Shown: in pieces, positions 1-64,000 of the stretch
Position numbering within the stretch: the stretch's first letter is position 1
Layout: every line of letters begins with the position of its first letter
Assembly (NCBI RefSeq): GCF_900103415.1
Contig: NZ_FMXB01000005.1
Span: 23,319-87,318, forward strand
Direction of reading: 5' to 3'
Length of the DNA: 64,000 bases
Source of the DNA: Methanobrevibacter millerae
Lineage (GTDB): Archaea; Methanobacteriota; Methanobacteria; Methanobacteriales; Methanobacteriaceae
The notes under the pieces: generated by a model
Seen by the model: only the letters and a program-made list of their open reading frames with translations
Database searches by the model: none
Told to the model about the DNA's origin: nothing
Made by a program: the position numbers and the translations under genes

Positions 1-2
1 CC

Positions 3-2393
3 AAACTATTTATAAAGCAAATTGAGAAAACATCCCTGAAAGTACTTGTTGCCGGGGGAGAAAAATTAGGGCAAATAGATGAAATCAGAAATTACCGGAT
101 TGTGGATGCATATGGACCAACCGAAGCCTGCGTATATGTAATCAGTGCAGATACAGCAAACAAAATCGATTACAGCAGTGTGGGGTATGTACAAAACAAT
201 ACAAAAGCATACATATTGGATAAAGAATTTAGACGAGTGCCGATTGGAGCAGTCGGAGAATTATATCTGTCGGGCATTCAACTAGCTGACGGTTACTTAA
301 ATAGACCAGAAGAAACCTCTAAAGCATTTATGAGTAATCCATTTGAAAACAATGAAGAATATGGTGGATTATATTGCACAGGCGATGTGGCAAGACTGCT
401 TCCAGATGGAAGTTACGGCATTATCGGCCGTCGTGATGGTCAGGTAAAAATAAGAGGAAATCGTGTAGAACTCACTGAAGTCGAATCAGTAATAAGAAAT
501 ATGGACAACATTGATGACGTGACAGTCCAAATTACCAAAAACAACACAAACAATGAACTAGTAGCCTATGTTACTTTATCTAAAGATTTAAAAGAGGATT
601 TAGTTGATTATGTTCGTGAATATGTCTTAAAACACAAACCAGAATACATGGTTCCATCATATGTAGTGAAACTAGACGAAATCCCATTGAATGTCAATGG
701 TAAAGTCGATAAGCGTGCTTTGCCTGATGTAGATAAAACTAGTTTGCATGCGGAATATGTTGCTCCAAGAAATGAAAATGAAAAAGAAATTGTTGAAGCA
801 TTCGAAAAGGCATTGAATCTGGAAAAAGTCAGCATACATGATGATTTCATACGTTTAGGTGGAGATTCACTTACTGCAATCAGATTGCTGTCTTATATAA
901 CATCCCATGACGTGACCATGGCAGATATTTTCACTTTCCGAACTCCCGAAGCAATTGCAAAAAACATGTCCGATTATTCTTTTGATTTGGACATTTATTC
1001 ATTGGAAAGCGGATGTCCATTGAATTCAGCACAGATTAATGTGTTTGCAGATGTAAATGTTTATAATAAAAAGAATGCCTATCATATTCCAGGTTATATT
1101 TCTATCCCTAAGGAATACAGTCTTGAAAATATACTTGAATCATTGGATAAGCTATTGGATGCCCATCCGATTTTAAGCATGCACTTAAGTGAAGAATATG
1201 AAGTAAATGATAATACTGACATGAGCAATTTGGATTTGCTTAAAGATTTAATGTCTACAGCCAGAAAATTCGGAATAAAGGAAATAATGAATCTGATTAA
1301 GGCATATGGATTGGATGCTGGCGGACTTTATAAAATGCTTAGAACCACTATCCGGCTGTTTAAGGGAGAATATCCGTATTTGGTAAAAGGCGCAAAACCT
1401 CCGGTTTTTGTGGAAGGGAATGTGAATGAGAAAGTTATTCTAGATTTCTTTGACGAAAGTTTTGATTTATATAATTATTTGTCCAAGTTCCTGATTGTTG
1501 AATCTGAAGAATCATATTACTTGATTTATTGGATCCACCACATCATTTTTGATGCGACTTCCGCAGGCGTATTCCAGAATGAATTCAGGACTCTTCTTGA
1601 TGGAGGCGAGGTTAATTATGAGGATACATTCCTAAAAACATCCGCCTTCACTCATCAAATAAAAAATACCGAAAAGTTCGATGAGGCAGGCGAATTTTAT
1701 GAGCCTATGTTATCGGATATTGATGATGTGGGTGTCTTAAGTGGGGACAGTTCATCTGAAGGATACAGCACATCACTTTATGATTTGGAATTTGACAAAG
1801 TTGCATTCAAATCCTTTTTAAATAATGCAGGAATAAGTGAAAATGTATTTTTCACCAGCGTATTTGCATATACATTGTCCCAATTTGCAGATAGAGATAA
1901 GGTTTTATTTACAATAATTGAAAACGGGCGTGACAGATTCAGTGAAAATTTCATTGGCATGACCTCAAATGTAATGCCGATAGTAGCAAAATGTAAAAAT
2001 CAAAGCATCAGCTCATTTATGGAAAATATGGCCAATACCGTTTATGGAGTATTAAGGCACAGTTATTATCCAATATTATTGCTTTATCAGAAATATAATT
2101 TCGAGGTCCATATACTATTCCAGTTTGTACCTAATTGGATTGCAGATGACTTTAATACTTTTGATAATGCTGAATCTCAAGAAATTTTTAATAAAGTCCT
2201 TAATAACTTCCAAGATTCTTTAACAGAATTTTTAGTTCAGGTTTATCAAAACGGTGACGATTACAGCTTAGTATTTACAAATTCAAACAAATATTCCGAT
2301 AAAATGATTAATGATTTCAAAGATACATATATATCAGTTTTATCAAAAATCATTAATGGAGACACAACTTCGAATTTAAACTCAATTAAATGA
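3..2393 (+). CDS. Nonribosomal peptide synthetase, C-terminal part (A-PCP-C), 5' truncated by window
   Basis: The frame is open from the first bases, so this is the 3' end of a larger gene. A GTG at 102 lies inside the adenylation domain and is not the start. The A-domain core YGPTE is at residues 4-8 counted from that GTG. TGD, GRRDGQVKIRG and the A10 lysine motif NGKVDKRAL follow to about residue 210. A peptidyl carrier domain has LGGDSLTAI (about 254-262), whose Ser carries the phosphopantetheine arm. A condensation-type domain fills about 300-740 with HHIIFDA in place of the usual HHxxxDG. No thioesterase follows, so release may be by the terminal C domain. NRPS genes are known from rumen Methanobrevibacter; the product cannot be predicted because the specificity pocket is mostly outside the window. 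Confidence 0.9.
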   Translation, partial: KLFIKQIEKTSLKVLVAGGEKLGQIDEIRNYRIVDAYGPTEACVYVISADTANKIDYSSVGYVQNNTKAYILDKEFRRVPIGAVGELYLSGIQLADGYLNRPEETSKAFMSNPFENNEEYGGLYCTGDVARLLPDGSYGIIGRRDGQVKIRGNRVELTEVESVIRNMDNIDDVTVQITKNNTNNELVAYVTLSKDLKEDLVDYVREYVLKHKPEYMVPSYVVKLDEIPLNVNGKVDKRALPDVDKTSLHAEYVAPRNENEKEIVEAFEKALNLEKVSIHDDFIRLGGDSLTAIRLLSYITSHDVTMADIFTFRTPEAIAKNMSDYSFDLDIYSLESGCPLNSAQINVFADVNVYNKKNAYHIPGYISIPKEYSLENILESLDKLLDAHPILSMHLSEEYEVNDNTDMSNLDLLKDLMSTARKFGIKEIMNLIKAYGLDAGGLYKMLRTTIRLFKGEYPYLVKGAKPPVFVEGNVNEKVILDFFDESFDLYNYLSKFLIVESEESYYLIYWIHHIIFDATSAGVFQNEFRTLLDGGEVNYEDTFLKTSAFTHQIKNTEKFDEAGEFYEPMLSDIDDVGVLSGDSSSEGYSTSLYDLEFDKVAFKSFLNNAGISENVFFTSVFAYTLSQFADRDKVLFTIIENGRDRFSENFIGMTSNVMPIVAKCKNQSISSFMENMANTVYGVLRHSYYPILLLYQKYNFEVHILFQFVPNWIADDFNTFDNAESQEIFNKVLNNFQDSLTEFLVQVYQNGDDYSLVFTNSNKYSDKMINDFKDTYISVLSKIINGDTTSNLNSIK

Positions 2394-2447
2394 AGAAAAT
2401 AACTATGTCCAAAGATGACTTATTTTGACTTAATCTGGAGATAATTT

Positions 2448-3815
2448 ATGGAAAATAATGCGCAAACCAACGAAAATATTGATTTAATTAGAGGCGAACC
2501 GGAAAAGGCCATTAAAAAGTTATCTGTGCCAACGATGCTTGCAATGCTTTTCGTTGCAGGTTATTATCTTGTTGATGGCATATGGGTTGTTGGTCTGGGA
2601 CAAGCAGCAATTGCAGGCATTGGTTTTCTTAATCCTTTTTACATGATTTTACTTGGGATAAGTCTGGGTCTCAGTACTGGTGTAGCAAGCAGCATCAGTC
2701 GTTTTATAGGTGCAAAGGACCATAATGGCGCAAATATGTCGGCAATGCATTCAATTTTAATTTTAATAATAGTGTCAATAATTTTAACATTATTATTGTT
2801 TTTCTTACAAAAACCCTTGCTGATTCTTTTAGGTGCAAGCGGCGCATCTTTAAATGAAGGCCTAAAATATGGAACCCCATTATTCTTAGGTCTGACAGTA
2901 CTGGTATTTACGATTGGTTTGACTGGAATACTTCGGGGCGAGGGAGACATGAAAAGACCAATGTATGGCATTGGTTTTGCCGTAATACTGAATACAATAC
3001 TTGATCCGATTTTCATCTATACCCTGAATCTTGGTTCTGCAGGCGCATCGATAGCAACGGTGTTCAGTTGTTTTATTGCATTAATTGTCATGATATACTG
3101 GATTTTCATTAAGAAAGATACCTATGTTGATGTTAACTTTAAAAATTTTAAATTTGACTCTGAAATATCTTTTGACATTTTAAAGGTCGCTATTCCTTCA
3201 TCAATGGAAATGATTATACAAAATATTGCTTTAAGCATGTATTTAATATTTATTTCAATGATTGGTGGTGATTATGGGGTTGCTGTATTTTCATCAGCTC
3301 AAAGATTATATACCTTTGCGACATTACCGATAAATGCTATAGGCGCAACAGTCACTACAGTTTCCGGAAGCGCTTTCGGTGCCAAAAATGAGGACTATCT
3401 ATCAAGAAGCCATATTTACGGATCAAAAATGTCCATGATCTTGGCAACATTATTTTTAATTATTTTTATTTTATTTGCCAATCCACTGGCAAGCATACTT
3501 GCATTCACTCCTGAAACTTCAAATTTAATTGGAGGAATTGCAGGTTTTCTTCAAATCGGGACTTTATGTCTGCCGTTTATAAGTATCGGATTAGCATCAA
3601 GTTATTTTTATCAGGGAATTGGGAAAGGAACAACAAGTTTGGCCTGGACAATAATACGTGAAATAATATGTACAAATGTATTTATATATGTATTTGGAAT
3701 ATTGCTGGGTTGGGGTTTAATCGGTGTTTGGGCAGGTTTGACTGTTGGAAAATCAATTGCAAGTGTTTTAAATTTCTTATTTGTAAGGCATTTGATTAAA
3801 TCATTGAAATGGTGA
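2448..3815 (+). CDS. MATE family efflux transporter
   Basis: The protein has 455 residues and about 12 hydrophobic segments, typical of MATE (multi-antimicrobial extrusion) transporters that exchange Na+ or H+ for organic substrates. Family features include a conserved N-terminal helix start (AIKKLSVPTMLAML), an RGEGD-containing loop near residue 170 and a repeat of the six-helix bundle. It starts 54 bases after the NRPS stop on the same strand with GGAG upstream of the ATG, so co-transcription is likely. The natural inference is export of the NRPS product, but MATE substrates cannot be read from sequence. Confidence 0.9.
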   Translation: MENNAQTNENIDLIRGEPEKAIKKLSVPTMLAMLFVAGYYLVDGIWVVGLGQAAIAGIGFLNPFYMILLGISLGLSTGVASSISRFIGAKDHNGANMSAMHSILILIIVSIILTLLLFFLQKPLLILLGASGASLNEGLKYGTPLFLGLTVLVFTIGLTGILRGEGDMKRPMYGIGFAVILNTILDPIFIYTLNLGSAGASIATVFSCFIALIVMIYWIFIKKDTYVDVNFKNFKFDSEISFDILKVAIPSSMEMIIQNIALSMYLIFISMIGGDYGVAVFSSAQRLYTFATLPINAIGATVTTVSGSAFGAKNEDYLSRSHIYGSKMSMILATLFLIIFILFANPLASILAFTPETSNLIGGIAGFLQIGTLCLPFISIGLASSYFYQGIGKGTTSLAWTIIREIICTNVFIYVFGILLGWGLIGVWAGLTVGKSIASVLNFLFVRHLIKSLKW

Positions 3816-4023
3816 ATTCTATATGCCATACTTTACTTAATAAAGAACCCCTTTCTAAAATTCATGAATTTAAAGCTGATTTGAAGTGATATGTCGAATT
3901 TTATGAAAAGATTATTTTTATTGAAGATATTATATGCTGGTGAAACGTGAAATATGCAATTGAAAAAGGAAAATTTTATATCTATGAACGGATATACAAT
4001 TAATAGAATTCCAATTTATGATA

Positions 4024-4038
4024 ATTTTTTTATAAATC
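4024..4038 (+). promoter_or_regulatory. Probable TATA box of tRNA-Gln
   Basis: A T-run followed by TTTATAAAT lies about 20-30 bases before the tRNA-Gln 5' end, the distance expected for an archaeal TATA element. Bases 3816-4023 between the MATE gene and this promoter show no ORF or structure that I can support. Confidence 0.5.
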
Positions 4039-4054
4039 GGATTCCAACATTTAT

Positions 4055-4126
4055 AGTCCTATGGTGTAATGGCAATCATACGAGTCTCTGGAACTTGTGA
4101 CTCCGGTTCGACTCCGGATAGGACTA
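4055..4126 (+). tRNA. tRNA-Gln (CUG)
   Basis: Cloverleaf: acceptor AGTCCTA/TAGGACT with discriminator A, anticodon stem CGAGT/ACTTG with loop CTCTGGA (anticodon CTG), and T stem TCCGG/CCGGA with loop TTCGACT. Confidence 0.9.
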
Positions 4127-4308
4127 TTTCCTTATTTTTTCACTAGAAATTCTTTAATAATGATTTTCGAACATTTGTTTTGATTGAATAAGCTATAAAC
4201 TGATTATGTTTCGCCCAATCAAGACAAAGAAATTACGTGAAAACAAAATAGTTAAATATAGTAAATGACTAATATTAATATTGTATTTTTGAAAAGATTT
4301 TTTCAACG

Positions 4309-4382
<74 letters not shown>

Positions 4383-4489
4383 TTTTTTTACTTTTGCAAA
4401 ACTTTTCTTTTAAAGAATCTAGCTATTTTTTCCGTTTAATCTGATAAATTATAATATAAAGATTATCCATTATTGAATAATCCCATATT

Positions 4490-5356
4490 TTAAGAGTTTT
4501 CAGGGATTTCACCAAACCAGTTGGTTTTCTTGCCGATGAAATACATTATGATGTATAGAATTGCTAAGAAAACACATGATGAGACAACATCCCAAAATTG
4601 CGGAGAGGAACTTGATGCGTGCATTCCAAGCATTACGAAGAGCCCAACAGAAAAATTATTCGCAGAATGAATGGCTGAGCTTACTTCTATACCATTTGTT
4701 TTCCAGGCCAAAAATCCCAAACCAAGACCTGAAACCAGTGTTTCAATGAGTCCTAAGCTGTTATATCCATGGCTTAATGCAAATAATATTGCCTGAATGA
4801 CAATCGCCAAAACGGGTATTTTAAACCATGACCCGAATGTCTGCATTAAAAATCCGCGGTATGCATATTCTTCCGCAATACTTTGGAGAGGTACAGAAAT
4901 CAATATTACCAAAAGAAATGCTATTGAGAAATTAGGCGTGCCCGGTGATCCGTTAATGGTAGCATCTGCAACTCCATAGATTATGTACATGATTAACGGA
5001 ATTACCAATGCCTTGAAATAGAGTTTGAAATTCCATCCTCCACGTGAAGAGGAATAGGAAGAAAACGGCCTGTCCTTAACAATCCTTGATGCAAGATATA
5101 ATGTCGGTATAAATACAATAATAATCAAATCTGCGAATAATATCGCCATCGGAGATGATAATGCTTCATATCCTCCACTTAAAACGGACTTTAAAAAATC
5201 AAACCCAAACAATATGTAAAAAAACCCGACTACCAGTACTTCAAATATTGCAATCAGTACAAGACTCACTATCAAAACAAGTATCGGCTTGTACCATTTA
5301 TAGTTCTCAAAAGTTCTTGGAAACGTAGTATAATCAGATATTTTATCGTTATTCAT
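4490..5356 (-). CDS. CPBP family intramembrane metalloprotease
   Basis: The family signature EEYAYRG is visible near residue 160, followed by a conserved SHG and a C-terminal HSANN. These are the Glu and His residues that bind zinc in CAAX-protease/bacteriocin-processing (CPBP, Rce1-like) enzymes. The protein has about 288 residues and seven to eight hydrophobic segments, so it is a membrane protein. The ATG at 5356 is preferred over the upstream TTG because AGGT sits at proper spacing. It stands alone between tRNA-Lys and the glycosidase-like gene. Substrates are unknown; roles range from prenyl-protein processing to bacteriocin immunity. Confidence 0.85.
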   Translation of the reverse strand: MNNDKISDYTTFPRTFENYKWYKPILVLIVSLVLIAIFEVLVVGFFYILFGFDFLKSVLSGGYEALSSPMAILFADLIIIVFIPTLYLASRIVKDRPFSSYSSSRGGWNFKLYFKALVIPLIMYIIYGVADATINGSPGTPNFSIAFLLVILISVPLQSIAEEYAYRGFLMQTFGSWFKIPVLAIVIQAILFALSHGYNSLGLIETLVSGLGLGFLAWKTNGIEVSSAIHSANNFSVGLFVMLGMHASSSSPQFWDVVSSCVFLAILYIIMYFIGKKTNWFGEIPENS

Positions 5357-5641
5357 GAAAATAACCTTCAATCAGTTATTAATAATCATAGAGAAACGCA
5401 AGCATTACGAGCATATTTTTAACTGTCTCTCAATTATTTAATTAATTTTTTATTTTTAAGTTATTTATAATTAATTAAGGAAAACTCTAGATAAAATCTT
5501 GATATTTTACCATTACCCGCAAGAATAACCATATTTTTCAATCAGACAAATGCATCCAAGCATTTCTAAAAAAAAATGGCTCTGAAGTGCAATTGAAAGT
5601 AAAAATACACCTCAAAGCCTTAATCATCATATATATTCGAA

Positions 5642-6504
5642 TTACTTGACATGCAAATTATTAAAGTCGATGTCTTCACTCAATCCGTATCTGAAAAAGA
5701 ATATTCCGTCCGGATTCGCCTTTGATATGTTCTGGATTTTAAGATTCATCTCACTTAAAGGAATCGGCGTTTGAGTTGAATTGTTGAAAGTCTGCACATT
5801 TGCCCATATTTTGGCACCCTGCGAATGATTCCTAAGAGAATTAATGCTATCCTGTATGAACGTATCGTTTTCATTGTTATTGCCGAAGTAAGTCAACGGA
5901 ATAACAAAATCGAAGTGCTTGCTGATTACAGAGTAATCCGTACAGTATTTCTTTTTCAGTTGATCATATTCAGGCATAACGTCAGAGGATAGAATCAAAT
6001 TCGGATTGTCCTTTCTAAGTTCACCTGTTGCATTCACCACAAAATCCGAAACAGCCTGAGTGCAATTGTCATTTTCAGCGGCCGATGCACCATCATACCT
6101 AACATAATTCATATGTATGCCTGCAAGGTCCTTTAAACCTGCATATTCCTTTAGTTCTTTAATTTTTGCATCAGCGAAACTTTGATTGGTTGGATTATAC
6201 CATTTTTCATCGTCATTGAAAATCTGCGCCAATATGTGGACTGAAATTCCTTCCTTTTTTGCATCTTGAATCCATGTTTCAACCTGAGCCTTGTCGTGCG
6301 TGTTAAGGCAGCGATAATCCAAAAACAGATCAGTTACTCCATGATTTGACAGGTTCTTGAAATTTACTTTGTCCATATCTTCAGCCAAAACGCAAAATCC
6401 GTAATGCATGTCTGACTCGTTAACGTCCGAAGTCACATTCTGCGCACTGATTGAGGATATGAGACTAAAATGATTAATGCAACCATTATTTTTCTATTCA
6501 ACAT
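5642..6504 (-). pseudogene. Secreted glycosidase-like TIM-barrel protein, frameshifted in the signal peptide
   Basis: The main frame (GTG at 6436 to 5642) encodes about 264 residues. It resembles glycoside-hydrolase-like TIM-barrel proteins of the GHL10/DUF4015 type: repeated beta-strand ends such as GIHMNYVRYDG, an acidic strand-end residue, and LSSDVMPEYDQL. No signal peptide is present from this GTG. Upstream at 6504 an ATG with a good GGAGGT site begins a hydrophobic leader in another frame, ending at a TGA just after the GTG. Adding one base to the T-run (A-run 6467-6470 on the + strand) joins them into one protein with a leader ending ISAQNV. I infer a one-base deletion or sequence error. 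The exact enzyme activity is not known. Confidence 0.6.
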
Positions 6505-6687
6505 TTTTTACCTCCATTGAAATGAATATTTTCATTGAAATACAAAATTTATCAATAATGATTATACATATCCTTGATTTTAGATATATTTAATGAACAA
6601 TATAAATGTTTTGAATATTTTACTTAAAATTATTCATTTTTAAGCAATGTGAAATAGTTATATTCAATATTCAACAAAACATCAATC

Positions 6688-7257
6688 ATGTTAGAACTAG
6701 AAGAACTATTGGAATTTTTCAACAAGGAAAAAACGTTGACAATGGACGAGGAAGCAACAGAAGCCTGCAATTATTATGCAACGGAAGCCCAAAAAATTAC
6801 CTGTGAGCTGAATTACAGCTACCATGACCTTGATGAAATAAGGGAAATCTTTTCAAAGCTAATCGGTAAAAAAGTCGATGATCTGTTCAGGGTTTTTCCG
6901 CCGTTCTATACTGATTTCGGCAAGAACATACATCTGGGAAAGAACGTTTTCATCAACAGCGACTGCAAGTTTCAAGATCAGGGCGGAATCTATATCGGCG
7001 ATAACGTGCTGATCGGACATAACGTTGTGCTGGCCACCCTGAACCATGAGGAAGACCCTAAAAAAAGAGGTAATCTGTGCCCTTCACCGATAAGAATAGG
7101 AAATGACGTCTGGATCGGTTCAAACGCCACGGTTTTGCCGGGAGTAACGATTGGAGACGGAGCCATTATCGCTGCAGGGGCTGTCGTAACTAAAGACGTT
7201 GATGAAAAATCAGTTGTCGGAGGAGTTCCTGCGAAGTTAATTAAAAAAATTGACTGA
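6688..7257 (+). CDS. Hexapeptide-repeat sugar O-acetyltransferase (maltose/galactoside acetyltransferase type)
   Basis: The protein has 189 residues. An N-terminal helical part is followed by left-handed beta-helix hexapeptide repeats ([46 protein letters not shown]). The catalytic His is in the LNHE segment near residue 113. The end PAKLIKKI is typical of the maa/LacA/NodL family, which transfers acetyl from acetyl-CoA to sugar hydroxyls. A TATA-like GTTATATTC lies about 30 bases before the ATG and no ribosome site is obvious, so the transcript may be nearly leaderless. Confidence 0.9.
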
Positions 7258-7385
7258 TACATCTACATATGTCTAAAGATTATATGAATAATATCAATGA
7301 GAATTAATTAAATTAAAAAAACAGTTTATAAAAATAAATGATTAACAACAGTAATGTAGTTTAATTAATCGTTTATGCAAGAATA

Positions 7386-7808
7386 TTATGTGTGATTTGT
7401 GATGGCTTCGCGGACCTTTTCGATCGCAATCTCTTTTTTGGCAGGATATGCTGCAATTTTGATTTTAAGATGGATGGAATCTCCCGAATCCTTAACCGTC
7501 AGTTTTTCATCAATTGCATCTGATTTATCGAATCTTAAAAACCAGTTTCCCTTTTCATCGATTTTTCGCTCCAAATCATCATTCAATTTATCCAAATCGA
7601 CGGAATCCAAAAGCAAGTTAAAAAAAGTCTTGGTGTATCTTTTCTTTGAAACGACACCTGATAAGATTATTATCCTGTCTTCCATTAATCCTTCAGCTTC
7701 CTCGGCATCGATTTCGGCTTCAGGCAGGATATTCAAAATAGCTTGTGACAGTTCATCAATATCTTCGTTTTCATAAACAAAGACCCTAAATTTAATGTTA
7801 TGTATCAT
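7386..7808 (-). CDS. RNA-binding, exosome-linked protein (COG1325 type)
   Basis: About 140 residues. It begins MIHNIKFRVFVYENED, a pattern typical of the archaeal COG1325 proteins encoded beside L15e and assigned to exosome-related RNA binding. The longer frame upstream would overlap the L15e stop region and adds a hydrophobic stretch foreign to the family, so the internal ATG at 7808 is chosen. It follows L15e by 34 bases on the same strand, a conserved archaeal neighbourhood. The function is a family inference. Confidence 0.8.
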   Translation of the reverse strand: MIHNIKFRVFVYENEDIDELSQAILNILPEAEIDAEEAEGLMEDRIIILSGVVSKKRYTKTFFNLLLDSVDLDKLNDDLERKIDEKGNWFLRFDKSDAIDEKLTVKDSGDSIHLKIKIAAYPAKKEIAIEKVREAITNHT

Positions 7809-7842
7809 AAATATCAAAAAAAGAGTAGTAAAAAAGAGGAGA

Positions 7843-8400
7843 TTATAAATCTCTTCTTCTAGCTTGTTCACTACCTTTTCCTTTAGATTTTATTCCACGT
7901 CCTTTGTTACCAGCACTGGTTAAGCCTCTTAAAGCTCTGTTAGTGTGTTTTTTGGAACAAATCCAATTGATTTTCTTATCGTTAATGATAGAAGGACTTT
8001 GTGGATCTACTAAAATAACTTCGTAGTATTTGTATTTACCGTCAGACCATACCCAGTATGAATTTAGGACTTCTAAGTTAGGGTATTTCTTACCTACTCT
8101 TTCTTCAGCAATTCTTTGAATTGATTTAGCTTGAGTAATTTTGTTAACACCCATTCTCTTAGGTTTACGACCGCCTTTGAAACGTGATTTTCTTCTTCCA
8201 CCACGTCTTACTCTGGTTCTTACTAAAACGAAACCTTTTTTAGCTCTGTAACCTAAGCTTCTAGCTCTGTCTAATCTGGTAGGTCTGTCAATTCTTTGTA
8301 CTACTTTTTGACGTCTCCATTTTGGAGCTCTTTGCCACATGAGTTCACGTACGTAGGACTCATCTGGGTTTTTCCAAGCTTCTCTAATATATTTATACAT
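7843..8400 (-). CDS. rpl15e: 50S ribosomal protein L15e
   Basis: A 185-residue, strongly basic protein starting [15 protein letters not shown], with the conserved RAPKWRRQ and the basic [10 protein letters not shown] region. The C-terminus ends [18 protein letters not shown], as in L15e, which is universal in archaea and eukaryotes and part of the large ribosomal subunit. The ATG at 8400 has GGTGA at the right spacing and the family length, so the 17-residue upstream extension is not part of it. Confidence 0.97.
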
Positions 8401-8526
8401 AAATTTCACCTTTTTTTGTTCAGCTATAAAAGCCACATCCAATGGGAACATATCCCAAAAAAGTAAACTGCCAAAAATTAACAGTAATAAAATATATTAT
8501 TTTAAATACATATAAAGTTAATGTTT

Positions 8527-9267
8527 TTAAAGTGATTTTTTCTGATTTTTCAAACGTTCATCAATTTTGTTTTCAAGCCTTTTCAACTCTTCCTTTCTGT
8601 CATCGACAAGCTCTGAAAGCATTTCCCTATATTCATTTCCACAATCTTCATCGTCCAGAAGCTCCTTTTTGTTATAGGGATATTCATTTTCAACCAAATA
8701 GATTTTACCTTCAAATTCCAGAATTGAACCTTTTAAATCTTCGATTTCGGGCATTTCCTGATTATCCTCCTCAGGCAAGATTCTTGTTACGGATTCCAAT
8801 GCCTCCAAATCATCAGTTTTAAATGAATTTTCAGCCTTAATAAATAATGATAAGTCCAAAAAGTTTTGATTTGGATTTAAATCAGGATGCAGTTTTTCAA
8901 TAAGCATCAGATATGTTTGCCTAAGCTTTTGTAAGTCCTCAGGAGATAATCTTTTAAGCTCATTTCCTTTCAGGTAATTGATCTCATTAATCTGTGCTTT
9001 AAGCTGTCTTTCGGATTCTTCAAACTCCTTATCCAGTTTTTTATCGATTTTATTCAAATCAACATTGCTTTCAGCTTCAATCAGCTCCAGTTTCCTTTCA
9101 AGCTTCTCGATTTCAAGCTCGATTTCATACAATTCATATTCATCCATTCCGAATTCCAAAACGTATCTTACTTCAATATCTGGACAAACGTGACTGACCA
9201 AATCATCATATTCAAAAATCAAATGCATCAATTGCTCTTTCAGTTCTTTAATTTCAGACTCACTCAT
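8527..9267 (-). CDS. Coiled-coil protein with degenerate J-domain-like segment
   Basis: About 246 residues, highly charged. An N-terminal Glu/Lys-rich coiled coil (roughly 1-95) is followed by LRQTYLMLIEKLHPDLNP, matching J-domain helix II plus the HPD loop (HPD near residue 127) that stimulates Hsp70 ATPase. A second helix (AENSFKTDDLEALESV) follows. A second coiled coil closes the protein. A full DnaJ architecture (Gly/Phe region, zinc repeats) is absent. It is a stand-alone gene between L15e and the DUF3795 gene. It may be a J-protein adaptor, but one HPD in a coiled coil can occur by chance. Confidence 0.6.
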   Translation of the reverse strand: MSESEIKELKEQLMHLIFEYDDLVSHVCPDIEVRYVLEFGMDEYELYEIELEIEKLERKLELIEAESNVDLNKIDKKLDKEFEESERQLKAQINEINYLKGNELKRLSPEDLQKLRQTYLMLIEKLHPDLNPNQNFLDLSLFIKAENSFKTDDLEALESVTRILPEEDNQEMPEIEDLKGSILEFEGKIYLVENEYPYNKKELLDDEDCGNEYREMLSELVDDRKEELKRLENKIDERLKNQKKSL

Positions 9268-9341
9268 TAAAATCAATCCGGTTTTTACAACAAAATATTT
9301 ATTTTCAAAGCAATATAATACTTTCTAGTGAGTGACAGATT

Positions 9342-9740
9342 ATGAAAATGCCAGATACTATCGATTCCAAATTATTCGCTCCCTGCGGAGTAAACTGCAT
9401 CAGCTGCGAGAGATATCAAAATCCATGCGTCGGCTGTCTAATCGGCGATGACGGCAAAAGCAAGGCCAGCCTCAAATGCAAGATTAAAGCCTGCTTTGAC
9501 ACGAAAAACTTCAGCTACTGCGGACGATGCAGCGAGTTTGCATGCCCATTACTAAAAAAGCATTCAAAAAAATATGTTAAAAGATATGATTTGAACACTT
9601 TAGACAGTGCCAAAAGGATTAAAACAACAGGCATTGGAAAGATGATGGCTCAGGACAGACAAAAGTGGACGTGTCCCGACTGCGGCGGCGTGATCCACTT
9701 TCAGACTAAAACCTGCAGCGAATGCGGTTTCGAATTTTAA
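9342..9740 (+). CDS. DUF3795 zinc-binding protein with C-terminal zinc ribbon
   Basis: The 132 residues open with APCGVNCISCERYQNPCVGC and continue with CKIKAC and YCGRCSEFACP, the cysteine pattern of DUF3795 proteins common in methanogens and clostridia. The tail adds a classic zinc ribbon, CPDCGGV...CSECGFEF. It is probably cytoplasmic; no enzyme activity is known for the family. Confidence 0.8.
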   Translation: MKMPDTIDSKLFAPCGVNCISCERYQNPCVGCLIGDDGKSKASLKCKIKACFDTKNFSYCGRCSEFACPLLKKHSKKYVKRYDLNTLDSAKRIKTTGIGKMMAQDRQKWTCPDCGGVIHFQTKTCSECGFEF

Positions 9741-9860
9741 ACATAAGCTATAAATATAAAATATAACAATAGTTTTATTTGTGAATAATAATAACTATAG
9801 TTATAGTTTGATGAATTTTTTCTAAAAATTCATATTACTCACCCGTTTGTATATATATAA

Positions 9861-9893
9861 AGAGATTTGGGGTTAACCCCCCAAATAATCTCT
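9861..9893. terminator. Hairpin between convergent genes
   Basis: AGAGAT TTGGGG pairs with CCCCAA ATCTCT across TTAA, with small bulges. It lies between the convergent DUF3795 and DUF3021 genes and touches the stop of the latter, so it could end transcripts from both sides. Confidence 0.5.
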
Positions 9894-10314
9894 AAGCTAA
9901 TTTTTGATTAATGTCACGGGCAAGCAAATAGTAATAAACATAGAAACCAAGCCAGAAAATCGCTGCAAAAACACATGCGATTAAAATCCACGTAATAACC
10001 GGTCCGATTCCCATATCAATCGGCATCCATTTTAAATAAATTGCTACTAACAATAAGACAACCATTCCAATTCCCAGCTGAAATATTACCTGAAACGGCA
10101 GCGCCAGATCCTCTTTTTCATATATCAATCCGCTGAGGGAAAATCCCCATCCTGCAACAATACATCCGAAAAAGAGATTGATTATGTCCGTTCCTGAAAA
10201 TCTTATGTTTTGAGGACCTACCTGAAGTGAAATGAAAACTGCAACAAGCAATCCAATAAAACAGCCGACAAAAGCACCCATTGATAAAGATTTAATTATT
10301 CGAGTAAATTCCAT
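9892..10314 (-). CDS. DUF3021 family membrane protein
   Basis: About 140 residues with four hydrophobic helices, matching DUF3021 proteins that are nearly always encoded directly after a LytTR regulator. The ATG at 10314 is used because AGGTGATT precedes it; the upstream GTG overlaps the LytTR stop. It lies immediately downstream of the LytTR gene. In bacteria such pairs control membrane or transport genes; the DUF3021 partner is thought to modulate the regulator. Confidence 0.8.
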   Translation of the reverse strand: MEFTRIIKSLSMGAFVGCFIGLLVAVFISLQVGPQNIRFSGTDIINLFFGCIVAGWGFSLSGLIYEKEDLALPFQVIFQLGIGMVVLLLVAIYLKWMPIDMGIGPVITWILIACVFAAIFWLGFYVYYYLLARDINQKLA

Positions 10315-10323
10315 AATAATCAC

Positions 10324-10764
10324 CTACAATCCCAAAGCCTCCTTAAACTCCGGCAGATATTTTCTTGAAATATTATCCTTCAAGCCGTTTTTAAGCTCTA
10401 TAAACATCATTCCCTTAAGTGAAGGGGCAACCCGCTGAATTTTTTTCAAATTAACGATGGTCGTTTTTGAAATTCTGACAAATGACTGATCCAAATCCTC
10501 TTCCACTTGATACAGGGGCTTTTTAATCAGATAATCCGAATTTTCAGTGTATACCTTTACCTGCTTGTCTTCAACCCTGAACATGTAAATATCGCCCAAT
10601 TCCAAAAGGGCAATGTCCGAACCGTTCTTGACGGCCAGCATGTCATTTGAATCATCACTCTCAAGAATAGCTATTGCCTTTGTAATATTATCGGTCAGCT
10701 CATTTGTGTGAATGTCAGCATGAGCTTCCTTGATGTCTTTTGATACGAATAGATTTACCTTCAT
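10324..10764 (-). CDS. LytTR-domain transcriptional regulator
   Basis: The protein has 146 residues. The C-terminal ~100 residues form a LytTR DNA-binding domain: LGDIYMFRVEDKQVKVYTENSDYLI, then a helical LYQVEEDLDQSFVRISKTTIVNLKKI and a final KYLPEFKEALGL. There is no receiver domain, so signalling is probably through the neighbouring membrane proteins. It sits between the 2TM genes and DUF3021 in a four-gene minus-strand cassette and probably regulates its own operon. LytTR regulators are mostly bacterial. Confidence 0.9.
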   Translation of the reverse strand: MKVNLFVSKDIKEAHADIHTNELTDNITKAIAILESDDSNDMLAVKNGSDIALLELGDIYMFRVEDKQVKVYTENSDYLIKKPLYQVEEDLDQSFVRISKTTIVNLKKIQRVAPSLKGMMFIELKNGLKDNISRKYLPEFKEALGL

Positions 10765-10768
10765 GATT

Positions 10769-11041
10769 CTAGTTCCTCAGTTTTCCCATTTCTTCCTGAA
10801 TTTTTTGTTCCCTGTAACTTTCACTGTCAAATTTACTTATAAATACAAATGCAATTAAAAAGTCTTTAAGTACTCCGATTCCCCAGAATAATGCGGGAAA
10901 TGCAACCCACCAGAATTCGGGGGTAAAATACCAGTTCAGAACAAATAACATTGCATTTACGACAATATACGCACTGAAATTTATATAAAATCTGATTTTA
11001 TTGTCAACACGTTTTTCTGCTCTTGATCTTACATCACTCAT
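10769..11041 (-). CDS. 2TM domain protein
   Basis: Ninety residues. An amphipathic N-terminus SRAEKRVDNKIRFY is followed by two close hydrophobic helices and a charged tail, the layout of the 2TM domain often associated with LytTR and histidine kinases. It starts directly after the TAG of the preceding 2TM gene and is probably a tandem duplicate of it. Confidence 0.75.
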   Translation of the reverse strand: MSDVRSRAEKRVDNKIRFYINFSAYIVVNAMLFVLNWYFTPEFWWVAFPALFWGIGVLKDFLIAFVFISKFDSESYREQKIQEEMGKLRN

Positions 11042-11299
11042 CTAATCACCCATTCTTGAAATTTCTTTTTCTATCATGCTTTCCCTATCAAGGATACCCC
11101 TTAAGGAATATGCCTTGAAAAACTTATCCAAAAGACCAATTCCCCAGAAAAACATTACAAAGAACAATAACCAGAAACTATGTAAAAACAATACGCATAT
11201 TATTGCTAATATTACATTTACAATCAAATACTTATATAGATTTTCTTGAAATTCAATTTTTGCATCAACTCTTCTTTCAGCTTCTTTTCTTAAATCCAT
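11042..11299 (-). CDS. 2TM domain protein
   Basis: About 85 residues from the ATG at 11299 (MDLRKEAERRVDAKIEFQ). The longer frame has an extra unconserved leader. It shares its layout with the next gene: a charged amphipathic start, two membrane helices with FFWGIGLLDKFFKAY between them, and a charged end. It is the first gene of the 2TM-2TM-LytTR-DUF3021 cassette, so the promoter should lie upstream of 11300. Confidence 0.75.
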   Translation of the reverse strand: MDLRKEAERRVDAKIEFQENLYKYLIVNVILAIICVLFLHSFWLLFFVMFFWGIGLLDKFFKAYSLRGILDRESMIEKEISRMGD

Positions 11300-11424
11300 T
11301 TGTATCACCAAATAACTATTCGATAATATAACATAGTTGAAGACCATATAAATGGCTATTTGGCGAGGTGTATAAGATGCAAAAATGTCTTGCTAAAATG
11401 CAAAAAATAGAAAGTGAAAGGTAA

Positions 11425-12099
11425 CTAGATTGTAATAGTTACCAGATAATATAAGATTGCAGTCAGTGCAGGAACCGTCAAGTTGTCGATTCCTCCATAA
11501 CTTAAAGCTTCACAAACGGTTGCAACAGCAGATATTCCTAAAATGGCAACCAGATTGAACTGAGGCATCGGATAGCCTATTGATGAGAAAACCATCCATA
11601 CGAATACGCTCATTACGGTCGTGATTACAAACATCGTAAGTGATCCTTCAAGGGATTTCTCACCGCCAAATACCTTATATTTGACCTTACCGAACTTTTG
11701 ACCGATTAATGCGGCAAATCCGTCACCGTATACCATAGGTACGATTGCCAATGCAACAATCCATAAGTAATTGGTGAAAACAGCTATCAGTACTGTCCAG
11801 ATACCTGCATAAAAGAACAGTCCCAGTGCGTGGCCGGATTCGGTAACACTGTTTTCGATTTTAATCGGTGAGTATTCCGTCAGGAAGAACAGCACAATCG
11901 TAATCGGAAGCGTTAAAAACCATACCATTACCCACGGATCTGAGAAAAACGGCATGGCAAATATCATGTTACCTACCATGATGTGGAGAAACTTACGTGA
12001 AACTTCAGGCCTTGTCTTTAAAACCATTTCGGCTATTACGAAAATGGCTGCAACATAAATGTATACGACAATTAACGCTAATATATCGGACCAGATCAT
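11425..12099 (-). CDS. Dolichol/phytol-type polyprenol kinase (CTP-dependent) family membrane protein
   Basis: The protein has 224 residues and about seven membrane helices. Motifs of the dolichol kinase/phytol kinase/CDP-diglyceride synthetase-like family are visible: RKFLHIMVGN near residue 35, YGDGFAALIG near 123, and FGGEKSLEGSLTMF near 144 with the family KS-EGS signature. The family phosphorylates long-chain isoprenoid alcohols or phytol with CTP or another NTP. Its start overlaps the stop of the next gene upstream by four bases (ATGA), indicating translational coupling. In archaea a likely substrate is geranylgeraniol or dolichol, which is an inference. Confidence 0.8.
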   Translation of the reverse strand: MIWSDILALIVVYIYVAAIFVIAEMVLKTRPEVSRKFLHIMVGNMIFAMPFFSDPWVMVWFLTLPITIVLFFLTEYSPIKIENSVTESGHALGLFFYAGIWTVLIAVFTNYLWIVALAIVPMVYGDGFAALIGQKFGKVKYKVFGGEKSLEGSLTMFVITTVMSVFVWMVFSSIGYPMPQFNLVAILGISAVATVCEALSYGGIDNLTVPALTAILYYLVTITI

Positions 12100-13217
12100 T
12101 CTTTATCATACTCCCCGTATTCACAGCCAGCATTTTCCATTTTTACATGGTCAATTAACGTGCCGTCCTTTTTGTATAACTTGATTTCGCCCCATCCGTT
12201 TCCGCCGTTCCATAAGCGGTTGTGGAGTTTTTTGCCGTTTGGAGCTTCATAATTAATAAAGAGCATATCTTCACGTTTGCAGTAAAGAACCATTTCCATA
12301 CGTGAATTCTTGTTTGAAGCGTTTACGTGCCATGTATGAACCTCATCGCCCTCTTCAAAGTCAAAGTCGATTTTAACCATATTCCAAAACCTTGCGAAGT
12401 TGTATTCATACATCGTTCCCTCATAATAAAAACCGATTAGCAATTTACGCGGAATGGAAATACCAAACGCCTTTGGCCTTCCTCCTCCTGCTTCAAATGC
12501 TGAATTATTTAATTTTTTACCTGTTTTGAGGCTGGTCAGGTTGCATGAGGAAATCCAGAGCCACGGTGAGGTAAAGTCTCCGCCCCAGTTTTTATCGGCA
12601 TAACCATATGACTTTTCAGGAATTACTTCATATTCAACACCGTCAAGCCAAATTGAACCGCTGTATTGTGTTTTAATTCCTTCAGCATGCCAAAACATTT
12701 CAAATGAGTTCAGTTTTCTAAATAGTCCGCTTGCGCCGTAACCGACATTGAAAGTGATTTGCTTGTCAATATCCAAATCCCATCTCATATCTCCAGCATC
12801 ACACATGTATTCAGGATGATTTTCGGCTTCTTCCGGCGTTACGGTACATGATCCGGACATATGGGTTTCCGTCAGTGAGCAGTCTCCCACACGGATGTCC
12901 AATTCATTATCCGGACATTGGAAATCTTTCATTGAGTAAAAATTATGAATCTGCTTTGCATCCTTACCCCAAGTTCCTACCTTCATCAGGAAATAAGACG
13001 GTTTTTTACCCAATTTTTGATTTTCAGGGTCCTGACCTAATGTAGGTTCATCTTCAGCTAATGCAGGGTTACACACGAAATATTCAATGAAAAAAGGCTT
13101 CGCTTCACCCGTTTCCTTATTATAAGCCGTTAAGGAATGCCACCACCAGTCATAACCTTTCTTTGCAAGTGGTCCCTTGAGCATATAATAATCTCTTTCC
13201 AAATCACTTTTATTCAT
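12096..13217 (-). CDS. Tocopherol-cyclase-like family protein
   Basis: A soluble protein of 373 residues rich in Trp, Tyr and Gly. The N-terminus KKGYDWWWHSLTAYNKETGE and the middle VEYEVIPEKSYGYADKNWG with SPWLWISSCNLTS resemble bacterial proteins annotated as tocopherol cyclase family (VTE1-like lipocalin pair). I am only moderately sure. There is no signal peptide or membrane segment. It is translationally coupled (ATGA) to the polyprenol/phytol-type kinase downstream. This neighbourhood supports an isoprenoid-linked role. Tocopherols are not known in methanogens, so the substrate must be something else. Confidence 0.5.
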   Translation of the reverse strand: MNKSDLERDYYMLKGPLAKKGYDWWWHSLTAYNKETGEAKPFFIEYFVCNPALAEDEPTLGQDPENQKLGKKPSYFLMKVGTWGKDAKQIHNFYSMKDFQCPDNELDIRVGDCSLTETHMSGSCTVTPEEAENHPEYMCDAGDMRWDLDIDKQITFNVGYGASGLFRKLNSFEMFWHAEGIKTQYSGSIWLDGVEYEVIPEKSYGYADKNWGGDFTSPWLWISSCNLTSLKTGKKLNNSAFEAGGGRPKAFGISIPRKLLIGFYYEGTMYEYNFARFWNMVKIDFDFEEGDEVHTWHVNASNKNSRMEMVLYCKREDMLFINYEAPNGKKLHNRLWNGGNGWGEIKLYKKDGTLIDHVKMENAGCEYGEYDKE

Positions 13218-13334
13218 TTAGAATCCTCCATAGATAATAATATTTTATTTAAAGTATAATAAAAAGATTTTTATTTTTCATTGAAAAAAGCAGGATAATA
13301 ACTGAACTTGTAAGCTTTTAAAATGAGTTAACAA

Positions 13335-14144
13335 TCAGAACTTTTCATCACTTATATGACTGTCAATAATCCGATAAAATGCATTAATTATAATAAACAA
13401 TACAAATACTTCAAGAAATGCCGAAACGAAACTTTCAATATACGAACTTTCCAGAGAAACTAGTATATTTACCACGATTACTGCAATAAAAGCAATTATC
13501 AAAAGAAATTCAAGATATCTTAAAATACCTATTTCCTTAATGATTGAAAAGATAACCCTTAAATCAAAAGCCTTAAGGAAATCGTCAGATTTGAGGGAGA
13601 CCACCTTTCCAATGAATCCCAAGGAAGAAATAAATATTAAAATAAGTAGAACAATCAGTACATTCAATTGAATCTTCTGGTGCAAGTCGATTTGCATAGA
13701 TAAAGGAAGCTGATGAACCAATTGATGCACGGAGAGAATGGCGTTTCCATAATCCCTATGTAAAATGAAATATTGTATTCTTAAAAAATCACTGTAAAAA
13801 TTAAAGTGAATAACAAAAAAACCGCTTATAAAAAATGAAATGAGAAGATAATACATTGTAATGAAGTATTCCCTAATCGACTCTATTAAATGTTCTTTAA
13901 AGTCAAAGTGGAATTTTTCTCCGAGTATCGCAACATTGCTTAAACTGAGAATTACTCCAAAGATAATTAAAGAAAATATGGTGTAAATTACTGCAATCAT
14001 CAAAGTCCAATCGCCTAATGGAAGCTTATAAATATAATGAGTAACCATTTCAAGTACTAATGCCAATACAAAAGCTAATAAAAACAGTTTACGCCTTTTA
14101 AAAGGCAGCTTGAAAGATTCGGCGATAATTTGAATGATTTTCAT
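13335..14144 (-). CDS. Multi-spanning membrane protein, DUF4013-like
   Basis: The 269 residues carry about six hydrophobic helices and start with an amphipathic MKIIQIIAESFKLPFKRRK, typical of the DUF4013 glycerophosphoryl-phosphodiesterase-like membrane proteins abundant in Methanobrevibacter. No catalytic motif is seen. It stands alone, with a TATA-rich region upstream. Function unknown. Confidence 0.6.
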   Translation of the reverse strand: MKIIQIIAESFKLPFKRRKLFLLAFVLALVLEMVTHYIYKLPLGDWTLMIAVIYTIFSLIIFGVILSLSNVAILGEKFHFDFKEHLIESIREYFITMYYLLISFFISGFFVIHFNFYSDFLRIQYFILHRDYGNAILSVHQLVHQLPLSMQIDLHQKIQLNVLIVLLILIFISSLGFIGKVVSLKSDDFLKAFDLRVIFSIIKEIGILRYLEFLLIIAFIAVIVVNILVSLESSYIESFVSAFLEVFVLFIIINAFYRIIDSHISDEKF

Positions 14145-14257
14145 TAATATAAAATATGAAAATATTACTAAATAAATTTATCACAATATTGTGGAGTATT
14201 CAGCGAAAACATGTGAAAATGCATATTTCCATTAAAAAAAGAATATAAATGAAGATT

Positions 14258-14620
14258 TTAATTAAAATCCCCATTATTCACCGCATCTGATGATTGACCA
14301 GGTCGGAACGAATCTGAAGAGTAACTGCTCTCCTGTGAAGAACTATCATAGCTATATGAGCTATCATAACTCGATGACGAATCTGCAGCACCTGATGAGG
14401 CGGAAGAAGAACTTTCGGAACTAACTGATTGGGATGATGATGAAGAATCACTTGATGTGGCAGTATCATTAACTACACTCTTAGTGACATTGGAAGTGGT
14501 GTTGTTAGTGTCCTTTTCAGTAGTTACAGAGATATCCGCCTTAGATATCAAAAGATAAAAGCCAGCGGCCAAAATTATACAAATGATTAATATTATTATA
14601 ATCGCATCTTCCAATTTCAT
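14258..14620 (-). CDS. Single-pass membrane protein with Ser-rich low-complexity tail
   Basis: About 120 residues from the ATG at 14620, which has AGAGGT upstream. An N-terminal membrane helix (IIIILIICIILAAGFYLLI) is followed by an outside-facing Ser/Thr/Tyr/Asp-rich tail with several N-x-S/T sites, so glycosylation is possible. There is no recognised domain. A surface-anchored linker or stalk protein is the simplest reading. Confidence 0.65.
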   Translation of the reverse strand: MKLEDAIIIILIICIILAAGFYLLISKADISVTTEKDTNNTTSNVTKSVVNDTATSSDSSSSSQSVSSESSSSASSGAADSSSSYDSSYSYDSSSQESSYSSDSFRPGQSSDAVNNGDFN

Positions 14621-15000
14621 TTTTTTACCTCTTATTAGATATTGAAAAAAACACATTAATAAATATTGCCATTGAAATTTATTAAAAAGAAATTTAGAAT
14701 CAAAATGATAAATGGAGTAAAACAGATAGGAATTCTACTCCATATTACCGGCATTTTGAAGATTAAAAAATGGAATGAGAATAATGATATAAAATTCACT
14801 TTATATCGTATTATAGTATTGCATTAATTGCCTATAAATATTTCGGTTTATTTTTGAAAATATGGATAAAAAATGATAAAAAATAAAAATAACGATGTGA
14901 AAATACTTTGTTCAATTTTATATCGATGAAACATAATAAAAATTAAACAATCATTAATGTATAAATAAGTTCATATAGATAAAAATAATAAAAAAAAGTA
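14621..15000. other. Intergenic region with one inverted repeat
   Basis: A 380-base AT-rich gap. The only structure I see is an inverted repeat ATGGAGTA/TACTCCAT (14712-14719 and 14736-14743, 16-base loop). TATA-like stretches occur near 14832 and 14960. No ORF with a ribosome site was found. Confidence 0.4.
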
Positions 15001-15073
15001 AGCTACTGACGGGACTTGAACCCGCAACCTCCGCCTTACGAGGGCGGCACACTGCCAATTGTGTTACAGTAGC
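15001..15073 (-). tRNA. tRNA-Thr (CGU)
   Basis: Acceptor GCTACTG/CAGTAGC with discriminator T, anticodon stem CCGCC/GGCGG with loop CTCGTAA (anticodon CGT), and T stem GCGGG/CCCGT. It lies 22 bases downstream of the ABM-domain gene on the same strand and may share its transcript. Confidence 0.95.
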
Positions 15074-15095
15074 ACAAATAAAGATAAAAAAATGT

Positions 15096-15392
15096 TTAAA
15101 ATTCCAACTTTTCAGAATTGAAAACATTTATTTCGAGTTCACCAGCGACCAAATCGCCGATATTTTCACCGAAAGCAATGAAATGTTCGGTTTGCATATG
15201 CCTTTGGAGAATCTCAAGGGATTCCCACTGTTCGACAAACATCAATGAGTCTTCGGAAGTATTTTCATACAGGTTGTAATCAATGTTTCCATCTTCGGCT
15301 TTTGAGTTGTCTATTAAATCTTTTGAAAAATCAATTATTTTAACTTTTGCATCTTCATCCTTAGGCACTGCCTTTGCCAAAACAACTATCAT
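15096..15392 (-). CDS. Antibiotic biosynthesis monooxygenase (ABM) domain protein
   Basis: About 98 residues: MIVVLAKAVPKD, then DGNIDYNLYEN, FVEQWES and HMQTEHFIAF. This is the ferredoxin-like ABM fold with its conserved N-Y-L and E-W positions and the terminal H-x2-T-x2-F. Members are small dimeric quinol or heme oxidases. The ATG at 15392 has GGTGAT before it and overlaps the end of the CBS gene by a few bases, so it belongs to the tail of the eha-linked operon. It may handle oxidative damage to flavin or cofactor, which is an inference. Confidence 0.8.
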   Translation of the reverse strand: MIVVLAKAVPKDEDAKVKIIDFSKDLIDNSKAEDGNIDYNLYENTSEDSLMFVEQWESLEILQRHMQTEHFIAFGENIGDLVAGELEINVFNSEKLEF

Positions 15393-15402
15393 ATTATCAC
15401 CA

Positions 15403-16038
15403 TTACCTTCTTGCTTTTCCAACTCTTCTGGCAATTACCAGCTCGCCGACTGAAATCAGACCCGCAAAGAATTTTTCCAGTCCTCCGGTCGCCCATATGG
15501 CTTCACCGAAGGTTGCGTCCATAATATTGGCTTCATATTCTTCAGGAGTTATCTTTACGCCGGTGGTTTTCTGGGAAACCAAAGCTGAAGCGTCCATAAG
15601 CTCTTCCCATGTAACTCCCTTAAGCTGATTCTGCATTGCCTTATACAATTTTGATACCTTAATGTCATAAAGCTCTGAGAGCAATTCAACAATATCGCAG
15701 GCACGGATCATTCCTATAACCTGATTGTCGTCATTGATGACTGGGACAGTAACGAACTTGTTGTTTGCGGTTAAAAGAACTGCAAGTCTTGCCGGCTGGT
15801 CTTCATGAATAGTGACAACATCTTCATAAGAGCTCATTATTTCATTGATTTTCTCATTTCCTTCCCTTAAACCTCGGGTAATGTCAAATGAAGTGATCCA
15901 TCCAACCAATTGCTTGTTTTCATTTACAACAGGACAAGTAAATCTTCTTATTTCTTCCATTACTTTGGAAACTTCCACGACACTGTCATCACAGTTCAGG
16001 TATACAAACTCTTTATCCATTAATTCTCTAGCTTTCAA
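15403..16038 (-). CDS. CBS-pair protein with extra C-terminal domain
   Basis: The 211 residues hold two CBS motifs (about 1-60 and 65-122; CPVVNENKQLVGWITSFDI and VPVINDDNQVIGMIRACDI) that usually bind adenine nucleotides. A ~85-residue C-terminal region (GVTWEELMDASALVSQ...GGLEKFFAGLISVGELV) is unfamiliar to me. It lies 12 bases after the polyferredoxin stop in the eha-linked operon. I infer energy-state control of the hydrogenase or of the accessory proteins. Confidence 0.85.
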   Translation of the reverse strand: MKARELMDKEFVYLNCDDSVVEVSKVMEEIRRFTCPVVNENKQLVGWITSFDITRGLREGNEKINEIMSSYEDVVTIHEDQPARLAVLLTANNKFVTVPVINDDNQVIGMIRACDIVELLSELYDIKVSKLYKAMQNQLKGVTWEELMDASALVSQKTTGVKITPEEYEANIMDATFGEAIWATGGLEKFFAGLISVGELVIARRVGKARR

Positions 16039-16049
16039 AATAATTCCTC

Positions 16050-16877
16050 CTATTCAATTTCTACACGTTTCAGTGCTCCAACTGGACAATGATTAGTACA
16101 CTCCACACAGCGTATACACTTATCATCGTCTAAAACTACTTCCCCGTCTTCTAACCTTATGGCCTCTACCGGACAGTTCTCTTCACACAGGAAACAGTTA
16201 ACGCACAGGTCGTGGTTAACTTCAATATTTCTGCCGTGAACTATAGGCCCAATTATTCTGTCTAACGTGATTGCATTTTCACTTTTTGAAATTTCGACAC
16301 AGGCTCCGCATCCGATACATAATTTCTTGTTAATGAAAGGGTATAATGTATCTTCATCCAAGTCAATGCCCGTATCACAGCCTAACTCCTCAAAATATTC
16401 CTTAAATTCTAAAGTGAATGCGTTCGTTGGACATAAATCCGCACAATCCTGCCAATTGTTGTCAGCAGTATAATCTATGTCAATGCTTTTCATCCTGACA
16501 ACCCTGTGAGGGGAGCGGACATTGTACAGACTGTATTCCATGAAATCGTTTTCGCTTTCGCCGTCATAATCAACTACGTTTTTAATTAATTTAATAGCTG
16601 AAACCGGGCATGTCTGAACGCAGATTTCACATTTCACACATTTGTCTGTAATCTTAGCCAGTCTGAAAATGTTGGCCGGCCCGATGGCATTAACAGGACA
16701 TTCGCCAACGCACGTATTGCATCTTACACATTTTGGTGCAACGGCTATAATCTCCTCTTCAGCATGGAAACTGTCCAATTCGAACTGGAAATCGTCGCCG
16801 TCATCATCTAATTCAACAGATTTCAAAAGAACTTCCCTTTCCAAATTCTTCATCTGCTTTATAAACGATACATTCAT
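16050..16877 (-). CDS. Polyferredoxin associated with Eha
   Basis: A 275-residue iron-sulfur protein. Four complete CxxCxxCxxxCP motifs (CVRCNTC, CVKCEIC, CVNCFLC, CIRCVEC) indicate four [4Fe-4S] clusters. Two further positions (CADLCP and CIGCGACVEIS) are degenerate. It carries no other domain and should move electrons in the cytoplasm. It follows the PfkB gene in the run of genes after ehaR and is therefore a third polyferredoxin next to EhaP and EhaQ. Confidence 0.85.
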   Translation of the reverse strand: MNVSFIKQMKNLEREVLLKSVELDDDGDDFQFELDSFHAEEEIIAVAPKCVRCNTCVGECPVNAIGPANIFRLAKITDKCVKCEICVQTCPVSAIKLIKNVVDYDGESENDFMEYSLYNVRSPHRVVRMKSIDIDYTADNNWQDCADLCPTNAFTLEFKEYFEELGCDTGIDLDEDTLYPFINKKLCIGCGACVEISKSENAITLDRIIGPIVHGRNIEVNHDLCVNCFLCEENCPVEAIRLEDGEVVLDDDKCIRCVECTNHCPVGALKRVEIE

Positions 16878-16920
16878 TTTATTACCAACCTATGTAATCT
16901 CTCATTTAATAGATTTATCT

Positions 16921-17859
16921 TTAATTGTTAATAAACTCTTTTAATTCTTTTAATGTAGGGAATTTATCCATCCCAAATCCTTCAATAGCTCTGCTGGCTA
17001 CCCAATTACCGATTTTACATGATTTTTCCAAACCGTAATCGTTTAGAAAAGCATATAGAAATCCGCTGTTGAAACTGTCGCCAGCGCCGGTGGTGTCAAC
17101 GACATCACATTCAAATGCCCCGACATCACATTCTTCTTCATTATTACAGGCAAAAACACCGTCTGAACCTTTTTTAATGACAACCGTTGTGATTCCCATA
17201 TCAAGAACTTTTTCGGCGAGTTCCTTAAGTCCAGATTCTGAGTCCTTGAATAATAATCTTAATTCTGATTCATTTATGAGCAGGATATCACACCTGTCCA
17301 AAATCGGCCTTATCTCTTCAAGACCCTTCTGGACATATAGCATTCCCGGATCGAAGCTTAAAACTGTCTCTTCGCTTAGCTTTTCAAGCAGTTCTATCTG
17401 GGTTTTGAATGAATCTCCAACAAAGGATGTGTAATGCATTATCCTGCATCTCATTATGTTTAAGGGATTGATTTCATCAATTGAAATTTCATCGTTAACT
17501 CCAGGGTCAACATAAAGGCATCTCTGGCCGTTTTCATCAACGAATCCCAGGCATTTGCCCGTACTTCCCTTATCAGCGTAAATAAGATTATTTGAAAAGA
17601 CCTCATTGAACATCAGGTTATATTCTATCAGGTCTCCGTCCTCGTCTTCGGCGATTTTTCCGATGATTGACGTTGATACGCCCAATCTTGAGAGCCCGAT
17701 TATAGTATTGGCTGCAGATCCTCCGGGAGTGTCCCTGCTTGAGGTGATGAAGCTTTCCTCATCGGCTCCTGCAATGTTTCCAACGGAGTACAGCTTATCC
17801 ACGTTCAATGCTCCGAATCCTATAACCTCTGCATTTATATCGTCATCCAATATTTCCAT
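16921..17859 (-). CDS. PfkB-family carbohydrate kinase
   Basis: The 312 residues show both PfkB signatures: the N-terminal GGSAANTIIGLSRLG (about 46-60) and the C-terminal DTTGAGDSFNSGFLYAFL with catalytic Asp near residue 262. The family phosphorylates sugars or nucleosides with ATP. A ribokinase-like gene lies just beyond eha in other Methanobacteriales as I recall it. It starts 9 bases after the Ftr-like stop. The substrate is unknown. Confidence 0.85.
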   Translation of the reverse strand: MEILDDDINAEVIGFGALNVDKLYSVGNIAGADEESFITSSRDTPGGSAANTIIGLSRLGVSTSIIGKIAEDEDGDLIEYNLMFNEVFSNNLIYADKGSTGKCLGFVDENGQRCLYVDPGVNDEISIDEINPLNIMRCRIMHYTSFVGDSFKTQIELLEKLSEETVLSFDPGMLYVQKGLEEIRPILDRCDILLINESELRLLFKDSESGLKELAEKVLDMGITTVVIKKGSDGVFACNNEEECDVGAFECDVVDTTGAGDSFNSGFLYAFLNDYGLEKSCKIGNWVASRAIEGFGMDKFPTLKELKEFINN

Positions 17860-17868
17860 ATTAAAACC

Positions 17869-18759
17869 CTATTTAAGTACATCCAATAAATTATAAATCT
17901 TATCTCCAAGTTTTCCGCCAAAATTGCCCGCAGATATTCCAATGACTCCATCAACATCAATGGCAGCATCAATTCCTGCCTTTAAAGCCTTAAACATTGA
18001 ATCGACATCCATCGCATTAATTACGATTTCGGGAATGTAATTGACGTTTTCGGGAACCTTGGATTCGTCTTTCAGGCGATCCTTCAATGACGGACAGTAA
18101 TAATGATTTGTGGTCGGGCCGATTTCGGGATAATTGGTTTCAGGCTTTGAAGCAGCTGAGCAAACTCCAAATGGAGCCGTTGCACCTTCAACTTCCATTA
18201 TCGCATCGATTATTGCGTCTCCGGCAGTTAATACTGCTTCGGGAGTTTCACACAAATACCAGAAGTTTCCGCCCATTATTCCGTCATTGATTTTGAATTT
18301 TTCTTCGATCTGAAAATCAGGAACTGCAATTGGCACATTAATCATTTTGCGGCCGTATTCTTCTACAATCCATTCCCATCCGTCACCGCAATGTCCAACG
18401 ATGTCCATCATTTCAATATTTTCATCGCTATCCACGTCTGAGTAGTCAAATATACGCGTAAATGGCTTGACCAGAATGTCCTGCCTCAATCGGTATGACA
18501 ATTCAAATGCAAACTTTTCCGTATCATCGTCACCAAGCCAGTATTGTACGACTGCACCGTATCTGCCGTCGGGAGTTTTGTCCTTATCCAGAAAGCTTTC
18601 AACTCCGCCTTCCACCCTTCCGATTACAGCGCTTGGAGTGGAAGTTGAATCGTATGCAGCGCTTTTTACAATCTTTTCCGTCGGTCCGGTTATTAAAGCC
18701 CTTACGTATTTTCCTTCAAAGGCTTCAAAAAATGTATCTTCGACCTTATCATAATTCAT
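17869..18759 (-). CDS. Formylmethanofuran:tetrahydromethanopterin formyltransferase (Ftr) paralogue
   Basis: The 296 residues align by eye with Ftr over the full length: [19 protein letters not shown] at the start, [29 protein letters not shown], and the end [18 protein letters not shown]. Ftr moves the formyl group from formylmethanofuran to H4MPT in CO2 reduction. Position directly after ehaR matches the Ftr-like protein in the eha cluster of Methanothermobacter. It is more divergent than housekeeping Ftr, so activity is uncertain. A tie between Eha-reduced ferredoxin and the first steps of methanogenesis is an inference. Confidence 0.85.
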
Positions 18760-18760
18760 C

Positions 18761-19807
18761 TTATCCTAATCCTCCTATGTCATCGCCACGAATGCCGTTT
18801 CGCATTTTGACGCTCTCATTAAGTATTTCATCATAGTTTTCTTCGTCAATAATCTTAATTATCGGGAAGGAATCATCGTCAAAGACCTCAAAGAACCTTT
18901 CCCTTATCTCGCTGTTAATTTCATAACCGTCAAACAGTTCATTAATGCTTTCAGTTGAGTTATAGTCGTTAATAAAGTCCAGGACTTTATTTTTATCATT
19001 ATTTGCATAGATATCGGCAATCACTGCGGTTGCTATTGCGCTTGGCGATACTATAGCTATCTGAGCCACTTTTAACGGATATTCGTTGCCGTTGAATGAT
19101 ATTGATATTCCATTGTTCTTAAAGGCAAATTCCAGCGGCTCCACATCGGTTATGCTGTCACCAATATATAAAATCTGATTGACATCGATTTTATCCTTTT
19201 CAATAATGTCGTCAATTGCCAGTTTTTTGCCGAGGCCACCGACAACATCTATTTTTTTGATTTCTTCATAAATGGCCATTTTCGGGATTTCTTCAAAGAA
19301 TATCTCATCGAACAGCCCATAATCTTCAGGATTTTCAAGAATCTGATTTTTGAATTGGGCAACTTTTTGCATTTCCTCATCATTTAAAGAGAGGACATCT
19401 ACATCAACTTTTGTATAATATGTATTCTCAAATGGAAATTCCATATAATTGGACAAAGCTTCAATATATTGGCCATAACTGGTACTGACTATGTAAGTAT
19501 TCATAGCTTCCTTCAAGTATTTTAACAGGAATTTTGAATCCCTGACAGCATAAATATTATTGCGTGAAAAATCAATCATGTCCCTGTTTTCAAGCTTTTC
19601 AAGAACGAAAAACGGCAGTATTAACTTCAATGTATTTCCTGCCTTGTAGCCGTCCTTTTTGACAACGTCAACAAGATAGTCATCATACAGACTGAGAATC
19701 TTAAATAGTTCGCCCCCGTTTTCTATGAAATGCTCGCATAATTCAAATGCGTTATCGTTAAGCGTTAACGGTCCTTCACAGTCCGTAATAAATGATTTTT
19801 CAAACAT
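18761..19807 (-). CDS. ehaR: Energy-converting hydrogenase A subunit R (HAD-like)
   Basis: The 348 residues begin [11 protein letters not shown], a HAD-type motif I variant, and carry [14 protein letters not shown] near residue 215, the HAD motif IV GDSxTD. It is hydrophilic and therefore cytoplasmic. It sits in the eha order directly after EhaQ, one base clear of the next gene. HAD proteins are phosphatases or phosphomutases; whether this one works catalytically in the hydrogenase complex is unknown. Confidence 0.85.
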
Positions 19808-19811
19808 CTGC

Positions 19812-21170
19812 TCACCTGAAGTTAATAATCCTTATTGAATCCACAGGACAAATGGCTTCACAGGTCCTGCAGTAAATACAGTTATCTTCAATGAAATCGA
19901 CCTTATCGTCATTCAATACCAAAGCGTCACTCGGACAGTTTCTAACGCAGATTTCACATGCCTGACACTTGGTTGAGGAAATGGACAAATCCCCTTCCCT
20001 CTGCTTGTAGAGATATGACCTTGCATAATACAAATCGGTGTCTTTGCTGTAGTAATAATCATCATAAGCTCCGATTGCATCGAACTGACATTGCTCTACG
20101 CATTTTCCGCAGTAAACACAGTTTTTATTAATTGAAATCGGATTCGGACCGTTGAGTTCTATTGCGCCGGTCGGACAGACGTTGTAGCATTCTCCGCAGG
20201 CAACGCATTTTTTATCGTAAACCTCGATGTTTCGATCCATCAGATAGGAACCGAAGAGCCTGTCGAACTTGTTTATTTGAATGCTTGAGTCCAGAACAAC
20301 GCCAAGCTCCCTTTCCATGTGGTCGTTTACCTTGCATTCAATGAAGTTTTCAAAGTTCTGATCATCGAATTCCATGGAAATTGAAGTTGCAACCCTTTTA
20401 AGCACTGAGTTCAGACTGATGAGGTCCAGAGACAGCCTTTTCATGTCATTGTCAACGATTCCGGAAACTATATCGAATGACTTGATTTCACTGTACATCT
20501 TATAGGCCTTTTTACGTGAAGAGTATTTTATTGCGCCTGAAGGGCATGAATGCATACATTCCTCACATCTTGCACAGTACCCCGGATTGATATACGGCAG
20601 CTTATTGGTTCTTCCGACATTGATTGCACCTGTTGAAGGACAGACCCTCGTACAGGTCATACAGCCGATACAGTTGTCCTGGTTGACGACAATGGCTTTT
20701 CCGCCCTTAACGGTTTTCGGAAGCAGCTGCCCGTACTTGATTGCATCGGTAGGACAGACCCTGAAGCAGTATCCGCAGCGCACACATGTATCCTTGTCGA
20801 TTTCACTGTGAGGCGGATTGTTTCCGTCACTTTTAAGGTGGATTGAAGCATTTTTACATGCCTGCACGCACGCACCGCATGCCTTACACAGCTTGATGTT
20901 GATGATAGGAACTTCCTCCTTAATAGGAGGGTCCATATGCACATCAAGGGTAATTGCATCATAAGGGCATGAATTTCGGCATAAAACACATCCGAAACAG
21001 GTATTTTTAATTTTTATTAAATTATCAACATTATCCATATAAATTGCATCGATAGGACATGAATCAAGACATGGCTTGTCCTTGCACTTTTCACATTTCG
21101 TCTGGTCAATAAGATAATCGACATCAACATGCCTTAACGGTCTTGGAGTTTTTGTATAACTGTCAATCAT
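19812..21170 (-). CDS. ehaQ: Energy-converting hydrogenase A subunit Q, 10[4Fe-4S] polyferredoxin
   Basis: About 452 residues from the ATG at 21170, preceded by GGAG. I count ten ferredoxin-type motifs (CEKCKDKPCLDSCP, CFGCVLC, CKACGAC, CVRCGYC, CIGCMTC, CARCEEC, CVACGEC, CVYCGKC, CQACEIC, CIYCRTC), exactly the ten [4Fe-4S] units described for the Eha polyferredoxin. It should pass electrons between EhaN/O and soluble ferredoxin. It overlaps or abuts the ehaP stop. Confidence 0.95.
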   Translation of the reverse strand: MIDSYTKTPRPLRHVDVDYLIDQTKCEKCKDKPCLDSCPIDAIYMDNVDNLIKIKNTCFGCVLCRNSCPYDAITLDVHMDPPIKEEVPIINIKLCKACGACVQACKNASIHLKSDGNNPPHSEIDKDTCVRCGYCFRVCPTDAIKYGQLLPKTVKGGKAIVVNQDNCIGCMTCTRVCPSTGAINVGRTNKLPYINPGYCARCEECMHSCPSGAIKYSSRKKAYKMYSEIKSFDIVSGIVDNDMKRLSLDLISLNSVLKRVATSISMEFDDQNFENFIECKVNDHMERELGVVLDSSIQINKFDRLFGSYLMDRNIEVYDKKCVACGECYNVCPTGAIELNGPNPISINKNCVYCGKCVEQCQFDAIGAYDDYYYSKDTDLYYARSYLYKQREGDLSISSTKCQACEICVRNCPSDALVLNDDKVDFIEDNCIYCRTCEAICPVDSIRIINFR

Positions 21171-21175
21171 GATAA

Positions 21176-22204
21176 TCACTCCATCAAAAGCTCCTCATTT
21201 AAATTGGATGCCTTTACAGTAGTGTGAATAATCCTGTCCTCTCCGAGAGAGAATTTTGCAATAAAGTATTTTATTACTGAGAAAGGACAAGTCTGGTAAC
21301 ATATACTGCATCTCAAACATCTGTTCTTGTCTCTTACAATCGTATCTTCATCTTCATCAAAGGAAATGCAGCCTGTCGGACAATCCGGAATGCACAGCTG
21401 ACATTTCTTACATTTGCTTTTATCCCAGTCAATGATTCGTATTTTAAGTCTGTTGATTGCATTGGAAATTATTTCAAAGCTGACTTCTTCGTCAGGAATG
21501 ATTTTAAGGGCTTCATCCCATATGTCATCCAAAGGAACGTCATACTGAAGCAGCCTGTCCTTTTCCAAAGACCTCAAATCCTCTTCCTTCGAATTTATGT
21601 AGTCTTCAACATAATTTACAGTCAAAAGAATCAAATCTTTTTGGTCCTGAAGGTTTTCGACAAATACGCCCTTCATTGCTCCGCTTACAGGACAGACCTC
21701 AATACATTCTCCGCAGGAAATGCAGTTGAGCTGATCCACATGCAGCTTGTCGTTTACAATTGATATTGCATTGACGGGACACTTTTTCATACACTTTTTA
21801 CATTTAATACACAGATAATCGTCAATGATGTACTGCCTTTTGGAAGGAATGATATTGAATTCAGGCCTTATCAAATGATTTTCACCGCATTCAAGAGTTT
21901 TCGGGTCAGTCGGACAGACTTCAGCACAGAATCCGCAGCGAATGCAAGCGCCGTTAAAGATAACCGGATAAGTCAAACCTTCTCCGGTTTCATCATCCTT
22001 TTCACGGACAATCTTGATTGCGTTCGGTGAAGGACATGAAACTGTACATGCTCCGCATCCGATACAGTACTCCTTATTTACGGTAGGGAAATTTCTAAAC
22101 CTTTCCGGTTTTTCGGCAAGTTCAGGCATGGATTTGGCATTTGTAAACGCATCTGCCCATGCTCTTCTTGCAAAATCATAGATGTACCACATTAGAGATG
22201 ACAT
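21176..22204 (-). CDS. ehaP: Energy-converting hydrogenase A subunit P, 6[4Fe-4S] polyferredoxin
   Basis: The 342 residues contain six motifs (CIGCGACTVSCP, CIRCGFC, CIKCKKC, CISCGEC, CKKCQLC, CLRCSIC), matching the 6[4Fe-4S] polyferredoxin of the eha operon. A helical linker lies between clusters 4 and 5. It starts one base after the ehaO stop with a GGGGGAAAG site upstream. Confidence 0.95.
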   Translation of the reverse strand: MSSLMWYIYDFARRAWADAFTNAKSMPELAEKPERFRNFPTVNKEYCIGCGACTVSCPSPNAIKIVREKDDETGEGLTYPVIFNGACIRCGFCAEVCPTDPKTLECGENHLIRPEFNIIPSKRQYIIDDYLCIKCKKCMKKCPVNAISIVNDKLHVDQLNCISCGECIEVCPVSGAMKGVFVENLQDQKDLILLTVNYVEDYINSKEEDLRSLEKDRLLQYDVPLDDIWDEALKIIPDEEVSFEIISNAINRLKIRIIDWDKSKCKKCQLCIPDCPTGCISFDEDEDTIVRDKNRCLRCSICYQTCPFSVIKYFIAKFSLGEDRIIHTTVKASNLNEELLME

Positions 22205-23329
22205 TTACTTTCCCCCATATAAATCAGTTAAATAAGTTTTGCCATGCTCGTTTGTAACCGCTACCCTTTCTGCACAGGCAACGCAAGGATCGCATGATGC
22301 ATAAGTTGAAATCGCATCGGAGATTGTAGGAACGTCCCTGATCATGTATTTGGCGCATGAATCCATATTCGGAATACTTGGAGTTCTGATTGAAATGTGC
22401 TTAATCAGGTTTCCGTTGGTTTCAATAGTATATGTTACCTCACCGCGGGGAGCCTCGTTTCTCCACTGGGCGTATCCGGATTTGAGTTCCACCGGAACGC
22501 GTATGTCTCCCTTAGGGATATTCTCAATGGCCTGCCTGACCAGACTGATGGATTCTGGAATCTCATCGAACCTGTTGAGGGTTCTTGCGTAGTTGTCCCC
22601 TTCCTTTCTCCAAATCGTTTTAAAGTCAAAGTAATCCTTATATGTATAGTGGCCTTCACGATAATCGTATTTTATTCCGGAACCTCTTCCGATCGGGCCG
22701 ACAGCCCTTCCTCTGATTGCTTCCTTCTTGGTCATCAATCCTACACCCTTACAACGAAGACCTAGAGCCGGACCTTCGGCAAATAATTCACGGGTGGTTT
22801 CGAAATGGTCTTCTATCTTTTTAAGGTTTTCTAAAATAGGCTCGAAATGGCGCTCGTCGGCATCCATCTTAACTCCTCCGACAACGTTCCATCCCATATT
22901 GACCCTGTTACCGGTCAAGAGTTCAATTGAATCCATTGCATACTCCCTGAGCTCCAATACCTGCATGAATAAAGTTTCATGGTCCATTGACTTGAAAAAG
23001 GTTGAGTTTGCAAGGAAATGACTTTGAATCCTATCTAATTCGTTGGTAATAACCCTTAGGAACTGTGCCCTTGGAGGAGCCTGGACGCCGCAGATGTTTT
23101 CAATCGTTTCGGCGAAAGTCTGGGTGTGTTCATATGAACAGATTCCGCAAACCCTTTCTGATAAGTAAATACCTCTCTGCCAGGTTTGACCTTCAATAAT
23201 CTTTTCAATACCTCTGTGCACATAACCGTATTCTATTTCTGCCTTAACCACTCTTTCTCCTTCAGTCTGGAGTTTAAGACGAATAGGTTCCTTTAAGGCA
23301 GGATGAATAGGACCGATAGGCATTATCAT
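22205..23329 (-). CDS. ehaO: Energy-converting hydrogenase A large subunit (catalytic [NiFe])
   Basis: The 374 residues carry both nickel-binding pairs: [13 protein letters not shown] near residue 59 and [11 protein letters not shown] near residue 350. The C-terminus is short with no His-ended extension, as in group 4 hydrogenases that need no maturation cleavage. It oxidises H2 to reduce ferredoxin using the ion gradient, replenishing methanogenesis intermediates. The start overlaps the ehaN stop (ATGA). Confidence 0.97.
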
Positions 23330-23775
23330 TTCTTCTCCCTCCCACGATCAGCAATAGCTTGAGGACCAACTGCCAAAATGGCCTCTAAAATTTCACTAGG
23401 CCTTGGAGGACATCCCGGAACTGAAGCGTCAACTGGAATGAAATTGGAAGCAGGAGCGTAAACGTGACCTCCTTCCTGATTGAAAACGTCCCCTGATATC
23501 GGACAGTTTCCAATGGACACTACTATTTTAGGCTCCGGAGCCTTATCGTAAACCCTTTTAAGGTTTGTTCTCCATTGCTCTGTAACGGCACCAGTCAACA
23601 ATAGGACATCAGCCTCACGAGGATTATTGTGAACGTAAATACCGTATTGCTCCAAATCATATCTTGGAGACAAAAGCGCAACGCATTCAACATCGCATCC
23701 ATTGCATCCTCCGCAATTTACGATGCAGACATGAATTGAGCTTTTCCTCACAACATCCTTAATTGAATCTAACAT
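23326..23775 (-). CDS. ehaN: Energy-converting hydrogenase A small subunit
   Basis: The 149 residues hold the proximal cluster ligands [11 protein letters not shown] (about 21-31), a middle Cys in [12 protein letters not shown], and VPGCPPRP near residue 132, as in NuoB-like group 4 small subunits. It pairs with EhaO at the membrane. It lies 13 bases after the ehaM stop. Confidence 0.96.
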
Positions 23776-23788
23776 TTTCTCCCTCTTT

Positions 23789-24175
23789 TTATCTAGAATT
23801 TTTTAATAATTGGAATATTTCCTTATGGCCCTCTTTCAAAGCGTCGGAATAGTTTTTTCCTCCCAACACTTCATGGGCCAGTCTTTTTTGAAGATTTACC
23901 GCATCATCCTTGGATATTAATTCCAAAGTTGATACGAACCAGCATAATCTTAAATCAGCATGAAATCTTTTAACCAAACATTCGTATTCTGCGGTTTCAA
24001 AGGTGGCGTGCAGTGACAAGACTTCAGACATGTTCAATAAGTCAAAAAAGACTTGCTCCAGCTCTTCAGGCGTGCAGTCGAAATCTTCGGATAAAGGCTT
24101 CATTATATCCCTTTGAATCACATAAGTGTCGACCATACGATTTTTCATTAACTCTAATTTTTCATTATCATCCAT
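23789..24175 (-). CDS. ehaM: Energy-converting hydrogenase A subunit M (DUF1959)
   Basis: About 128 residues, all-helical and hydrophilic ([19 protein letters not shown]...[14 protein letters not shown]), consistent with the DUF1959 proteins found only as EhaM. ATG at 24175 or GTG at 24184 are both possible; the ATG is used. Its position between EhaL and the small subunit fits the canonical order. Biochemical role unknown. Confidence 0.88.
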
Positions 24176-24185
24176 TGAAATCACA

Positions 24186-24488
24186 TCATACTGCCCAGTG
24201 TAATAATATATAAGCGGCTATGGCCAATACCAGACCTATAGCTGTCTCTTTTCTTCCATATCCAGGTCGTCCTCCCATGACAAAACCTGCCAGGATAAAT
24301 CCTATTCCGGATAAAATGACAATTCCGGAATTGAATGCCAAAATCCAACCAACTGCGGAAATTATAGTATAAGGAATGTTTAAACTACTGTCGGCTACGA
24401 AAGGTTCGCCGTGCAACTTATAGCTGTATACCAATCCCGCAATGGATCCGATAACAAATGCAAGCAAATAAATTAAATAGTCTAACAT
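24186..24488 (-). CDS. ehaL: Energy-converting hydrogenase A subunit L
   Basis: About 100 residues with three hydrophobic helices, starting MLDYLIYLLAFVIGSIAG. GGGAG precedes this ATG, so the 16-residue upstream extension is rejected. It is a membrane subunit recognised from its place between EhaK and EhaM. Confidence 0.85.
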   Translation of the reverse strand: MLDYLIYLLAFVIGSIAGLVYSYKLHGEPFVADSSLNIPYTIISAVGWILAFNSGIVILSGIGFILAGFVMGGRPGYGRKETAIGLVLAIAAYILLHWAV

Positions 24489-24498
24489 GATAATCTCC

Positions 24499-24756
24499 CT
24501 AAATCGGTTTGTAAAGTAATATGAATGAACATACAATTACTATAAACGTTACGAAAAACATTATTTTCTCTATATTCTCAATCTTATGTGCAAAATCACC
24601 CTTATTAGTCAGCAATACAAGAATAGCTAGTATCAATCCCAAAATTGGAATTGGAGCTAAAAGCGTAGAATGGAGAACTGTCGCAAGTAAACCAACAACA
24701 ATTATGCCAATTGCAACCAATCCGGTCATATATACCAAAACTTTTTGTGAACTCAT
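24499..24756 (-). CDS. ehaK: Energy-converting hydrogenase A subunit K
   Basis: 85 residues, mostly three membrane helices (VLVYMTGLVAIGIIVVGLLA and others) with a GGGGAT ribosome site. Assignment rests on gene order after the NuoH-like subunit. Confidence 0.85.
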   Translation of the reverse strand: MSSQKVLVYMTGLVAIGIIVVGLLATVLHSTLLAPIPILGLILAILVLLTNKGDFAHKIENIEKIMFFVTFIVIVCSFILLYKPI

Positions 24757-24769
24757 CTTATCCCCATCC

Positions 24770-25630
24770 CTAAATCAATATCATTATAAGCGTTCCTGCA
24801 AAGCATATCGCTCCAGCCGTTATCTGAGTCATTACTGAATGATTCGGATTCAAAATCGGAGTTACGGCATTGATAAAACCTGTAATGAATGTAATCACAA
24901 TCATTCCTATCAGATAGCCTACTGCAGACAGCGGTCCGAAGAATATCGTTAAGAAAACCCACAGCATTACATACCATGAGATTGATTCTGCAAACATTAT
25001 GAATCCCCTTAGGAATCCGAAGTGCTCCGTTTCAAAACCTGAAATTAATGCCTTGTCTTTTGTTATTCCAAATGGAGAGTATGGAGATTTTGATAACAGT
25101 AGCAAGAAAAACATTATTGCCGCAAGAGGTATTGAAAATGCAAGCGGACCGTTAACAGATTGATAAGCTATAATATTTCCTATATTCATTGAGCCTGTCT
25201 TTAAATAGACAAGCACGATTGCCGCAAATAACGGCAGTTCAGTTGCTGCTGACAATACTGCCCTTACACAGCTTGCCTTTCCGTAAGGTGAACCTGAACT
25301 TGATCCTGAATTGTGCTCCACAATCTTGTAGACCGCATAAACACCGAACAATATTAAAAGTGAATCCTTTGCAACGGGACCTACAATCACACCGACAATC
25401 CAAATTGCAGCCAATATGAATACAATGCCAATATAGAATGGCATTGAAACCGTATTTGGAAATGCCGTTTCCTTAAAGAAGAATTTCAAGGAGTGCAATA
25501 GATGCTGTATGATTGGCGGGCCAGGTCTTTTCTGAACACGTGCCATTATTTTCCTATGCAAACCTAGAAGCAGGCTTCCCGCCAGGAATGCAATAATCAC
25601 ATTAATTAAAATATCTGCCATTAAATTCAT
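24770..25630 (-). CDS. ehaJ: Energy-converting hydrogenase A subunit J (NuoH/HycD-like)
   Basis: The 286-residue membrane protein resembles the NuoH-type subunit of complex I and group 4 hydrogenases. It has [17 protein letters not shown] near residue 26, the cytoplasmic loop that contacts the hydrogenase module, and acidic residues in helices ([19 protein letters not shown]). It couples electron flow to ion movement. Confidence 0.93.
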
Positions 25631-25637
25631 AATACCA

Positions 25638-25853
25638 CTAATATCCAGTAAACGGTTCTTTCACCCTTTCTTCCTTATCTTCCTCTCTCGGCTTGGCCAT
25701 TGTAAGCAGGCCGAATGACAAGACCCATAGAGGAATACCGATTATAGCTACCAGATAGACAATCCAGGCCTCTAAACTTATAAATAAACAGGCCAGAATG
25801 GCTATTGTAGATATAACCAATAACACAATACATAAGCTTTTTTGATTAACCAT
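25638..25853 (-). CDS. ehaI: Energy-converting hydrogenase A subunit I
   Basis: About 71 residues with two membrane helices from the ATG at 25853 ([12 protein letters not shown]) and a charged C-terminal tail [11 protein letters not shown]. The longer frame would overlap EhaH further. Assigned by order. Confidence 0.82.
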
Positions 25854-25860
25854 ACTCTCA

Positions 25861-26532
25861 CTACCACAATACCAATAATAATATTTCAACAGCCCTTACA
25901 ATAATAAACAAAGAGCTCAAGTGAATAATAACGATGAACGGAGAACCCGGCGTCCTGAACATTTCCGCCTTGCTTGCAAAAAACGGCGCAACTCCGCTTT
26001 CACCCAGAATACCTAAAAGCATTAATACTGCACCGAAAACAACCATTGGGGTTGCCTGCATCTGAGACAATACGGCAAGACTTAATGTTCCAGTTGATGC
26101 AAGAATAATTGCTGCTCCACCGAATAAAGGCAGACTGCACATCATTGCAATCAATCCGTACTGATATGCTGAGTTCAAAACACTAGTCTGTTTAACTGCA
26201 GAAACGATACCGATATTCAAGATACCGATTAATGCCATGAACAGCGTGAAATTAAACAGATCTCCAGTTATCATCGCTCCGGCAGAAGCGATACCGCAGA
26301 TTACTGCCAGAAATCTCCTTTGCTTGAATTCGCTTTTACCCACCTTGACATTGGTGTTTGAAAGCTTCATGAACGTAGCTTCTACCTGCGTTTCAGTCTT
26401 ACTGATAGCTATCAGCAATGTAAATACAAGCAGAACTGCAAATAAGAATAAATTAAGCGGCGTAATATACAATACAATATCCCCGAGAGATATTGTACCC
26501 ATCAAATTTCCTCCAAGCGTAACAAAATCCAT
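25861..26532 (-). CDS. ehaH: Energy-converting hydrogenase A subunit H (short NuoN/MrpD-like)
   Basis: About 223 residues. It resembles half of an antiporter-like NuoL/M/N subunit: [25 protein letters not shown] near residue 78 with the conserved helix, and [15 protein letters not shown] near 190. It is shorter than a full antiporter subunit, as known for Eha. ATG 26532 has GGTGGTGA upstream. Confidence 0.88.
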
Positions 26533-26541
26533 ATTCACCAC

Positions 26542-27237
26542 CTACTCCTTATCAATGTCCTCTCTCATAAGCAGACCTATTAAACCTACTTTTGAAGCTA
26601 CTTTTAATAGTAAACCGCAAGCTGCCAAGAATAAACTTAGTACCCACAAATTAGGAGCAACAAAGAACAATACAAATCCGATAATCCATAAACACCATGC
26701 TATACCTGAAACGCCCGCAATGCCGTCAATGACCAATACAGGCATTCCTCTTGCCTTTTTAGACAATGCATACAAGACCATTCCTCCACCGGCTACTGCA
26801 CCTCCGGTAAATCCGGTCAAAAATATTCCATAAGCTATCAATACCAAAGCTATGAAATTAGGAGCCGTAGTCATGATTTCCATGTCCAGAGCGAAAGGCT
26901 GAGGGAAAAGTGAAGTTGATTTGGTCAAGTTTCCTCTAGGATTGGCCTCGATTTTGTGCATTTCCCTTGAAATCAAAATTTCTGAAATAGCTAAAGTTTC
27001 AGCCAGCTCTACAACCAGACCCGGCAGAATCAATGCCTCGGCCAGATCGGTTCCGACTGCGGAAACGACAATTATCATGGCAAGTCCAATCAAATCAGTC
27101 AATATAAGGATATGAATCTCTTCCCTTCTCAAGGCTATTGCCATTGAACCGATAAATCCGACGATTAAAGCAGCGTAAATGGCCGGAAGATACATTGAAA
27201 CGAACTCGGCCGGAACATATGAAGGTATTAATATCAT
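26542..27237 (-). CDS. ehaG: Energy-converting hydrogenase A subunit G
   Basis: 231 residues, about seven membrane helices with a cytoplasmic loop (EISEILISREMHKIEANPRG is close to its core). The start shares one base with the ehaF stop (TGATG). Assigned by order and length. Confidence 0.87.
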   Translation of the reverse strand: MILIPSYVPAEFVSMYLPAIYAALIVGFIGSMAIALRREEIHILILTDLIGLAMIIVVSAVGTDLAEALILPGLVVELAETLAISEILISREMHKIEANPRGNLTKSTSLFPQPFALDMEIMTTAPNFIALVLIAYGIFLTGFTGGAVAGGGMVLYALSKKARGMPVLVIDGIAGVSGIAWCLWIIGFVLFFVAPNLWVLSLFLAACGLLLKVASKVGLIGLLMREDIDKE

Positions 27238-27818
27238 CAGTTATCCCTCCTTAACTGTTTGGCCCTTGCCTTTTCATCGCTTAGCTTGACTTCGCGAGCC
27301 ACTCTTGCGGAATCATCAGCGGCCTTTTTCAGGTCCTTTTCGATGTCCCTTCTTTTCATCGTGTAATTGATGGTCAGCCATGAGGCTATAATGAAGGCCA
27401 TCATCAGTATTGATGATTCGAGAATCGTATCGAAACCTCTGGTATAATAGAGCACTTCATCGATAAGTCCGCCCGGAGACGAATAGATTGACGTTCCGAA
27501 GTATGGTGAAATCGATGACACCCACTCGGCCAGAGGAGACATATATCCCGTTATCATTCCCAATTCCTTGGAATTTTCAGGATATTGTGCCTTAATTATT
27601 CCCGGCTCTTTTAATACCTCACCGCCCCTGTCATAAGGAGCTAAGGCAAGGCCTTCATCAGCTTGAACTTGAGGAGCCGGCCTTGTATAAATTTGATCCG
27701 GATTTAAAGCCATAGGCACTACAAATCCGATAATCAGTATAACGCCCAGACAGAATGCAAAGAGACGTGGGACGTTTTTAGGGTCAGCCAGCTTATTCCA
27801 GATTTTACCTATTTTCAT
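27237..27818 (-). CDS. ehaF: Energy-converting hydrogenase A subunit F
   Basis: 193 residues: one membrane helix near residue 20, a polar external stretch, then another pair of helices and a charged coiled tail ([21 protein letters not shown]). MrpB/MbhE-like architecture is possible. ATGA overlap with ehaE. Confidence 0.86.
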
Positions 27819-28075
27819 ACGTCCGCCCCCATTTCTTCCAAGCGAATAATAGCTCTGAATAAAATTAAAGTAATGACAACCGTTGTCGCAACCAGTGTCA
27901 ATAGCGCAAGCACATGATTATATGATAATAATATTAAACATACTCCTATTGAGGCCACTTCGGTATTGAATGTCCTGACAATAGGGTCTTTAACGCCCGG
28001 ACCCCATGCTGTGGCCAAACTGCCGACGATGGCAAGCACGATTCCGAAATAGAAGAACAAATTAACGCTAATCAT
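27815..28075 (-). CDS. ehaE: Energy-converting hydrogenase A subunit E
   Basis: About 86 residues, three helices; the ATG at 28075 has GGTGAG upstream and the start overlaps the ehaD stop. The sequence ([14 protein letters not shown]) resembles MrpG-like subunits of Na+/H+ antiporters. Confidence 0.86.
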
Positions 28076-28337
28076 GCAACTCACCACTTTCAACCTTTTT
28101 GAATCTGATTTCCTTGATTTTTACAATGGCCATTATGAAGACCAGAGTTGACAACGGACCGGACAGGGCAACAAACAATGCCACATCCAGATATTTGAAC
28201 AGGACTACAGTCAGCAGGAATCCTGCATCGAGGATTGAAAACATTATGACCTTATCCATAGGCTTTTCAAGCATTATGATGCCCACGGCACCAATCGCCA
28301 TCAATGCAATTGCAATTAAAGATACGAAAAACTCCAT
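28068..28337 (-). CDS. ehaD: Energy-converting hydrogenase A subunit D
   Basis: 89 residues, three helices, MrpF/MbhB-like size, with [19 protein letters not shown]. It lies 10 bases after ehaC and overlaps ehaE. Confidence 0.86.
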
Positions 28338-28347
28338 AGTAATCCCC

Positions 28348-28596
28348 TCAATCTAAAAGTATCTCCTCATCCAGTTTTTTCAAGGTGTAAGCAATTGCAT
28401 TTGCGCTGATTGTAGAACAGATAAAGAATGCTGCCGCAACGATAAGAGCGAAAGGTGTGTTGATAACCAGGGCTATGAGCGCAGATACGCCGAAGCCGAT
28501 AACGTTTAGATACAGGAGTCTTTCGGCTATGTTTTTGGTTATCAATGCCCTTAAAGCGACAAATATTAAAATTACACCAATTATTTCAACGTACAT
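28348..28596 (-). CDS. ehaC: Energy-converting hydrogenase A subunit C
   Basis: About 82 residues, three helices, from the ATG at 28596 with GGGGATG before it. The stop of ehaB lies just upstream, so translational coupling is likely. It has the size of MrpF-type subunits. Confidence 0.85.
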   Translation of the reverse strand: MYVEIIGVILIFVALRALITKNIAERLLYLNVIGFGVSALIALVINTPFALIVAAAFFICSTISANAIAYTLKKLDEEILLD

Positions 28597-28598
28597 AA

Positions 28599-29099
28599 TC
28601 AATCATCCCCGGCATGTCTATTAAACTTATCGGCTATCTTACCAAGAAGGATAGATGCCTTAACCTGATCGATACCTTGGACAGTCAATATGGCTATAAC
28701 CATACCTACAATAAACATTTCAGGAGTCAGTCCTATAAAGGAAAATATAAAAATAAGCGCTGTAGCGGTTAAAGCTCCGGTTGTTCCGGCATATCCTGGA
28801 TCGGCGCATAATCTGTTTCCGATAAATACCAGAAATGCGGCAATGATTCCTCCGGGAATGCCCAAAACAAGATATCCAATAGATGCTATTAACGTACCGG
28901 CTGATGCGTCAGGAGAACACAGAATGTTTCCCTGGAAGAATCCTCCGGCAATATCTCCATTTCTTTTCTTAATTGATTCCCCAACGATTCTAGCCCCTTG
29001 AACGCCCGGCTGTTCAGGAAGTCCGAAATAGGTATCAACGATTACAAAGTTCAGCCAGCAGATAACTGCGGCCAGTATTACTCCTATTATCTCATTCAT
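28599..29099 (-). CDS. ehaB: Energy-converting hydrogenase A subunit B
   Basis: 166 residues with four or five helices and a loop containing [19 protein letters not shown] overlap with ehaA. Second gene in canonical eha order. Confidence 0.87.
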
Positions 29100-29470
29100 T
29101 TATCTTCCTCCTGAGCGGGGGATGGGAATATATAATCAAATAAATATTTTACAAACAATGCGGAACAAATTCCGATAATTGCAGCCAGCAAAAGTCCATT
29201 ATACTTGAAAGTGTAATTTAAAACCAGGAATAATGAAAGAACACCAATTGCGATAATTGGAGTTGGATAAACTGCACTTACATCAAAGGAATACCTATAA
29301 GGCATACTTGGCAATAATGGAACTCTTAAAATCAATGCAACTATGATAGATACGACAATAGCTACCAGATACGCCAGAATCATATCAAAATAACTGATTG
29401 ATATATTTGAAAGACCATAAACATTAGCTATAGCTAGTGAGCCTACGGTAGTGTGCACTAACTCAAACAT
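29096..29470 (-). CDS. ehaA: Energy-converting hydrogenase A subunit A
   Basis: 124 residues with three or four helices and a polar loop ([19 protein letters not shown]). GGGAG precedes the ATG. It is the first gene of the 18-gene operon, and the AT-rich spacer upstream carries the promoter. Confidence 0.87.
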
Positions 29471-29513
29471 ATTAACTCCCTCTTATATTATAATATAATT
29501 TAATTTATAACTA

Positions 29514-29532
29514 AAAAAATATATAAATCTTT
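29514..29532 (-). promoter_or_regulatory. Probable eha operon promoter (TATA box)
   Basis: On the minus strand AAAAAGA followed by TTTATATA lies about 50 bases before the ehaA start, leaving room for a short leader with the GGGAG site. It is the best TATA match in the 267-base spacer 29471-29737, which shows no ORF. Confidence 0.5.
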
Positions 29533-29737
29533 TTACTTAAAAATAATAAATAAAAGCTAAAAGGTAATAAAATTAATTAAAATGGCTTTTAATTTATTTA
29601 AATAAAAATAAGAAAGATTTGGTGATTGATAGACTTTCCTTTAAAGGTTTGAGCATTGCAGATTAATTAATAGGTGATAATTGAGTATTACTTTTTTATA
29701 GTGTAAAGCTTTTAATAAAATATAAAAATGGAAACGC

Positions 29738-30109
29738 CTAGTGGAATCCGCAGCCACTGCAGGTTTCACATTTCTCTTCTTCTAAAGGATTATACTGCTT
29801 ATCTTCCTGTAAAGTAGCTGAAATGAAATAAGAATCCATTTTATCCTTATTTTTTAAAACCGGTGACAAACCTTTGAATTCACATCTCATATCTCCAGTT
29901 CCACCGATATCAACAAGAATAGGTTCTCCCATTTTAAACCTTTTGAAATATGATTCGATTTCATCTTTTAAAGCGCCAGGTACTCTAAAATTAAAAGATA
30001 AGATATTATTTTCCTTCATTTTTAAACCGACATATTTTTGGTCGATTTCATAATTTAAACCTAACTGTTTTTTAAATACAACATTATTGCCTATTTCAGA
30101 TGTTGTCAT
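29738..30109 (-). CDS. Conserved small protein with C-terminal Cys cluster, function unknown
   Basis: 123 residues. A mixed alpha/beta body (LSFNFRVPGALKDEIESYFKRF, ILVDIGGTGDMRCEFKG) ends in CETCSGCGFH. Three closely spaced cysteines plus a His could bind a metal or an iron-sulfur cluster. No family recognised. It lies 99 bases after the HD-RyR gene on the same strand. Confidence 0.7.
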   Translation of the reverse strand: MTTSEIGNNVVFKKQLGLNYEIDQKYVGLKMKENNILSFNFRVPGALKDEIESYFKRFKMGEPILVDIGGTGDMRCEFKGLSPVLKNKDKMDSYFISATLQEDKQYNPLEEEKCETCSGCGFH

Positions 30110-30208
30110 GAGAATGATTCCCCCAAAATATTTTAGTTACTTTAAGTTAGTTTTTTATCATATATAAAATTATAGATTAAAAAAAAATATGGAGTAAATT
30201 AAATTAAT

Positions 30209-32518
30209 TTACTCACTTCTAACTATTTTTAATTGAATTAAAGGCATATCACACATGATTGGAAGGTTTTTGAAAGTGCGTTTATTCTCTTCTTTAATTT
30301 CATCACCTAATTTGTCCCATGAAACCAGATTAGGACTAGTTTTTCCTTCACCATTACCATATGTCCAACCTAAATTAACTCTAAGATTATACCAATTTTT
30401 ATGTTCGCGTTTAGCAAAGTATTCTAAATCTTTTTCATCAAACACTTCGATTTTTTCTCTTTTATCAGTTTTATCAACCAATTCATATTTTCTTTCTTTT
30501 AAGATTTTAACAATGAAGTCAGCTTGTTTATAATTTGAATATTGAATATGATTAGGTAACACATCAAATAATTCTTTAGGAGTACAATCGCTTATATTCT
30601 TTTCTACCCCATCAACTTCAACTGTCTTTACACCAGTTTCCTTTAAATAAAACTTATGCATTTCAAATGTAAGTAATCTTAGTCTTGAACGAACAACTTT
30701 TAAACCTATGGAATCTAAAAGAGAGGGGATATTCTTTACTGCATCAATATCATATTGCTGAATTTTAGGATCTAAATCATCCCATGGAACCAAATATGGA
30801 GTTTTAAGATTTACCTCATCCTTATCACCATCAGTTAAAGTCCAACCAGTATTTTCTTTTTCTTCCATCCATTCCATATGTTCAAAAATAGCTAAATCCG
30901 TGACTTCTTTTTTTAAAAATTCAGTTATAGCAGGCCTTTCATCAGATTTATCTGCAATTACACAACCAATCATGTCTAATTTCTTAGGAATAGACCTGGC
31001 TTGACGAATATTGGATAATTTTAAATCGGAACGTAATGAATTAAACATCTCTATTTCTATTTCTTCATCAATTTCATCTTCTTTTCCAGATTCAAATTCA
31101 TCATTTTTAGTGTCATTATACTGCAGATTAATTTTTCTTGCTAATTTTTCAAGGTTTCTAAGCAACAAATGCGGTGCATCAATATCAGATATATCCATAT
31201 CCAACATAGCTTCCTGTTCAAAATCTGTTTCGGGAATCGTTACTGACAAACCTTTAGGAAATACTGTTCTTTCAATATCCAAAACCTCATAAATAAACGC
31301 TTTTTTCTCTTTATGGAAACCCAAACCCATTGAACCACTATTTAAAATATACTCAACATCCATATTTGAATTGTCAATTGTAATATTTAAATCGTTGACA
31401 TGGTCTTTTTGTTTATCTATAACACCAAAAGGCTGACGGTTCCATTCCTGAAGTTCATCACATAAAATCAATAAGAATGCAATAGGATAAGATTCAACGT
31501 ACAACGGACCTAGAGAAAATGGATCTTTTTGTAATGTCTTATTATAATAGTTATGTAATAAAATAGCACTTGCACTATCTACAATTGGATAGAAAAAGAA
31601 ATCTTTATTTTTGGCATATTTCTGAATTAAGTTACCATATGAATTTAAAACTAAAATAGCTGAGAAAAATCCATGATCAATGAAATTATTTTCCTTCATA
31701 TAGGAAATAAAAGCATTCAAATGTTTTAATAAATCATTATATTGATTTTTATTAAATTTGAAATTATGAGCTATCTTATGAGCCATTATTTCCGTTGGTT
31801 TGAATAAATCAATGATTTTGGAATTATCATAGCGTGCACGATAGTTATCGGCAAAATCATAAGGTTCTAACCTTACAATAGAATTAAACTCATTGAAATC
31901 ATTAAAATCAATGCTCACCTCAACATCATAAGTATTTGAAATAGATTTAACACCATCATTTATAAATTTATTTAATTGTTTTCCTATAATCTCAAATGGA
32001 TAACCGATATCATGGAAAAGGGATGCAACACCCCAGCGATATAAAAATTCCTCATCAGACAATTCTTTATCTTTAGTTTTGTAGAATTTTTCATATTCGC
32101 TTTTTTCAACATAACTCTTAAAAACATCCCTATAATTTTTATTTTGAGAATAAATAGCTAAACCTAAAAGAAAAACATTAACTGAGTGAATAAAATGATC
32201 CCTCTGTCTTTCAATTAAATCTCCAGTTTTCTCTTCATAATCTTTCATTATATTAACTAAATCAAGAAGGGTGTTTGGTTCACTTACAAGATTACACTTT
32301 TGCTTTTTTTCTTCAGACTTATTTTCAGGAGTGATTTGGTAAATCATGAAAAAGGTTTGATAAATCTCAAATGCCGTATAATTATTCTCGTGTTCTAAAA
32401 AAACGTCAATTGCAGCAGTTAAGAGACCTTTATAATTATGACCATTCTTATAATCATCATATAATTCCAAGCCTTCAAAAAAGTCATCAACATATTTTTT
32501 CAAGTTATTTTCACTCAT
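30209..32518 (-). CDS. HD-domain protein with two C-terminal RyR domains (copy A)
   Basis: 769 residues. The N-terminal half has an HD-type metal site: RQRDHFIHS (His108/111), LFHDIGYP (His169-Asp170) and later LCDELQEW (Asp353), as in HD phosphohydrolases. Two copies of the RyR domain follow: residues about 536-607 (FEHMEWMEEKENTGW, TPYLVPWDDL, SLLDSIGLKVVR) and about 695-767 (REHKNWYNLRVNLGW, SPNLVSWDKL). Prokaryotic RyR domains are proposed to sense NAD-derived nucleotides in conflict systems, so a nucleotide-regulated hydrolase is a sensible guess. It is a paralogue of the gene at 32805. A TATA-rich spacer of about 286 bases separates them. Confidence 0.8.
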   Translation of the reverse strand: MSENNLKKYVDDFFEGLELYDDYKNGHNYKGLLTAAIDVFLEHENNYTAFEIYQTFFMIYQITPENKSEEKKQKCNLVSEPNTLLDLVNIMKDYEEKTGDLIERQRDHFIHSVNVFLLGLAIYSQNKNYRDVFKSYVEKSEYEKFYKTKDKELSDEEFLYRWGVASLFHDIGYPFEIIGKQLNKFINDGVKSISNTYDVEVSIDFNDFNEFNSIVRLEPYDFADNYRARYDNSKIIDLFKPTEIMAHKIAHNFKFNKNQYNDLLKHLNAFISYMKENNFIDHGFFSAILVLNSYGNLIQKYAKNKDFFFYPIVDSASAILLHNYYNKTLQKDPFSLGPLYVESYPIAFLLILCDELQEWNRQPFGVIDKQKDHVNDLNITIDNSNMDVEYILNSGSMGLGFHKEKKAFIYEVLDIERTVFPKGLSVTIPETDFEQEAMLDMDISDIDAPHLLLRNLEKLARKINLQYNDTKNDEFESGKEDEIDEEIEIEMFNSLRSDLKLSNIRQARSIPKKLDMIGCVIADKSDERPAITEFLKKEVTDLAIFEHMEWMEEKENTGWTLTDGDKDEVNLKTPYLVPWDDLDPKIQQYDIDAVKNIPSLLDSIGLKVVRSRLRLLTFEMHKFYLKETGVKTVEVDGVEKNISDCTPKELFDVLPNHIQYSNYKQADFIVKILKERKYELVDKTDKREKIEVFDEKDLEYFAKREHKNWYNLRVNLGWTYGNGEGKTSPNLVSWDKLGDEIKEENKRTFKNLPIMCDMPLIQLKIVRSE

Positions 32519-32804
32519 AATTTCACCTAAAAAATGTTGATATAATATATATATTAACTATTAAATAAGCTTAATTATGAAAAAAAATAGTGAAAAAAAG
32601 AAAGAATTATTAATATTTTCTAACAATTTTTAAATCAAATCCAGCACATATGCAAAGATTTTTAAATTGTGCGTTATTGATTTTTTTTAATTTTTTCGTC
32701 CAATTCATACAATGAACCCGAATTTATAAGATTAATCATTATTATAAACAGAAAAAAGGATTATCCATAATCTCCATTAAAAAAGAAAATAAAAGAATTG
32801 TTAA

Positions 32805-35051
32805 TTAATTCTTAACAATTTTTAAATCAACTTTTTTACATAAATCTGGCAGATTTTTGAATGTATTTCTGTTGGCTTCCTTATTTTCAAAATCAAGTGC
32901 CTTCCATTCAACCAGATTAGGATTTGTTTTAGAAATTTCGTCCTTGACTGACCCGTATTTCCAGCCTAAATTGACCTTGAGTTTGTACCAGGCTTCATGC
33001 TCCCTTTCAGCGAAATAGTCTATTGAATCCGGATCGAATCCTGTAATCGGTTCTCCAGGAGAATCAATGTCCACAACGGAATATCCCCTTAAGGACAAAA
33101 TCTTAATCAGGTAATCCGCCTGCTTATAGTTAGAGTATTTAATGTAATCCGGCAAATCCTCGAATGAAGTATTTTTGTCATGCAGATTATGCATTTCAAA
33201 AGTTAAAAGCCTGATTTTGCTTCTTACAACTTTCAAACCTATGGACTGCATTAAGGACGGTATTTCCCTAACAGGTTCCCTGTCAAATTCCTTTATTTCC
33301 TCGGTCAATGCGTCCCATGGAACGAGATACGGCGTAACAAGATTTTCAACATCCTTCTCTTCACCATATACCCATCCAGTACCTTCCTTCTCTTCACACC
33401 ATTCGTCATGCTCAAAAATTGCCAAATCCTCAACTTCCTCGACTGAAAATTCATTGATTGCCTCACGCTCATCGGACTCATCTGCAAGTTCACAGCCAAT
33501 CATGTCCAGTTTAATAGGGATTGACCTTGCCTGTCTTATGTTGGCTATCTTAAGCTGAGGAGTCAGTTCATCGAAAGGCTTTCTTTCATCATATTTCTTT
33601 TGGAAATCCTCATCGATTTCCTCACCATTGTCGATTTTATCCTGATATTGCTTTTCGATTAACTCATTATAATGCTCATGGATTAAAACGGCCAGGTTTT
33701 CAACATTTCTAAGCAGGATATCCGGAGCCTGTGAAGCCTCTTTAGTATCCTCACCCACAACGAAATGCTGTCTGACATCAGTGATTATTCTCAATCCAAA
33801 ATCGAATACACTTCTTATGGACAATACGTTGCTGAGAAGTTTTTCCTTATCCTCTGAAAAGCCCAGCCCCATGGATCCACTTTTAACGATATACTTCACG
33901 TCAAATGTATCGTCGTCTATTTTTAAAAGCAGTTCGTTTACGCGGCCCTTCTGTTTGTCCTTTATTCCGAAAGGCTGCCTGTTCCATTCCTGAAGCTCAT
34001 CACATAATATCAGCAGAAATGCCAAAGGTGACTGGGACGGATGGAGTTCCTTCAAGTTAAAAGGATCATTTTGCAAAACGTTTCTGTAGTAGTTGTGCAA
34101 CAGAATTGCTGATGCGCTGTCTACAATCGGATAGAAGAAAAAGTCATTGTTTTTCGCATACTTCTGTATCAGATAACCGTATGAATTTAAAACTAGAATG
34201 CATGAGAAGAATCCATGGTCTATAAATCCAAGCTCACCCATATAATTGACAAACTTGTCAAGATGCTTTGCAACATCGTTTACGTTGACACCTTCAAGAT
34301 CAGTGGAAATCTTATGGGCAACAATGTCAGTCGGCTTGAACAGGTTCAGGAATTTCGCTTCAGGATAAACTTCCGTAAAAGCGTCAGCAAACTCAGGATT
34401 CATTTTGACGATTGTATTGAACTCATTAAAGTCCTTAAAGTCGATTGCGGTGTCTGCACCATAAGTTGGAGAAATTGATTTGACACCATCATTTATGAAT
34501 TTCTTAAGTTGTTTACCAATGATTTCAACGGGATATCCGATATCGTGGAAAAGAGCCGCTACTCCCCAACGATATAGGAATTCCTCATTTGAAAAGTCTC
34601 CGTTTTCAAGCCTATAGTATTTTGTATATGGGCTTTTAATAACATATCTCTTGAAATATTCCCTATATTTACCGTTTTGAGCATAAATAGCCAAACCCAA
34701 AAGGAAAACATTGACGGAATGAATGAAATGATCCCTTTGCTTTTCAATCAGGTCTCCTGTGCTTTCTTCGTATTTTTTCATTGTCTTGACCAAGTCAAGA
34801 AGGGTATTAGGTTCCTTTACGATAGTCATTACCTTGTTGTTTTTTTCAGACTTGTCTTCCGCAGTAATCTGATAAATCATGAAAAATGTCCTGTAAATCT
34901 CATATGCATTATAAGAGTTTTCATTGTCTAAAAACACATCAATTCCGGCCTTCAACAAATCCTTGTAGTAATGACCATTCTTATAGTCATCATACAAGAC
35001 CAAGTCATCGAAAAACTTATCAATGTACTGCCTTAAATTGTTTTCATTCAT
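32805..35051 (-). CDS. HD-domain protein with two C-terminal RyR domains (copy B)
   Basis: 748 residues, the same architecture as its neighbour over the whole length: QRDHFIHSVNVFLLGLAIYA, ALFHDIGYPVEIIGKQL, CDELQEWNRQPFGI, then RyR repeats EHDEWCEEKEGTGWVYG...TPYLVPWDAL and REHEAWYKLKVNLGWKYG...NPNLVEWKAL. All HD residues are kept, so both copies may be active. Codon use looks less AT-biased than copy A. It starts 77 bases after the metallophosphoesterase and has GGTGT upstream of the ATG. Confidence 0.8.
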   Translation of the reverse strand: MNENNLRQYIDKFFDDLVLYDDYKNGHYYKDLLKAGIDVFLDNENSYNAYEIYRTFFMIYQITAEDKSEKNNKVMTIVKEPNTLLDLVKTMKKYEESTGDLIEKQRDHFIHSVNVFLLGLAIYAQNGKYREYFKRYVIKSPYTKYYRLENGDFSNEEFLYRWGVAALFHDIGYPVEIIGKQLKKFINDGVKSISPTYGADTAIDFKDFNEFNTIVKMNPEFADAFTEVYPEAKFLNLFKPTDIVAHKISTDLEGVNVNDVAKHLDKFVNYMGELGFIDHGFFSCILVLNSYGYLIQKYAKNNDFFFYPIVDSASAILLHNYYRNVLQNDPFNLKELHPSQSPLAFLLILCDELQEWNRQPFGIKDKQKGRVNELLLKIDDDTFDVKYIVKSGSMGLGFSEDKEKLLSNVLSIRSVFDFGLRIITDVRQHFVVGEDTKEASQAPDILLRNVENLAVLIHEHYNELIEKQYQDKIDNGEEIDEDFQKKYDERKPFDELTPQLKIANIRQARSIPIKLDMIGCELADESDEREAINEFSVEEVEDLAIFEHDEWCEEKEGTGWVYGEEKDVENLVTPYLVPWDALTEEIKEFDREPVREIPSLMQSIGLKVVRSKIRLLTFEMHNLHDKNTSFEDLPDYIKYSNYKQADYLIKILSLRGYSVVDIDSPGEPITGFDPDSIDYFAEREHEAWYKLKVNLGWKYGSVKDEISKTNPNLVEWKALDFENKEANRNTFKNLPDLCKKVDLKIVKN

Positions 35052-35127
35052 TTTTTACACCTTTAATTTATCTTTTTGAATTAATTTCTAATAAACATTA
35101 TTATTTTACAATCATTTACCGGAAATT

Positions 35128-35895
35128 TCAATCCGTTATGAATTTCAACTGCCTTTGAATATCCTTCATTGATGTAATTTCCTTGGATAAGTCCAAATCA
35201 AGATATGTCTTTACTCTAGTTTGAAAACTTGAAGCCAAAATCATCTGTTTGCCGTATACCTTATAGGATTCAACCACGTTATGGCCGACAATCATGAATT
35301 TTGAATCAATGATGTCTAAAAATCTGGTTATGTCGTCTTTCGTATAGCCATAAATTGAATCATACCTGTTCCATAAAAAATCATCCAAAATCGGATTTAA
35401 ATAATCCCCATAAAAAATTTTCTCAAACGCTTCAATTGAATGAATCTTATCAGATGGTCCGGCATGTGAAATAAACAATCCATTGGACGTTTTTAAAAAA
35501 TAAGGCATCGTTTTAAAGAATTTAATATAATTCGTTAATGAAGGTTCCACAAATCCTTTCTTAAATGAGATTAGATTTGTAAACTTCCAAAGCAGATCCT
35601 CACCATTCTTATAAATATTCCTGTTTACGATGTGCGCCCATTCATGATTTCCCAAAAGGGTGTGGAAATTTGGATACTTTTGTGATTTTTTAATTGCGTC
35701 ATCCAATATTTCTAGGGATTTATCGTCTTCATGAATGGAATGAATAAGGTCTCCCGTAAAAACAATGTGAAAATCAGGGTCATTTTTATCCCATAAGCTT
35801 AAATAATGATTATAGTCATCAAAATCACCATGCAAATCAGTTACAACAATTAAACGACCATAATCAGGCAATTCGATTAATTTATCATTTTTCAT
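35128..35895 (-). CDS. Calcineurin-like metallophosphoesterase
   Basis: About 255 residues with all metal motifs: VVTDLHGDFDDY, VFTGDLIHS, LLGNHEWAH, ISHAGPSD and IVGHN. The ATG at 35895 has AAGGTGAT upstream. Related proteins include Ser/Thr protein phosphatases, which is notable next to a protein kinase, and ApaH-like enzymes. The start overlaps the last codons of a 46-residue ORF. Confidence 0.88.
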   Translation of the reverse strand: MKNDKLIELPDYGRLIVVTDLHGDFDDYNHYLSLWDKNDPDFHIVFTGDLIHSIHEDDKSLEILDDAIKKSQKYPNFHTLLGNHEWAHIVNRNIYKNGEDLLWKFTNLISFKKGFVEPSLTNYIKFFKTMPYFLKTSNGLFISHAGPSDKIHSIEAFEKIFYGDYLNPILDDFLWNRYDSIYGYTKDDITRFLDIIDSKFMIVGHNVVESYKVYGKQMILASSFQTRVKTYLDLDLSKEITSMKDIQRQLKFITD

Positions 35896-36025
35896 CTTCA
35901 TCACCTTCCATTAACTTTTCAAGTATTTCCATGACTTTTGACAATTCGGATTTTGAATTTAAATTTAAAAATCCGTCAGATTTATTTTTATTTAAAATAA
36001 CTGTAGGTTTCCTTGATTTTTTCAT
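35885..36025 (-). CDS. Small charged protein, 46 aa, unknown
   Basis: ATG with a good AGAGGT site, encoding MKKSRKPTVILNKNKS... and ending in an acidic helix (ELSKVMEILEKLMEGDEDEK). The stop overlaps the metallophosphoesterase start, which suggests coupling. A palindromic promoter lies directly upstream. No homology claimed. Confidence 0.65.
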   Translation of the reverse strand: MKKSRKPTVILNKNKSDGFLNLNSKSELSKVMEILEKLMEGDEDEK

Positions 36026-36058
36026 GAAATTACCTCTACTTATTAGATTTATATAATA

Positions 36059-36086
36059 GCATATTTAACTCACATAAAGTCTTTTA
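36059..36086 (-). promoter_or_regulatory. Palindrome-TATA promoter motif
   Basis: On the minus strand TAAAAGACTTTA is followed by TGTGAGTTAAATATG, the same layout as the other motif sites. It lies between the kinase-Hsp70 stop and the 46-aa gene. Confidence 0.55.
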
Positions 36087-36087
36087 T

Positions 36088-39000
36088 TTAATCACGCTCA
36101 TCAAGTTCATATAATAGACTGATTATTCCGAACAGTTCCACATAGTCATTATCGGCAAATGCCACGTTTGCTTTTTCAATCAATTCAGCTGCAAGCTTTT
36201 CATTATTTGTATAGACTCCTTCAAATTTTAAATTGAAAAAACATTCCTCGATAACATTGTCCCTATTCAATAAAACGTATTTTTCAATTAAATCGGAATG
36301 AAACTCCTCCAGTTCATTCAAATCATAATTTTCATAATCATCATCCATTTCAAACAGGCCATTTTCCTTTATTGCTTTCATTTTATTTTCCACATTTTCC
36401 AAAAGAACTGAATATCGGAAATCTCTTTTTAAATCCTCAACGTTGGATTTCAAATAATTCAGATAGATTGAACACTGATTTAATGCACTATTGTCTTTTT
36501 GAGCTATTTCAAATAACCTGCCAATATAATTTATCAGATCTTTATCGGAGTAATATGAATATTCATCAAGCCATTCCACTTCTTTAAGCAGCTTTAGATA
36601 TTGATTAAATAATTCTTTCAATGTGAAATCATTATCAGATATGCTGAATGAATCCCTTAAAAATGGAATGTAGGTGCTGTCGCCATTAATTGTCGCAGGA
36701 GATTTTTCATCGAGCGTCACTTTAGTATTTCCCCTATAAAGATTAACTGTCAATTCTTCATTAGGCAATTCAATATTGAATGTCGAATCAATATCCAATG
36801 GAATTTTACCTGATGAAAATTGATTATTTTTAAATTCAATCGAATAATCCAAAAATGAAAATTTATTGTCCAGACAGAAGACCTTTCCTTTAATTCTGTT
36901 GTTTTTATTGCTTAGAATTACGGAAAACTTTTCTTTTTTAATATTGATGGACGGTTTTTCTAAACTTCCAGCATATATTGCCGCACCCATCGAAACGACA
37001 GTCAACGGGTTTAAATCTGAGGTTATCTCAATATCAAATTCATCGCTCAACAATTCCCGAACAACTGGACTTAAACATGAACCTCCAACAAGAATCAGTT
37101 TTTCGATATTTTCCTCACCTAAAGAGCATTCATTTAATAAATCCATGCATAATTTAAAAGTATATTTTACCAAAGGCTCTATGCTTTTCTTGAAGTCCTC
37201 TTTCATTAAATTATAGTTAAAATCATAATCCTCAAAAAGATTATCGATTGATATATCTGCACATTCATTTTTACTTAATTCTTTTTTGGCCACTTCCGAT
37301 GCGTTTTTAAGTTTTGAAAATACCTCCAAATATTTCGGATTATCCTGTCTGAAATCATCCAGATTTAAATCATAGGCTATTTTTGGACGGAACAAATCAT
37401 TGACGATTTTCCAATCAAATGAATTTCCTCCAAGATTATCTAAACCGTTGGTTGCGAACTTTTCAATTTCACCACCATTATCATGAATTATGGTTACATT
37501 AAAGGTTCCGCCACCCAAATCATAAATCATCCAATAAGCATTGTCCTTTCGAAGGTTATATGCAATACTGACTGCAATGGGTTCTAAAATTAAATTATGG
37601 GATCGAAATCCCGCAATGTTGGCTGCATCATTGATTGCCTTTGTCTTGAGAGGATTGGAATTTGCCGGAACACAAATAACCGCATGTTCAACATCCACAC
37701 CACACCGCTTAAAAGCTGACAGCCTCAATTCCTTAAGTACCATGGCGGACAATTCTTCGGGAAACATTATCCGTGAAGATTCATTGAATTTAAATGGTAT
37801 CGGAAATCCCATATTCTGTTTAAATTCCGATACTGCATTTGGCGAATTATTAACAATCGCATTTCTTGCATTTATTCCTACCTGAACCCTGTCCTGATTA
37901 TCGATTAAAACAGCAGAAGGAGTAAATTCATCGCCAGTCATGTAATTTTTAATAATGACTGGATTTCCCTTGTTAAAATAGGAGATTACTGAATCAGTTG
38001 TTCCCAAGTCAATTGCGTAATCAATTGTATCCTGTTTTACTTGTTTGGCAGTTTTAAAATGCATTTTCATGTTTTGCTTCCATAAGGATAACTTGTATGC
38101 GTATTTGGATTTGATATTTGCGTCGCAAACGACTGCAAACTCCATTAAATTTGCAGCGTTCATCAGATTATTTGAATTGACCAAACGGATGGCTTCAACT
38201 ACGATTTCCTCAATGGAATATGTTTTTAAAATTGGAATGATATCTTTATAAAATTTTTTTATCTCATCATTTCTATCCATCAGACTTTCAAGCAGAACAA
38301 CTGACTTGAATAAACTGCCATGCTTTTCCAAATCTATAAAAATATTCCACAAATCAATATAATGGGCATATCTGCTTTTAAGTGACGGATTATATGCAAT
38401 AGCTTCATTCAGGAAATTGCAGGACAACTTATAATTTTGTCCTTTCAGATTAACGGTGAACGCCTTTGAAATCAATTTGACATCGGGACGCTTTGATTTC
38501 CATATTCTGAGAGTTTCAGAATAACATTTACGAATATCATAATCCTGTAAAACTTCAGATTCCAGCAGTTCAATAGCTTCCGGAAGTTTATTTTCACATT
38601 TTGCAAGTCGAAAAGCCTCTTTAATAGAATCATTAATGATATATTCGGAATATTCATCATTATAATCCTTAGAAAGATTATCCTGAGATATGATTTGTGT
38701 TGATTTATGCTTTTCAATGGCCTTTTCAACATCGGCTAAAAGTTCCCCGGCATCCAAATACCTGTTTTCCGGATTGAAATCCAAACATTTCAAAACGATA
38801 TTATCCAGGTCTTCAAATACTTTATCATTGTAAAAGCTTGGAGCGTTTAATGTTTTTTGCCAAGGTTTTAAATCAATTAACTCCTCATTGGAGTATTCCT
38901 CAACATCATAAGGATAGAGGTTTGTCAGTAACTGATAAAATATAACGCCGACAGCATAAATATCTGTTCTGGTTGATATGGACTTATTGAATATTTCAGG

Positions 39001-39594
39001 AGCCATGTACGGCCTTGTACCTGCGATGTCAATGTCTGAAATGCCTGTAGTGACTTCCTTTGCAAAACCAAAATCGGAAATTTTTATAATAATATCTCCG
39101 CAGGCATTGAAACTGAGTAAAACGTTGTTGGGTTTTAAATCACGATGAATGATGGGAGGATTAGCTGAGTGTAGTGTGTTTAAACCTTTAAGAATCTGTT
39201 TGACTAAATCCAGACTACGATTTAGCGGCATGAACATGTTATTTTCAGAAAAAGAATTTAAAAACTGTTCCAAATCCCCGCCGCTAACATATTCCATTAC
39301 AAAATAAGCATGATTTTTACCGTCCTCAAAACCGGAAATTTCAGCGGCATCATAAATGCTTATAATGTTTTCATGGCTAAGATGGCAGGCCAGCGAAACT
39401 TCACGAAAAATGTCTTTCTTATTGGTTGTGGCAGTTAATGGCTCCTTAACGATTTTCATTGCCATTAACTCATCCATATAATTATGATTTACAAGGTAAA
39501 CCTTTGCAAAGGATCCTTCACCCAGAAATTTTTTAACTTCAAATTTGCCATTAAAAAATTCTTCTATTTGGTGTTTAATTTCATCAAAGTCCAC
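36088..39594 (-). CDS. Ser/Thr protein kinase fused to Hsp70 (DnaK-like)
   Basis: About 1168 residues. Numbers count from the longest frame. The kinase has GEGSFAKV (29-36), Lys51, HRDLKPNN (154-161), DFG (178-180), MAPE (201-204). A helical region with repeated A-x-LLE...YA-x-x-LWK units covers about 310-515. Hsp70 follows: DLGTTDS (523-529), YDLGGGTFNVTI, LGGNSFDWKI, LVGGSCLSP, MGAAIYAG, then a beta substrate-binding part and a helical lid. The start is GTG at 39594 after GGTGGT. The phosphate-binding motifs of both ATPase units look intact. It sits 22 bases after an FHA regulator. I infer chaperone-linked phospho-signalling; no substrate can be named. Confidence 0.92.
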   Translation of the reverse strand: MDFDEIKHQIEEFFNGKFEVKKFLGEGSFAKVYLVNHNYMDELMAMKIVKEPLTATTNKKDIFREVSLACHLSHENIISIYDAAEISGFEDGKNHAYFVMEYVSGGDLEQFLNSFSENNMFMPLNRSLDLVKQILKGLNTLHSANPPIIHRDLKPNNVLLSFNACGDIIIKISDFGFAKEVTTGISDIDIAGTRPYMAPEIFNKSISTRTDIYAVGVIFYQLLTNLYPYDVEEYSNEELIDLKPWQKTLNAPSFYNDKVFEDLDNIVLKCLDFNPENRYLDAGELLADVEKAIEKHKSTQIISQDNLSKDYNDEYSEYIINDSIKEAFRLAKCENKLPEAIELLESEVLQDYDIRKCYSETLRIWKSKRPDVKLISKAFTVNLKGQNYKLSCNFLNEAIAYNPSLKSRYAHYIDLWNIFIDLEKHGSLFKSVVLLESLMDRNDEIKKFYKDIIPILKTYSIEEIVVEAIRLVNSNNLMNAANLMEFAVVCDANIKSKYAYKLSLWKQNMKMHFKTAKQVKQDTIDYAIDLGTTDSVISYFNKGNPVIIKNYMTGDEFTPSAVLIDNQDRVQVGINARNAIVNNSPNAVSEFKQNMGFPIPFKFNESSRIMFPEELSAMVLKELRLSAFKRCGVDVEHAVICVPANSNPLKTKAINDAANIAGFRSHNLILEPIAVSIAYNLRKDNAYWMIYDLGGGTFNVTIIHDNGGEIEKFATNGLDNLGGNSFDWKIVNDLFRPKIAYDLNLDDFRQDNPKYLEVFSKLKNASEVAKKELSKNECADISIDNLFEDYDFNYNLMKEDFKKSIEPLVKYTFKLCMDLLNECSLGEENIEKLILVGGSCLSPVVRELLSDEFDIEITSDLNPLTVVSMGAAIYAGSLEKPSINIKKEKFSVILSNKNNRIKGKVFCLDNKFSFLDYSIEFKNNQFSSGKIPLDIDSTFNIELPNEELTVNLYRGNTKVTLDEKSPATINGDSTYIPFLRDSFSISDNDFTLKELFNQYLKLLKEVEWLDEYSYYSDKDLINYIGRLFEIAQKDNSALNQCSIYLNYLKSNVEDLKRDFRYSVLLENVENKMKAIKENGLFEMDDDYENYDLNELEEFHSDLIEKYVLLNRDNVIEECFFNLKFEGVYTNNEKLAAELIEKANVAFADNDYVELFGIISLLYELDERD

Positions 39595-39615
39595 TAATAC
39601 CACCAAATGATGTTA

Positions 39616-40407
39616 TTAAAAAGAACAATAAATTACTGCTCCACCAACACCCCGGGATAATTTTAAAAATGAATTAGGTCTTAATTTAGTGGCTTTACCT
39701 TTTGGCACTTCAATATCACCAATGAATGTTCCGTTTGAACTGGCTTCATCAATAATGTACCAGCCATCATTTTTATAGAATAATCTTAAATGCGGCTTAG
39801 AAATATTTGAAACGGTATCGTAACTATTATCCAGAAGAATTGAAAATGACGCCAAATCCCCTTCATCGAAATCGGCTTTTCTTCCAATCAAAACACTTTC
39901 ATCTTGGCGAACCTTAAATGTTTTGCCTTTATCAACACCATTGAAAATCGTTAGAACGCAATGCTCGTCATCATGATATTTTTGATTGGAATCATATAAA
40001 TCAAAGAAAGTGAAAAGTTCATCTGATAAAAAGTTAATGTCTAAAAACAAATCATCGAAAGCATCCTCTTTTAAAGCATATGCCTTAACTGTGCGCTTGC
40101 CAACCTTATTAGGCACTTCCTTTTTAATAGAAATTTCACAGACCAAATTGGCATCAATCAGCTTTTTCATGTGTTGGCCCAACATTTGGGTGGTAATGTT
40201 AATTTTATAACTCTTTAAAAGAATTTCATTTATTTCACGAGAATATAATGGATTTCTTGAATTAATATTATTATATTTCTGATTATCCCTTAGAATTTCT
40301 AAAATAGAAAATCTTACTTTATTGTTTACGGCTGATAGCTTAACTGAAATTAAATTAGATTCATCTGAATCAATAATAACAGTTTTATCAACATTTGATT
40401 CAGTCAT
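39616..40407 (-). CDS. HTH-FHA fusion regulator
   Basis: 263 residues. A winged-helix part (about 20-105: VRFSILEILRD, SREINEILLKSY, MLGQHMKKLIDANLV) resembles ArsR-type regulators. A C-terminal FHA domain (about 145-262) has VLIGRKADFDEGD, SKPHLRLF, and DEASSNGTFIGD, the phosphothreonine-binding set (GR, SxxH-like, NG). This can link DNA binding to phosphorylation by the adjacent kinase, which is an inference from gene order. Confidence 0.85.
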   Translation of the reverse strand: MTESNVDKTVIIDSDESNLISVKLSAVNNKVRFSILEILRDNQKYNNINSRNPLYSREINEILLKSYKINITTQMLGQHMKKLIDANLVCEISIKKEVPNKVGKRTVKAYALKEDAFDDLFLDINFLSDELFTFFDLYDSNQKYHDDEHCVLTIFNGVDKGKTFKVRQDESVLIGRKADFDEGDLASFSILLDNSYDTVSNISKPHLRLFYKNDGWYIIDEASSNGTFIGDIEVPKGKATKLRPNSFLKLSRGVGGAVIYCSF

Positions 40408-40469
40408 TTAAAATCTCTCCCAAACAATGCTTTATATTATATATCTTTTAATAAATATTTAATAATTTC

Positions 40470-41093
40470 TTAAATCGAACTACTTAAAACATCATGATAA
40501 TCTTTTAAATCCTGTTCACATAAGTTTAACTTCGCCATTAATTGCGTAACTAACGCATCGAGCAATACTAATGCAGAGATTTCAAAACCGCTGCCCATTA
40601 ATATTAATTCTAATGATTTTCCATCATCTAAACTAACAGATTCCTGCTTTAGTGATTCGATGATGATTTTTGCATCTGCTGTTTGGGCAAGGTCGCTTTG
40701 AGCATCTCCGCAAACGGTTAAAAGCTTTACATCATCCATTTGTGAATCTTCCACAATCTGGGTAATGGAATTGGATTTACCTGATTTTGAAATAATGATG
40801 ATAATATCCCCATCACGAACTGATGGAAGTATTGATTCATTAAATACATATACATAAAAACCCAAATGCATTAATCTCATAGCAAAAGACTTTGCAACAA
40901 AACCTGATCTTCCGGCACCTGCAAGAAATATTGTGGTTTCTCTTTTAGATGTTACACGTTTATTTGAAGCTTCCAGAATAATATTCATAAAGTGTAAAAT
41001 AGATTCTTCCTGATTTTTAATAACTGATTTGGATTCATTAATATTTTTTAGGATTTCATCGAAAGATAAATCCATATACTTTAATTCAGACAT
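40470..41093 (-). CDS. SIS-domain protein, 6-phospho-3-hexuloisomerase-like
   Basis: 207 residues. FLAGAGRSGFVAKSFAMRLMHLG (about 52-74) and IIIISKSGKSNSITQIV are typical of phosphosugar isomerases of the PHI type. It is 13 bases after the rtcB-like stop. It may be a true PHI for ribulose-phosphate metabolism; the context suggests a regulatory or accessory variant. Confidence 0.85.
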   Translation of the reverse strand: MSELKYMDLSFDEILKNINESKSVIKNQEESILHFMNIILEASNKRVTSKRETTIFLAGAGRSGFVAKSFAMRLMHLGFYVYVFNESILPSVRDGDIIIIISKSGKSNSITQIVEDSQMDDVKLLTVCGDAQSDLAQTADAKIIIESLKQESVSLDDGKSLELILMGSGFEISALVLLDALVTQLMAKLNLCEQDLKDYHDVLSSSI

Positions 41094-41105
41094 TTTAATA
41101 ACCCT

Positions 41106-42212
41106 TTAAGCTTTAAAATTATAAACAGGCTTGGCAATATCCACTATTTTAACTGTATCATTAACATTATTTAAAATATTTTCCAATGACTTATATGCCA
41201 TCGGAGATTCGTCAATGGTGTTTTTTCCAATGGATGTTGAATAAATTCCTTTCATTGAATCTTTAAACTCATCGAGAGATAGAATTTCTTTCGCTTGAGA
41301 ACGCCTGTATAAACGGCCTGCACCATGGGGAGCGGAATAATTCCAGTCAGGATTACCTTTTCCCTCACAGATTAAAGATCCGTCACGCATATTAATAGGA
41401 ATAATAAGAGTTTCACCTTCATCAGCGGAAACCGCGCCTTTACGAAGAATCATTTTATCCATGTCAATGTAGTTGTGAATAGTCGTGAAATGTTTAGTGT
41501 AATCCATTCCGTATTCGCTTAATATTGTCTCTGCAATAGCTTTACGGTTTAATGAAGCATAATCCTGCATGATTTCCATGTCGTGAATGTAGTCATCAAA
41601 CAGCTTGCCCTCGCAGTAAATCAAATCCTTATTGGAAGCCATATTATGAAATCTTTTGAATTCCTTTAAAGCCTGATTTTGATAATATTCACAGACATCA
41701 GCACCTATTCTGCGGCTTCCTGAGTGAATTACCAAAATTAATTCATTGTCTTTTGTTTTATTAACTTCAATGAAATGATTTCCACCACCAAGAGTACCCA
41801 AATAGAAATTGCCTTCACTTCCGGCTTCAAGACCAAAATAACATTTCAGTTCCGTTAAGTCAAAATCCTTCATGAAATGATGGGGAACAACCCTTTTATT
41901 ATATCCATAAGGCACCTTGGAGCGAATGATGTTATCCAAACGTTTAAAATCAATTTCATCTGCGTCCAGGTAAAAGACTTCCATTCCGCAGCCGATGTCT
42001 GAGCCGACTAGATTGGGAATGACCTTGTCTTCGATAGTCATTGTAGTTCCGATTGTACATCCCATTCCTGCGTGAATATCCGGCATCATGCGGATTTTTT
42101 GGCCTTCAGCTATCGGCTGGTTGAGGAATTGGATGACCTGTGAAATGCTGTCGTTGTCGACATCGTCTGCAAAAACCTTGGCTGTTGCATATTTACCCTT
42201 CAATTCAAACAT
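41106..42212 (-). CDS. RtcB family RNA ligase, short divergent paralogue
   Basis: 368 residues, shorter than archaeal tRNA-splicing RtcB (about 480, without intein). Catalytic motifs are present: MPDIHAGMG, VGSDIGCGMEV (metal-binding Cys), LGGGNHFIEV, IHSGSRRIG, and APHGAGRLYRRSQA with the guanylylated His. It would join RNA ends with GTP in repair. It follows a palindromic promoter and probably heads the SIS-FHA-kinase run. Confidence 0.88.
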   Translation of the reverse strand: MFELKGKYATAKVFADDVDNDSISQVIQFLNQPIAEGQKIRMMPDIHAGMGCTIGTTMTIEDKVIPNLVGSDIGCGMEVFYLDADEIDFKRLDNIIRSKVPYGYNKRVVPHHFMKDFDLTELKCYFGLEAGSEGNFYLGTLGGGNHFIEVNKTKDNELILVIHSGSRRIGADVCEYYQNQALKEFKRFHNMASNKDLIYCEGKLFDDYIHDMEIMQDYASLNRKAIAETILSEYGMDYTKHFTTIHNYIDMDKMILRKGAVSADEGETLIIPINMRDGSLICEGKGNPDWNYSAPHGAGRLYRRSQAKEILSLDEFKDSMKGIYSTSIGKNTIDESPMAYKSLENILNNVNDTVKIVDIAKPVYNFKA

Positions 42213-42252
42213 AATTTCACCCCCTATAGCTATTTAATAGTTTGTTAAATCC

Positions 42253-42283
42253 TTTATATAAATAAAGTAAAGCATTTACTTTA
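42253..42283 (-). promoter_or_regulatory. Palindrome-TATA promoter motif
   Basis: TAAAGTAAA GCA TTTACTTTA is a 9-bp perfect inverted repeat (42263-42283), directly followed on the minus strand by TTTATATAA. It precedes the rtcB-like gene by about 40 bases and overlaps the stop of the 232-aa beta-helix gene. Confidence 0.7.
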
Positions 42284-42979
42284 GTCAAACCTGCAATCAG
42301 CAATGCGTAAATTATCATCATTTTCACTTTCTATGTGATTTCCATCGCTTGCAATGTTATTATTAAATTCACAACTCTTTACATTTAAAATTCTTTCATT
42401 ATAAATGGCCCCACCCTTAAAAGACACATTTTTATCGAATAAAGAGCCATGAATGAGCAATTTTGCCTTATTGTAGATTGCTCCACCTTCAAACTCCGAA
42501 CTGTTTGAATCAAAAATTGAATTTTCAATGTTTAAAATCGAATCATTATAAATAGCACCGCCATAATCTGATCTGTTCTCTTTAAAGACTGAATCTTTAA
42601 TATTGATTTTACCAGCTTTGTTTAAAATAGCTCCACCAGAAGCATTGCCTAAATCATCAGAGCAATTATTACTGAATTTACAGCATTCTATTGTAAAATT
42701 ATTAGAGTAATTTATTATGGCTCCGAAATCCTGTGAATATCCATTTTTGAATATTATATTTTTGATTGTGATATTTTTTCCAGAAACAACAAAAATACTG
42801 GATTTTTCATTTGCATCAATGACATGATTGTTTCCATCAATAATCAAATCATCAACATCCAAATTAATGCATTTTGAGTATTCTAACTCGTCATTATTAA
42901 AGATAACATCTTCTGTTAGAGTAATTTTTTTAGCTCCACTGTCAATCAATTCTTCAAATTCCTTGAAATTCACTATCAT
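42281..42979 (-). CDS. Right-handed beta-helix repeat protein, 232 aa, no signal peptide
   Basis: Begins MIVNFKEFEELIDSG followed by LIIDGNNHVIDANEKSS and stacked repeats (NITIKNIIFKNG, GAIINYSNNFTIECCKF, GGAIYNDSILNIENSIF). The repeats match parallel beta-helix proteins of the Methanobrevibacter adhesin-like type, but no leader or membrane anchor exists. The ATGA start overlaps the stop of the 1134-aa homologue. Confidence 0.85.
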   Translation of the reverse strand: MIVNFKEFEELIDSGAKKITLTEDVIFNNDELEYSKCINLDVDDLIIDGNNHVIDANEKSSIFVVSGKNITIKNIIFKNGYSQDFGAIINYSNNFTIECCKFSNNCSDDLGNASGGAILNKAGKINIKDSVFKENRSDYGGAIYNDSILNIENSIFDSNSSEFEGGAIYNKAKLLIHGSLFDKNVSFKGGAIYNERILNVKSCEFNNNIASDGNHIESENDDNLRIADCRFD

Positions 42980-45900
42980 AACCCTCCAAATAATGCATCT
43001 AAACCAAGACCTACTTCTTCTTCATCATCTTCAACATTTTTATACAATCCAATTTTTTTGTCTCTTAAAACATCTTTTTTATCTCCGTCAATTAGAATTA
43101 CTGTTCCTTTATTATTTATTAAACAATCGTTTTCAAATTCACAATTTTTTAATGTGAATTCTCCTGCATTAACTAAAGAGACTGATCCTTCAAAGAAACT
43201 ATTTTCTAAAGTTAAATTTTTTGAATTATTTATTTTTGCATCTTCAAAAATAATGTTTTTAAATATCACATTGGAATTTATATGAATTTCTTTAAAAGTA
43301 CAACAAATTTTTTTATTATTCCCATCAATTATTAAATCATTATTTATCTTTAATGAATCTTCTAGAAATATATTGGATTCTAAAATTAGGTTGTTTTTAT
43401 CAGATAAATCTAAACAAACGATTGATGAAACATATTTGACATCCAGATAATTTTTCAATGAATCATATTCTTCATCACGAATGTTTAAACGATTTGCCTT
43501 TATTAAAGCAGAAAAATGCTGATTGTTTTTGAAAATGCAACTTTTTAAATAAATATGATTATTTCCATTAATTAACTTATTCGGCAAAAATTCAAATGAT
43601 TTATTATTTTCAAAACAGCAATTTGAAATAAAAAGAGACATATTGACGAAAAATATTAATCCCCTTATAGAAATGGAATTATTTATAAAATTACAGCCAT
43701 CGAATGAAAATTTCCTATTGTTTACAGATGTTAATTTGCACAATGGTTCTACACAAACATTTCCATTAAAAATACAATTTTTAAAACGATTACTTCTTGA
43801 TGGACTAGAATCATCAATTCCAGCTATTCCCATCAGATTATTTTCAAAAACTGAATCTGAAATATCTACTGAAGAGTCACTGCAATAGATTAACCTATTG
43901 TTTCCATGATTTTTTAAGAAAGAAGAATTATTTATTTTAATTGCTGAATTTTTAATATAAATTATATTGGCATCAATACTTTCAATAGATTCAAATTCAC
44001 AAGAAAGAATATTTATAGAAGAGTTATGTGAACTTAAAGCCGTGCCAATTCCATCATCAAATTTTGAATTAATTAATTCCAAATGAGAATTTTCAATAAA
44101 TATTGAACTACTTTTATCAGAAACATCCTTTTGGGGTAATGAAACAATTGATTTGAAAATACAATTTTCCAGATTTATTTTCGCATCGGATGCATTTATT
44201 GCACCGTTTATGGTGTATAATGCATTTTTAAATATAATATTTTTCAAAGTAATGTTTTTAGATTCTATTTTAAAAATGCTTGATATTAAATTTCCATCAA
44301 TTGTATGTCCGTTTCCATCAATTACCAAATTATCTCTATTTATTTCAATTCCTTTATCGAAATAATCATTTTCTTCGTTTCCAACAATAATATCACAAGA
44401 TAATGTAATTTCAGGACAATCTTTTGAATTAATTAAATCATCAAGATATTTAAAGTTGTTTTTATTTGGAATAGTTTCCACGTCTGATATATAATGAATC
44501 TTTCCGAAATCATTTGATATGAAATTATTTAAATAGTTTTTTTGATTTTCTAAAATACAAAGCATCGAATTATTTAAAATAACATTGTCATTACTAAATT
44601 TGCAGTCATCCAAGGATAATATGCCTTTATTTGCAATAACATCCGAATCCCTACCCTCAAAATTGCATCTCTTTAAATTCATTTCACCTTCATTAAATAT
44701 TGCATCGCCACCACCAAAAACAAAATTATCTTTAAAATTTGATTGGTAAACCTCAATTTGGCCATGGTCATTATGTATTGCTCCACCATAATTAATCATA
44801 TAACTTTCGCCCAAATATTTACTGCAATTATCTTTAAAATTACATCTGAATATACAGATATTTCCATTGAAATTATAAATCGCACCACCATTGTGTCCTG
44901 TATGGTTATCTATGAAATCAGAATTTTTTATATCAATTGATCCTAAATGATTATAAATTGCCCCTCCATTATCAAGTCCAATAGCTGCAACATTTGTCTT
45001 GAACAAGGAATTTTCAATAAGTATATGACCATCATAGTTGTAGATTGCTCTTCCATTAACCCAATCACTAATATTTTCAAATGAACAATTTTCTATTTTA
45101 AGACTCCTTGATTTATTAAAAATAACACTCCCTTCATAAGACTCAGTGCTAATGTTTTTAAAATTGATATTTTTAAGAGTTATATTCTCCCCAATAATGA
45201 TAAAGCCACTGTATTTACTGCGATTTCCATCTAATGTATTTCCGCATCCGTCAATGACCAGATTATCTGCATTTATTGAGATAATACCCTTGATAAAAAA
45301 GTAATTATCCAAATTAATCTCTTTTTGATTGGATGAAATTAAATCAGTTAAAAATTGAGTATCTTTAATTATTTTAATATTCTCATCCATTAAGCCAATA
45401 TTACCCTCCAAAAGGATATTTTCAGTTGTTATGATTTGGTGATGTCCTTTAAATTTAGTATTTTTAATTATTATGCATTCATCTCTCTCAACATCATCAT
45501 GACTAGCCCTGTTAACAACAATATCATTTAATTCTTCCCTAAATTCACAAGCATCAAGTATTAATGTTGAATCTTGAGAATAAATAACTTTACCTACTTT
45601 TATAGAAGAATTTCCATCAAAATTAGAATTAATTAATTTAACAGTGGAATTTGAAGCATATATCGCACCCCCATTATGTGGAGACTTATTATTTGTAAAA
45701 TTACAATCACAGAAATTAACTGAACTGTAACTAATATCAATATATTTACTATCTGCAAAATTACAATCATCAAAATCAACAGAACTTTCTTGAATAATAA
45801 TCCTATTCCCTAAATCTTTAAAATCACAATTATTCAATTTTAAAAGAGATTTGTTGGATGAAATCCCAGAATAACCAAGATCAGGAACATTCTCAATAAA

Positions 45901-46380
45901 GCAATTATTTATCTCCAATTCAGAATCAATACATGATATTCCTGTGACATTACAATTATTCAGATATAATATGGAATTTTCACTGACTATACCTTCAATA
46001 GGAGACACTAAATTATTCTTTAAAAACTTTTTACAATTGATATGTGAATTAAATAAATTTAATTTAGAATCAGTAGCGAAAATATGATATGAATCAAAAT
46101 TACAATTTTCTATATTTAAATAACCTTTATTCTTTATTGTTGAGAGATTTTCAATATCCTTAAAGTTAATATTTTTAAAAGTAATATTGTCCCCACGAAT
46201 TTCAAATTCACAATTTACACTTTCAATAGTGTGATTATTCCCATCAATTATTAAATTATCAACATCCAAACTTATTTCAAATGATTTGCTATTATCTTCA
46301 TCAGAAATAAAAATATCTTCAGTTAAGACAATCTCTTCTGCTCCACTGTTAATCAATTCTTCAAATTCCTTGAAATTCAT
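42976..46380 (-). CDS. Right-handed beta-helix repeat protein, 1134 aa, no signal peptide
   Basis: Three copies of an N-terminal cap-plus-helix module occur (LIIDGNNHTIES, LVIDGCGNTLDG, LVIDGNGHTIDG; about residues 48, 371 and 665). They carry many N-x-x-F/GGAIY rungs. The start is MNFKEFEELINSG, identical in style to the 232-aa neighbour. There is no signal peptide, so it appears cytoplasmic. The tail GLGLDALFGGL is an odd glycine/hydrophobic end that could be a binding tag. Function unknown. Confidence 0.85.
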   Translation of the reverse strand: MNFKEFEELINSGAEEIVLTEDIFISDEDNSKSFEISLDVDNLIIDGNNHTIESVNCEFEIRGDNITFKNINFKDIENLSTIKNKGYLNIENCNFDSYHIFATDSKLNLFNSHINCKKFLKNNLVSPIEGIVSENSILYLNNCNVTGISCIDSELEINNCFIENVPDLGYSGISSNKSLLKLNNCDFKDLGNRIIIQESSVDFDDCNFADSKYIDISYSSVNFCDCNFTNNKSPHNGGAIYASNSTVKLINSNFDGNSSIKVGKVIYSQDSTLILDACEFREELNDIVVNRASHDDVERDECIIIKNTKFKGHHQIITTENILLEGNIGLMDENIKIIKDTQFLTDLISSNQKEINLDNYFFIKGIISINADNLVIDGCGNTLDGNRSKYSGFIIIGENITLKNINFKNISTESYEGSVIFNKSRSLKIENCSFENISDWVNGRAIYNYDGHILIENSLFKTNVAAIGLDNGGAIYNHLGSIDIKNSDFIDNHTGHNGGAIYNFNGNICIFRCNFKDNCSKYLGESYMINYGGAIHNDHGQIEVYQSNFKDNFVFGGGDAIFNEGEMNLKRCNFEGRDSDVIANKGILSLDDCKFSNDNVILNNSMLCILENQKNYLNNFISNDFGKIHYISDVETIPNKNNFKYLDDLINSKDCPEITLSCDIIVGNEENDYFDKGIEINRDNLVIDGNGHTIDGNLISSIFKIESKNITLKNIIFKNALYTINGAINASDAKINLENCIFKSIVSLPQKDVSDKSSSIFIENSHLELINSKFDDGIGTALSSHNSSINILSCEFESIESIDANIIYIKNSAIKINNSSFLKNHGNNRLIYCSDSSVDISDSVFENNLMGIAGIDDSSPSRSNRFKNCIFNGNVCVEPLCKLTSVNNRKFSFDGCNFINNSISIRGLIFFVNMSLFISNCCFENNKSFEFLPNKLINGNNHIYLKSCIFKNNQHFSALIKANRLNIRDEEYDSLKNYLDVKYVSSIVCLDLSDKNNLILESNIFLEDSLKINNDLIIDGNNKKICCTFKEIHINSNVIFKNIIFEDAKINNSKNLTLENSFFEGSVSLVNAGEFTLKNCEFENDCLINNKGTVILIDGDKKDVLRDKKIGLYKNVEDDEEEVGLGLDALFGGL

Positions 46381-46405
46381 GATACCACAACCTAAACCTT
46401 TAAAT

Positions 46406-46540
46406 TCATGAATTAATTTCTAACCACTTATCTATCAGATTATCATCCAACAATTGCGTTCTGACTTCCACAATTAAATCCGTCAATTCCTTATAATCAT
46501 CATCGCTTATTAACATAATCAATAAATCCTTAGAATCCAT
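46406..46540 (-). CDS. Small acidic protein, 44 aa, unknown
   Basis: ORF starting MDSKDLLIMLISDDDYKEL and ending LIDKWLEINS, all helical by composition. It sits between the divergent palindrome promoter and the large beta-helix gene on the same strand, with a 25-base gap. Weak ribosome site. Protein-like composition is the only other support. Confidence 0.5.
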   Translation of the reverse strand: MDSKDLLIMLISDDDYKELTDLIVEVRTQLLDDNLIDKWLEINS

Positions 46541-46596
46541 GATTATGCTCTCATGATTAATTTTTCATTTCCCCAATTAATTATAGTATACTTTAT

Positions 46597-46644
46597 GATA
46601 TATTTAACCAAGTTAAAGTAATTACTTTAATCAAGTTAAATATC
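46597..46644. promoter_or_regulatory. Divergent promoter with 18-bp perfect palindrome
   Basis: TTAAAGTAATTACTTTAA (46613-46630) is flanked on both sides by TATA boxes at about the same distance: TCAAGTTAAATATC to the right for dgkA, and TTGGTTAAATATATC on the other strand for the beta-helix genes. Confidence 0.7.
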
Positions 46645-46666
46645 ATTCAATGAAATATTATTTAAT

Positions 46667-47011
46667 ATGAAATTATTAAAAAGTTTTAAACATGCAATTG
46701 ACGGCATTATCAATACAACAGGCGTTGAGAAAAACTTGAAAATCCATTTCATAATAATGTTTTGCGTTATTATCTTAGGATTGATAGTTAAATTAACTTC
46801 TTTTGAATGGATCATTTGTATTGTTTTGTTTGGCCTTGTAATAAGCGCTGAAATGTTTAATACGGCCTTTGAAAAAACTCTGGATTACATCAACATGGAC
46901 TATGATGAAAAAATCAGATTCATCAAAGACGCATCAGCGGCGGCCGTTTTAGTCTTAGCCATCGCATCAGCAGTTGTCGGATTGATTATTTTTCTTCCAA
47001 AACTGATTTAA
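46667..47011 (+). CDS. Diacylglycerol kinase DgkA-like (lipid/undecaprenol kinase)
   Basis: 114 residues, an amphipathic N-terminus (SFKHAIDGI) and three helices. The family motif EMFNTAFEKTLDYI (about 64-77) with Glu and Asn catalytic residues, plus KDASAAAVL, is clear. It phosphorylates lipid alcohols with ATP at the inner membrane. The 3' end overlaps the convergent phosphatase gene by 26 bases. Confidence 0.92.
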   Translation: MKLLKSFKHAIDGIINTTGVEKNLKIHFIIMFCVIILGLIVKLTSFEWIICIVLFGLVISAEMFNTAFEKTLDYINMDYDEKIRFIKDASAAAVLVLAIASAVVGLIIFLPKLI

Positions 47012-47420
47012 CCTTTTTCAAGCAGCGGTAAATCTCACAAAAGCATGCATCATATACCTCATAGTCCCCGCCGGCAGGATCATTGATGTCCGGAGGATAT
47101 TCCTTTATGAATTGCCTGATTGTGCAGACTTTCAAATCAGGATAGAACATTTTTACCCTTCGAGTGTAAAACTCCTCCAGAGTTAAAACCAAATCCATAT
47201 CTGCAATATTGGAGTCCTTGAAGTTAGTTGCCCTGTGGGAAGTTATATCAATTCCATGGGATTTGCACACCTCGACAGTCACTTCGGAGGATTTTCTGCC
47301 GGTTATAGCAAAAATACCTGAAGAGTAAACTTCAATATCATCCGACACCATTTGCTTAAAAATAGCTTCAGCCATTGCACTTCTTGACGTATTTGCATAG
47401 CATACAAACATTATTTTCAT
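46986..47420 (-). CDS. Low-molecular-weight phosphotyrosine phosphatase / arsenate reductase-like
   Basis: 144 residues. N-terminal P-loop CYANTSR (C-x5-R, about 7-13) followed by SAMAEAIF, and the catalytic acid loop INDPAGGDYEVYD near residue 115. The second half has the typical C-terminal helix. Whether it dephosphorylates proteins or reduces arsenate is not clear. One of three in this window. Confidence 0.88.
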   Translation of the reverse strand: MKIMFVCYANTSRSAMAEAIFKQMVSDDIEVYSSGIFAITGRKSSEVTVEVCKSHGIDITSHRATNFKDSNIADMDLVLTLEEFYTRRVKMFYPDLKVCTIRQFIKEYPPDINDPAGGDYEVYDACFCEIYRCLKKVKSVLEEK

Positions 47421-47442
47421 ATAATATATTATTTATTTTAAA

Positions 47443-47469
47443 TTATTTAAATCATGAAAAGCCTTTCAT
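47443..47469 (-). promoter_or_regulatory. Palindrome-TATA promoter motif
   Basis: ATGAAA...TTTCAT arms with central AAAGGCTTT, then CATGATTTAAATAA on the minus strand, about 25-50 bases before the phosphatase start. Confidence 0.55.
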
Positions 47470-48458
47470 TTACCAATGATTAGACCGCAGCGGCCGCATG
47501 CCAAATCCATTGAGAAAGAATCGAAAACCAAATCTGAACTGCCGCAATCGGGACAATTTTTTAAATATCTGCGAATCACATTGCCACAATTCCTGCAAAT
47601 CAGACTGGACGATTCGTTATCATAGATTAAATTAAAATGACCGCATTTTTCGCACTTGAAATCATTTTGAATGTTTTCAGATGAAAAATGAAATATGTCG
47701 TTGAATGAATCCTCAAGCAGCCTTTGCCAATTGCTGTAGAATTCCATTTTAACGAAAATATTTGAGTCTTCAAACATTGAATCAAATCTGCACTCATCAC
47801 CAATATTCCAGTTCATGATTGGGGAGATATCCTCCAGATTGATGCATTTCTTAAACATGTACTGCATATTCTCAACATTGCCGACATCCCATAACTCCAA
47901 TCCGGCCAGAGAGGTTAAGCTTTCAAGTCCATAAAACATTGAAGACATGTCTTCAACATTTCCTACGTCCAACGAATCCAAACCGTTAATCGTGCTTAAC
48001 TTAGTGCAGCTTGAAAACATTGACCTCATATTTTTTACATTGCCAGTATCCCAGGAATCCAGTCCGGAAATTGTGGTTAAGTTATTCAATTTAGAAAACA
48101 TGCACTCAAGAGACATCACCTTATCAGATAAGTTCTTAACTACTATGGCTTTCAGATTAATAAAATCAGAAGAGATATCTGAAAAGATAACATCACAGAA
48201 ATGATAGGACAAATCGGATTTTTTGGATAAATCTTCACTGATGAAGATAATGTCGCCCAAGTTTTCCACATCATCCAAATCAGTTAAATTCCTTCCGTCC
48301 TTCAGAATTATAAGAATTTCAAACCCGTCCAGTTCATAGATATTTTCTGTAGTGACATTCAATCTTTCGAATTCCTTTAAATCATCATTGTAAAAATAAT
48401 CGGATTCAGTTAACTCCTGCATGATAAACTGTATGTTTATATTTTTATTTAAATTCAT
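47466..48458 (-). CDS. BspA/DUF285 leucine-rich repeat protein with C-terminal zinc ribbons, no signal peptide
   Basis: About 330 residues. A unique N-terminus (ENIYELDGFEILIILKDG) is followed by DUF285 repeats of the form LDSWDTGNVKNMRSMFSSC, and two zinc ribbons at the end (CEKCGHF...CRNCGNV and CPDCGSS...CGRCGLI). DUF285 proteins are usually exported, but no signal peptide is present. The ATG at 48458 has AGGTTG before it. It shares its head domain with the gene at 56534. Confidence 0.85.
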   Translation of the reverse strand: MNLNKNINIQFIMQELTESDYFYNDDLKEFERLNVTTENIYELDGFEILIILKDGRNLTDLDDVENLGDIIFISEDLSKKSDLSYHFCDVIFSDISSDFINLKAIVVKNLSDKVMSLECMFSKLNNLTTISGLDSWDTGNVKNMRSMFSSCTKLSTINGLDSLDVGNVEDMSSMFYGLESLTSLAGLELWDVGNVENMQYMFKKCINLEDISPIMNWNIGDECRFDSMFEDSNIFVKMEFYSNWQRLLEDSFNDIFHFSSENIQNDFKCEKCGHFNLIYDNESSSLICRNCGNVIRRYLKNCPDCGSSDLVFDSFSMDLACGRCGLIIGK

Positions 48459-48470
48459 CACAACCTCAAT

Positions 48471-48500
48471 TAAAGGAAATGCTTTATGTGATTTATTTAA
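48471..48500 (+). promoter_or_regulatory. Palindrome-TATA promoter motif
   Basis: TAAAGGAAATGCTTTA then TGTGATTTATTTAA, about 33 bases before the methyltransferase ATG. The AT-rich element may also serve the divergent DUF285 gene. Confidence 0.65.
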
Positions 48501-48532
48501 TTAGAAATCAGAAATTAGACTGTGGTGATAAA

Positions 48533-49045
48533 ATGGATGCAATTATTAACGAATACAAAAAATATGGCGTAGACAGATTCTACAAGCTCCACGGCCATTA
48601 TTATGAAAACCCTCACAAGGACATTGTTGAAAGTCTATTGCGTGAAGCAAGAACTCAATGGAAGGTTGAAGGAAATATTCTGGATTTGTGCTGTGGAAGC
48701 GGCGAGGTATCCAATATCTTTAGTGATTGCAATGTTGAAGGAATCGATCCATACACTAAAGAGCTTTACGAAGCCAATACAAATAATAATTGCAGAGAAA
48801 TGACATTCAAAGACATTGTGCAACATGGATTGGAAAGGCAATACGATTTTGTAATCTGTTCATATGCAATGCACTTGTGTGAAAAATCCATGCTTCCGAT
48901 GCTCCTTTATCGCATCAGCGAATCCAGCGATAATTTAGTCATTATTACACCACATAAAAAACCAAACTGTAACGGAGATTTCTTTAAAGAAAGCAAAAGA
49001 ATGAAAAAAGAAAGGACACTTATGATTTGGTATAAGAATTTCTAG
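48533..49045 (+). CDS. Class I SAM-dependent methyltransferase
   Basis: About 170 residues from the ATG at 48533 with GGTGAT upstream. Motif I is ILDLCCGSGEVSNIF (near residue 43), and VICSYAMHLC is motif IV. An N-terminal HYYENPHKDIVESLL precedes the fold. Substrate unknown; it resembles small-molecule methyltransferases. Confidence 0.85.
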   Translation: MDAIINEYKKYGVDRFYKLHGHYYENPHKDIVESLLREARTQWKVEGNILDLCCGSGEVSNIFSDCNVEGIDPYTKELYEANTNNNCREMTFKDIVQHGLERQYDFVICSYAMHLCEKSMLPMLLYRISESSDNLVIITPHKKPNCNGDFFKESKRMKKERTLMIWYKNF

Positions 49046-49051
49046 TCAATG

Positions 49052-49083
49052 AAAGCTTTTGCTTTATGTCATTTATTAATATG
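49052..49083 (+). promoter_or_regulatory. Palindrome-TATA promoter motif
   Basis: AAAGCTTTTGCTTTA then TGTCATTTATTAATATG, starting 7 bases after the methyltransferase stop. It drives the 53-aa ORF and TPR gene. Confidence 0.65.
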
Positions 49084-49115
49084 TTTAATGAAACTAGAAA
49101 ACAGGTGTTGAAGAA

Positions 49116-49277
49116 ATGATTAACATTAGCAAAAGCAATCATCATAATCCCACTTGGGACAGCCTAGGATTATTTATAACAAAAAGCATGCCAAAACTAA
49201 TCATTAACCTTCTTTTTATTTCTTTAAAACCATTACTTTTTTTAAAAAATAACGATAACACAGGGATAACATGTTAG
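49116..49277 (+). CDS. Small protein, 53 aa, unknown
   Basis: ATG with CAGGTG upstream, encoding MINISKSNHHNPTWDSLGLF... with a hydrophobic centre (LIINLLFISLKPLLFL). Its stop overlaps the TPR start by a few bases, an arrangement that suggests coupled translation. A motif-type promoter lies 33 bases before it. Confidence 0.5.
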   Translation: MINISKSNHHNPTWDSLGLFITKSMPKLIINLLFISLKPLLFLKNNDNTGITC

Positions 49278-50230
49278 AAGATTATATTAATGAAAAAATC
49301 TCTGAAGCCAGAGAATTAATGCAAAACGATACCGATAAAGCTTTGAAAATTTATGACGAACTATTAGAAATCGAACCGGACAACATTAATGCGCTGAACG
49401 GCAAAGGATCAGCTTTAATGAAAGTGAATAAATACGATGAGGCTAATGAATACTTCGATAAATCCCTTTCGATTTGTGAAAATTCTTCTGCATTTTTAAA
49501 TAAAGGCATTATCTTTAAACACCTGAAAGAAAATGAACAGGCAATATTTTATTTTGACAAGGCCTGTGAAATTAACCCGAACCTGGAAAACATCATAACT
49601 CTTCTCAAAAATGAAATCACCACTTCAACAGATACGATTAATCTAAACGAATTTAATGACGAGGCCTCCGAACTGATTAAAAAAGGCATCGAATTGAAAA
49701 ATGAAAGCAAATTATGGGACAGTCTTGAAGCATTTCTAAAAGCCATTGAAGCGGATTCCACATGTGAAAGTGAAGTCAACAGGCTGATAGATGAAATCAA
49801 AAATACCTTTGAAAAGGAATTCATATACAATGATGAAGAATTTGACATGGACAATAAGATTGATCGGATAAAAATGCAGGCAATCAGGTCGTTGGTGAAA
49901 GAAAACGACCCTTCCAAAACGTTGACCCTGATGAATATTGTCCTAGAAGTTGATAAAAATGATTTGAATACGCTGAATCATAAAGGAGGGGTGCTGTTTA
50001 TCTTTAACGAATATCAAAAAGCTATTGATTGTTTTGATAAATGCTTGAGCATAGATAAATGTTATTACTGTGCCCTTTTTAACAAAGGAATCGTGCTGCG
50101 GATAATGAATAAATTGCCCGAAGCACTAAGCTGTTTTGATGAACTTTTAAAAATGCCACAATATTCAAATAAAGTAAAGCCATACCATCTGGAAATATTA
50201 ACCAAACTTAACCAAAACCCAATACCCTGA
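49271..50230 (+). CDS. Tetratricopeptide repeat protein
   Basis: 319 residues with about six TPR units (ALKIYDELLEIEPDNINALNGKGSALMKV, IDCFDKCLSIDKCYYCALFNKG). It is cytoplasmic with no other domain. TPR proteins act as scaffolds; partners are unknown. Translational coupling with the 53-aa ORF. Confidence 0.88.
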   Translation: MLEDYINEKISEARELMQNDTDKALKIYDELLEIEPDNINALNGKGSALMKVNKYDEANEYFDKSLSICENSSAFLNKGIIFKHLKENEQAIFYFDKACEINPNLENIITLLKNEITTSTDTINLNEFNDEASELIKKGIELKNESKLWDSLEAFLKAIEADSTCESEVNRLIDEIKNTFEKEFIYNDEEFDMDNKIDRIKMQAIRSLVKENDPSKTLTLMNIVLEVDKNDLNTLNHKGGVLFIFNEYQKAIDCFDKCLSIDKCYYCALFNKGIVLRIMNKLPEALSCFDELLKMPQYSNKVKPYHLEILTKLNQNPIP

Positions 50231-50407
50231 CTCCTTTTGCCCCAAAAACTCATTTTGAAAAAATCCTCATATAAACAAAAAGCTTTAACCCATTTTTATA
50301 TAACTTTGACCATACCATTAACTGTAAAGCTAAATTAAATAAAAAGGACGCTATCATACTGAAACGATGTAAATCGACTCTTTTCACAACAACTGATAAA
50401 GTTAATG

Positions 50408-50438
50408 AAAGCAAAAGCTTTACGCGATTTATATATGA
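50408..50438 (+). promoter_or_regulatory. Palindrome-TATA promoter motif
   Basis: AAAGCAAAAGCTTTA then CGCGATTTATATATG. It precedes the 39-codon ORF at 50470. A weaker AAAGCTTT copy with TTTTATATAA lies near 50280. Confidence 0.65.
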
Positions 50439-50469
50439 TTCGAATTAAATTAGTATACAGATGATAATT

Positions 50470-50620
50470 ATGAATATTAAAAGTCCATGTTGTATTAAAT
50501 CTATTTGTAATAGGTGTAATATTGTATCTATGTGGAAGTGCAGCAGGTATTGGTTTAAGTCCAACATTGGGCTTTATACCACACGATAATATACTTTTCC
50601 TTAACCTTCCATCATCATAG
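50470..50620 (+). CDS. Small ORF, possibly frameshifted membrane peptide
   Basis: The ATG at 50470 opens 39 codons ending at 50589 (MNIKSPCCIKSICNRCN, six Cys). An overlapping frame to 50620, lacking a start, encodes a far more protein-like hydrophobic stretch (VHVVLNLFVIGVILYL). Removing one A from the AAAA at 50479-50482 would join the start to it. Either a Cys-rich peptide or a frameshifted membrane peptide; low certainty. Confidence 0.35.
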
Positions 50621-50635
50621 TCATTTTATCACACC

Positions 50636-50694
50636 AATAGCTTATCAGATTATCCGATAATCTTTTAAGCTATTGCATTACAAGCAGATTTTTT
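50636..50694 (+). terminator. Long hairpin with T-run
   Basis: AATAGCTTA..AGATTAT-CCG-ATAATCT..TAAGCTATT folds into a 16-bp stem with a 2x2 internal loop. A T-run follows at 50689. It lies just before the tRNA cluster. Confidence 0.6.
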
Positions 50695-50705
50695 AAATGA
50701 AATTT

Positions 50706-50779
50706 AACGGGGTGGTGTAGTCTGGAATCATCAAAGGCTCATGCCCCCTAGATCACCGGTTCAAATCCAGTCCCCGTTA
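50706..50779 (+). tRNA. tRNA-like with CAU anticodon (Met), several mismatches
   Basis: Acceptor AACGGGG/CCCCGTT with discriminator A, T loop TTCAAAT. Anticodon loop CTCATGC gives CAT, but the stem AAAGG/CCCCT has two A-C oppositions. T stem ACCGG/CCAGT has one C-A. It could be a decayed copy or an odd Met tRNA; the D arm resembles GGTGTAG-type tRNAs. Confidence 0.5.
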
Positions 50780-50794
50780 CTTTAACAATCATAT

Positions 50795-50867
50795 ATGGTC
50801 TTGTAGTTTAATCAGGTAAAACACCCGACTGTTAATCGGGCATTATGGGTTCGAGTCCTTTCAAGAC
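50795..50867 (+). tRNA. tRNA-Asn (GUU)
   Basis: Acceptor GGTCTTG/CAAGACC with discriminator G; anticodon stem CCCGA/TCGGG with loop CTGTTAA. The T stem ATGGG/CCTTT has one T-T and a G-T. Confidence 0.88.
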
Positions 50868-50919
50868 CGTTTTAAGAGTAAAATCTTAAAAAAAAATACA
50901 TTTCCATAATATAATCTCC

Positions 50920-50949
50920 AGAATTGGAGTAATACACCGCTCCAATTCT
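50920..50949. repeat. Inverted repeat between tRNA-Asn and tRNA-Cys
   Basis: AGAATTGGAG and CTCCAATTCT form a perfect 10-bp stem with a 10-base loop. It may end the Asn transcript or act in processing. Confidence 0.5.
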
Positions 50950-50959
50950 AATATACATG

Positions 50960-51030
50960 GCGGCATGACCGACTGGCGAAGGTGCTTGGCTGCAAACCAA
51001 GTTTGTTCCTGTTCGATTCAGGATGCCGCA
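50960..51030 (+). tRNA. tRNA-Cys (GCA)
   Basis: Acceptor GCGGCAT/ATGCCGC, anticodon stem CTTGG/CCAAG with loop CTGCAAA, T stem TCCTG/CAGGA. Confidence 0.94.
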
Positions 51031-51050
51031 TTTTAAAAAAGAGATAATAT

Positions 51051-51123
51051 GGGTCTGTGGCCTAGATGGTAAGGCGCATTGCTGATAACGATGAGACCGT
51101 GGGTTCGAATCCCGCCAGACCCC
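51051..51123 (+). tRNA. tRNA-Ile (GAU)
   Basis: Acceptor GGGTCTG/CAGACCC; anticodon stem CATTG/CGATG with loop CTGATAA. The base after the acceptor is C. Confidence 0.93.
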
Positions 51124-51190
51124 CTTAAGTATTGAAAAACATGCTTAAAAATTTTTTCTGCCATATTGAAATTTTCTAAAAAATAGAGTG

Positions 51191-51230
51191 AATATATCTA
51201 AGCATTGATTACAATGCTTTTAGATATATT
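51191..51230. terminator. Hairpin between tRNA-Ile and phosphatase gene
   Basis: AATATATCTAAGCATTG-ATTA-CAATGCTTTTAGATATATT pairs over the whole length with a 2-base bulge. It sits between convergent transcription units, so a shared terminator is plausible. Confidence 0.55.
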
Positions 51231-51240
51231 TTAAAAAAAA

Positions 51241-51747
51241 TTAACTTTTTTTAGCCTTATTGGATAAATATTTTGAATAGCCATTTTCATCCAAATCAAT
51301 AAGGACATCTACTTTGTTACAGCCTATTTTTTCAGCAACTTTTTCCAAAGCCTCTTTTATCTCCAAAAAGCAATAATCATAATCATCATAATCACCACCA
51401 ATCGGATCTTTAATGTCCAAATCGTCATATCCTCCGGCATACTCCTTAATGGTATATACATTCAAATCAGGATAATATCTTTTCAAATCATTTCTGTGTC
51501 CCACTGTTGCTGTCAGGACCAAATCCATTTCAAAGACATCCAACTCATTGATATTTGTGGTTTTATGATTATTTATATTAATATTATGTCTAGAACATAC
51601 ACTTATTGCATGATTAGAAGCGCTTCCGCCGGAAAATGTAGAAACTCCTGCAGAATAAACTTCAATACCTTCAACCATGCTTTTAAATATTCCTTCAGCC
51701 ATAGCACTTCTGCATGTGTTTCCCGTACAAACAAACAATATTTTCAT
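51241..51747 (-). CDS. Low-molecular-weight phosphotyrosine phosphatase-like
   Basis: About 168 residues from the ATG at 51747 with GGGGGAG upstream. P-loop CTGNTCRSAMAEG (canonical), acid loop IKDPIGGDYDDYD, plus a basic C-terminal tail. It follows its paralogue (51790) by 42 bases. Confidence 0.9.
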   Translation of the reverse strand: MKILFVCTGNTCRSAMAEGIFKSMVEGIEVYSAGVSTFSGGSASNHAISVCSRHNININNHKTTNINELDVFEMDLVLTATVGHRNDLKRYYPDLNVYTIKEYAGGYDDLDIKDPIGGDYDDYDYCFLEIKEALEKVAEKIGCNKVDVLIDLDENGYSKYLSNKAKKS

Positions 51748-51789
51748 ATTACTCCCCCTTGCCTTATTCATATGATTATTTTTTTTCAA

Positions 51790-52242
51790 TCATTCGCAAT
51801 CCTCATCTACCAATTCGCCATGGGCTTCAATAATCCTTTCCAAAACCTCTTTAATTTCAAAATAGCAGACTACATAGTCTCCCAAACCGCCGTCTGAGGG
51901 ATCATCAATATCCAAATCATCACAGGCTCCACCATACTCTTTAATTGTATATGCATTTACATTGGGATATAGTTTTCTTATCTTATCCCTGTTGGATACT
52001 GTGGCGGTTAAAAGCAAATCGGCATTTTCAAAATCAACGTCACAGATATTGGTTGTCCTGAAATCCGTCAAATCAATGCCGTGTTTTCTGCAAACAAGAA
52101 TGGCATATTCATCGGCCTTTTCGCCGGAATATGTGGAAAAGCCCGCTGAAGAAACATCAATATCCCTCAGCATATCTTTAAATAACGCTTCGGCCATCGG
52201 GCTTCTTGAAGTGTTTCCGCTGCAGAGAAAAATTATTTTCAT
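51790..52242 (-). CDS. Low-molecular-weight phosphotyrosine phosphatase-like
   Basis: About 150 residues. P-loop CSGNTSRSPMAEAL and the acid loop IDDPSDGGLGDY. Similar to the other two copies. It starts right after the nucleotidyltransferase and is probably co-transcribed with it. Confidence 0.9.
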   Translation of the reverse strand: MKIIFLCSGNTSRSPMAEALFKDMLRDIDVSSAGFSTYSGEKADEYAILVCRKHGIDLTDFRTTNICDVDFENADLLLTATVSNRDKIRKLYPNVNAYTIKEYGGACDDLDIDDPSDGGLGDYVVCYFEIKEVLERIIEAHGELVDEDCE

Positions 52243-52246
52243 CATA

Positions 52247-52996
52247 TCAACCTATAATTTCCTGAAATATTCTATTGTAATCGTCGATGTTTCTTTTTGG
52301 ACCTTCAACCTTGTTCTTGCTAAATTCGCCAAGTGATTTTACAATCCAATCATGAATCATATTCAATTGCCCGTCGCTGACTTTCTCAAGGGTCAGATTG
52401 GAGTAGTTTTCGCTCAGCGCCAAAAATGCTTTTTTCAATTCCCCGTCAACCCCGCTCAAATCAACTATTTCAATGAAGCCCATAGGAGGCAAAATGCCCT
52501 CATCAAGCAATTTCCATGCAAGGTTGCATCTGATTACATAGAGCATTTTTTTAACCGTCCCCGCATCCCTCAAGTCCTTGCCTTTAACAAATCTCTTGTT
52601 GGTATTATATGCAAGGCCGTAATAGTGGTGCTTCAGTATTTCCGGATTGAAATCGGGCAAATCCCTGAATATTCCGATTTCGTCTTTGACGTATATTATT
52701 GGAGATATTGTCCATTCCCTTAAGTTCGGATTGCTTTTGAAATGCAGGTACAATGCCTTTTTGACATCCCAGCCGACAAAATCAAAGAGCCCGTCATTGG
52801 ATTGTATGACATCAACAAACCTGTTCAGAATTAGATAATCATTGATGTCATTGCGCTTGTAGATGAATCTTACGTCATAATCGGAATTCCTGTTTGAGTG
52901 GCCCCATGCCCTTGAACCGGATTCGACAGCAAATAAAATTGAGACATTATTCTCTTTTTCAATTTCATTCAACTTTTTTAATATTTCATTTTTCAT
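52247..52996 (-). CDS. RlaP-type predicted nucleotidyltransferase (PF10127)
   Basis: About 249 residues. Pol-beta superfamily motif ESGSRAWGHSNRNSDYDVRFIY (about 25-45), helical C-terminal half. ATG at 52996 with AGGTGA. RlaP (RNA ligase-associated) proteins are often linked to RNA ligases, which is interesting with rtcB-like in the same region. Substrate unknown. Confidence 0.85.
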   Translation of the reverse strand: MKNEILKKLNEIEKENNVSILFAVESGSRAWGHSNRNSDYDVRFIYKRNDINDYLILNRFVDVIQSNDGLFDFVGWDVKKALYLHFKSNPNLREWTISPIIYVKDEIGIFRDLPDFNPEILKHHYYGLAYNTNKRFVKGKDLRDAGTVKKMLYVIRCNLAWKLLDEGILPPMGFIEIVDLSGVDGELKKAFLALSENYSNLTLEKVSDGQLNMIHDWIVKSLGEFSKNKVEGPKRNIDDYNRIFQEIIG

Positions 52997-53030
52997 GAAA
53001 TTCACCTGATTGAATATTTGATTGAAAATG

Positions 53031-53060
53031 TATTTAACTTACCTAAAGCCTTTCATTTAC
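53031..53060 (-). promoter_or_regulatory. Palindrome-TATA promoter motif
   Basis: On the minus strand AAAGGCTTT followed by AGGTAAGTTAAATA. It serves the nucleotidyltransferase-phosphatase run. Confidence 0.6.
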
Positions 53061-53075
53061 AAATGACGACTTTTA

Positions 53076-53105
53076 TAAAGTTTAAACTTTACGTGATTTA
53101 TATTA
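53076..53105 (+). promoter_or_regulatory. Palindrome-TATA promoter motif, perfect 16-bp
   Basis: TAAAGTTTAAACTTTA then CGTGATTTATATTA, about 55 bases before glmS. Confidence 0.7.
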
Positions 53106-53157
53106 CTTTAAGTATTAATTTAATTAATAATAAATAAAAATTTTTTGAGGTGATAAA

Positions 53158-54936
53158 ATGTGCGGAATTGTAGGATGCATATTAAAAGAAAATAATGATG
53201 TAGCACCAATATTATTTGAATGTATCTCAATGCTGGAATACAGGGGATATGATTCCATAGGCATGGCTACTTACGATAATGAAATAAACGTCAGAAAAGC
53301 AAAAGGAGACATCAAAACAGTAAACGGCAAACTGAATTTCAAAAACATGAAAGGATGTCTTGGAATTGCACACACAAGATGGGCATCAACAGGCAAGCCG
53401 ACAGATGAAAACGCCCATCCGCAGCTGGATGACAGCAAAAGCGTTGCGGTTGTCCACAACGGAACTTTGGAAAACTACTCCCAAATAAAGGAAGAACTGA
53501 TTGAAAAAGGCTATGAATTCAAATCAACAACAGACACAGAAGTCATTCCAAATCTTATCAGGGAATTCCTGGATGAAGGACTGAATATGGAGGATGCTGT
53601 CAGAAAGGCCGCCGGAAAGCTTAAGGGATCATATGCAATTGTTGCCTTTGCAAAAGACGAGCCGGGCAAGATTGTTGCAATCAGAAAGGGCTCACCTTTG
53701 ATTGTATCATACGGAAAGGAAGGCTATTTCGTTGCATCAGATACTCCGGCAGTGCTGAATCATGCCCGCAATATAATCAGGCCAAATGAAGGCGAAATCG
53801 CAATATTGACCAAAAATGGCATAGAAATTCATGATGAAAACGGCAAAAGCGTCAAATGGGAATCCAAATATATTGACTGGTCACCTGAAATGGCTCAAAA
53901 GGAAGGCTATGACCACTTCATGATTAAGGAAATCATAGAACAGTCAGATGCCGTTAAAAACACTCTGGGCCAAAAGGAAAACATCAAAAAAGTAATCGAA
54001 GAAATCGGAGATGTCAAAAGAATCTGCTTTGTTGCCTGCGGAACATCATACCATGCTTCAATAAGCGGAAAATACCTGATTGAGTCCCTTGCAGGTATTC
54101 CGACAGACGTCGTCATTGCCTCTGAAGCCAAATACACTGCAAAGACATGGAATGAGGATACTCTGGTGGTATTCATTTCACAGTCCGGCGAAACATACGA
54201 CTCACTCATGGCGCTTAAGCAGGCAAGAGAGACCTCCAAAACCTTAGCCGTCGTAAATGTAGCGGGATCAGCCATGACCGAAGAGGCCGATTTCGTAATC
54301 CAAACTCAGGCAGGTCCCGAAATAGGGGTTGCAGCAACAAAAACATACATTGCGCAGCTGACAGCCATTTACCTATTTGCAGGATTTTTGGCCGGAGAAG
54401 AAGATTTGATTGAACAATTGGAGAAGGTTCCAAAATACATCGATGAGGTGACAATCCAAAGGAAATACATCAAGGAGATATCCTCAAGATACGACTTTGC
54501 AGATGATGCATTCTTCCTTGGACGGGGATTCTCATATCCGATTGCCCTTGAAGGAGCATTGAAACTGAAGGAAATTACCTACATCCATGCCGAAGGATAT
54601 GCCGCAGGGGAATTGAAGCACGGGCCTCTCGCATTGATTGATGAGGACGTTCCTGTATTTGTAATCATCCCTCCTGGAGACGACTATGACAAGACAATGA
54701 CCAACCTGGAGGAAGTCAGGGCACGCGATGCCATCATTTTGAGTGTCGGAGCAAAAGGGGATGAAAGAATAGCTGAAAATTCAAGGATAGTCTTTGAAAT
54801 CGATCCTGAAGTAACAGACATTATCGCCCCATTGGTTTATATCGTGCCTTTACAGCTGATTTCATATTATGTGACACTTGACAAGGGCTATGATCCGGAC
54901 AAGCCAAGAAACCTTGCAAAAGTGATTACAGTATAG
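53158..54936 (+). CDS. glmS: Glutamine-fructose-6-phosphate aminotransferase (isomerizing)
   Basis: 592 residues, full length. An N-terminal Ntn glutaminase with Cys2 (MCGIVGC), RWAS and EHxN-type motifs is followed by two SIS domains (CGTSYHASISG near 293, SQSGETYDSL near 340) and the end DKPRNLAKVITV. It makes glucosamine-6-phosphate for UDP-GlcNAc. GAGGTGAT gives a strong ribosome site. The motif promoter is unusual for a housekeeping gene. Confidence 0.97.
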   Translation: MCGIVGCILKENNDVAPILFECISMLEYRGYDSIGMATYDNEINVRKAKGDIKTVNGKLNFKNMKGCLGIAHTRWASTGKPTDENAHPQLDDSKSVAVVHNGTLENYSQIKEELIEKGYEFKSTTDTEVIPNLIREFLDEGLNMEDAVRKAAGKLKGSYAIVAFAKDEPGKIVAIRKGSPLIVSYGKEGYFVASDTPAVLNHARNIIRPNEGEIAILTKNGIEIHDENGKSVKWESKYIDWSPEMAQKEGYDHFMIKEIIEQSDAVKNTLGQKENIKKVIEEIGDVKRICFVACGTSYHASISGKYLIESLAGIPTDVVIASEAKYTAKTWNEDTLVVFISQSGETYDSLMALKQARETSKTLAVVNVAGSAMTEEADFVIQTQAGPEIGVAATKTYIAQLTAIYLFAGFLAGEEDLIEQLEKVPKYIDEVTIQRKYIKEISSRYDFADDAFFLGRGFSYPIALEGALKLKEITYIHAEGYAAGELKHGPLALIDEDVPVFVIIPPGDDYDKTMTNLEEVRARDAIILSVGAKGDERIAENSRIVFEIDPEVTDIIAPLVYIVPLQLISYYVTLDKGYDPDKPRNLAKVITV

Positions 54937-54937
54937 T

Positions 54938-54970
54938 CATGAAGTCTGTTTGGCTTCATGATTTTTCTTA
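54938..54970 (+). terminator. glmS terminator-like hairpin
   Basis: CATGAAG...CTTCATG (9-base loop) followed by ATTTTTCTTATTTT right after the stop. The 289 bases from glmS to the next gene hold nothing else I can support. Confidence 0.55.
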
Positions 54971-55225
54971 TTTTAAATTAAAGCTTGATTTTATTATGTA
55001 TTATAAGGATTACTCTCAGAATAGTTTAAATAAATGAAACTAAATCATTGCTAATATCTACAATCTAAATCAATTATAAAATGAAAAATAGAAGATTTAA
55101 TGTAAATTATGTTAAATTAACAATAAAAATGAGAAAATACAGTTTTTTCAATGAATTTTATGAACAAAGCACCTTGTAAAATTTAAATAAATTGATGTAT
55201 AAATACACATTTAGAGGGTATTAAA

Positions 55226-56233
55226 ATGAATATTCTTGAAAAAGCCACAATTCTTTACTGCAGATATACACCCACTTGGAAGGAAATTAAATCAATTAAT
55301 AATAACTATCATCTATTAGACATTGCATTAACTAATAAAATATGGTTTTTTCAAGGTTTGGCTCTTAATTTAATAAACAATGATTATGATTTAGGTGATA
55401 TTGACATATCTCTGGATAATCCTAACCCACAATATTTTTTTGCTAGTTTTAATAGATATCCTTTTAATTTTAATTATTCTGAAAATTTCCCAAAGTTTTG
55501 CGAGGAATTGAAATCCAAATTTCAAAAAGGTCAAAAATACAAATCTGAATATGTTTGGGAATTTGCAAAAGCAGTTTTAAAAGAAACATTAGAAAAAACC
55601 AATGCTGAAAAGTTAGATGAAGTCCATGATGAAAAGGCATTAGTTGATATTGCTTTGACAACTTATAATAAAGATGTACGTTGTAAAATTGTCAATAAAT
55701 ATGGCTTTGAATTATTTTCATATATTGCAAGACAAAGATTAGGTTATAATATCTCAAAAGGTTACATCAAAAATTATCAAAAGCAAAATACCTTAAAATA
55801 TATTGCTTTAAATGACCCCAACAAATATGTCCGGTTAAAAGCTATTGAGAACATGACTGATAATGATATTTTATATGGAATGATTGAAACAGACATTAGT
55901 GAAGAATTCAAAACAAAATGCGTAAATAATATGACCGATAAAATGCTATTAAACAAAATAAAACAACATAGCTATCTCCATTATCCTCTTTGTATTGATG
56001 ATAGATTAGAAAAATTAAATAATAATGAAATTAAAACTCAATCATCAATCGAGCATTCCATTAGTTTGGATGAAGTGGATAAATCAATTAAAAACTCACT
56101 TTTTGCTGATGAATCCATTTTAGAACACATCATAAACAATTCATCAAAAGCGCTCCAAATTCAAGCGTCAAATAAACTTAAAAATCAATATAAACTAGTA
56201 AAACATAGCGGAAAAATAATCGCTATTAAATAA
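55226..56233 (+). CDS. Hypothetical protein with HEAT-like repeats
   Basis: 335 residues. N-terminal ~110 residues unrecognised. From about 115, helical repeats such as LVDIALTTYNKDVRCKIVNKYG and LKYIALNDPNKYVRLKAIENM resemble HEAT-type units and those in the gene at 58536. It has GAGGG upstream. Codon use is very AT-rich. Function unknown. Confidence 0.7.
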   Translation: MNILEKATILYCRYTPTWKEIKSINNNYHLLDIALTNKIWFFQGLALNLINNDYDLGDIDISLDNPNPQYFFASFNRYPFNFNYSENFPKFCEELKSKFQKGQKYKSEYVWEFAKAVLKETLEKTNAEKLDEVHDEKALVDIALTTYNKDVRCKIVNKYGFELFSYIARQRLGYNISKGYIKNYQKQNTLKYIALNDPNKYVRLKAIENMTDNDILYGMIETDISEEFKTKCVNNMTDKMLLNKIKQHSYLHYPLCIDDRLEKLNNNEIKTQSSIEHSISLDEVDKSIKNSLFADESILEHIINNSSKALQIQASNKLKNQYKLVKHSGKIIAIK

Positions 56234-56533
56234 TTATAATAGAAGTGAATCTTCCTTTTGCATGATTATGGGTTAACCCATAGGATTGCTGAAATTGACT
56301 GCATGATATACATCCATACTTTAAATCAGATGTAAAAAATAAAATGGATTGAATTAATGTAAGCCATACTAAATTAAATAACAGATTATATAAGGAAATC
56401 AAAAAATTAGCAATTGTGCTTGCAAATATCTGCAATGAATTTTTATTGGAAAACTTTAGTCCAGATATTTAAAGATTCGAATTCACTTGTTTTAAATACT
56501 CCCATCAACAAAATAATTATAAATGTGATTGAT

Positions 56534-57846
56534 ATGGCCAGCGGATTCCTTAAACAATTTGAAAAAATGAACACAACAACCAAAAGCATTTACGATTTGG
56601 AGGATTTTGAGGTTCTCATTATCCTGAAGGACGGAACTAATCTGACCAGTTGGGAGGACGTTGAATGGAAAGAGGACAATTATGGAAGATGTGATGATAC
56701 CATTCTATACATAAGCGAAGATCTGTCCGACTTTAGGGATTTGAGTGAAAGATATAAGAAACTGGAATACCTTAAGGCATTTGTGGCTTGTGGAGTTTCG
56801 GACAAATTGAGAGACCTGAGCGGAATGTTTGAAAATTGTGAATCTTTAGTAGATATATCTGGTTTAGATACTTGGGATGTTTCCAATGTGGAAAATATGA
56901 GCTGCATGTTTAAAGAATGTTATAAACTGGAAAATATAAACTCTTTAGCCAGTTGGGATGTTTCCAATGTAAAATACATGACAGATATGTTTTATCGCTG
57001 TTATAGATTAACTGATTTGTCTCCTTTAAAGGATTGGAACGTTTCCAATCTAAAATCCATGGAAGGAATGTTCTATCTTTGTTCTCATTTGTCTGACTTG
57101 TCACCTTTAAGCGGTTGGGATGTGGCTAGTGTAGAGACTATGGAAGGACTATTTTATTCCTGTCCTTTAGAGGATTTGTCTCCTTTAAAGGATTGGGATG
57201 TTTCAAATGCAAAAAATATGTGTATGATGTTTTGTGATTGTCCGGATTTGCATGATTTGACCCCATTGACCGATTGGGACTTATCCAATGCGGAGGATAT
57301 TGGACATATGTTTTGGGGATTGCCTTTCTTGACGGATCTGTCCCCTTTGAAAGATTGGGATGTTTCCAATGTAAAAAAATGGATTGCCTCTTCGACTGCT
57401 GCACCAGCTTGAAGGATCTGAACCCCTTGGCAAGTTGGGATGTTTCCAATGCAAAATACATGTGCGAAATGTTTGAACACTGCACCAGTTTGGAGGATTT
57501 AAGCCCTCTTGCAAATTGGGACGTGTCCAATGTTGAGGCCATGACGACAATCTTTGCATGCTGTTCCAGTTTGACGGATTTGTCACCTTTAAAAGATTGG
57601 GACGTTTCCAGTGTAACTGAGATGGATGATGCATTTGAAGGATGTGTCCATTTGGAAGATTTAAGCCCACTTGCAGGTTGGGATGTTTCCAATCTAAACT
57701 CCATGGAAAGAATGTTTAGCGGATGTTCCGGGCTGGTTGATTTGTCCTGCTTGAATGAATGGGATGTGTCAAATGTAGAGGATATGAAAGACCTATTCAA
57801 GGACTGCAATTCAATTGAAAAGTATCCGGAATGGTATGAAGATTAA
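56534..57846 (+). pseudogene. BspA/DUF285 repeat protein interrupted by a one-base frameshift
   Basis: Starts MASGFLKQFEKMNTTTKSIYDLEDFEVLIILKDG, like the 47466 paralogue. About thirteen DUF285 units (WDVSNVEN-M) follow. After an A7 run (57373-57379) the first frame ends at about 57412 and the repeats continue in another frame to 57846. One more A restores a ~437-residue protein. The ORF to 57412 could still yield a shorter product. No signal peptide. Confidence 0.75.
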
Positions 57847-58035
57847 TCCTTTCATATTTTTATTTTTGTTATGAATATTTTAGTATAAATATTCAACCGA
57901 AGAAATAGTTAGAAATTACATCATTAAAAAAAAAGAATCTTTTTATCAAATGTACCGCCTTCAATAACCGTTTGGCATCACCATCAATTAGATATGTGGA
58001 ATTTCCATCCAGACATGATGAATTATAAGCTTTTT

Positions 58036-58491
58036 TCACCAGTTTTCCTCATCATCGTCCAAATATTCAAAGCCGAATTCATCACAGAAATCCTCAATAC
58101 TTGGCCATCTCTCAGAGATGTAATGCTCTTCGCCGTCACAGTCAATCCACCAAGAATCCTCAGCCTCATCAAAATATGCATAATAATTGAATTTAAGATT
58201 TGGATACATATCCAAAAGACTGTAAAACAAACCAGGCCCCTCCCTATTGCCTATATAATATATTGATATCATTGATGGTCTTTGCTTAGGTGTAAAATAT
58301 AATTCCTGAAGATGGGCGAATCGGAATTCAGAAATAAGATTCACATCATATATCTGATTTAAATAGGAATAATCCGATTCGAATGTGGAAAAATCAATTC
58401 TTCCATCTTCCATGTAATGTTTTTCTATGAATTCATCCAATTCTTTACGGCTTCCTTCAACCGTAATAATATTTTCCATAATATGGCTCAA
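58036..58491 (-). CDS. YubB/DUF1281-like small protein
   Basis: 151 residues: ENIITVEGSRKELDEFIEKH, ISIYYIGNREGPGLFYSLLDMYPNLKFNYYAYFDEAEDSWW. The pattern matches ferredoxin-like YubB/Api92 proteins of mobile elements. TTG at 58491 has GGTGA at good spacing; ATG at 58479 is the alternative. Related to the gene at 63000. Confidence 0.6.
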   Translation of the reverse strand: MSHIMENIITVEGSRKELDEFIEKHYMEDGRIDFSTFESDYSYLNQIYDVNLISEFRFAHLQELYFTPKQRPSMISIYYIGNREGPGLFYSLLDMYPNLKFNYYAYFDEAEDSWWIDCDGEEHYISERWPSIEDFCDEFGFEYLDDDEENW

Positions 58492-58535
58492 AGTTTCACC
58501 AAATTAATAATTTTTTATAAATTTAAACCCAGGAG

Positions 58536-59117
58536 TTAATCACGAATATACCAATCCGGACGTTCCTTTTTAATTTCACTCATTCTGGCTCTCATTGTAG
58601 AGGAAATTTCAGGACAAGGGTCATCAAGATACATGTCACACAAAACAAACACGTCATGAATGCGGTTCTTGCCTGCATCAAAACGAATTTTCCAGTCTTT
58701 AGCATTGAGCGCAATATCTGCGAGAATATGCTTATCTGAAACTTTTTTATAAGCATACCATCGGTATTCCTCATTTGCATCATATTTGGCAATGTATCCT
58801 AAAGTGAACTCATTTTCAATGCGTTTCAATGCAAATTCCTTCATATGATCTTGTGAAGCTTCAAAATACAATCTGATGAAATAACGGTCATCAAAACTTG
58901 TTATGAATTTAATATTGGACTTGGATTCATCCTTTATGATTGTCCAGCTTATATTGTCCAAAACGACCTTCTCGAAGATTGAATCACCCATCAATCCTCC
59001 ATCAGAATTTATATAAATCTTATTGGCAAGGTGAGAAAATTCAAAGACATCCCAAGTCTTTTTATCAAGAACCTTAAAATTTACTACATTATCCTCAAAA
59101 GCCTTTCTATAAGTCAT
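58536..59117 (-). CDS. Hypothetical protein with HEAT-like C-terminal region
   Basis: 193 residues. Central ADIALNAKDWKIRFDAGKNRI and the C-terminal LCDMYLDDPCPEISSTMRARM resemble HEAT-like units of the 55226 protein. GAGGTG before the ATG. Not otherwise recognised. Confidence 0.65.
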   Translation of the reverse strand: MTYRKAFEDNVVNFKVLDKKTWDVFEFSHLANKIYINSDGGLMGDSIFEKVVLDNISWTIIKDESKSNIKFITSFDDRYFIRLYFEASQDHMKEFALKRIENEFTLGYIAKYDANEEYRWYAYKKVSDKHILADIALNAKDWKIRFDAGKNRIHDVFVLCDMYLDDPCPEISSTMRARMSEIKKERPDWYIRD

Positions 59118-59247
59118 GTTTTCACCTCACAAATTATTTTATCAATTAATATATTTAAATTAATTAAATAATAATCTTTATGCAGATATTTTCGATGAGT
59201 TTTATCATCTTGAATAACTGATTATTATGAATTGTCAAATACTCGGA

Positions 59248-59276
59248 TAAAGCTTTTGCTTTCATTGATTTATATG
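59248..59276 (+). promoter_or_regulatory. Palindrome-TATA promoter motif
   Basis: TAAAGCTTTTGCTTT then CATTGATTTATATGC. No gene begins before the next motif site 70 bases downstream. Confidence 0.6.
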
Positions 59277-59320
59277 CATGATAAAACAGATTACTATTTA
59301 AGTTTAAAAAGAAAATATCT

Positions 59321-59351
59321 GTAAAGCAAATGCTTTACTTGACTTATATAT
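59321..59351 (+). promoter_or_regulatory. Palindrome-TATA promoter motif, perfect arms
   Basis: GTAAAGCA AA TGCTTTAC (59321-59338) then TTGACTTATATATG, about 65 bases before the 37-aa ORF. Confidence 0.7.
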
Positions 59352-59416
59352 GATATGAAATAAAATGATAACTAGATAAGTTTACTAAATAAAAACAAAT
59401 TAAAGATGTGATAATA

Positions 59417-59530
59417 ATGGTTAGCAAAATCAAATGTGTAAATATGGTTAAAAGATCTGCAGCTACAGATCTGACTTCTCTTTCATTGTCTTTAGCACAT
59501 GACAGCTTGCTAACCGCTTTGTTGTCATGA
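59417..59530 (+). CDS. Small protein, 37 aa, unknown
   Basis: MVSKIKCVNMVKRSA... followed by LTSLSLSLAHDSLLTALLS, preceded by ATGTGATAATA. Basic N-terminus and hydrophobic C-terminal helix. Support is the motif promoters and ribosome-like site. Confidence 0.45.
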   Translation: MVSKIKCVNMVKRSAATDLTSLSLSLAHDSLLTALLS

Positions 59531-59656
59531 ATGCTATTTTTTTCGATTTCTGGTAAATAATGGAAAATTTGTCAATAAAGATTTTCTATTTAAGATTAAA
59601 TCTTTTTGTTTTGTGATGTTTTCCATTTGCGTCATCTGATCATAATTTTTCATTAT

Positions 59657-59771
59657 AGATGCGTACTCAAGATAAGCCAACGAGTGAAGCTACCGTTCAG
59701 GGGAGAACATAGAACATTATGGGGCTTCTAACAGGAACAGTCCTTCGCAGGTTCAAATCCTGCCGCATCTA
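59657..59771 (+). tRNA. Leu-type tRNA with ~26-base insertion in anticodon region (intron or pseudogene)
   Basis: Acceptor AGATGCG/CGCATCT, D stem CTC/GAG, variable arm AGGA/TCCT, and T stem GCAGG/CCTGC all resemble the neighbouring Leu tRNAs. Between anticodon stem GAAGC/GCTTC lie 33 bases instead of 7. I cannot place a valid anticodon. Confidence 0.5.
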
Positions 59772-59792
59772 TTTTCAATGCTTTATTATTAT

Positions 59793-59874
59793 AGGTGCGT
59801 GTCCGAGAGGCCAAAGGACCCCGGCTTAAGACCGGGGGCATAGCGCTACGTGGGTTCAAATCCCACCGCACCTA
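59793..59874 (+). tRNA. tRNA-Leu (UAA)
   Basis: Acceptor AGGTGCG/CGCACCT, anticodon stem CCCGG/CCGGG with loop CTTAAGA, long variable arm, T stem GTGGG/CCCAC. Confidence 0.94.
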
Positions 59875-59888
59875 CTTCAATTTATCAT

Positions 59889-59974
59889 AGGTGTGTGTTT
59901 CCGAGTCAGGCCAAAGGAGAGGGGTTTAGGACCCCTTGCTTAGTGCTTCGTGGGTTCAAATCCCATCACACCTA
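59889..59974 (+). tRNA. tRNA-Leu (UAG)
   Basis: Acceptor AGGTGTG/CACACCT, stem AGGGG/CCCCT with loop TTTAGGA, long variable arm. Confidence 0.94.
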
Positions 59975-59982
59975 TTTCATAT

Positions 59983-60064
59983 GCCTTCTGGCTGAGTGGT
60001 TTAAGGTGATCGCCTGTGAGCGAGTGCATCTCTGATGCCGAAGGTTCAAATCCTTCACAAGGAA
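59983..60064 (+). tRNA. Ser-type tRNA with short anticodon loop, possibly decayed
   Basis: Long variable arm GCATC-TCT-GATGC, T stem GAAGG/CCTTC. The anticodon stem TCGC/GCGA closes a 6-base loop CTGTGA; the acceptor GCCTTCT/ACAAGGA has two mismatches. No standard anticodon can be assigned. Confidence 0.5.
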
Positions 60065-60070
60065 TTTAAT

Positions 60071-60156
60071 GGTGTCGTAACCAAGCCCGGTAAGGGCCCT
60101 GCCTGGAGAGTGGGGTGCATCACACGATGTCGAGGGTTCAAATCCCTCCGGCACCG
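60071..60156 (+). tRNA. tRNA-Ser (GGA)
   Basis: Acceptor GGTGTCG/CGGCACC with discriminator G, stem CCTGC/GTGGG with loop CTGGAGA, long variable arm. Confidence 0.93.
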
Positions 60157-60176
60157 CTTAATTAAAGTTAATTCAT

Positions 60177-60248
60177 GCCATAGTAGTATAAAGGCTAATA
60201 TGCCTGCCTCGTAAGCAGGGGATGGCGGTTCAAATCCGCCTTATGGCT
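60177..60248 (+). tRNA. tRNA-Thr (CGU)
   Basis: Acceptor GCCATAG/TTATGGC with discriminator T, stem CCTGC/GCAGG with loop CTCGTAA, T stem GGCGG/CCGCC. Distinct from the Thr(CGU) at 15001. Confidence 0.9.
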
Positions 60249-60260
60249 TTTTGATTTCAC

Positions 60261-60344
60261 AGGTGAGTGACGCAGCTGGCCAAACGTGGCGGACTAAGAA
60301 TCCGTTGGTAAAGTCCTTCGTGGGTTCAAATCCCACCTCACCTA
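60261..60344 (+). tRNA. tRNA-Leu with AAG anticodon
   Basis: Acceptor AGGTGAG/CTCACCT, D stem ACG/CGT, anticodon stem GCGGA/TCCGT with loop CTAAGAA, giving AAG, T stem GTGGG/CCCAC. All stems pair. GAG would be expected at this position. Confidence 0.88.
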
Positions 60345-60374
60345 CTTTGCATTTATATGCAGCCTTATGATTTT

Positions 60375-60456
60375 AGGTGCGTACCCAAGCGGTCAACGGG
60401 GACAGACTCAAAATCTGCTGGTTAGTCCTTCGTGGGTTCGAATCCCACCGCACCTA
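60375..60456 (+). tRNA. tRNA-Leu (CAA)
   Basis: Acceptor AGGTGCG/CGCACCT, stem CAGA/TCTG with loop CTCAAAA, long variable arm. Confidence 0.93.
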
Positions 60457-60469
60457 CTTAATTCAATAT

Positions 60470-60554
60470 AGATGTGTGTTCCGAGTCAGGCCAAAGGAGA
60501 GGGGCTCAGAGCCTCTTGCTTAGTGCTTCGTGGGTTCGAATCCCACCACATCTA
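60470..60554 (+). tRNA. tRNA-Leu (CAG)
   Basis: Acceptor AGATGTG/CACATCT, stem AGGGG/CCTCT with loop CTCAGAG, long variable arm. Confidence 0.92.
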
Positions 60555-60585
60555 CTTAATATGCATAGTTAGCTAGTATTTTAAT

Positions 60586-60671
60586 GGTGCCGTAACCAAG
60601 CACGGTAAGGGTCCCGCCTTGAGAGCGGGTTGCATCACACGATGTCGAGGGTTCAAATCCCTCCGGCACCG
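60586..60671 (+). tRNA. tRNA-Ser (UGA)
   Basis: Acceptor GGTGCCG/CGGCACC with discriminator G, stem CCCGC/GCGGG with loop CTTGAGA, long variable arm. Confidence 0.95.
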
Positions 60672-60691
60672 CTTAATTAAAGTTAATTCAT

Positions 60692-60763
60692 GCCATAGTA
60701 GTATAAAGGCTATTATGCCTGCCTCGTAAGCAGGGGATGGCGGTTCAAATCCGCCTTATGGCT
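60692..60763 (+). tRNA. tRNA-Thr (CGU), second copy
   Basis: Same as the copy at 60177 apart from one base in the D arm. Loop CTCGTAA. Confidence 0.9.
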
Positions 60764-60775
60764 TTTTGATTCCAT

Positions 60776-60791
60776 AGGTGAATGAGGCAGA
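60776..60791 (+). pseudogene. Truncated tRNA-Leu remnant
   Basis: AGGTGAATGAGGCAG matches the 5' end of the tRNA-Leu at 60261, then unrelated sequence follows. It marks the end of the duplicated block. Confidence 0.55.
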
Positions 60792-60907
60792 GTGAAATTT
60801 ATAATTTTCGAAACAATTGTATTATGCCAATGATAATTGCAAAGGCCCTCATCCCAAATTAGCCCCAGATCTTATGTTGATTTTTGAAATTCCCATTAGC
60901 ATCAAGA

Positions 60908-60938
60908 GTAAAGCTTTAGCTTTACCTCTTTTAAATAC
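60908..60938 (+). promoter_or_regulatory. Palindrome-TATA promoter motif, perfect arms
   Basis: GTAAAGCT TT AGCTTTAC then CTCTTTTAAATAC, about 120 bases before clpP. The 295 bases 60764-61058 otherwise hold only the tRNA remnant. Confidence 0.7.
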
Positions 60939-61058
60939 TTTCACCAACAGAATAATAACTGAAAACAAAATGACCTACAAATTATGTAATTTAAAAATTA
61001 ACAAAGAAAAAAGATTGCATTGCTGAATGGATGACAATCAATTATTAGGAGGGATAAC

Positions 61059-61643
61059 ATGGTATTAATACCTACAGTAATAGAAAATACAAACCGTGGA
61101 CAAATGGCTTATGATATTTATTCAAGACTTCTTAAGGAAAGAATCATTTTCCTTGGAGACGAAGTCAATAACGTTACTGCAAGTCTTGTAGTGGCTCAAC
61201 TCCTCTTTTTGGAATCCGAGGATTCAAACAAAGACATAAACCTCTATATCAACAGTCCGGGAGGCAGCGTTACTGCCGGAATGGCTATATATGATACTAT
61301 GAATTACATCGAATGTGACGTGTCAACAATATGCATTGGCATGGCAGCATCAATGGGAGCATTTATTCTCGCAGGAGGTGCAAAAGGAAAGAGATATGCC
61401 CTTCCAAATTCTGAAATCATGATTCATCAGCCGCTTGGAGGAACTCAGGGCCAGGCTACAGATATGGAAATTGACGTCAAGCATATGCTTCGCATAAAGG
61501 AAAATATCATTAGGATTTTGGCGGAAAACACAGGCAAGGATTATGATGAGGTCTATGCTGACTGTGAGCGCAACAACTGGATGACAGCACATCAGGCTGT
61601 GGAATATGGACTCATTGACAGTGTTGTTGAAAATCGAGAATAA
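61059..61643 (+). CDS. clpP: ATP-dependent Clp protease proteolytic subunit
   Basis: 194 residues, full length. Catalytic Ser in GMAASMGAF (about 98), His in MIHQPLGG (about 123), Asp in the [18 protein letters not shown] region; [18 protein letters not shown] is the oxyanion strand. AGGAGGG is a very strong ribosome site. It forms a tetradecameric peptidase fed by ClpX. Bacterial-type ClpP is not the usual archaeal system, so horizontal gain is likely. Confidence 0.96.
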
Positions 61644-61659
61644 GTATAGGAGGTAAAAT

Positions 61660-62748
61660 ATGGTTTTTTATTATGATGAAGGATTCAATCTGCATAAGCC
61701 AAAAGAGATTAAGGCTTTTCTGGATGAATATGTTATAGGACAGGAAGATGCGAAAAAGGCGCTTTCCGTTGCGGTATACAATCATTATAAGAGAATTAAA
61801 ATGGGAGAAAATTCTGATGTCGAACTTCAAAAGAGCAATATCCTCCTTATCGGCCCTACAGGTTCCGGAAAGACATATCTGGCACAGACTCTTGCTAAGA
61901 TATTGAATGTGCCATTTGCAATAACTGACGCCACAACCCTGACCGAAGCGGGCTATGTGGGCGAGGATGTTGAAAATATCCTATTAAAGCTCATCCAGTC
62001 TGCAAACTATGACATTGAAAGGGCTGAACACGGCATCATTTACCTCGATGAAATAGACAAGATTTCCAAGAAGGACGAAAACTTATCCATTACAAGAGAT
62101 GTTTCCGGCGAAGGCGTTCAGCAGGCACTTCTAAAAATCATTGAAGGTACTATTGCCAGCGTACCTCCTCAAGGCGGACGAAAACATCCTACACAGGATA
62201 TGCTAATCATTGACACAAGCAATATCCTTTTCATATGTGGCGGAGCATTCGACGGGCTTGACCATGTTGTAGAAAGCCGTATCGGAAAAAAATCCATAGG
62301 ATTCAATGCCGACATTCAGGACAAGTCCGGAATAGTCAATTCTGAAATGCTCAAGGAGATTCAGCCTCAGGATCTTGTCAAGTTCGGACTCATCCCTGAA
62401 CTGGTGGGCCGTGTTCCTGTTGTAGTAACCCTTAATCCGCTTGATGAGGATGCCCTCGTAAGCATTCTTACAGAACCTAAATCAGCTATCGTGAAGCAGT
62501 ATAAGGAGCTATTTGCATATGATGGCGTTGAACTTGAGTTTGAAGAGGATGCCCTCAGAGAAATCGCCAGGGAAGCCATGGACAGGGATACCGGCGCCAG
62601 AGGACTTAGAGCCATTCTTGAAAATATAATGGTTGACATCATGTTCGAGATTCCATCCGACAACAGCATCACCAAGGTCATCATAACAAAGGAAACTGTA
62701 ACGGAAGGGACAAATCCCGAGATATTACATGAATACTGCGCAATATGA
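61660..62748 (+). CDS. clpX: ATP-dependent Clp unfoldase ClpX without zinc-binding domain
   Basis: 362 residues. Starts near the AAA+ core ([23 protein letters not shown]). Walker A GPTGSGKT (about 67-74), Walker B IIYLDEID, sensor and SIGFNAD, the IGF loop that docks ClpP. The N-terminal Cys4 zinc domain for adaptors is missing. AGGAGGT precedes the ATG, so this is the real start. It is 16 bases after clpP. Confidence 0.94.
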
Positions 62749-62819
62749 AATATATGCTTGCAGATTGTTTTGAAGTTGCAAAACATCTTTTAAAGGATGA
62801 ATATGTGTTTAAAAAATAA
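62745..62819 (+). CDS. Possible 24-aa ORF overlapping clpX stop
   Basis: ATGA overlap with clpX; encodes [20 protein letters not shown] and a short basic end. Very short, no independent site. The spacer 62820-62999 has nothing else. Confidence 0.2.
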
Positions 62820-62999
62820 TGTGGGCGATGCATTCGTTTACATTATTTAGCCACATTTCAGTTATAATTCATTGGTCATTAACGGAGCATATCTGCGAGT
62901 TTAAGACTATTTTTTTGGGAATATGTTGTGCCTGAGTTCTAAAGATTCCTAATTTCTGAATCTTTTTCAAATAGATATTTTAACAGCATAATCTTTTCA

Positions 63000-63641
63000 T
63001 CATTTCTCTTGATTCAAATTTTTAGAATTTAAATAATCCTGAAATAAAATTTTAAAAAATGAAAGAACATCTTCATTAGATCCGAAGTACTCAAGCTTCC
63101 TCTCACATTCAGATAATAAATCTTCATTATCATCTACAGAAATCATATGGGAAATTCCTCCCTGTAAAAAAATACCTGCGAATTCACCCCAAGAACTAAA
63201 CCCCAAGGCCATTAACAAATTAGGATAACGATTGAATAATTCCTCTTCTATTCTCCATGACGGTGAATATGGTGTTGAATAACCGATAATGATTTTTGTC
63301 TTATTCAGCTTGATAACATCTTCAATCTCTTTGTTTGGAAAGTCATTGCTAGTAAAAAAGTGTGAGTTCCATTTACTTCCCCAATATGTCGACCTCCAGC
63401 CATACCAGTCATACCATTCTTTTCCTTCAATAACCCTACCAGTTACCCATTCCTTTTTTTTATTCCTGTTAAACTTATCAGGACACTCCTCTTCACACTC
63501 GGGTTCGGGAAATACTGTGTTGAAATCAAAATGTAAATTTTGAGTTCCTCTATGCCAAACAATATGATTTTTACAAAATTCATAGATATCTTCAGTTTTT
63601 CCTTTAATGATAAGTGCATTTCTTACCCAATTCGGCATTAT
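63000..63641 (-). CDS. YubB/DUF1281 (Api92-like) domain protein
   Basis: About 213 residues starting MPNWVRNALIIKG, with WYDWYGWRSTYWGSKWN and YSTPYSPSWRIEEELFNRYPNLL. These are hallmarks of the YubB ferredoxin-like domain of phage and plasmid proteins. ATG at 63641 has GGGTGAT. Function unknown; suggests mobile-element origin. Confidence 0.75.
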   Translation of the reverse strand: MMPNWVRNALIIKGKTEDIYEFCKNHIVWHRGTQNLHFDFNTVFPEPECEEECPDKFNRNKKKEWVTGRVIEGKEWYDWYGWRSTYWGSKWNSHFFTSNDFPNKEIEDVIKLNKTKIIIGYSTPYSPSWRIEEELFNRYPNLLMALGFSSWGEFAGIFLQGGISHMISVDDNEDLLSECERKLEYFGSNEDVLSFFKILFQDYLNSKNLNQEK

Positions 63642-63908
63642 AATCATCACCCATAATCTTAATCAATATATATTATATTTAAGCATGTTAATATATGGCA
63701 TTCTTTAAAAGCAATAGAATAGCTACATCCCTAGCCACTGCCAGAAAGCCTTTTGGCTACCACCACGCATAGAAGCAATATGCCATCCCGCCTGAGCTCT
63801 CAAAAGGCCAAGCAATTTCGAGATTGTTTCAGCTACCCTGCTTAAATAGCTTTCACCATAACCATAATTCCTTATGTATTATTTTAAAAAGAACATATAT
63901 AAATCATA
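63642..63908. other. Intergenic region, no supported gene
   Basis: AT-rich start with a TATA-like stretch, then a more balanced segment around 63720-63850. A 25-codon ORF (ATG 63695) lacks a ribosome site and is not called. Confidence 0.4.
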
Positions 63909-63937
63909 CAAATGATTTGCTTTACATCACTTAATAA
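63909..63937 (+). promoter_or_regulatory. Palindrome-TATA promoter motif (variant)
   Basis: CAAATGATTTG overlapping GCTTTACATCACTTAATAATG, which aligns with the 49052 site. On the other strand CATTTGTATGATTTATATATG also has the layout, so the site may be bidirectional. Confidence 0.55.
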
Positions 63938-63970
63938 TGAATATGAAGAGAAAATACAACAGTGATTGAA

Positions 63971-64000
63971 ATGAAATTTGAAAAGGGATTGAGGTTTAAG
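63971..64000 (+). CDS. 5' end of a gene cut by the window
   Basis: ATG preceded by GTGATTGAA, open to the window end (MKFEKGLRFK). The motif promoter lies about 35 bases upstream. Too short to identify. Confidence 0.4.
   Translation, partial: MKFEKGLRFK

Follow-up and report, generated by a model that had tools for sequence, protein, structure and literature searches.

In Methanobrevibacter millerae, a methanogen of the gut/rumen type, the 64,000-nucleotide stretch of DNA analysed here (the window) carries a gene whose product is a single chain of about 1,170 amino acids with two modules, a Ser/Thr kinase and a domain derived from Hsp70. The fused gene lies among genes of the same orientation (Table 1), with an FHA protein, a SIS-domain protein and a short RtcB-family RNA ligase on its upstream side and, downstream, an unannotated microprotein, a calcineurin-like phosphoesterase and two proteins that combine HD-like and RyR domains. 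Its frame is open over 36088-39606 from a TTG codon (1172 amino acids), and a GTG codon at 39594, located 21 bp behind the stop of the FHA gene, would give 1168; we favour the GTG because relatives begin with MDF... at the equivalent site.

Table 1. Features of the fused gene and of its neighbours in the window.
Feature	Coordinates	Strand	Basis
Second HD-like + RyR protein	30209..32518	-	Pfam, alignment
HD-like + two RyR domains	32805..35051	-	Pfam, alignment
Calcineurin-like (PPP-type) phosphoesterase	35128..35904	-	Pfam; 8/14 fused loci, many split loci
Unannotated 46-aa microprotein, starts MKKSRKPTVILN	35885..36025	-	Conserved frame, 17/17 fused loci
Fused gene: kinase + helical repeats + Hsp70-derived NBD + Ig-like + C-terminal helices	36088..39594	-	Open frame, Pfam, relatives
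C-terminal helical region	36103..36621	-	Residues 996-1168; homologous to lid-side helices of split Hsp70s
Ig-like beta domain	36652..36939	-	About residues 890-985, directly after NBD; AlphaFold2 and alignment
Hsp70-type nucleotide-binding domain (NBD)	36958..38028	-	Residues 527-883; Pfam HSP70, Foldseek
N703 codon, DnaK D201 equivalent	37498..37500	-	Alignment
Helical-repeat linker	38074..38631	-	Residues 326-511; AlphaFold2 helices; common to fused and split kinases
Hanks-type Ser/Thr kinase domain	38758..39543	-	Residues 22-283 of the 1172-aa frame; Pfam Pkinase E=1.6e-53
FHA protein: Thr9 tail, winged-helix-like domain, FHA domain	39616..40407	-	Pfam, alignment, model
Thr9 codon, proposed phosphosite	40381..40383	-	Invariant in N-terminal tail, 16/16
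SIS-domain protein (HxlB-like)	40470..41093	-	10/14 fused loci
Short RtcB-family RNA ligase	41106..42212	-	7/14 fused loci and unfused sister loci

An earlier note on this DNA had described a Ser/Thr kinase and an Hsp70 ATPase in one chain, joined by helical repeats, and both points were confirmed. The Pfam Pkinase and HSP70 profiles match within the single frame (the latter at residues 532-883 of the 1172-aa frame, E=4.2e-65), and AlphaFold2 predicts the linker as helical, with pLDDT mostly 70-88 past residue 380 and lower before it. From this model of the fused chain (12 sequences, mean pLDDT 68.6, kinase part poor) only the NBD, the repeats and the C-terminus were used. We regard the anatomy described here as practically certain.

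The note had further taken the motifs of both modules to be intact, which holds for the kinase but not for the Hsp70 half, where the D201 position is occupied by Asn (N703) and the client-binding domain SBD-beta is absent. The kinase displays, intact and conserved in the alignment, all the hallmarks of a Hanks-type Ser/Thr kinase, namely a Gly loop (GEGSFAKV), the Lys-Glu pair (K51 and E69), HRDLK (154-158), DFG (178-180) and APE (202-204). As the sole Pkinase match above the Pfam gathering cut-off in the genome, the fused gene encodes the cell's only typical Ser/Thr protein kinase.

For the Hsp70 half, 14 fused copies were examined, with 13 unfused relatives and nine DnaK sequences added for the D201 position. 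The model of the NBD matches Hsp70 NBDs in Foldseek with TM values of 0.8-0.9, and the other ATP-site residues checked are kept, D8, T11, K70, E171, D194, G196, G197 and T199 (DnaK numbering) in 14/14 fused copies, while small deviations occur at T12 and G198. The Asp of the GGGTFD motif, at the D201 position, is present in all 22 sequences of the comparison set (13/13 unfused relatives and 9/9 DnaK) and in 0/14 fused copies, which carry Asn in 11 cases and His, Thr and Ser in one each. It is established Hsp70 biochemistry that this Asp contributes to ATP hydrolysis, and its replacement therefore leads us to expect a slow or silent ATPase. Alignment of the C-terminal part additionally revealed that SBD-beta is missing from 14/14 fused copies through a clean internal deletion of about 100-130 residues. 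In unfused relatives SBD-beta comes after the Ig-like domain, and both flanks of the deletion, the Ig-like domain, whose end is near DEKSPNSI, and the FIPYLRQSF segment with the later helices, are homologous in fused and unfused proteins. A DnaK SBD-beta HMM matches most unfused copies with E values of 1e-5 to 0.05 (weakest 0.16) and none of the fused copies below E 0.8. These two losses, shared by all fused copies, lead us to reject a working Hsp70 chaperone and indicate, at the level of residues and domains, that the Hsp70 half is an ATP-binding module derived from Hsp70.

The fusion is not peculiar to this genome. Among the 139 family genomes searched, full-length single frames of 1161-1210 amino acids occur in 17 genomes of the same genus as the window and contig-edge fragments in four more, and the other 16 full-length proteins are 53-68% identical to the window copy. 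A stop or frame break in sister genomes, which the earlier note had named as grounds for refutation, does not occur in the 17 genomes, and the fusion stands. The idea that an assembly error or frameshift joined two genes, to which the existence of split versions (loci L063-L066) lends some colour, is thus refuted by 17 uninterrupted frames and by the deletion and the Asp replacement that 14/14 copies examined have in common.

The split versions point to the origin of the fused form. Two other genera encode the kinase (about 530 amino acids) and the Hsp70 (741-823 amino acids) in neighbouring but separate genes, again downstream of this FHA gene; L063 and L065 have the full RtcB-SIS-FHA set, L064 has the FHA gene only and L066 is without surviving flanks. 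Split kinases align to the fused protein across residues 1-515, linker included. All 14 tested fused copies group on one side of the tree (support 100/100 in the NBD tree, 68/81 in the kinase tree), and in both trees their nearest neighbours are unfused pairs at the RtcB-SIS-FHA locus. Taken at the level of trees and gene order, these data show a single origin of the fusion from adjacent genes, inside the family, with modest support in the kinase tree. A viral origin of the fused gene was rejected, as a search of IMG/VR found no relatives of it, nor of the RyR proteins. In a plasmid search, only Hsp70/DnaK-region matches were obtained among the records listed, and 0/223 records cover 80% of the query; inspection of two Hsp70 clusters preceded by short genes placed one of them near Zorya genes. 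One family genome, G019, also has a second copy of the fused gene, which is broken.

A more distant, paralogous operon is unfused and encodes a ClpB-type ATPase, a kinase, a helical protein of 440-590 amino acids, a GrpE-like protein and an Hsp70 of about 840 amino acids, often together with the calcineurin-like enzyme. The GrpE-like identity has weak Pfam support in 2/10 members (best 1.8e-4). The 440-590 aa protein looked J-like by eye, an identity that Pfam and PDB profiles do not support. In a phylum sample around a Planctomycetota MAG we found one unfused cluster with kinase, helical protein, GrpE-like protein and Hsp70 in the same order. A Type I RM methylase gene is located close to a bacterial kinase/GrpE-like/Hsp70 cluster. 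No kinase-Hsp70 fusion was found in the sampled Clostridia class.

The closest partner of the fused gene is the FHA gene, which is directly upstream in 14/14 fused loci, so that the operon context holds up. The earlier note had proposed the FHA neighbour as a readout of phosphorylation, and the pairing holds: the only FHA match in the genome is adjacent to the only above-threshold Pkinase match. Across the 139 family genomes, FHA is found in 39, a kinase (E<=1e-12) in 40 and both together in 33, where 11.2 would be expected (Fisher p=4e-19, uncorrected for relatedness), and 21/21 genomes with a fused gene, complete or fragmentary, have FHA. In the FHA domain, R176, H206, N225 and G226 of the phosphothreonine pocket are invariant, and the Ser of the SxxH motif varies among relatives (Ser, Gly, Ala, Asp or other), so that pThr binding could be altered. 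In fold comparison, the FHA half has its best match in ArnA of Sulfolobus. The N-terminal half, modelled with medium confidence as three helices and a beta hairpin in a winged-helix pattern, is probably a winged helix; HTH_20, HxlR and ArsR profiles match it weakly in most members, and no significant match to PDB sequences was found. In front of it, Thr9 is invariant (16/16) in an otherwise variable tail with pLDDT of about 33, and the residue at +3 is hydrophobic in 16/16; the motif around Thr9 is TVIID.

A similar motif occurs in the microprotein (MKKSRKPTVILNKNKSDGFLNLNSKSELSKVMEILEKLMEGDEDEK), the frame of which lies just downstream of the fused gene, ahead of the calcineurin-like gene. 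Homologues are encoded at this place in 17/17 fused loci, and their M, T, L-N and F-L positions do not vary; codon positions 1+2 differ by 0.31 on average compared with 0.56 at position 3, as expected of a translated frame. No homologue was found within 900 bp downstream of unfused Hsp70 genes, so the microprotein is either specific to the fused form or encoded elsewhere in unfused loci. Its TVILN resembles the TVIID of the FHA-protein tail, and among the 88 window ORFs with 40 amino acids or more these two alone contain the pattern T[VIEF][IVL][IL][DN], a descriptive count since the pattern was written post hoc. FHA domains commonly prefer a phosphothreonine with a defined residue at +3, often hydrophobic. 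This preference, together with the likeness of the two motifs, suggests that the microprotein and the FHA tail are both ligands of one FHA domain.

Among the remaining neighbours, the calcineurin-like gene and RtcB are missing from about half of the fused loci and are therefore not core, and HD-RyR proteins accompany 12/14 fused loci. The RyR proteins contain tandem RyR domains, with H548 and W551 in the 32805-35051 protein placed like the ligand residues H75 and W78 of RyDEP. Their HD-like part has the invariants H108, H111, H169-D170 and D351, and Pfam recognises HD in 4/12 (best 8e-4). One relative (L031, 15572-18784) has two TIR domains in front, a fusion absent from the window. RyDEP homologues bind or cleave 2'/3'cADPR (PMC13232231), and by this analogy the HD-RyR proteins may handle ADP-ribose-type signals. 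They share the H..W motif with RyDEP, a phage protein, and differ from it in being host-encoded and in joining tandem RyR domains to an HD-like domain.

These observations can be brought together in a model, to which we give an even chance of being right, of a signalling kinase with a retired Hsp70 as its regulatory half and an FHA/microprotein switch. The NBD would bind ATP with little or no hydrolysis and, together with the helical repeats, would tune the activity of the kinase as an allosteric or docking module. The proposed targets of the kinase are Thr9, in the N-terminal tail of the FHA/winged-helix protein, and Thr8 of the microprotein. The FHA domain would then read pThr-x-x-hydrophobic motifs in its own tail and so switch the winged-helix half, or would bind the motif of the microprotein instead, making the latter a competitor or an output. 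Where present, the calcineurin-like enzyme may reset the switch. The output would be the expression or activity of the locus, with its RtcB RNA ligase and HD-RyR proteins, leading to a stress or antiviral response. The kinase-FHA pair resembles a phosphorylation switch that is complete in itself, within a gene cluster for stress or antiviral functions. In its most extended form, this would be an undescribed archaeal immune or stress phospho-system, in which a kinase regulated by a stripped Hsp70 marks both an FHA/winged-helix regulator and a dedicated microprotein with one pThr motif and thereby controls HD-RyR enzymes acting on ADP-ribose-type signals and an RNA-repairing RtcB, a combination that we consider speculative and on balance unlikely.

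Three other readings were weighed against the regulated-kinase model. The first, which overlaps with it in purpose, takes the locus as an antiviral module with the RyR/HD proteins and RtcB as effectors or repair and the kinase-FHA pair as control switch. The action of RyR domains on 2'/3'cADPR, the two TIR domains of the RyR-protein relative, the bacterial cluster near a Type I RM methylase gene and the existence of conflict systems with HSP70s that lack the peptide-binding domain (PMC7159879) all favour it. However, PADLOC recognises no system here, and the kinase matches are to the kinase domain alone: PD-T4-6 and MADS MAD6 kinases match essentially at about residues 10-350, MAD6 with 153.6 bits against a cut-off of 460, and both were rejected. 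Likewise, Thoeris was discarded, as Pfam detects neither TIR nor ThsA in the operon of the window and TIR occurs only in the relative, fused to HD-RyR. With the lack of a TIR fusion in the window and of relatives of the fused gene or RyR proteins in IMG/VR also counting against it, an antiviral role is a tentative possibility, somewhat short of probable.

The other two readings came from the earlier note. A sensor in which the Hsp70 half still detects misfolded protein and drives the kinase would recall the paralogous operon, where the coupling of ClpB-type ATPase, kinase, GrpE-like protein and full Hsp70 indicates that the ancestor probably served protein quality control. That link is only indirect, and such a sensor needs the client-binding domain, which is deleted in the 14/14 fused copies along with replacement of the catalytic Asp; the fused locus is also without a GrpE-like or ClpB gene. 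We therefore judge the sensor to be quite improbable. The proposal that client proteins bound to the Hsp70 half are substrates of the kinase, in line with two modules sharing one chain, needs the same domain, excised in the fused protein and recognisable in most unfused relatives, and we find it scarcely credible.

Parts of this architecture are already known. A Pirellula protein (gi|32474490) was reported to have an N-terminal Ser/Thr kinase and C-terminal HSP70 homology (BMC Genomics 2005, PMC1262709). As far as descriptions can be compared, it is like the archaeal fusion in having both modules in one chain with the kinase N-terminal, but it is bacterial and known from a single report without operon or substrate-domain analysis, whereas the archaeal fusion arose inside its own family. 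HSP70s without the peptide-binding domain are known from bacterial GAP1-N2 GTPase conflict systems, linked with GrpE and DnaJ/TPR and elsewhere with kinases (Kaur et al. 2020, PMC7159879). The window locus shares with these the stripped HSP70 and, with their other loci, the kinase, and differs in the fusion of the two, in the FHA partner and in being archaeal; no GTPase was found among the neighbours scanned with Pfam. As in FHA proteins of the GarA/OdhI/DgcB type, which are phosphorylated in their N-terminal tail, and in EmbR, an invariant Thr lies in a disordered N-terminal tail and the kinase is next door, and the top folds for the FHA half include 6hc1 (DgcB FHA with phosphorylated N-terminal peptide), 6i2p (GarA) and 2ff4 (EmbR, FHA + DNA-binding). 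In contrast to those proteins, the window system has a winged helix N-terminal to the FHA domain, a separate microprotein with a similar motif and an Hsp70-fused kinase.

Literature searches on the operon returned nothing specific. Part of the cluster may be described in work by Burroughs and Aravind from 2016 on RNA repair systems. In the literature searched we did not find described the archaeal within-family origin, the states before and after fusion at one locus, the removal of the client-binding domain along with the catalytic Asp, the pairing of a sole kinase with a sole FHA protein or the microprotein.

The family thus offers a chaperone turned into the regulatory module of a kinase, with the state before (separate genes, client domain and Asp) and the state after (fused, with neither) preserved at the same locus. 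Since the circuit in this genome comprises just a single kinase with a single FHA reader and a single microprotein, a complete phosphothreonine pathway of a methanogen could be rebuilt in vitro, which is a rare case, and, given the company of RyR, TIR and RtcB, a connection with nucleotide immune signalling in archaea can be tested directly.

Downstream of the fused kinase-Hsp70 gene lies a small unannotated reading frame, conserved at all 17 fused loci, whose product carries the motif TVILN, similar in sequence to the FHA protein's Thr9 tail. A related genome (G019, contig C27) carries the fused gene a second time, here with frame changes that break the reading frame, and the microprotein is retained downstream of this copy.

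Kinase and Hsp70 also occur as separate genes (loci L067, L068, L070-L072, L074 and L094/L095, archaeal and bacterial together). The unfused archaeal operons encode a ClpB-type ATPase, a kinase with helical repeats, a membrane-anchored helical protein, a GrpE-like protein and a full Hsp70, and in one bacterial genome the genes for kinase, helical protein, GrpE-like protein and Hsp70 adjoin Type I restriction-modification and transposase genes. The source genome itself encodes a separate Hsp70, which TPR proteins adjoin.

Features in and around the window (window coordinates unless a locus or contig is named)
Feature	Position	Strand	Remark
Two HD-like/tandem RyR-domain proteins	30209-35051	-	host-encoded
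Microprotein	35885-36025	-	46 aa
Two beta-helix adhesin-like proteins	42281-46380	-	immediately upstream of RtcB
Further LMW phosphatase	46986-47420
RlaP-type nucleotidyltransferase, adjoining two small proteins	51241-53005	-
LMW phosphatase	51241-51789	-	at least one of these two
ClpP, then ClpX-like ATPase	61059-61643, 61660-62748	+
Separate Hsp70	contig C5 ~117000-119000 (L055 7031-8806)		591 aa, SBD-beta intact; outside window
TIR-RyR relative	L031 15572-18784	+
Broken fused copy	L044 6336-9856	+

The window further encodes ClpP together with a ClpX-like ATPase; ClpXP pairs are unusual in archaea. RlaP owes its name to RNA repair, and the RlaP-type and LMW-phosphatase genes, together with the short RtcB-family ligase, look like an RNA-repair neighbourhood.

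In phages, RyR proteins bind or cleave cADPR immune signals (2026 preprint, PMC13232231). In one relative of the window's RyR proteins, two TIR domains precede the RyR part, and this protein combines a possible signal producer and a RyR domain within one chain.
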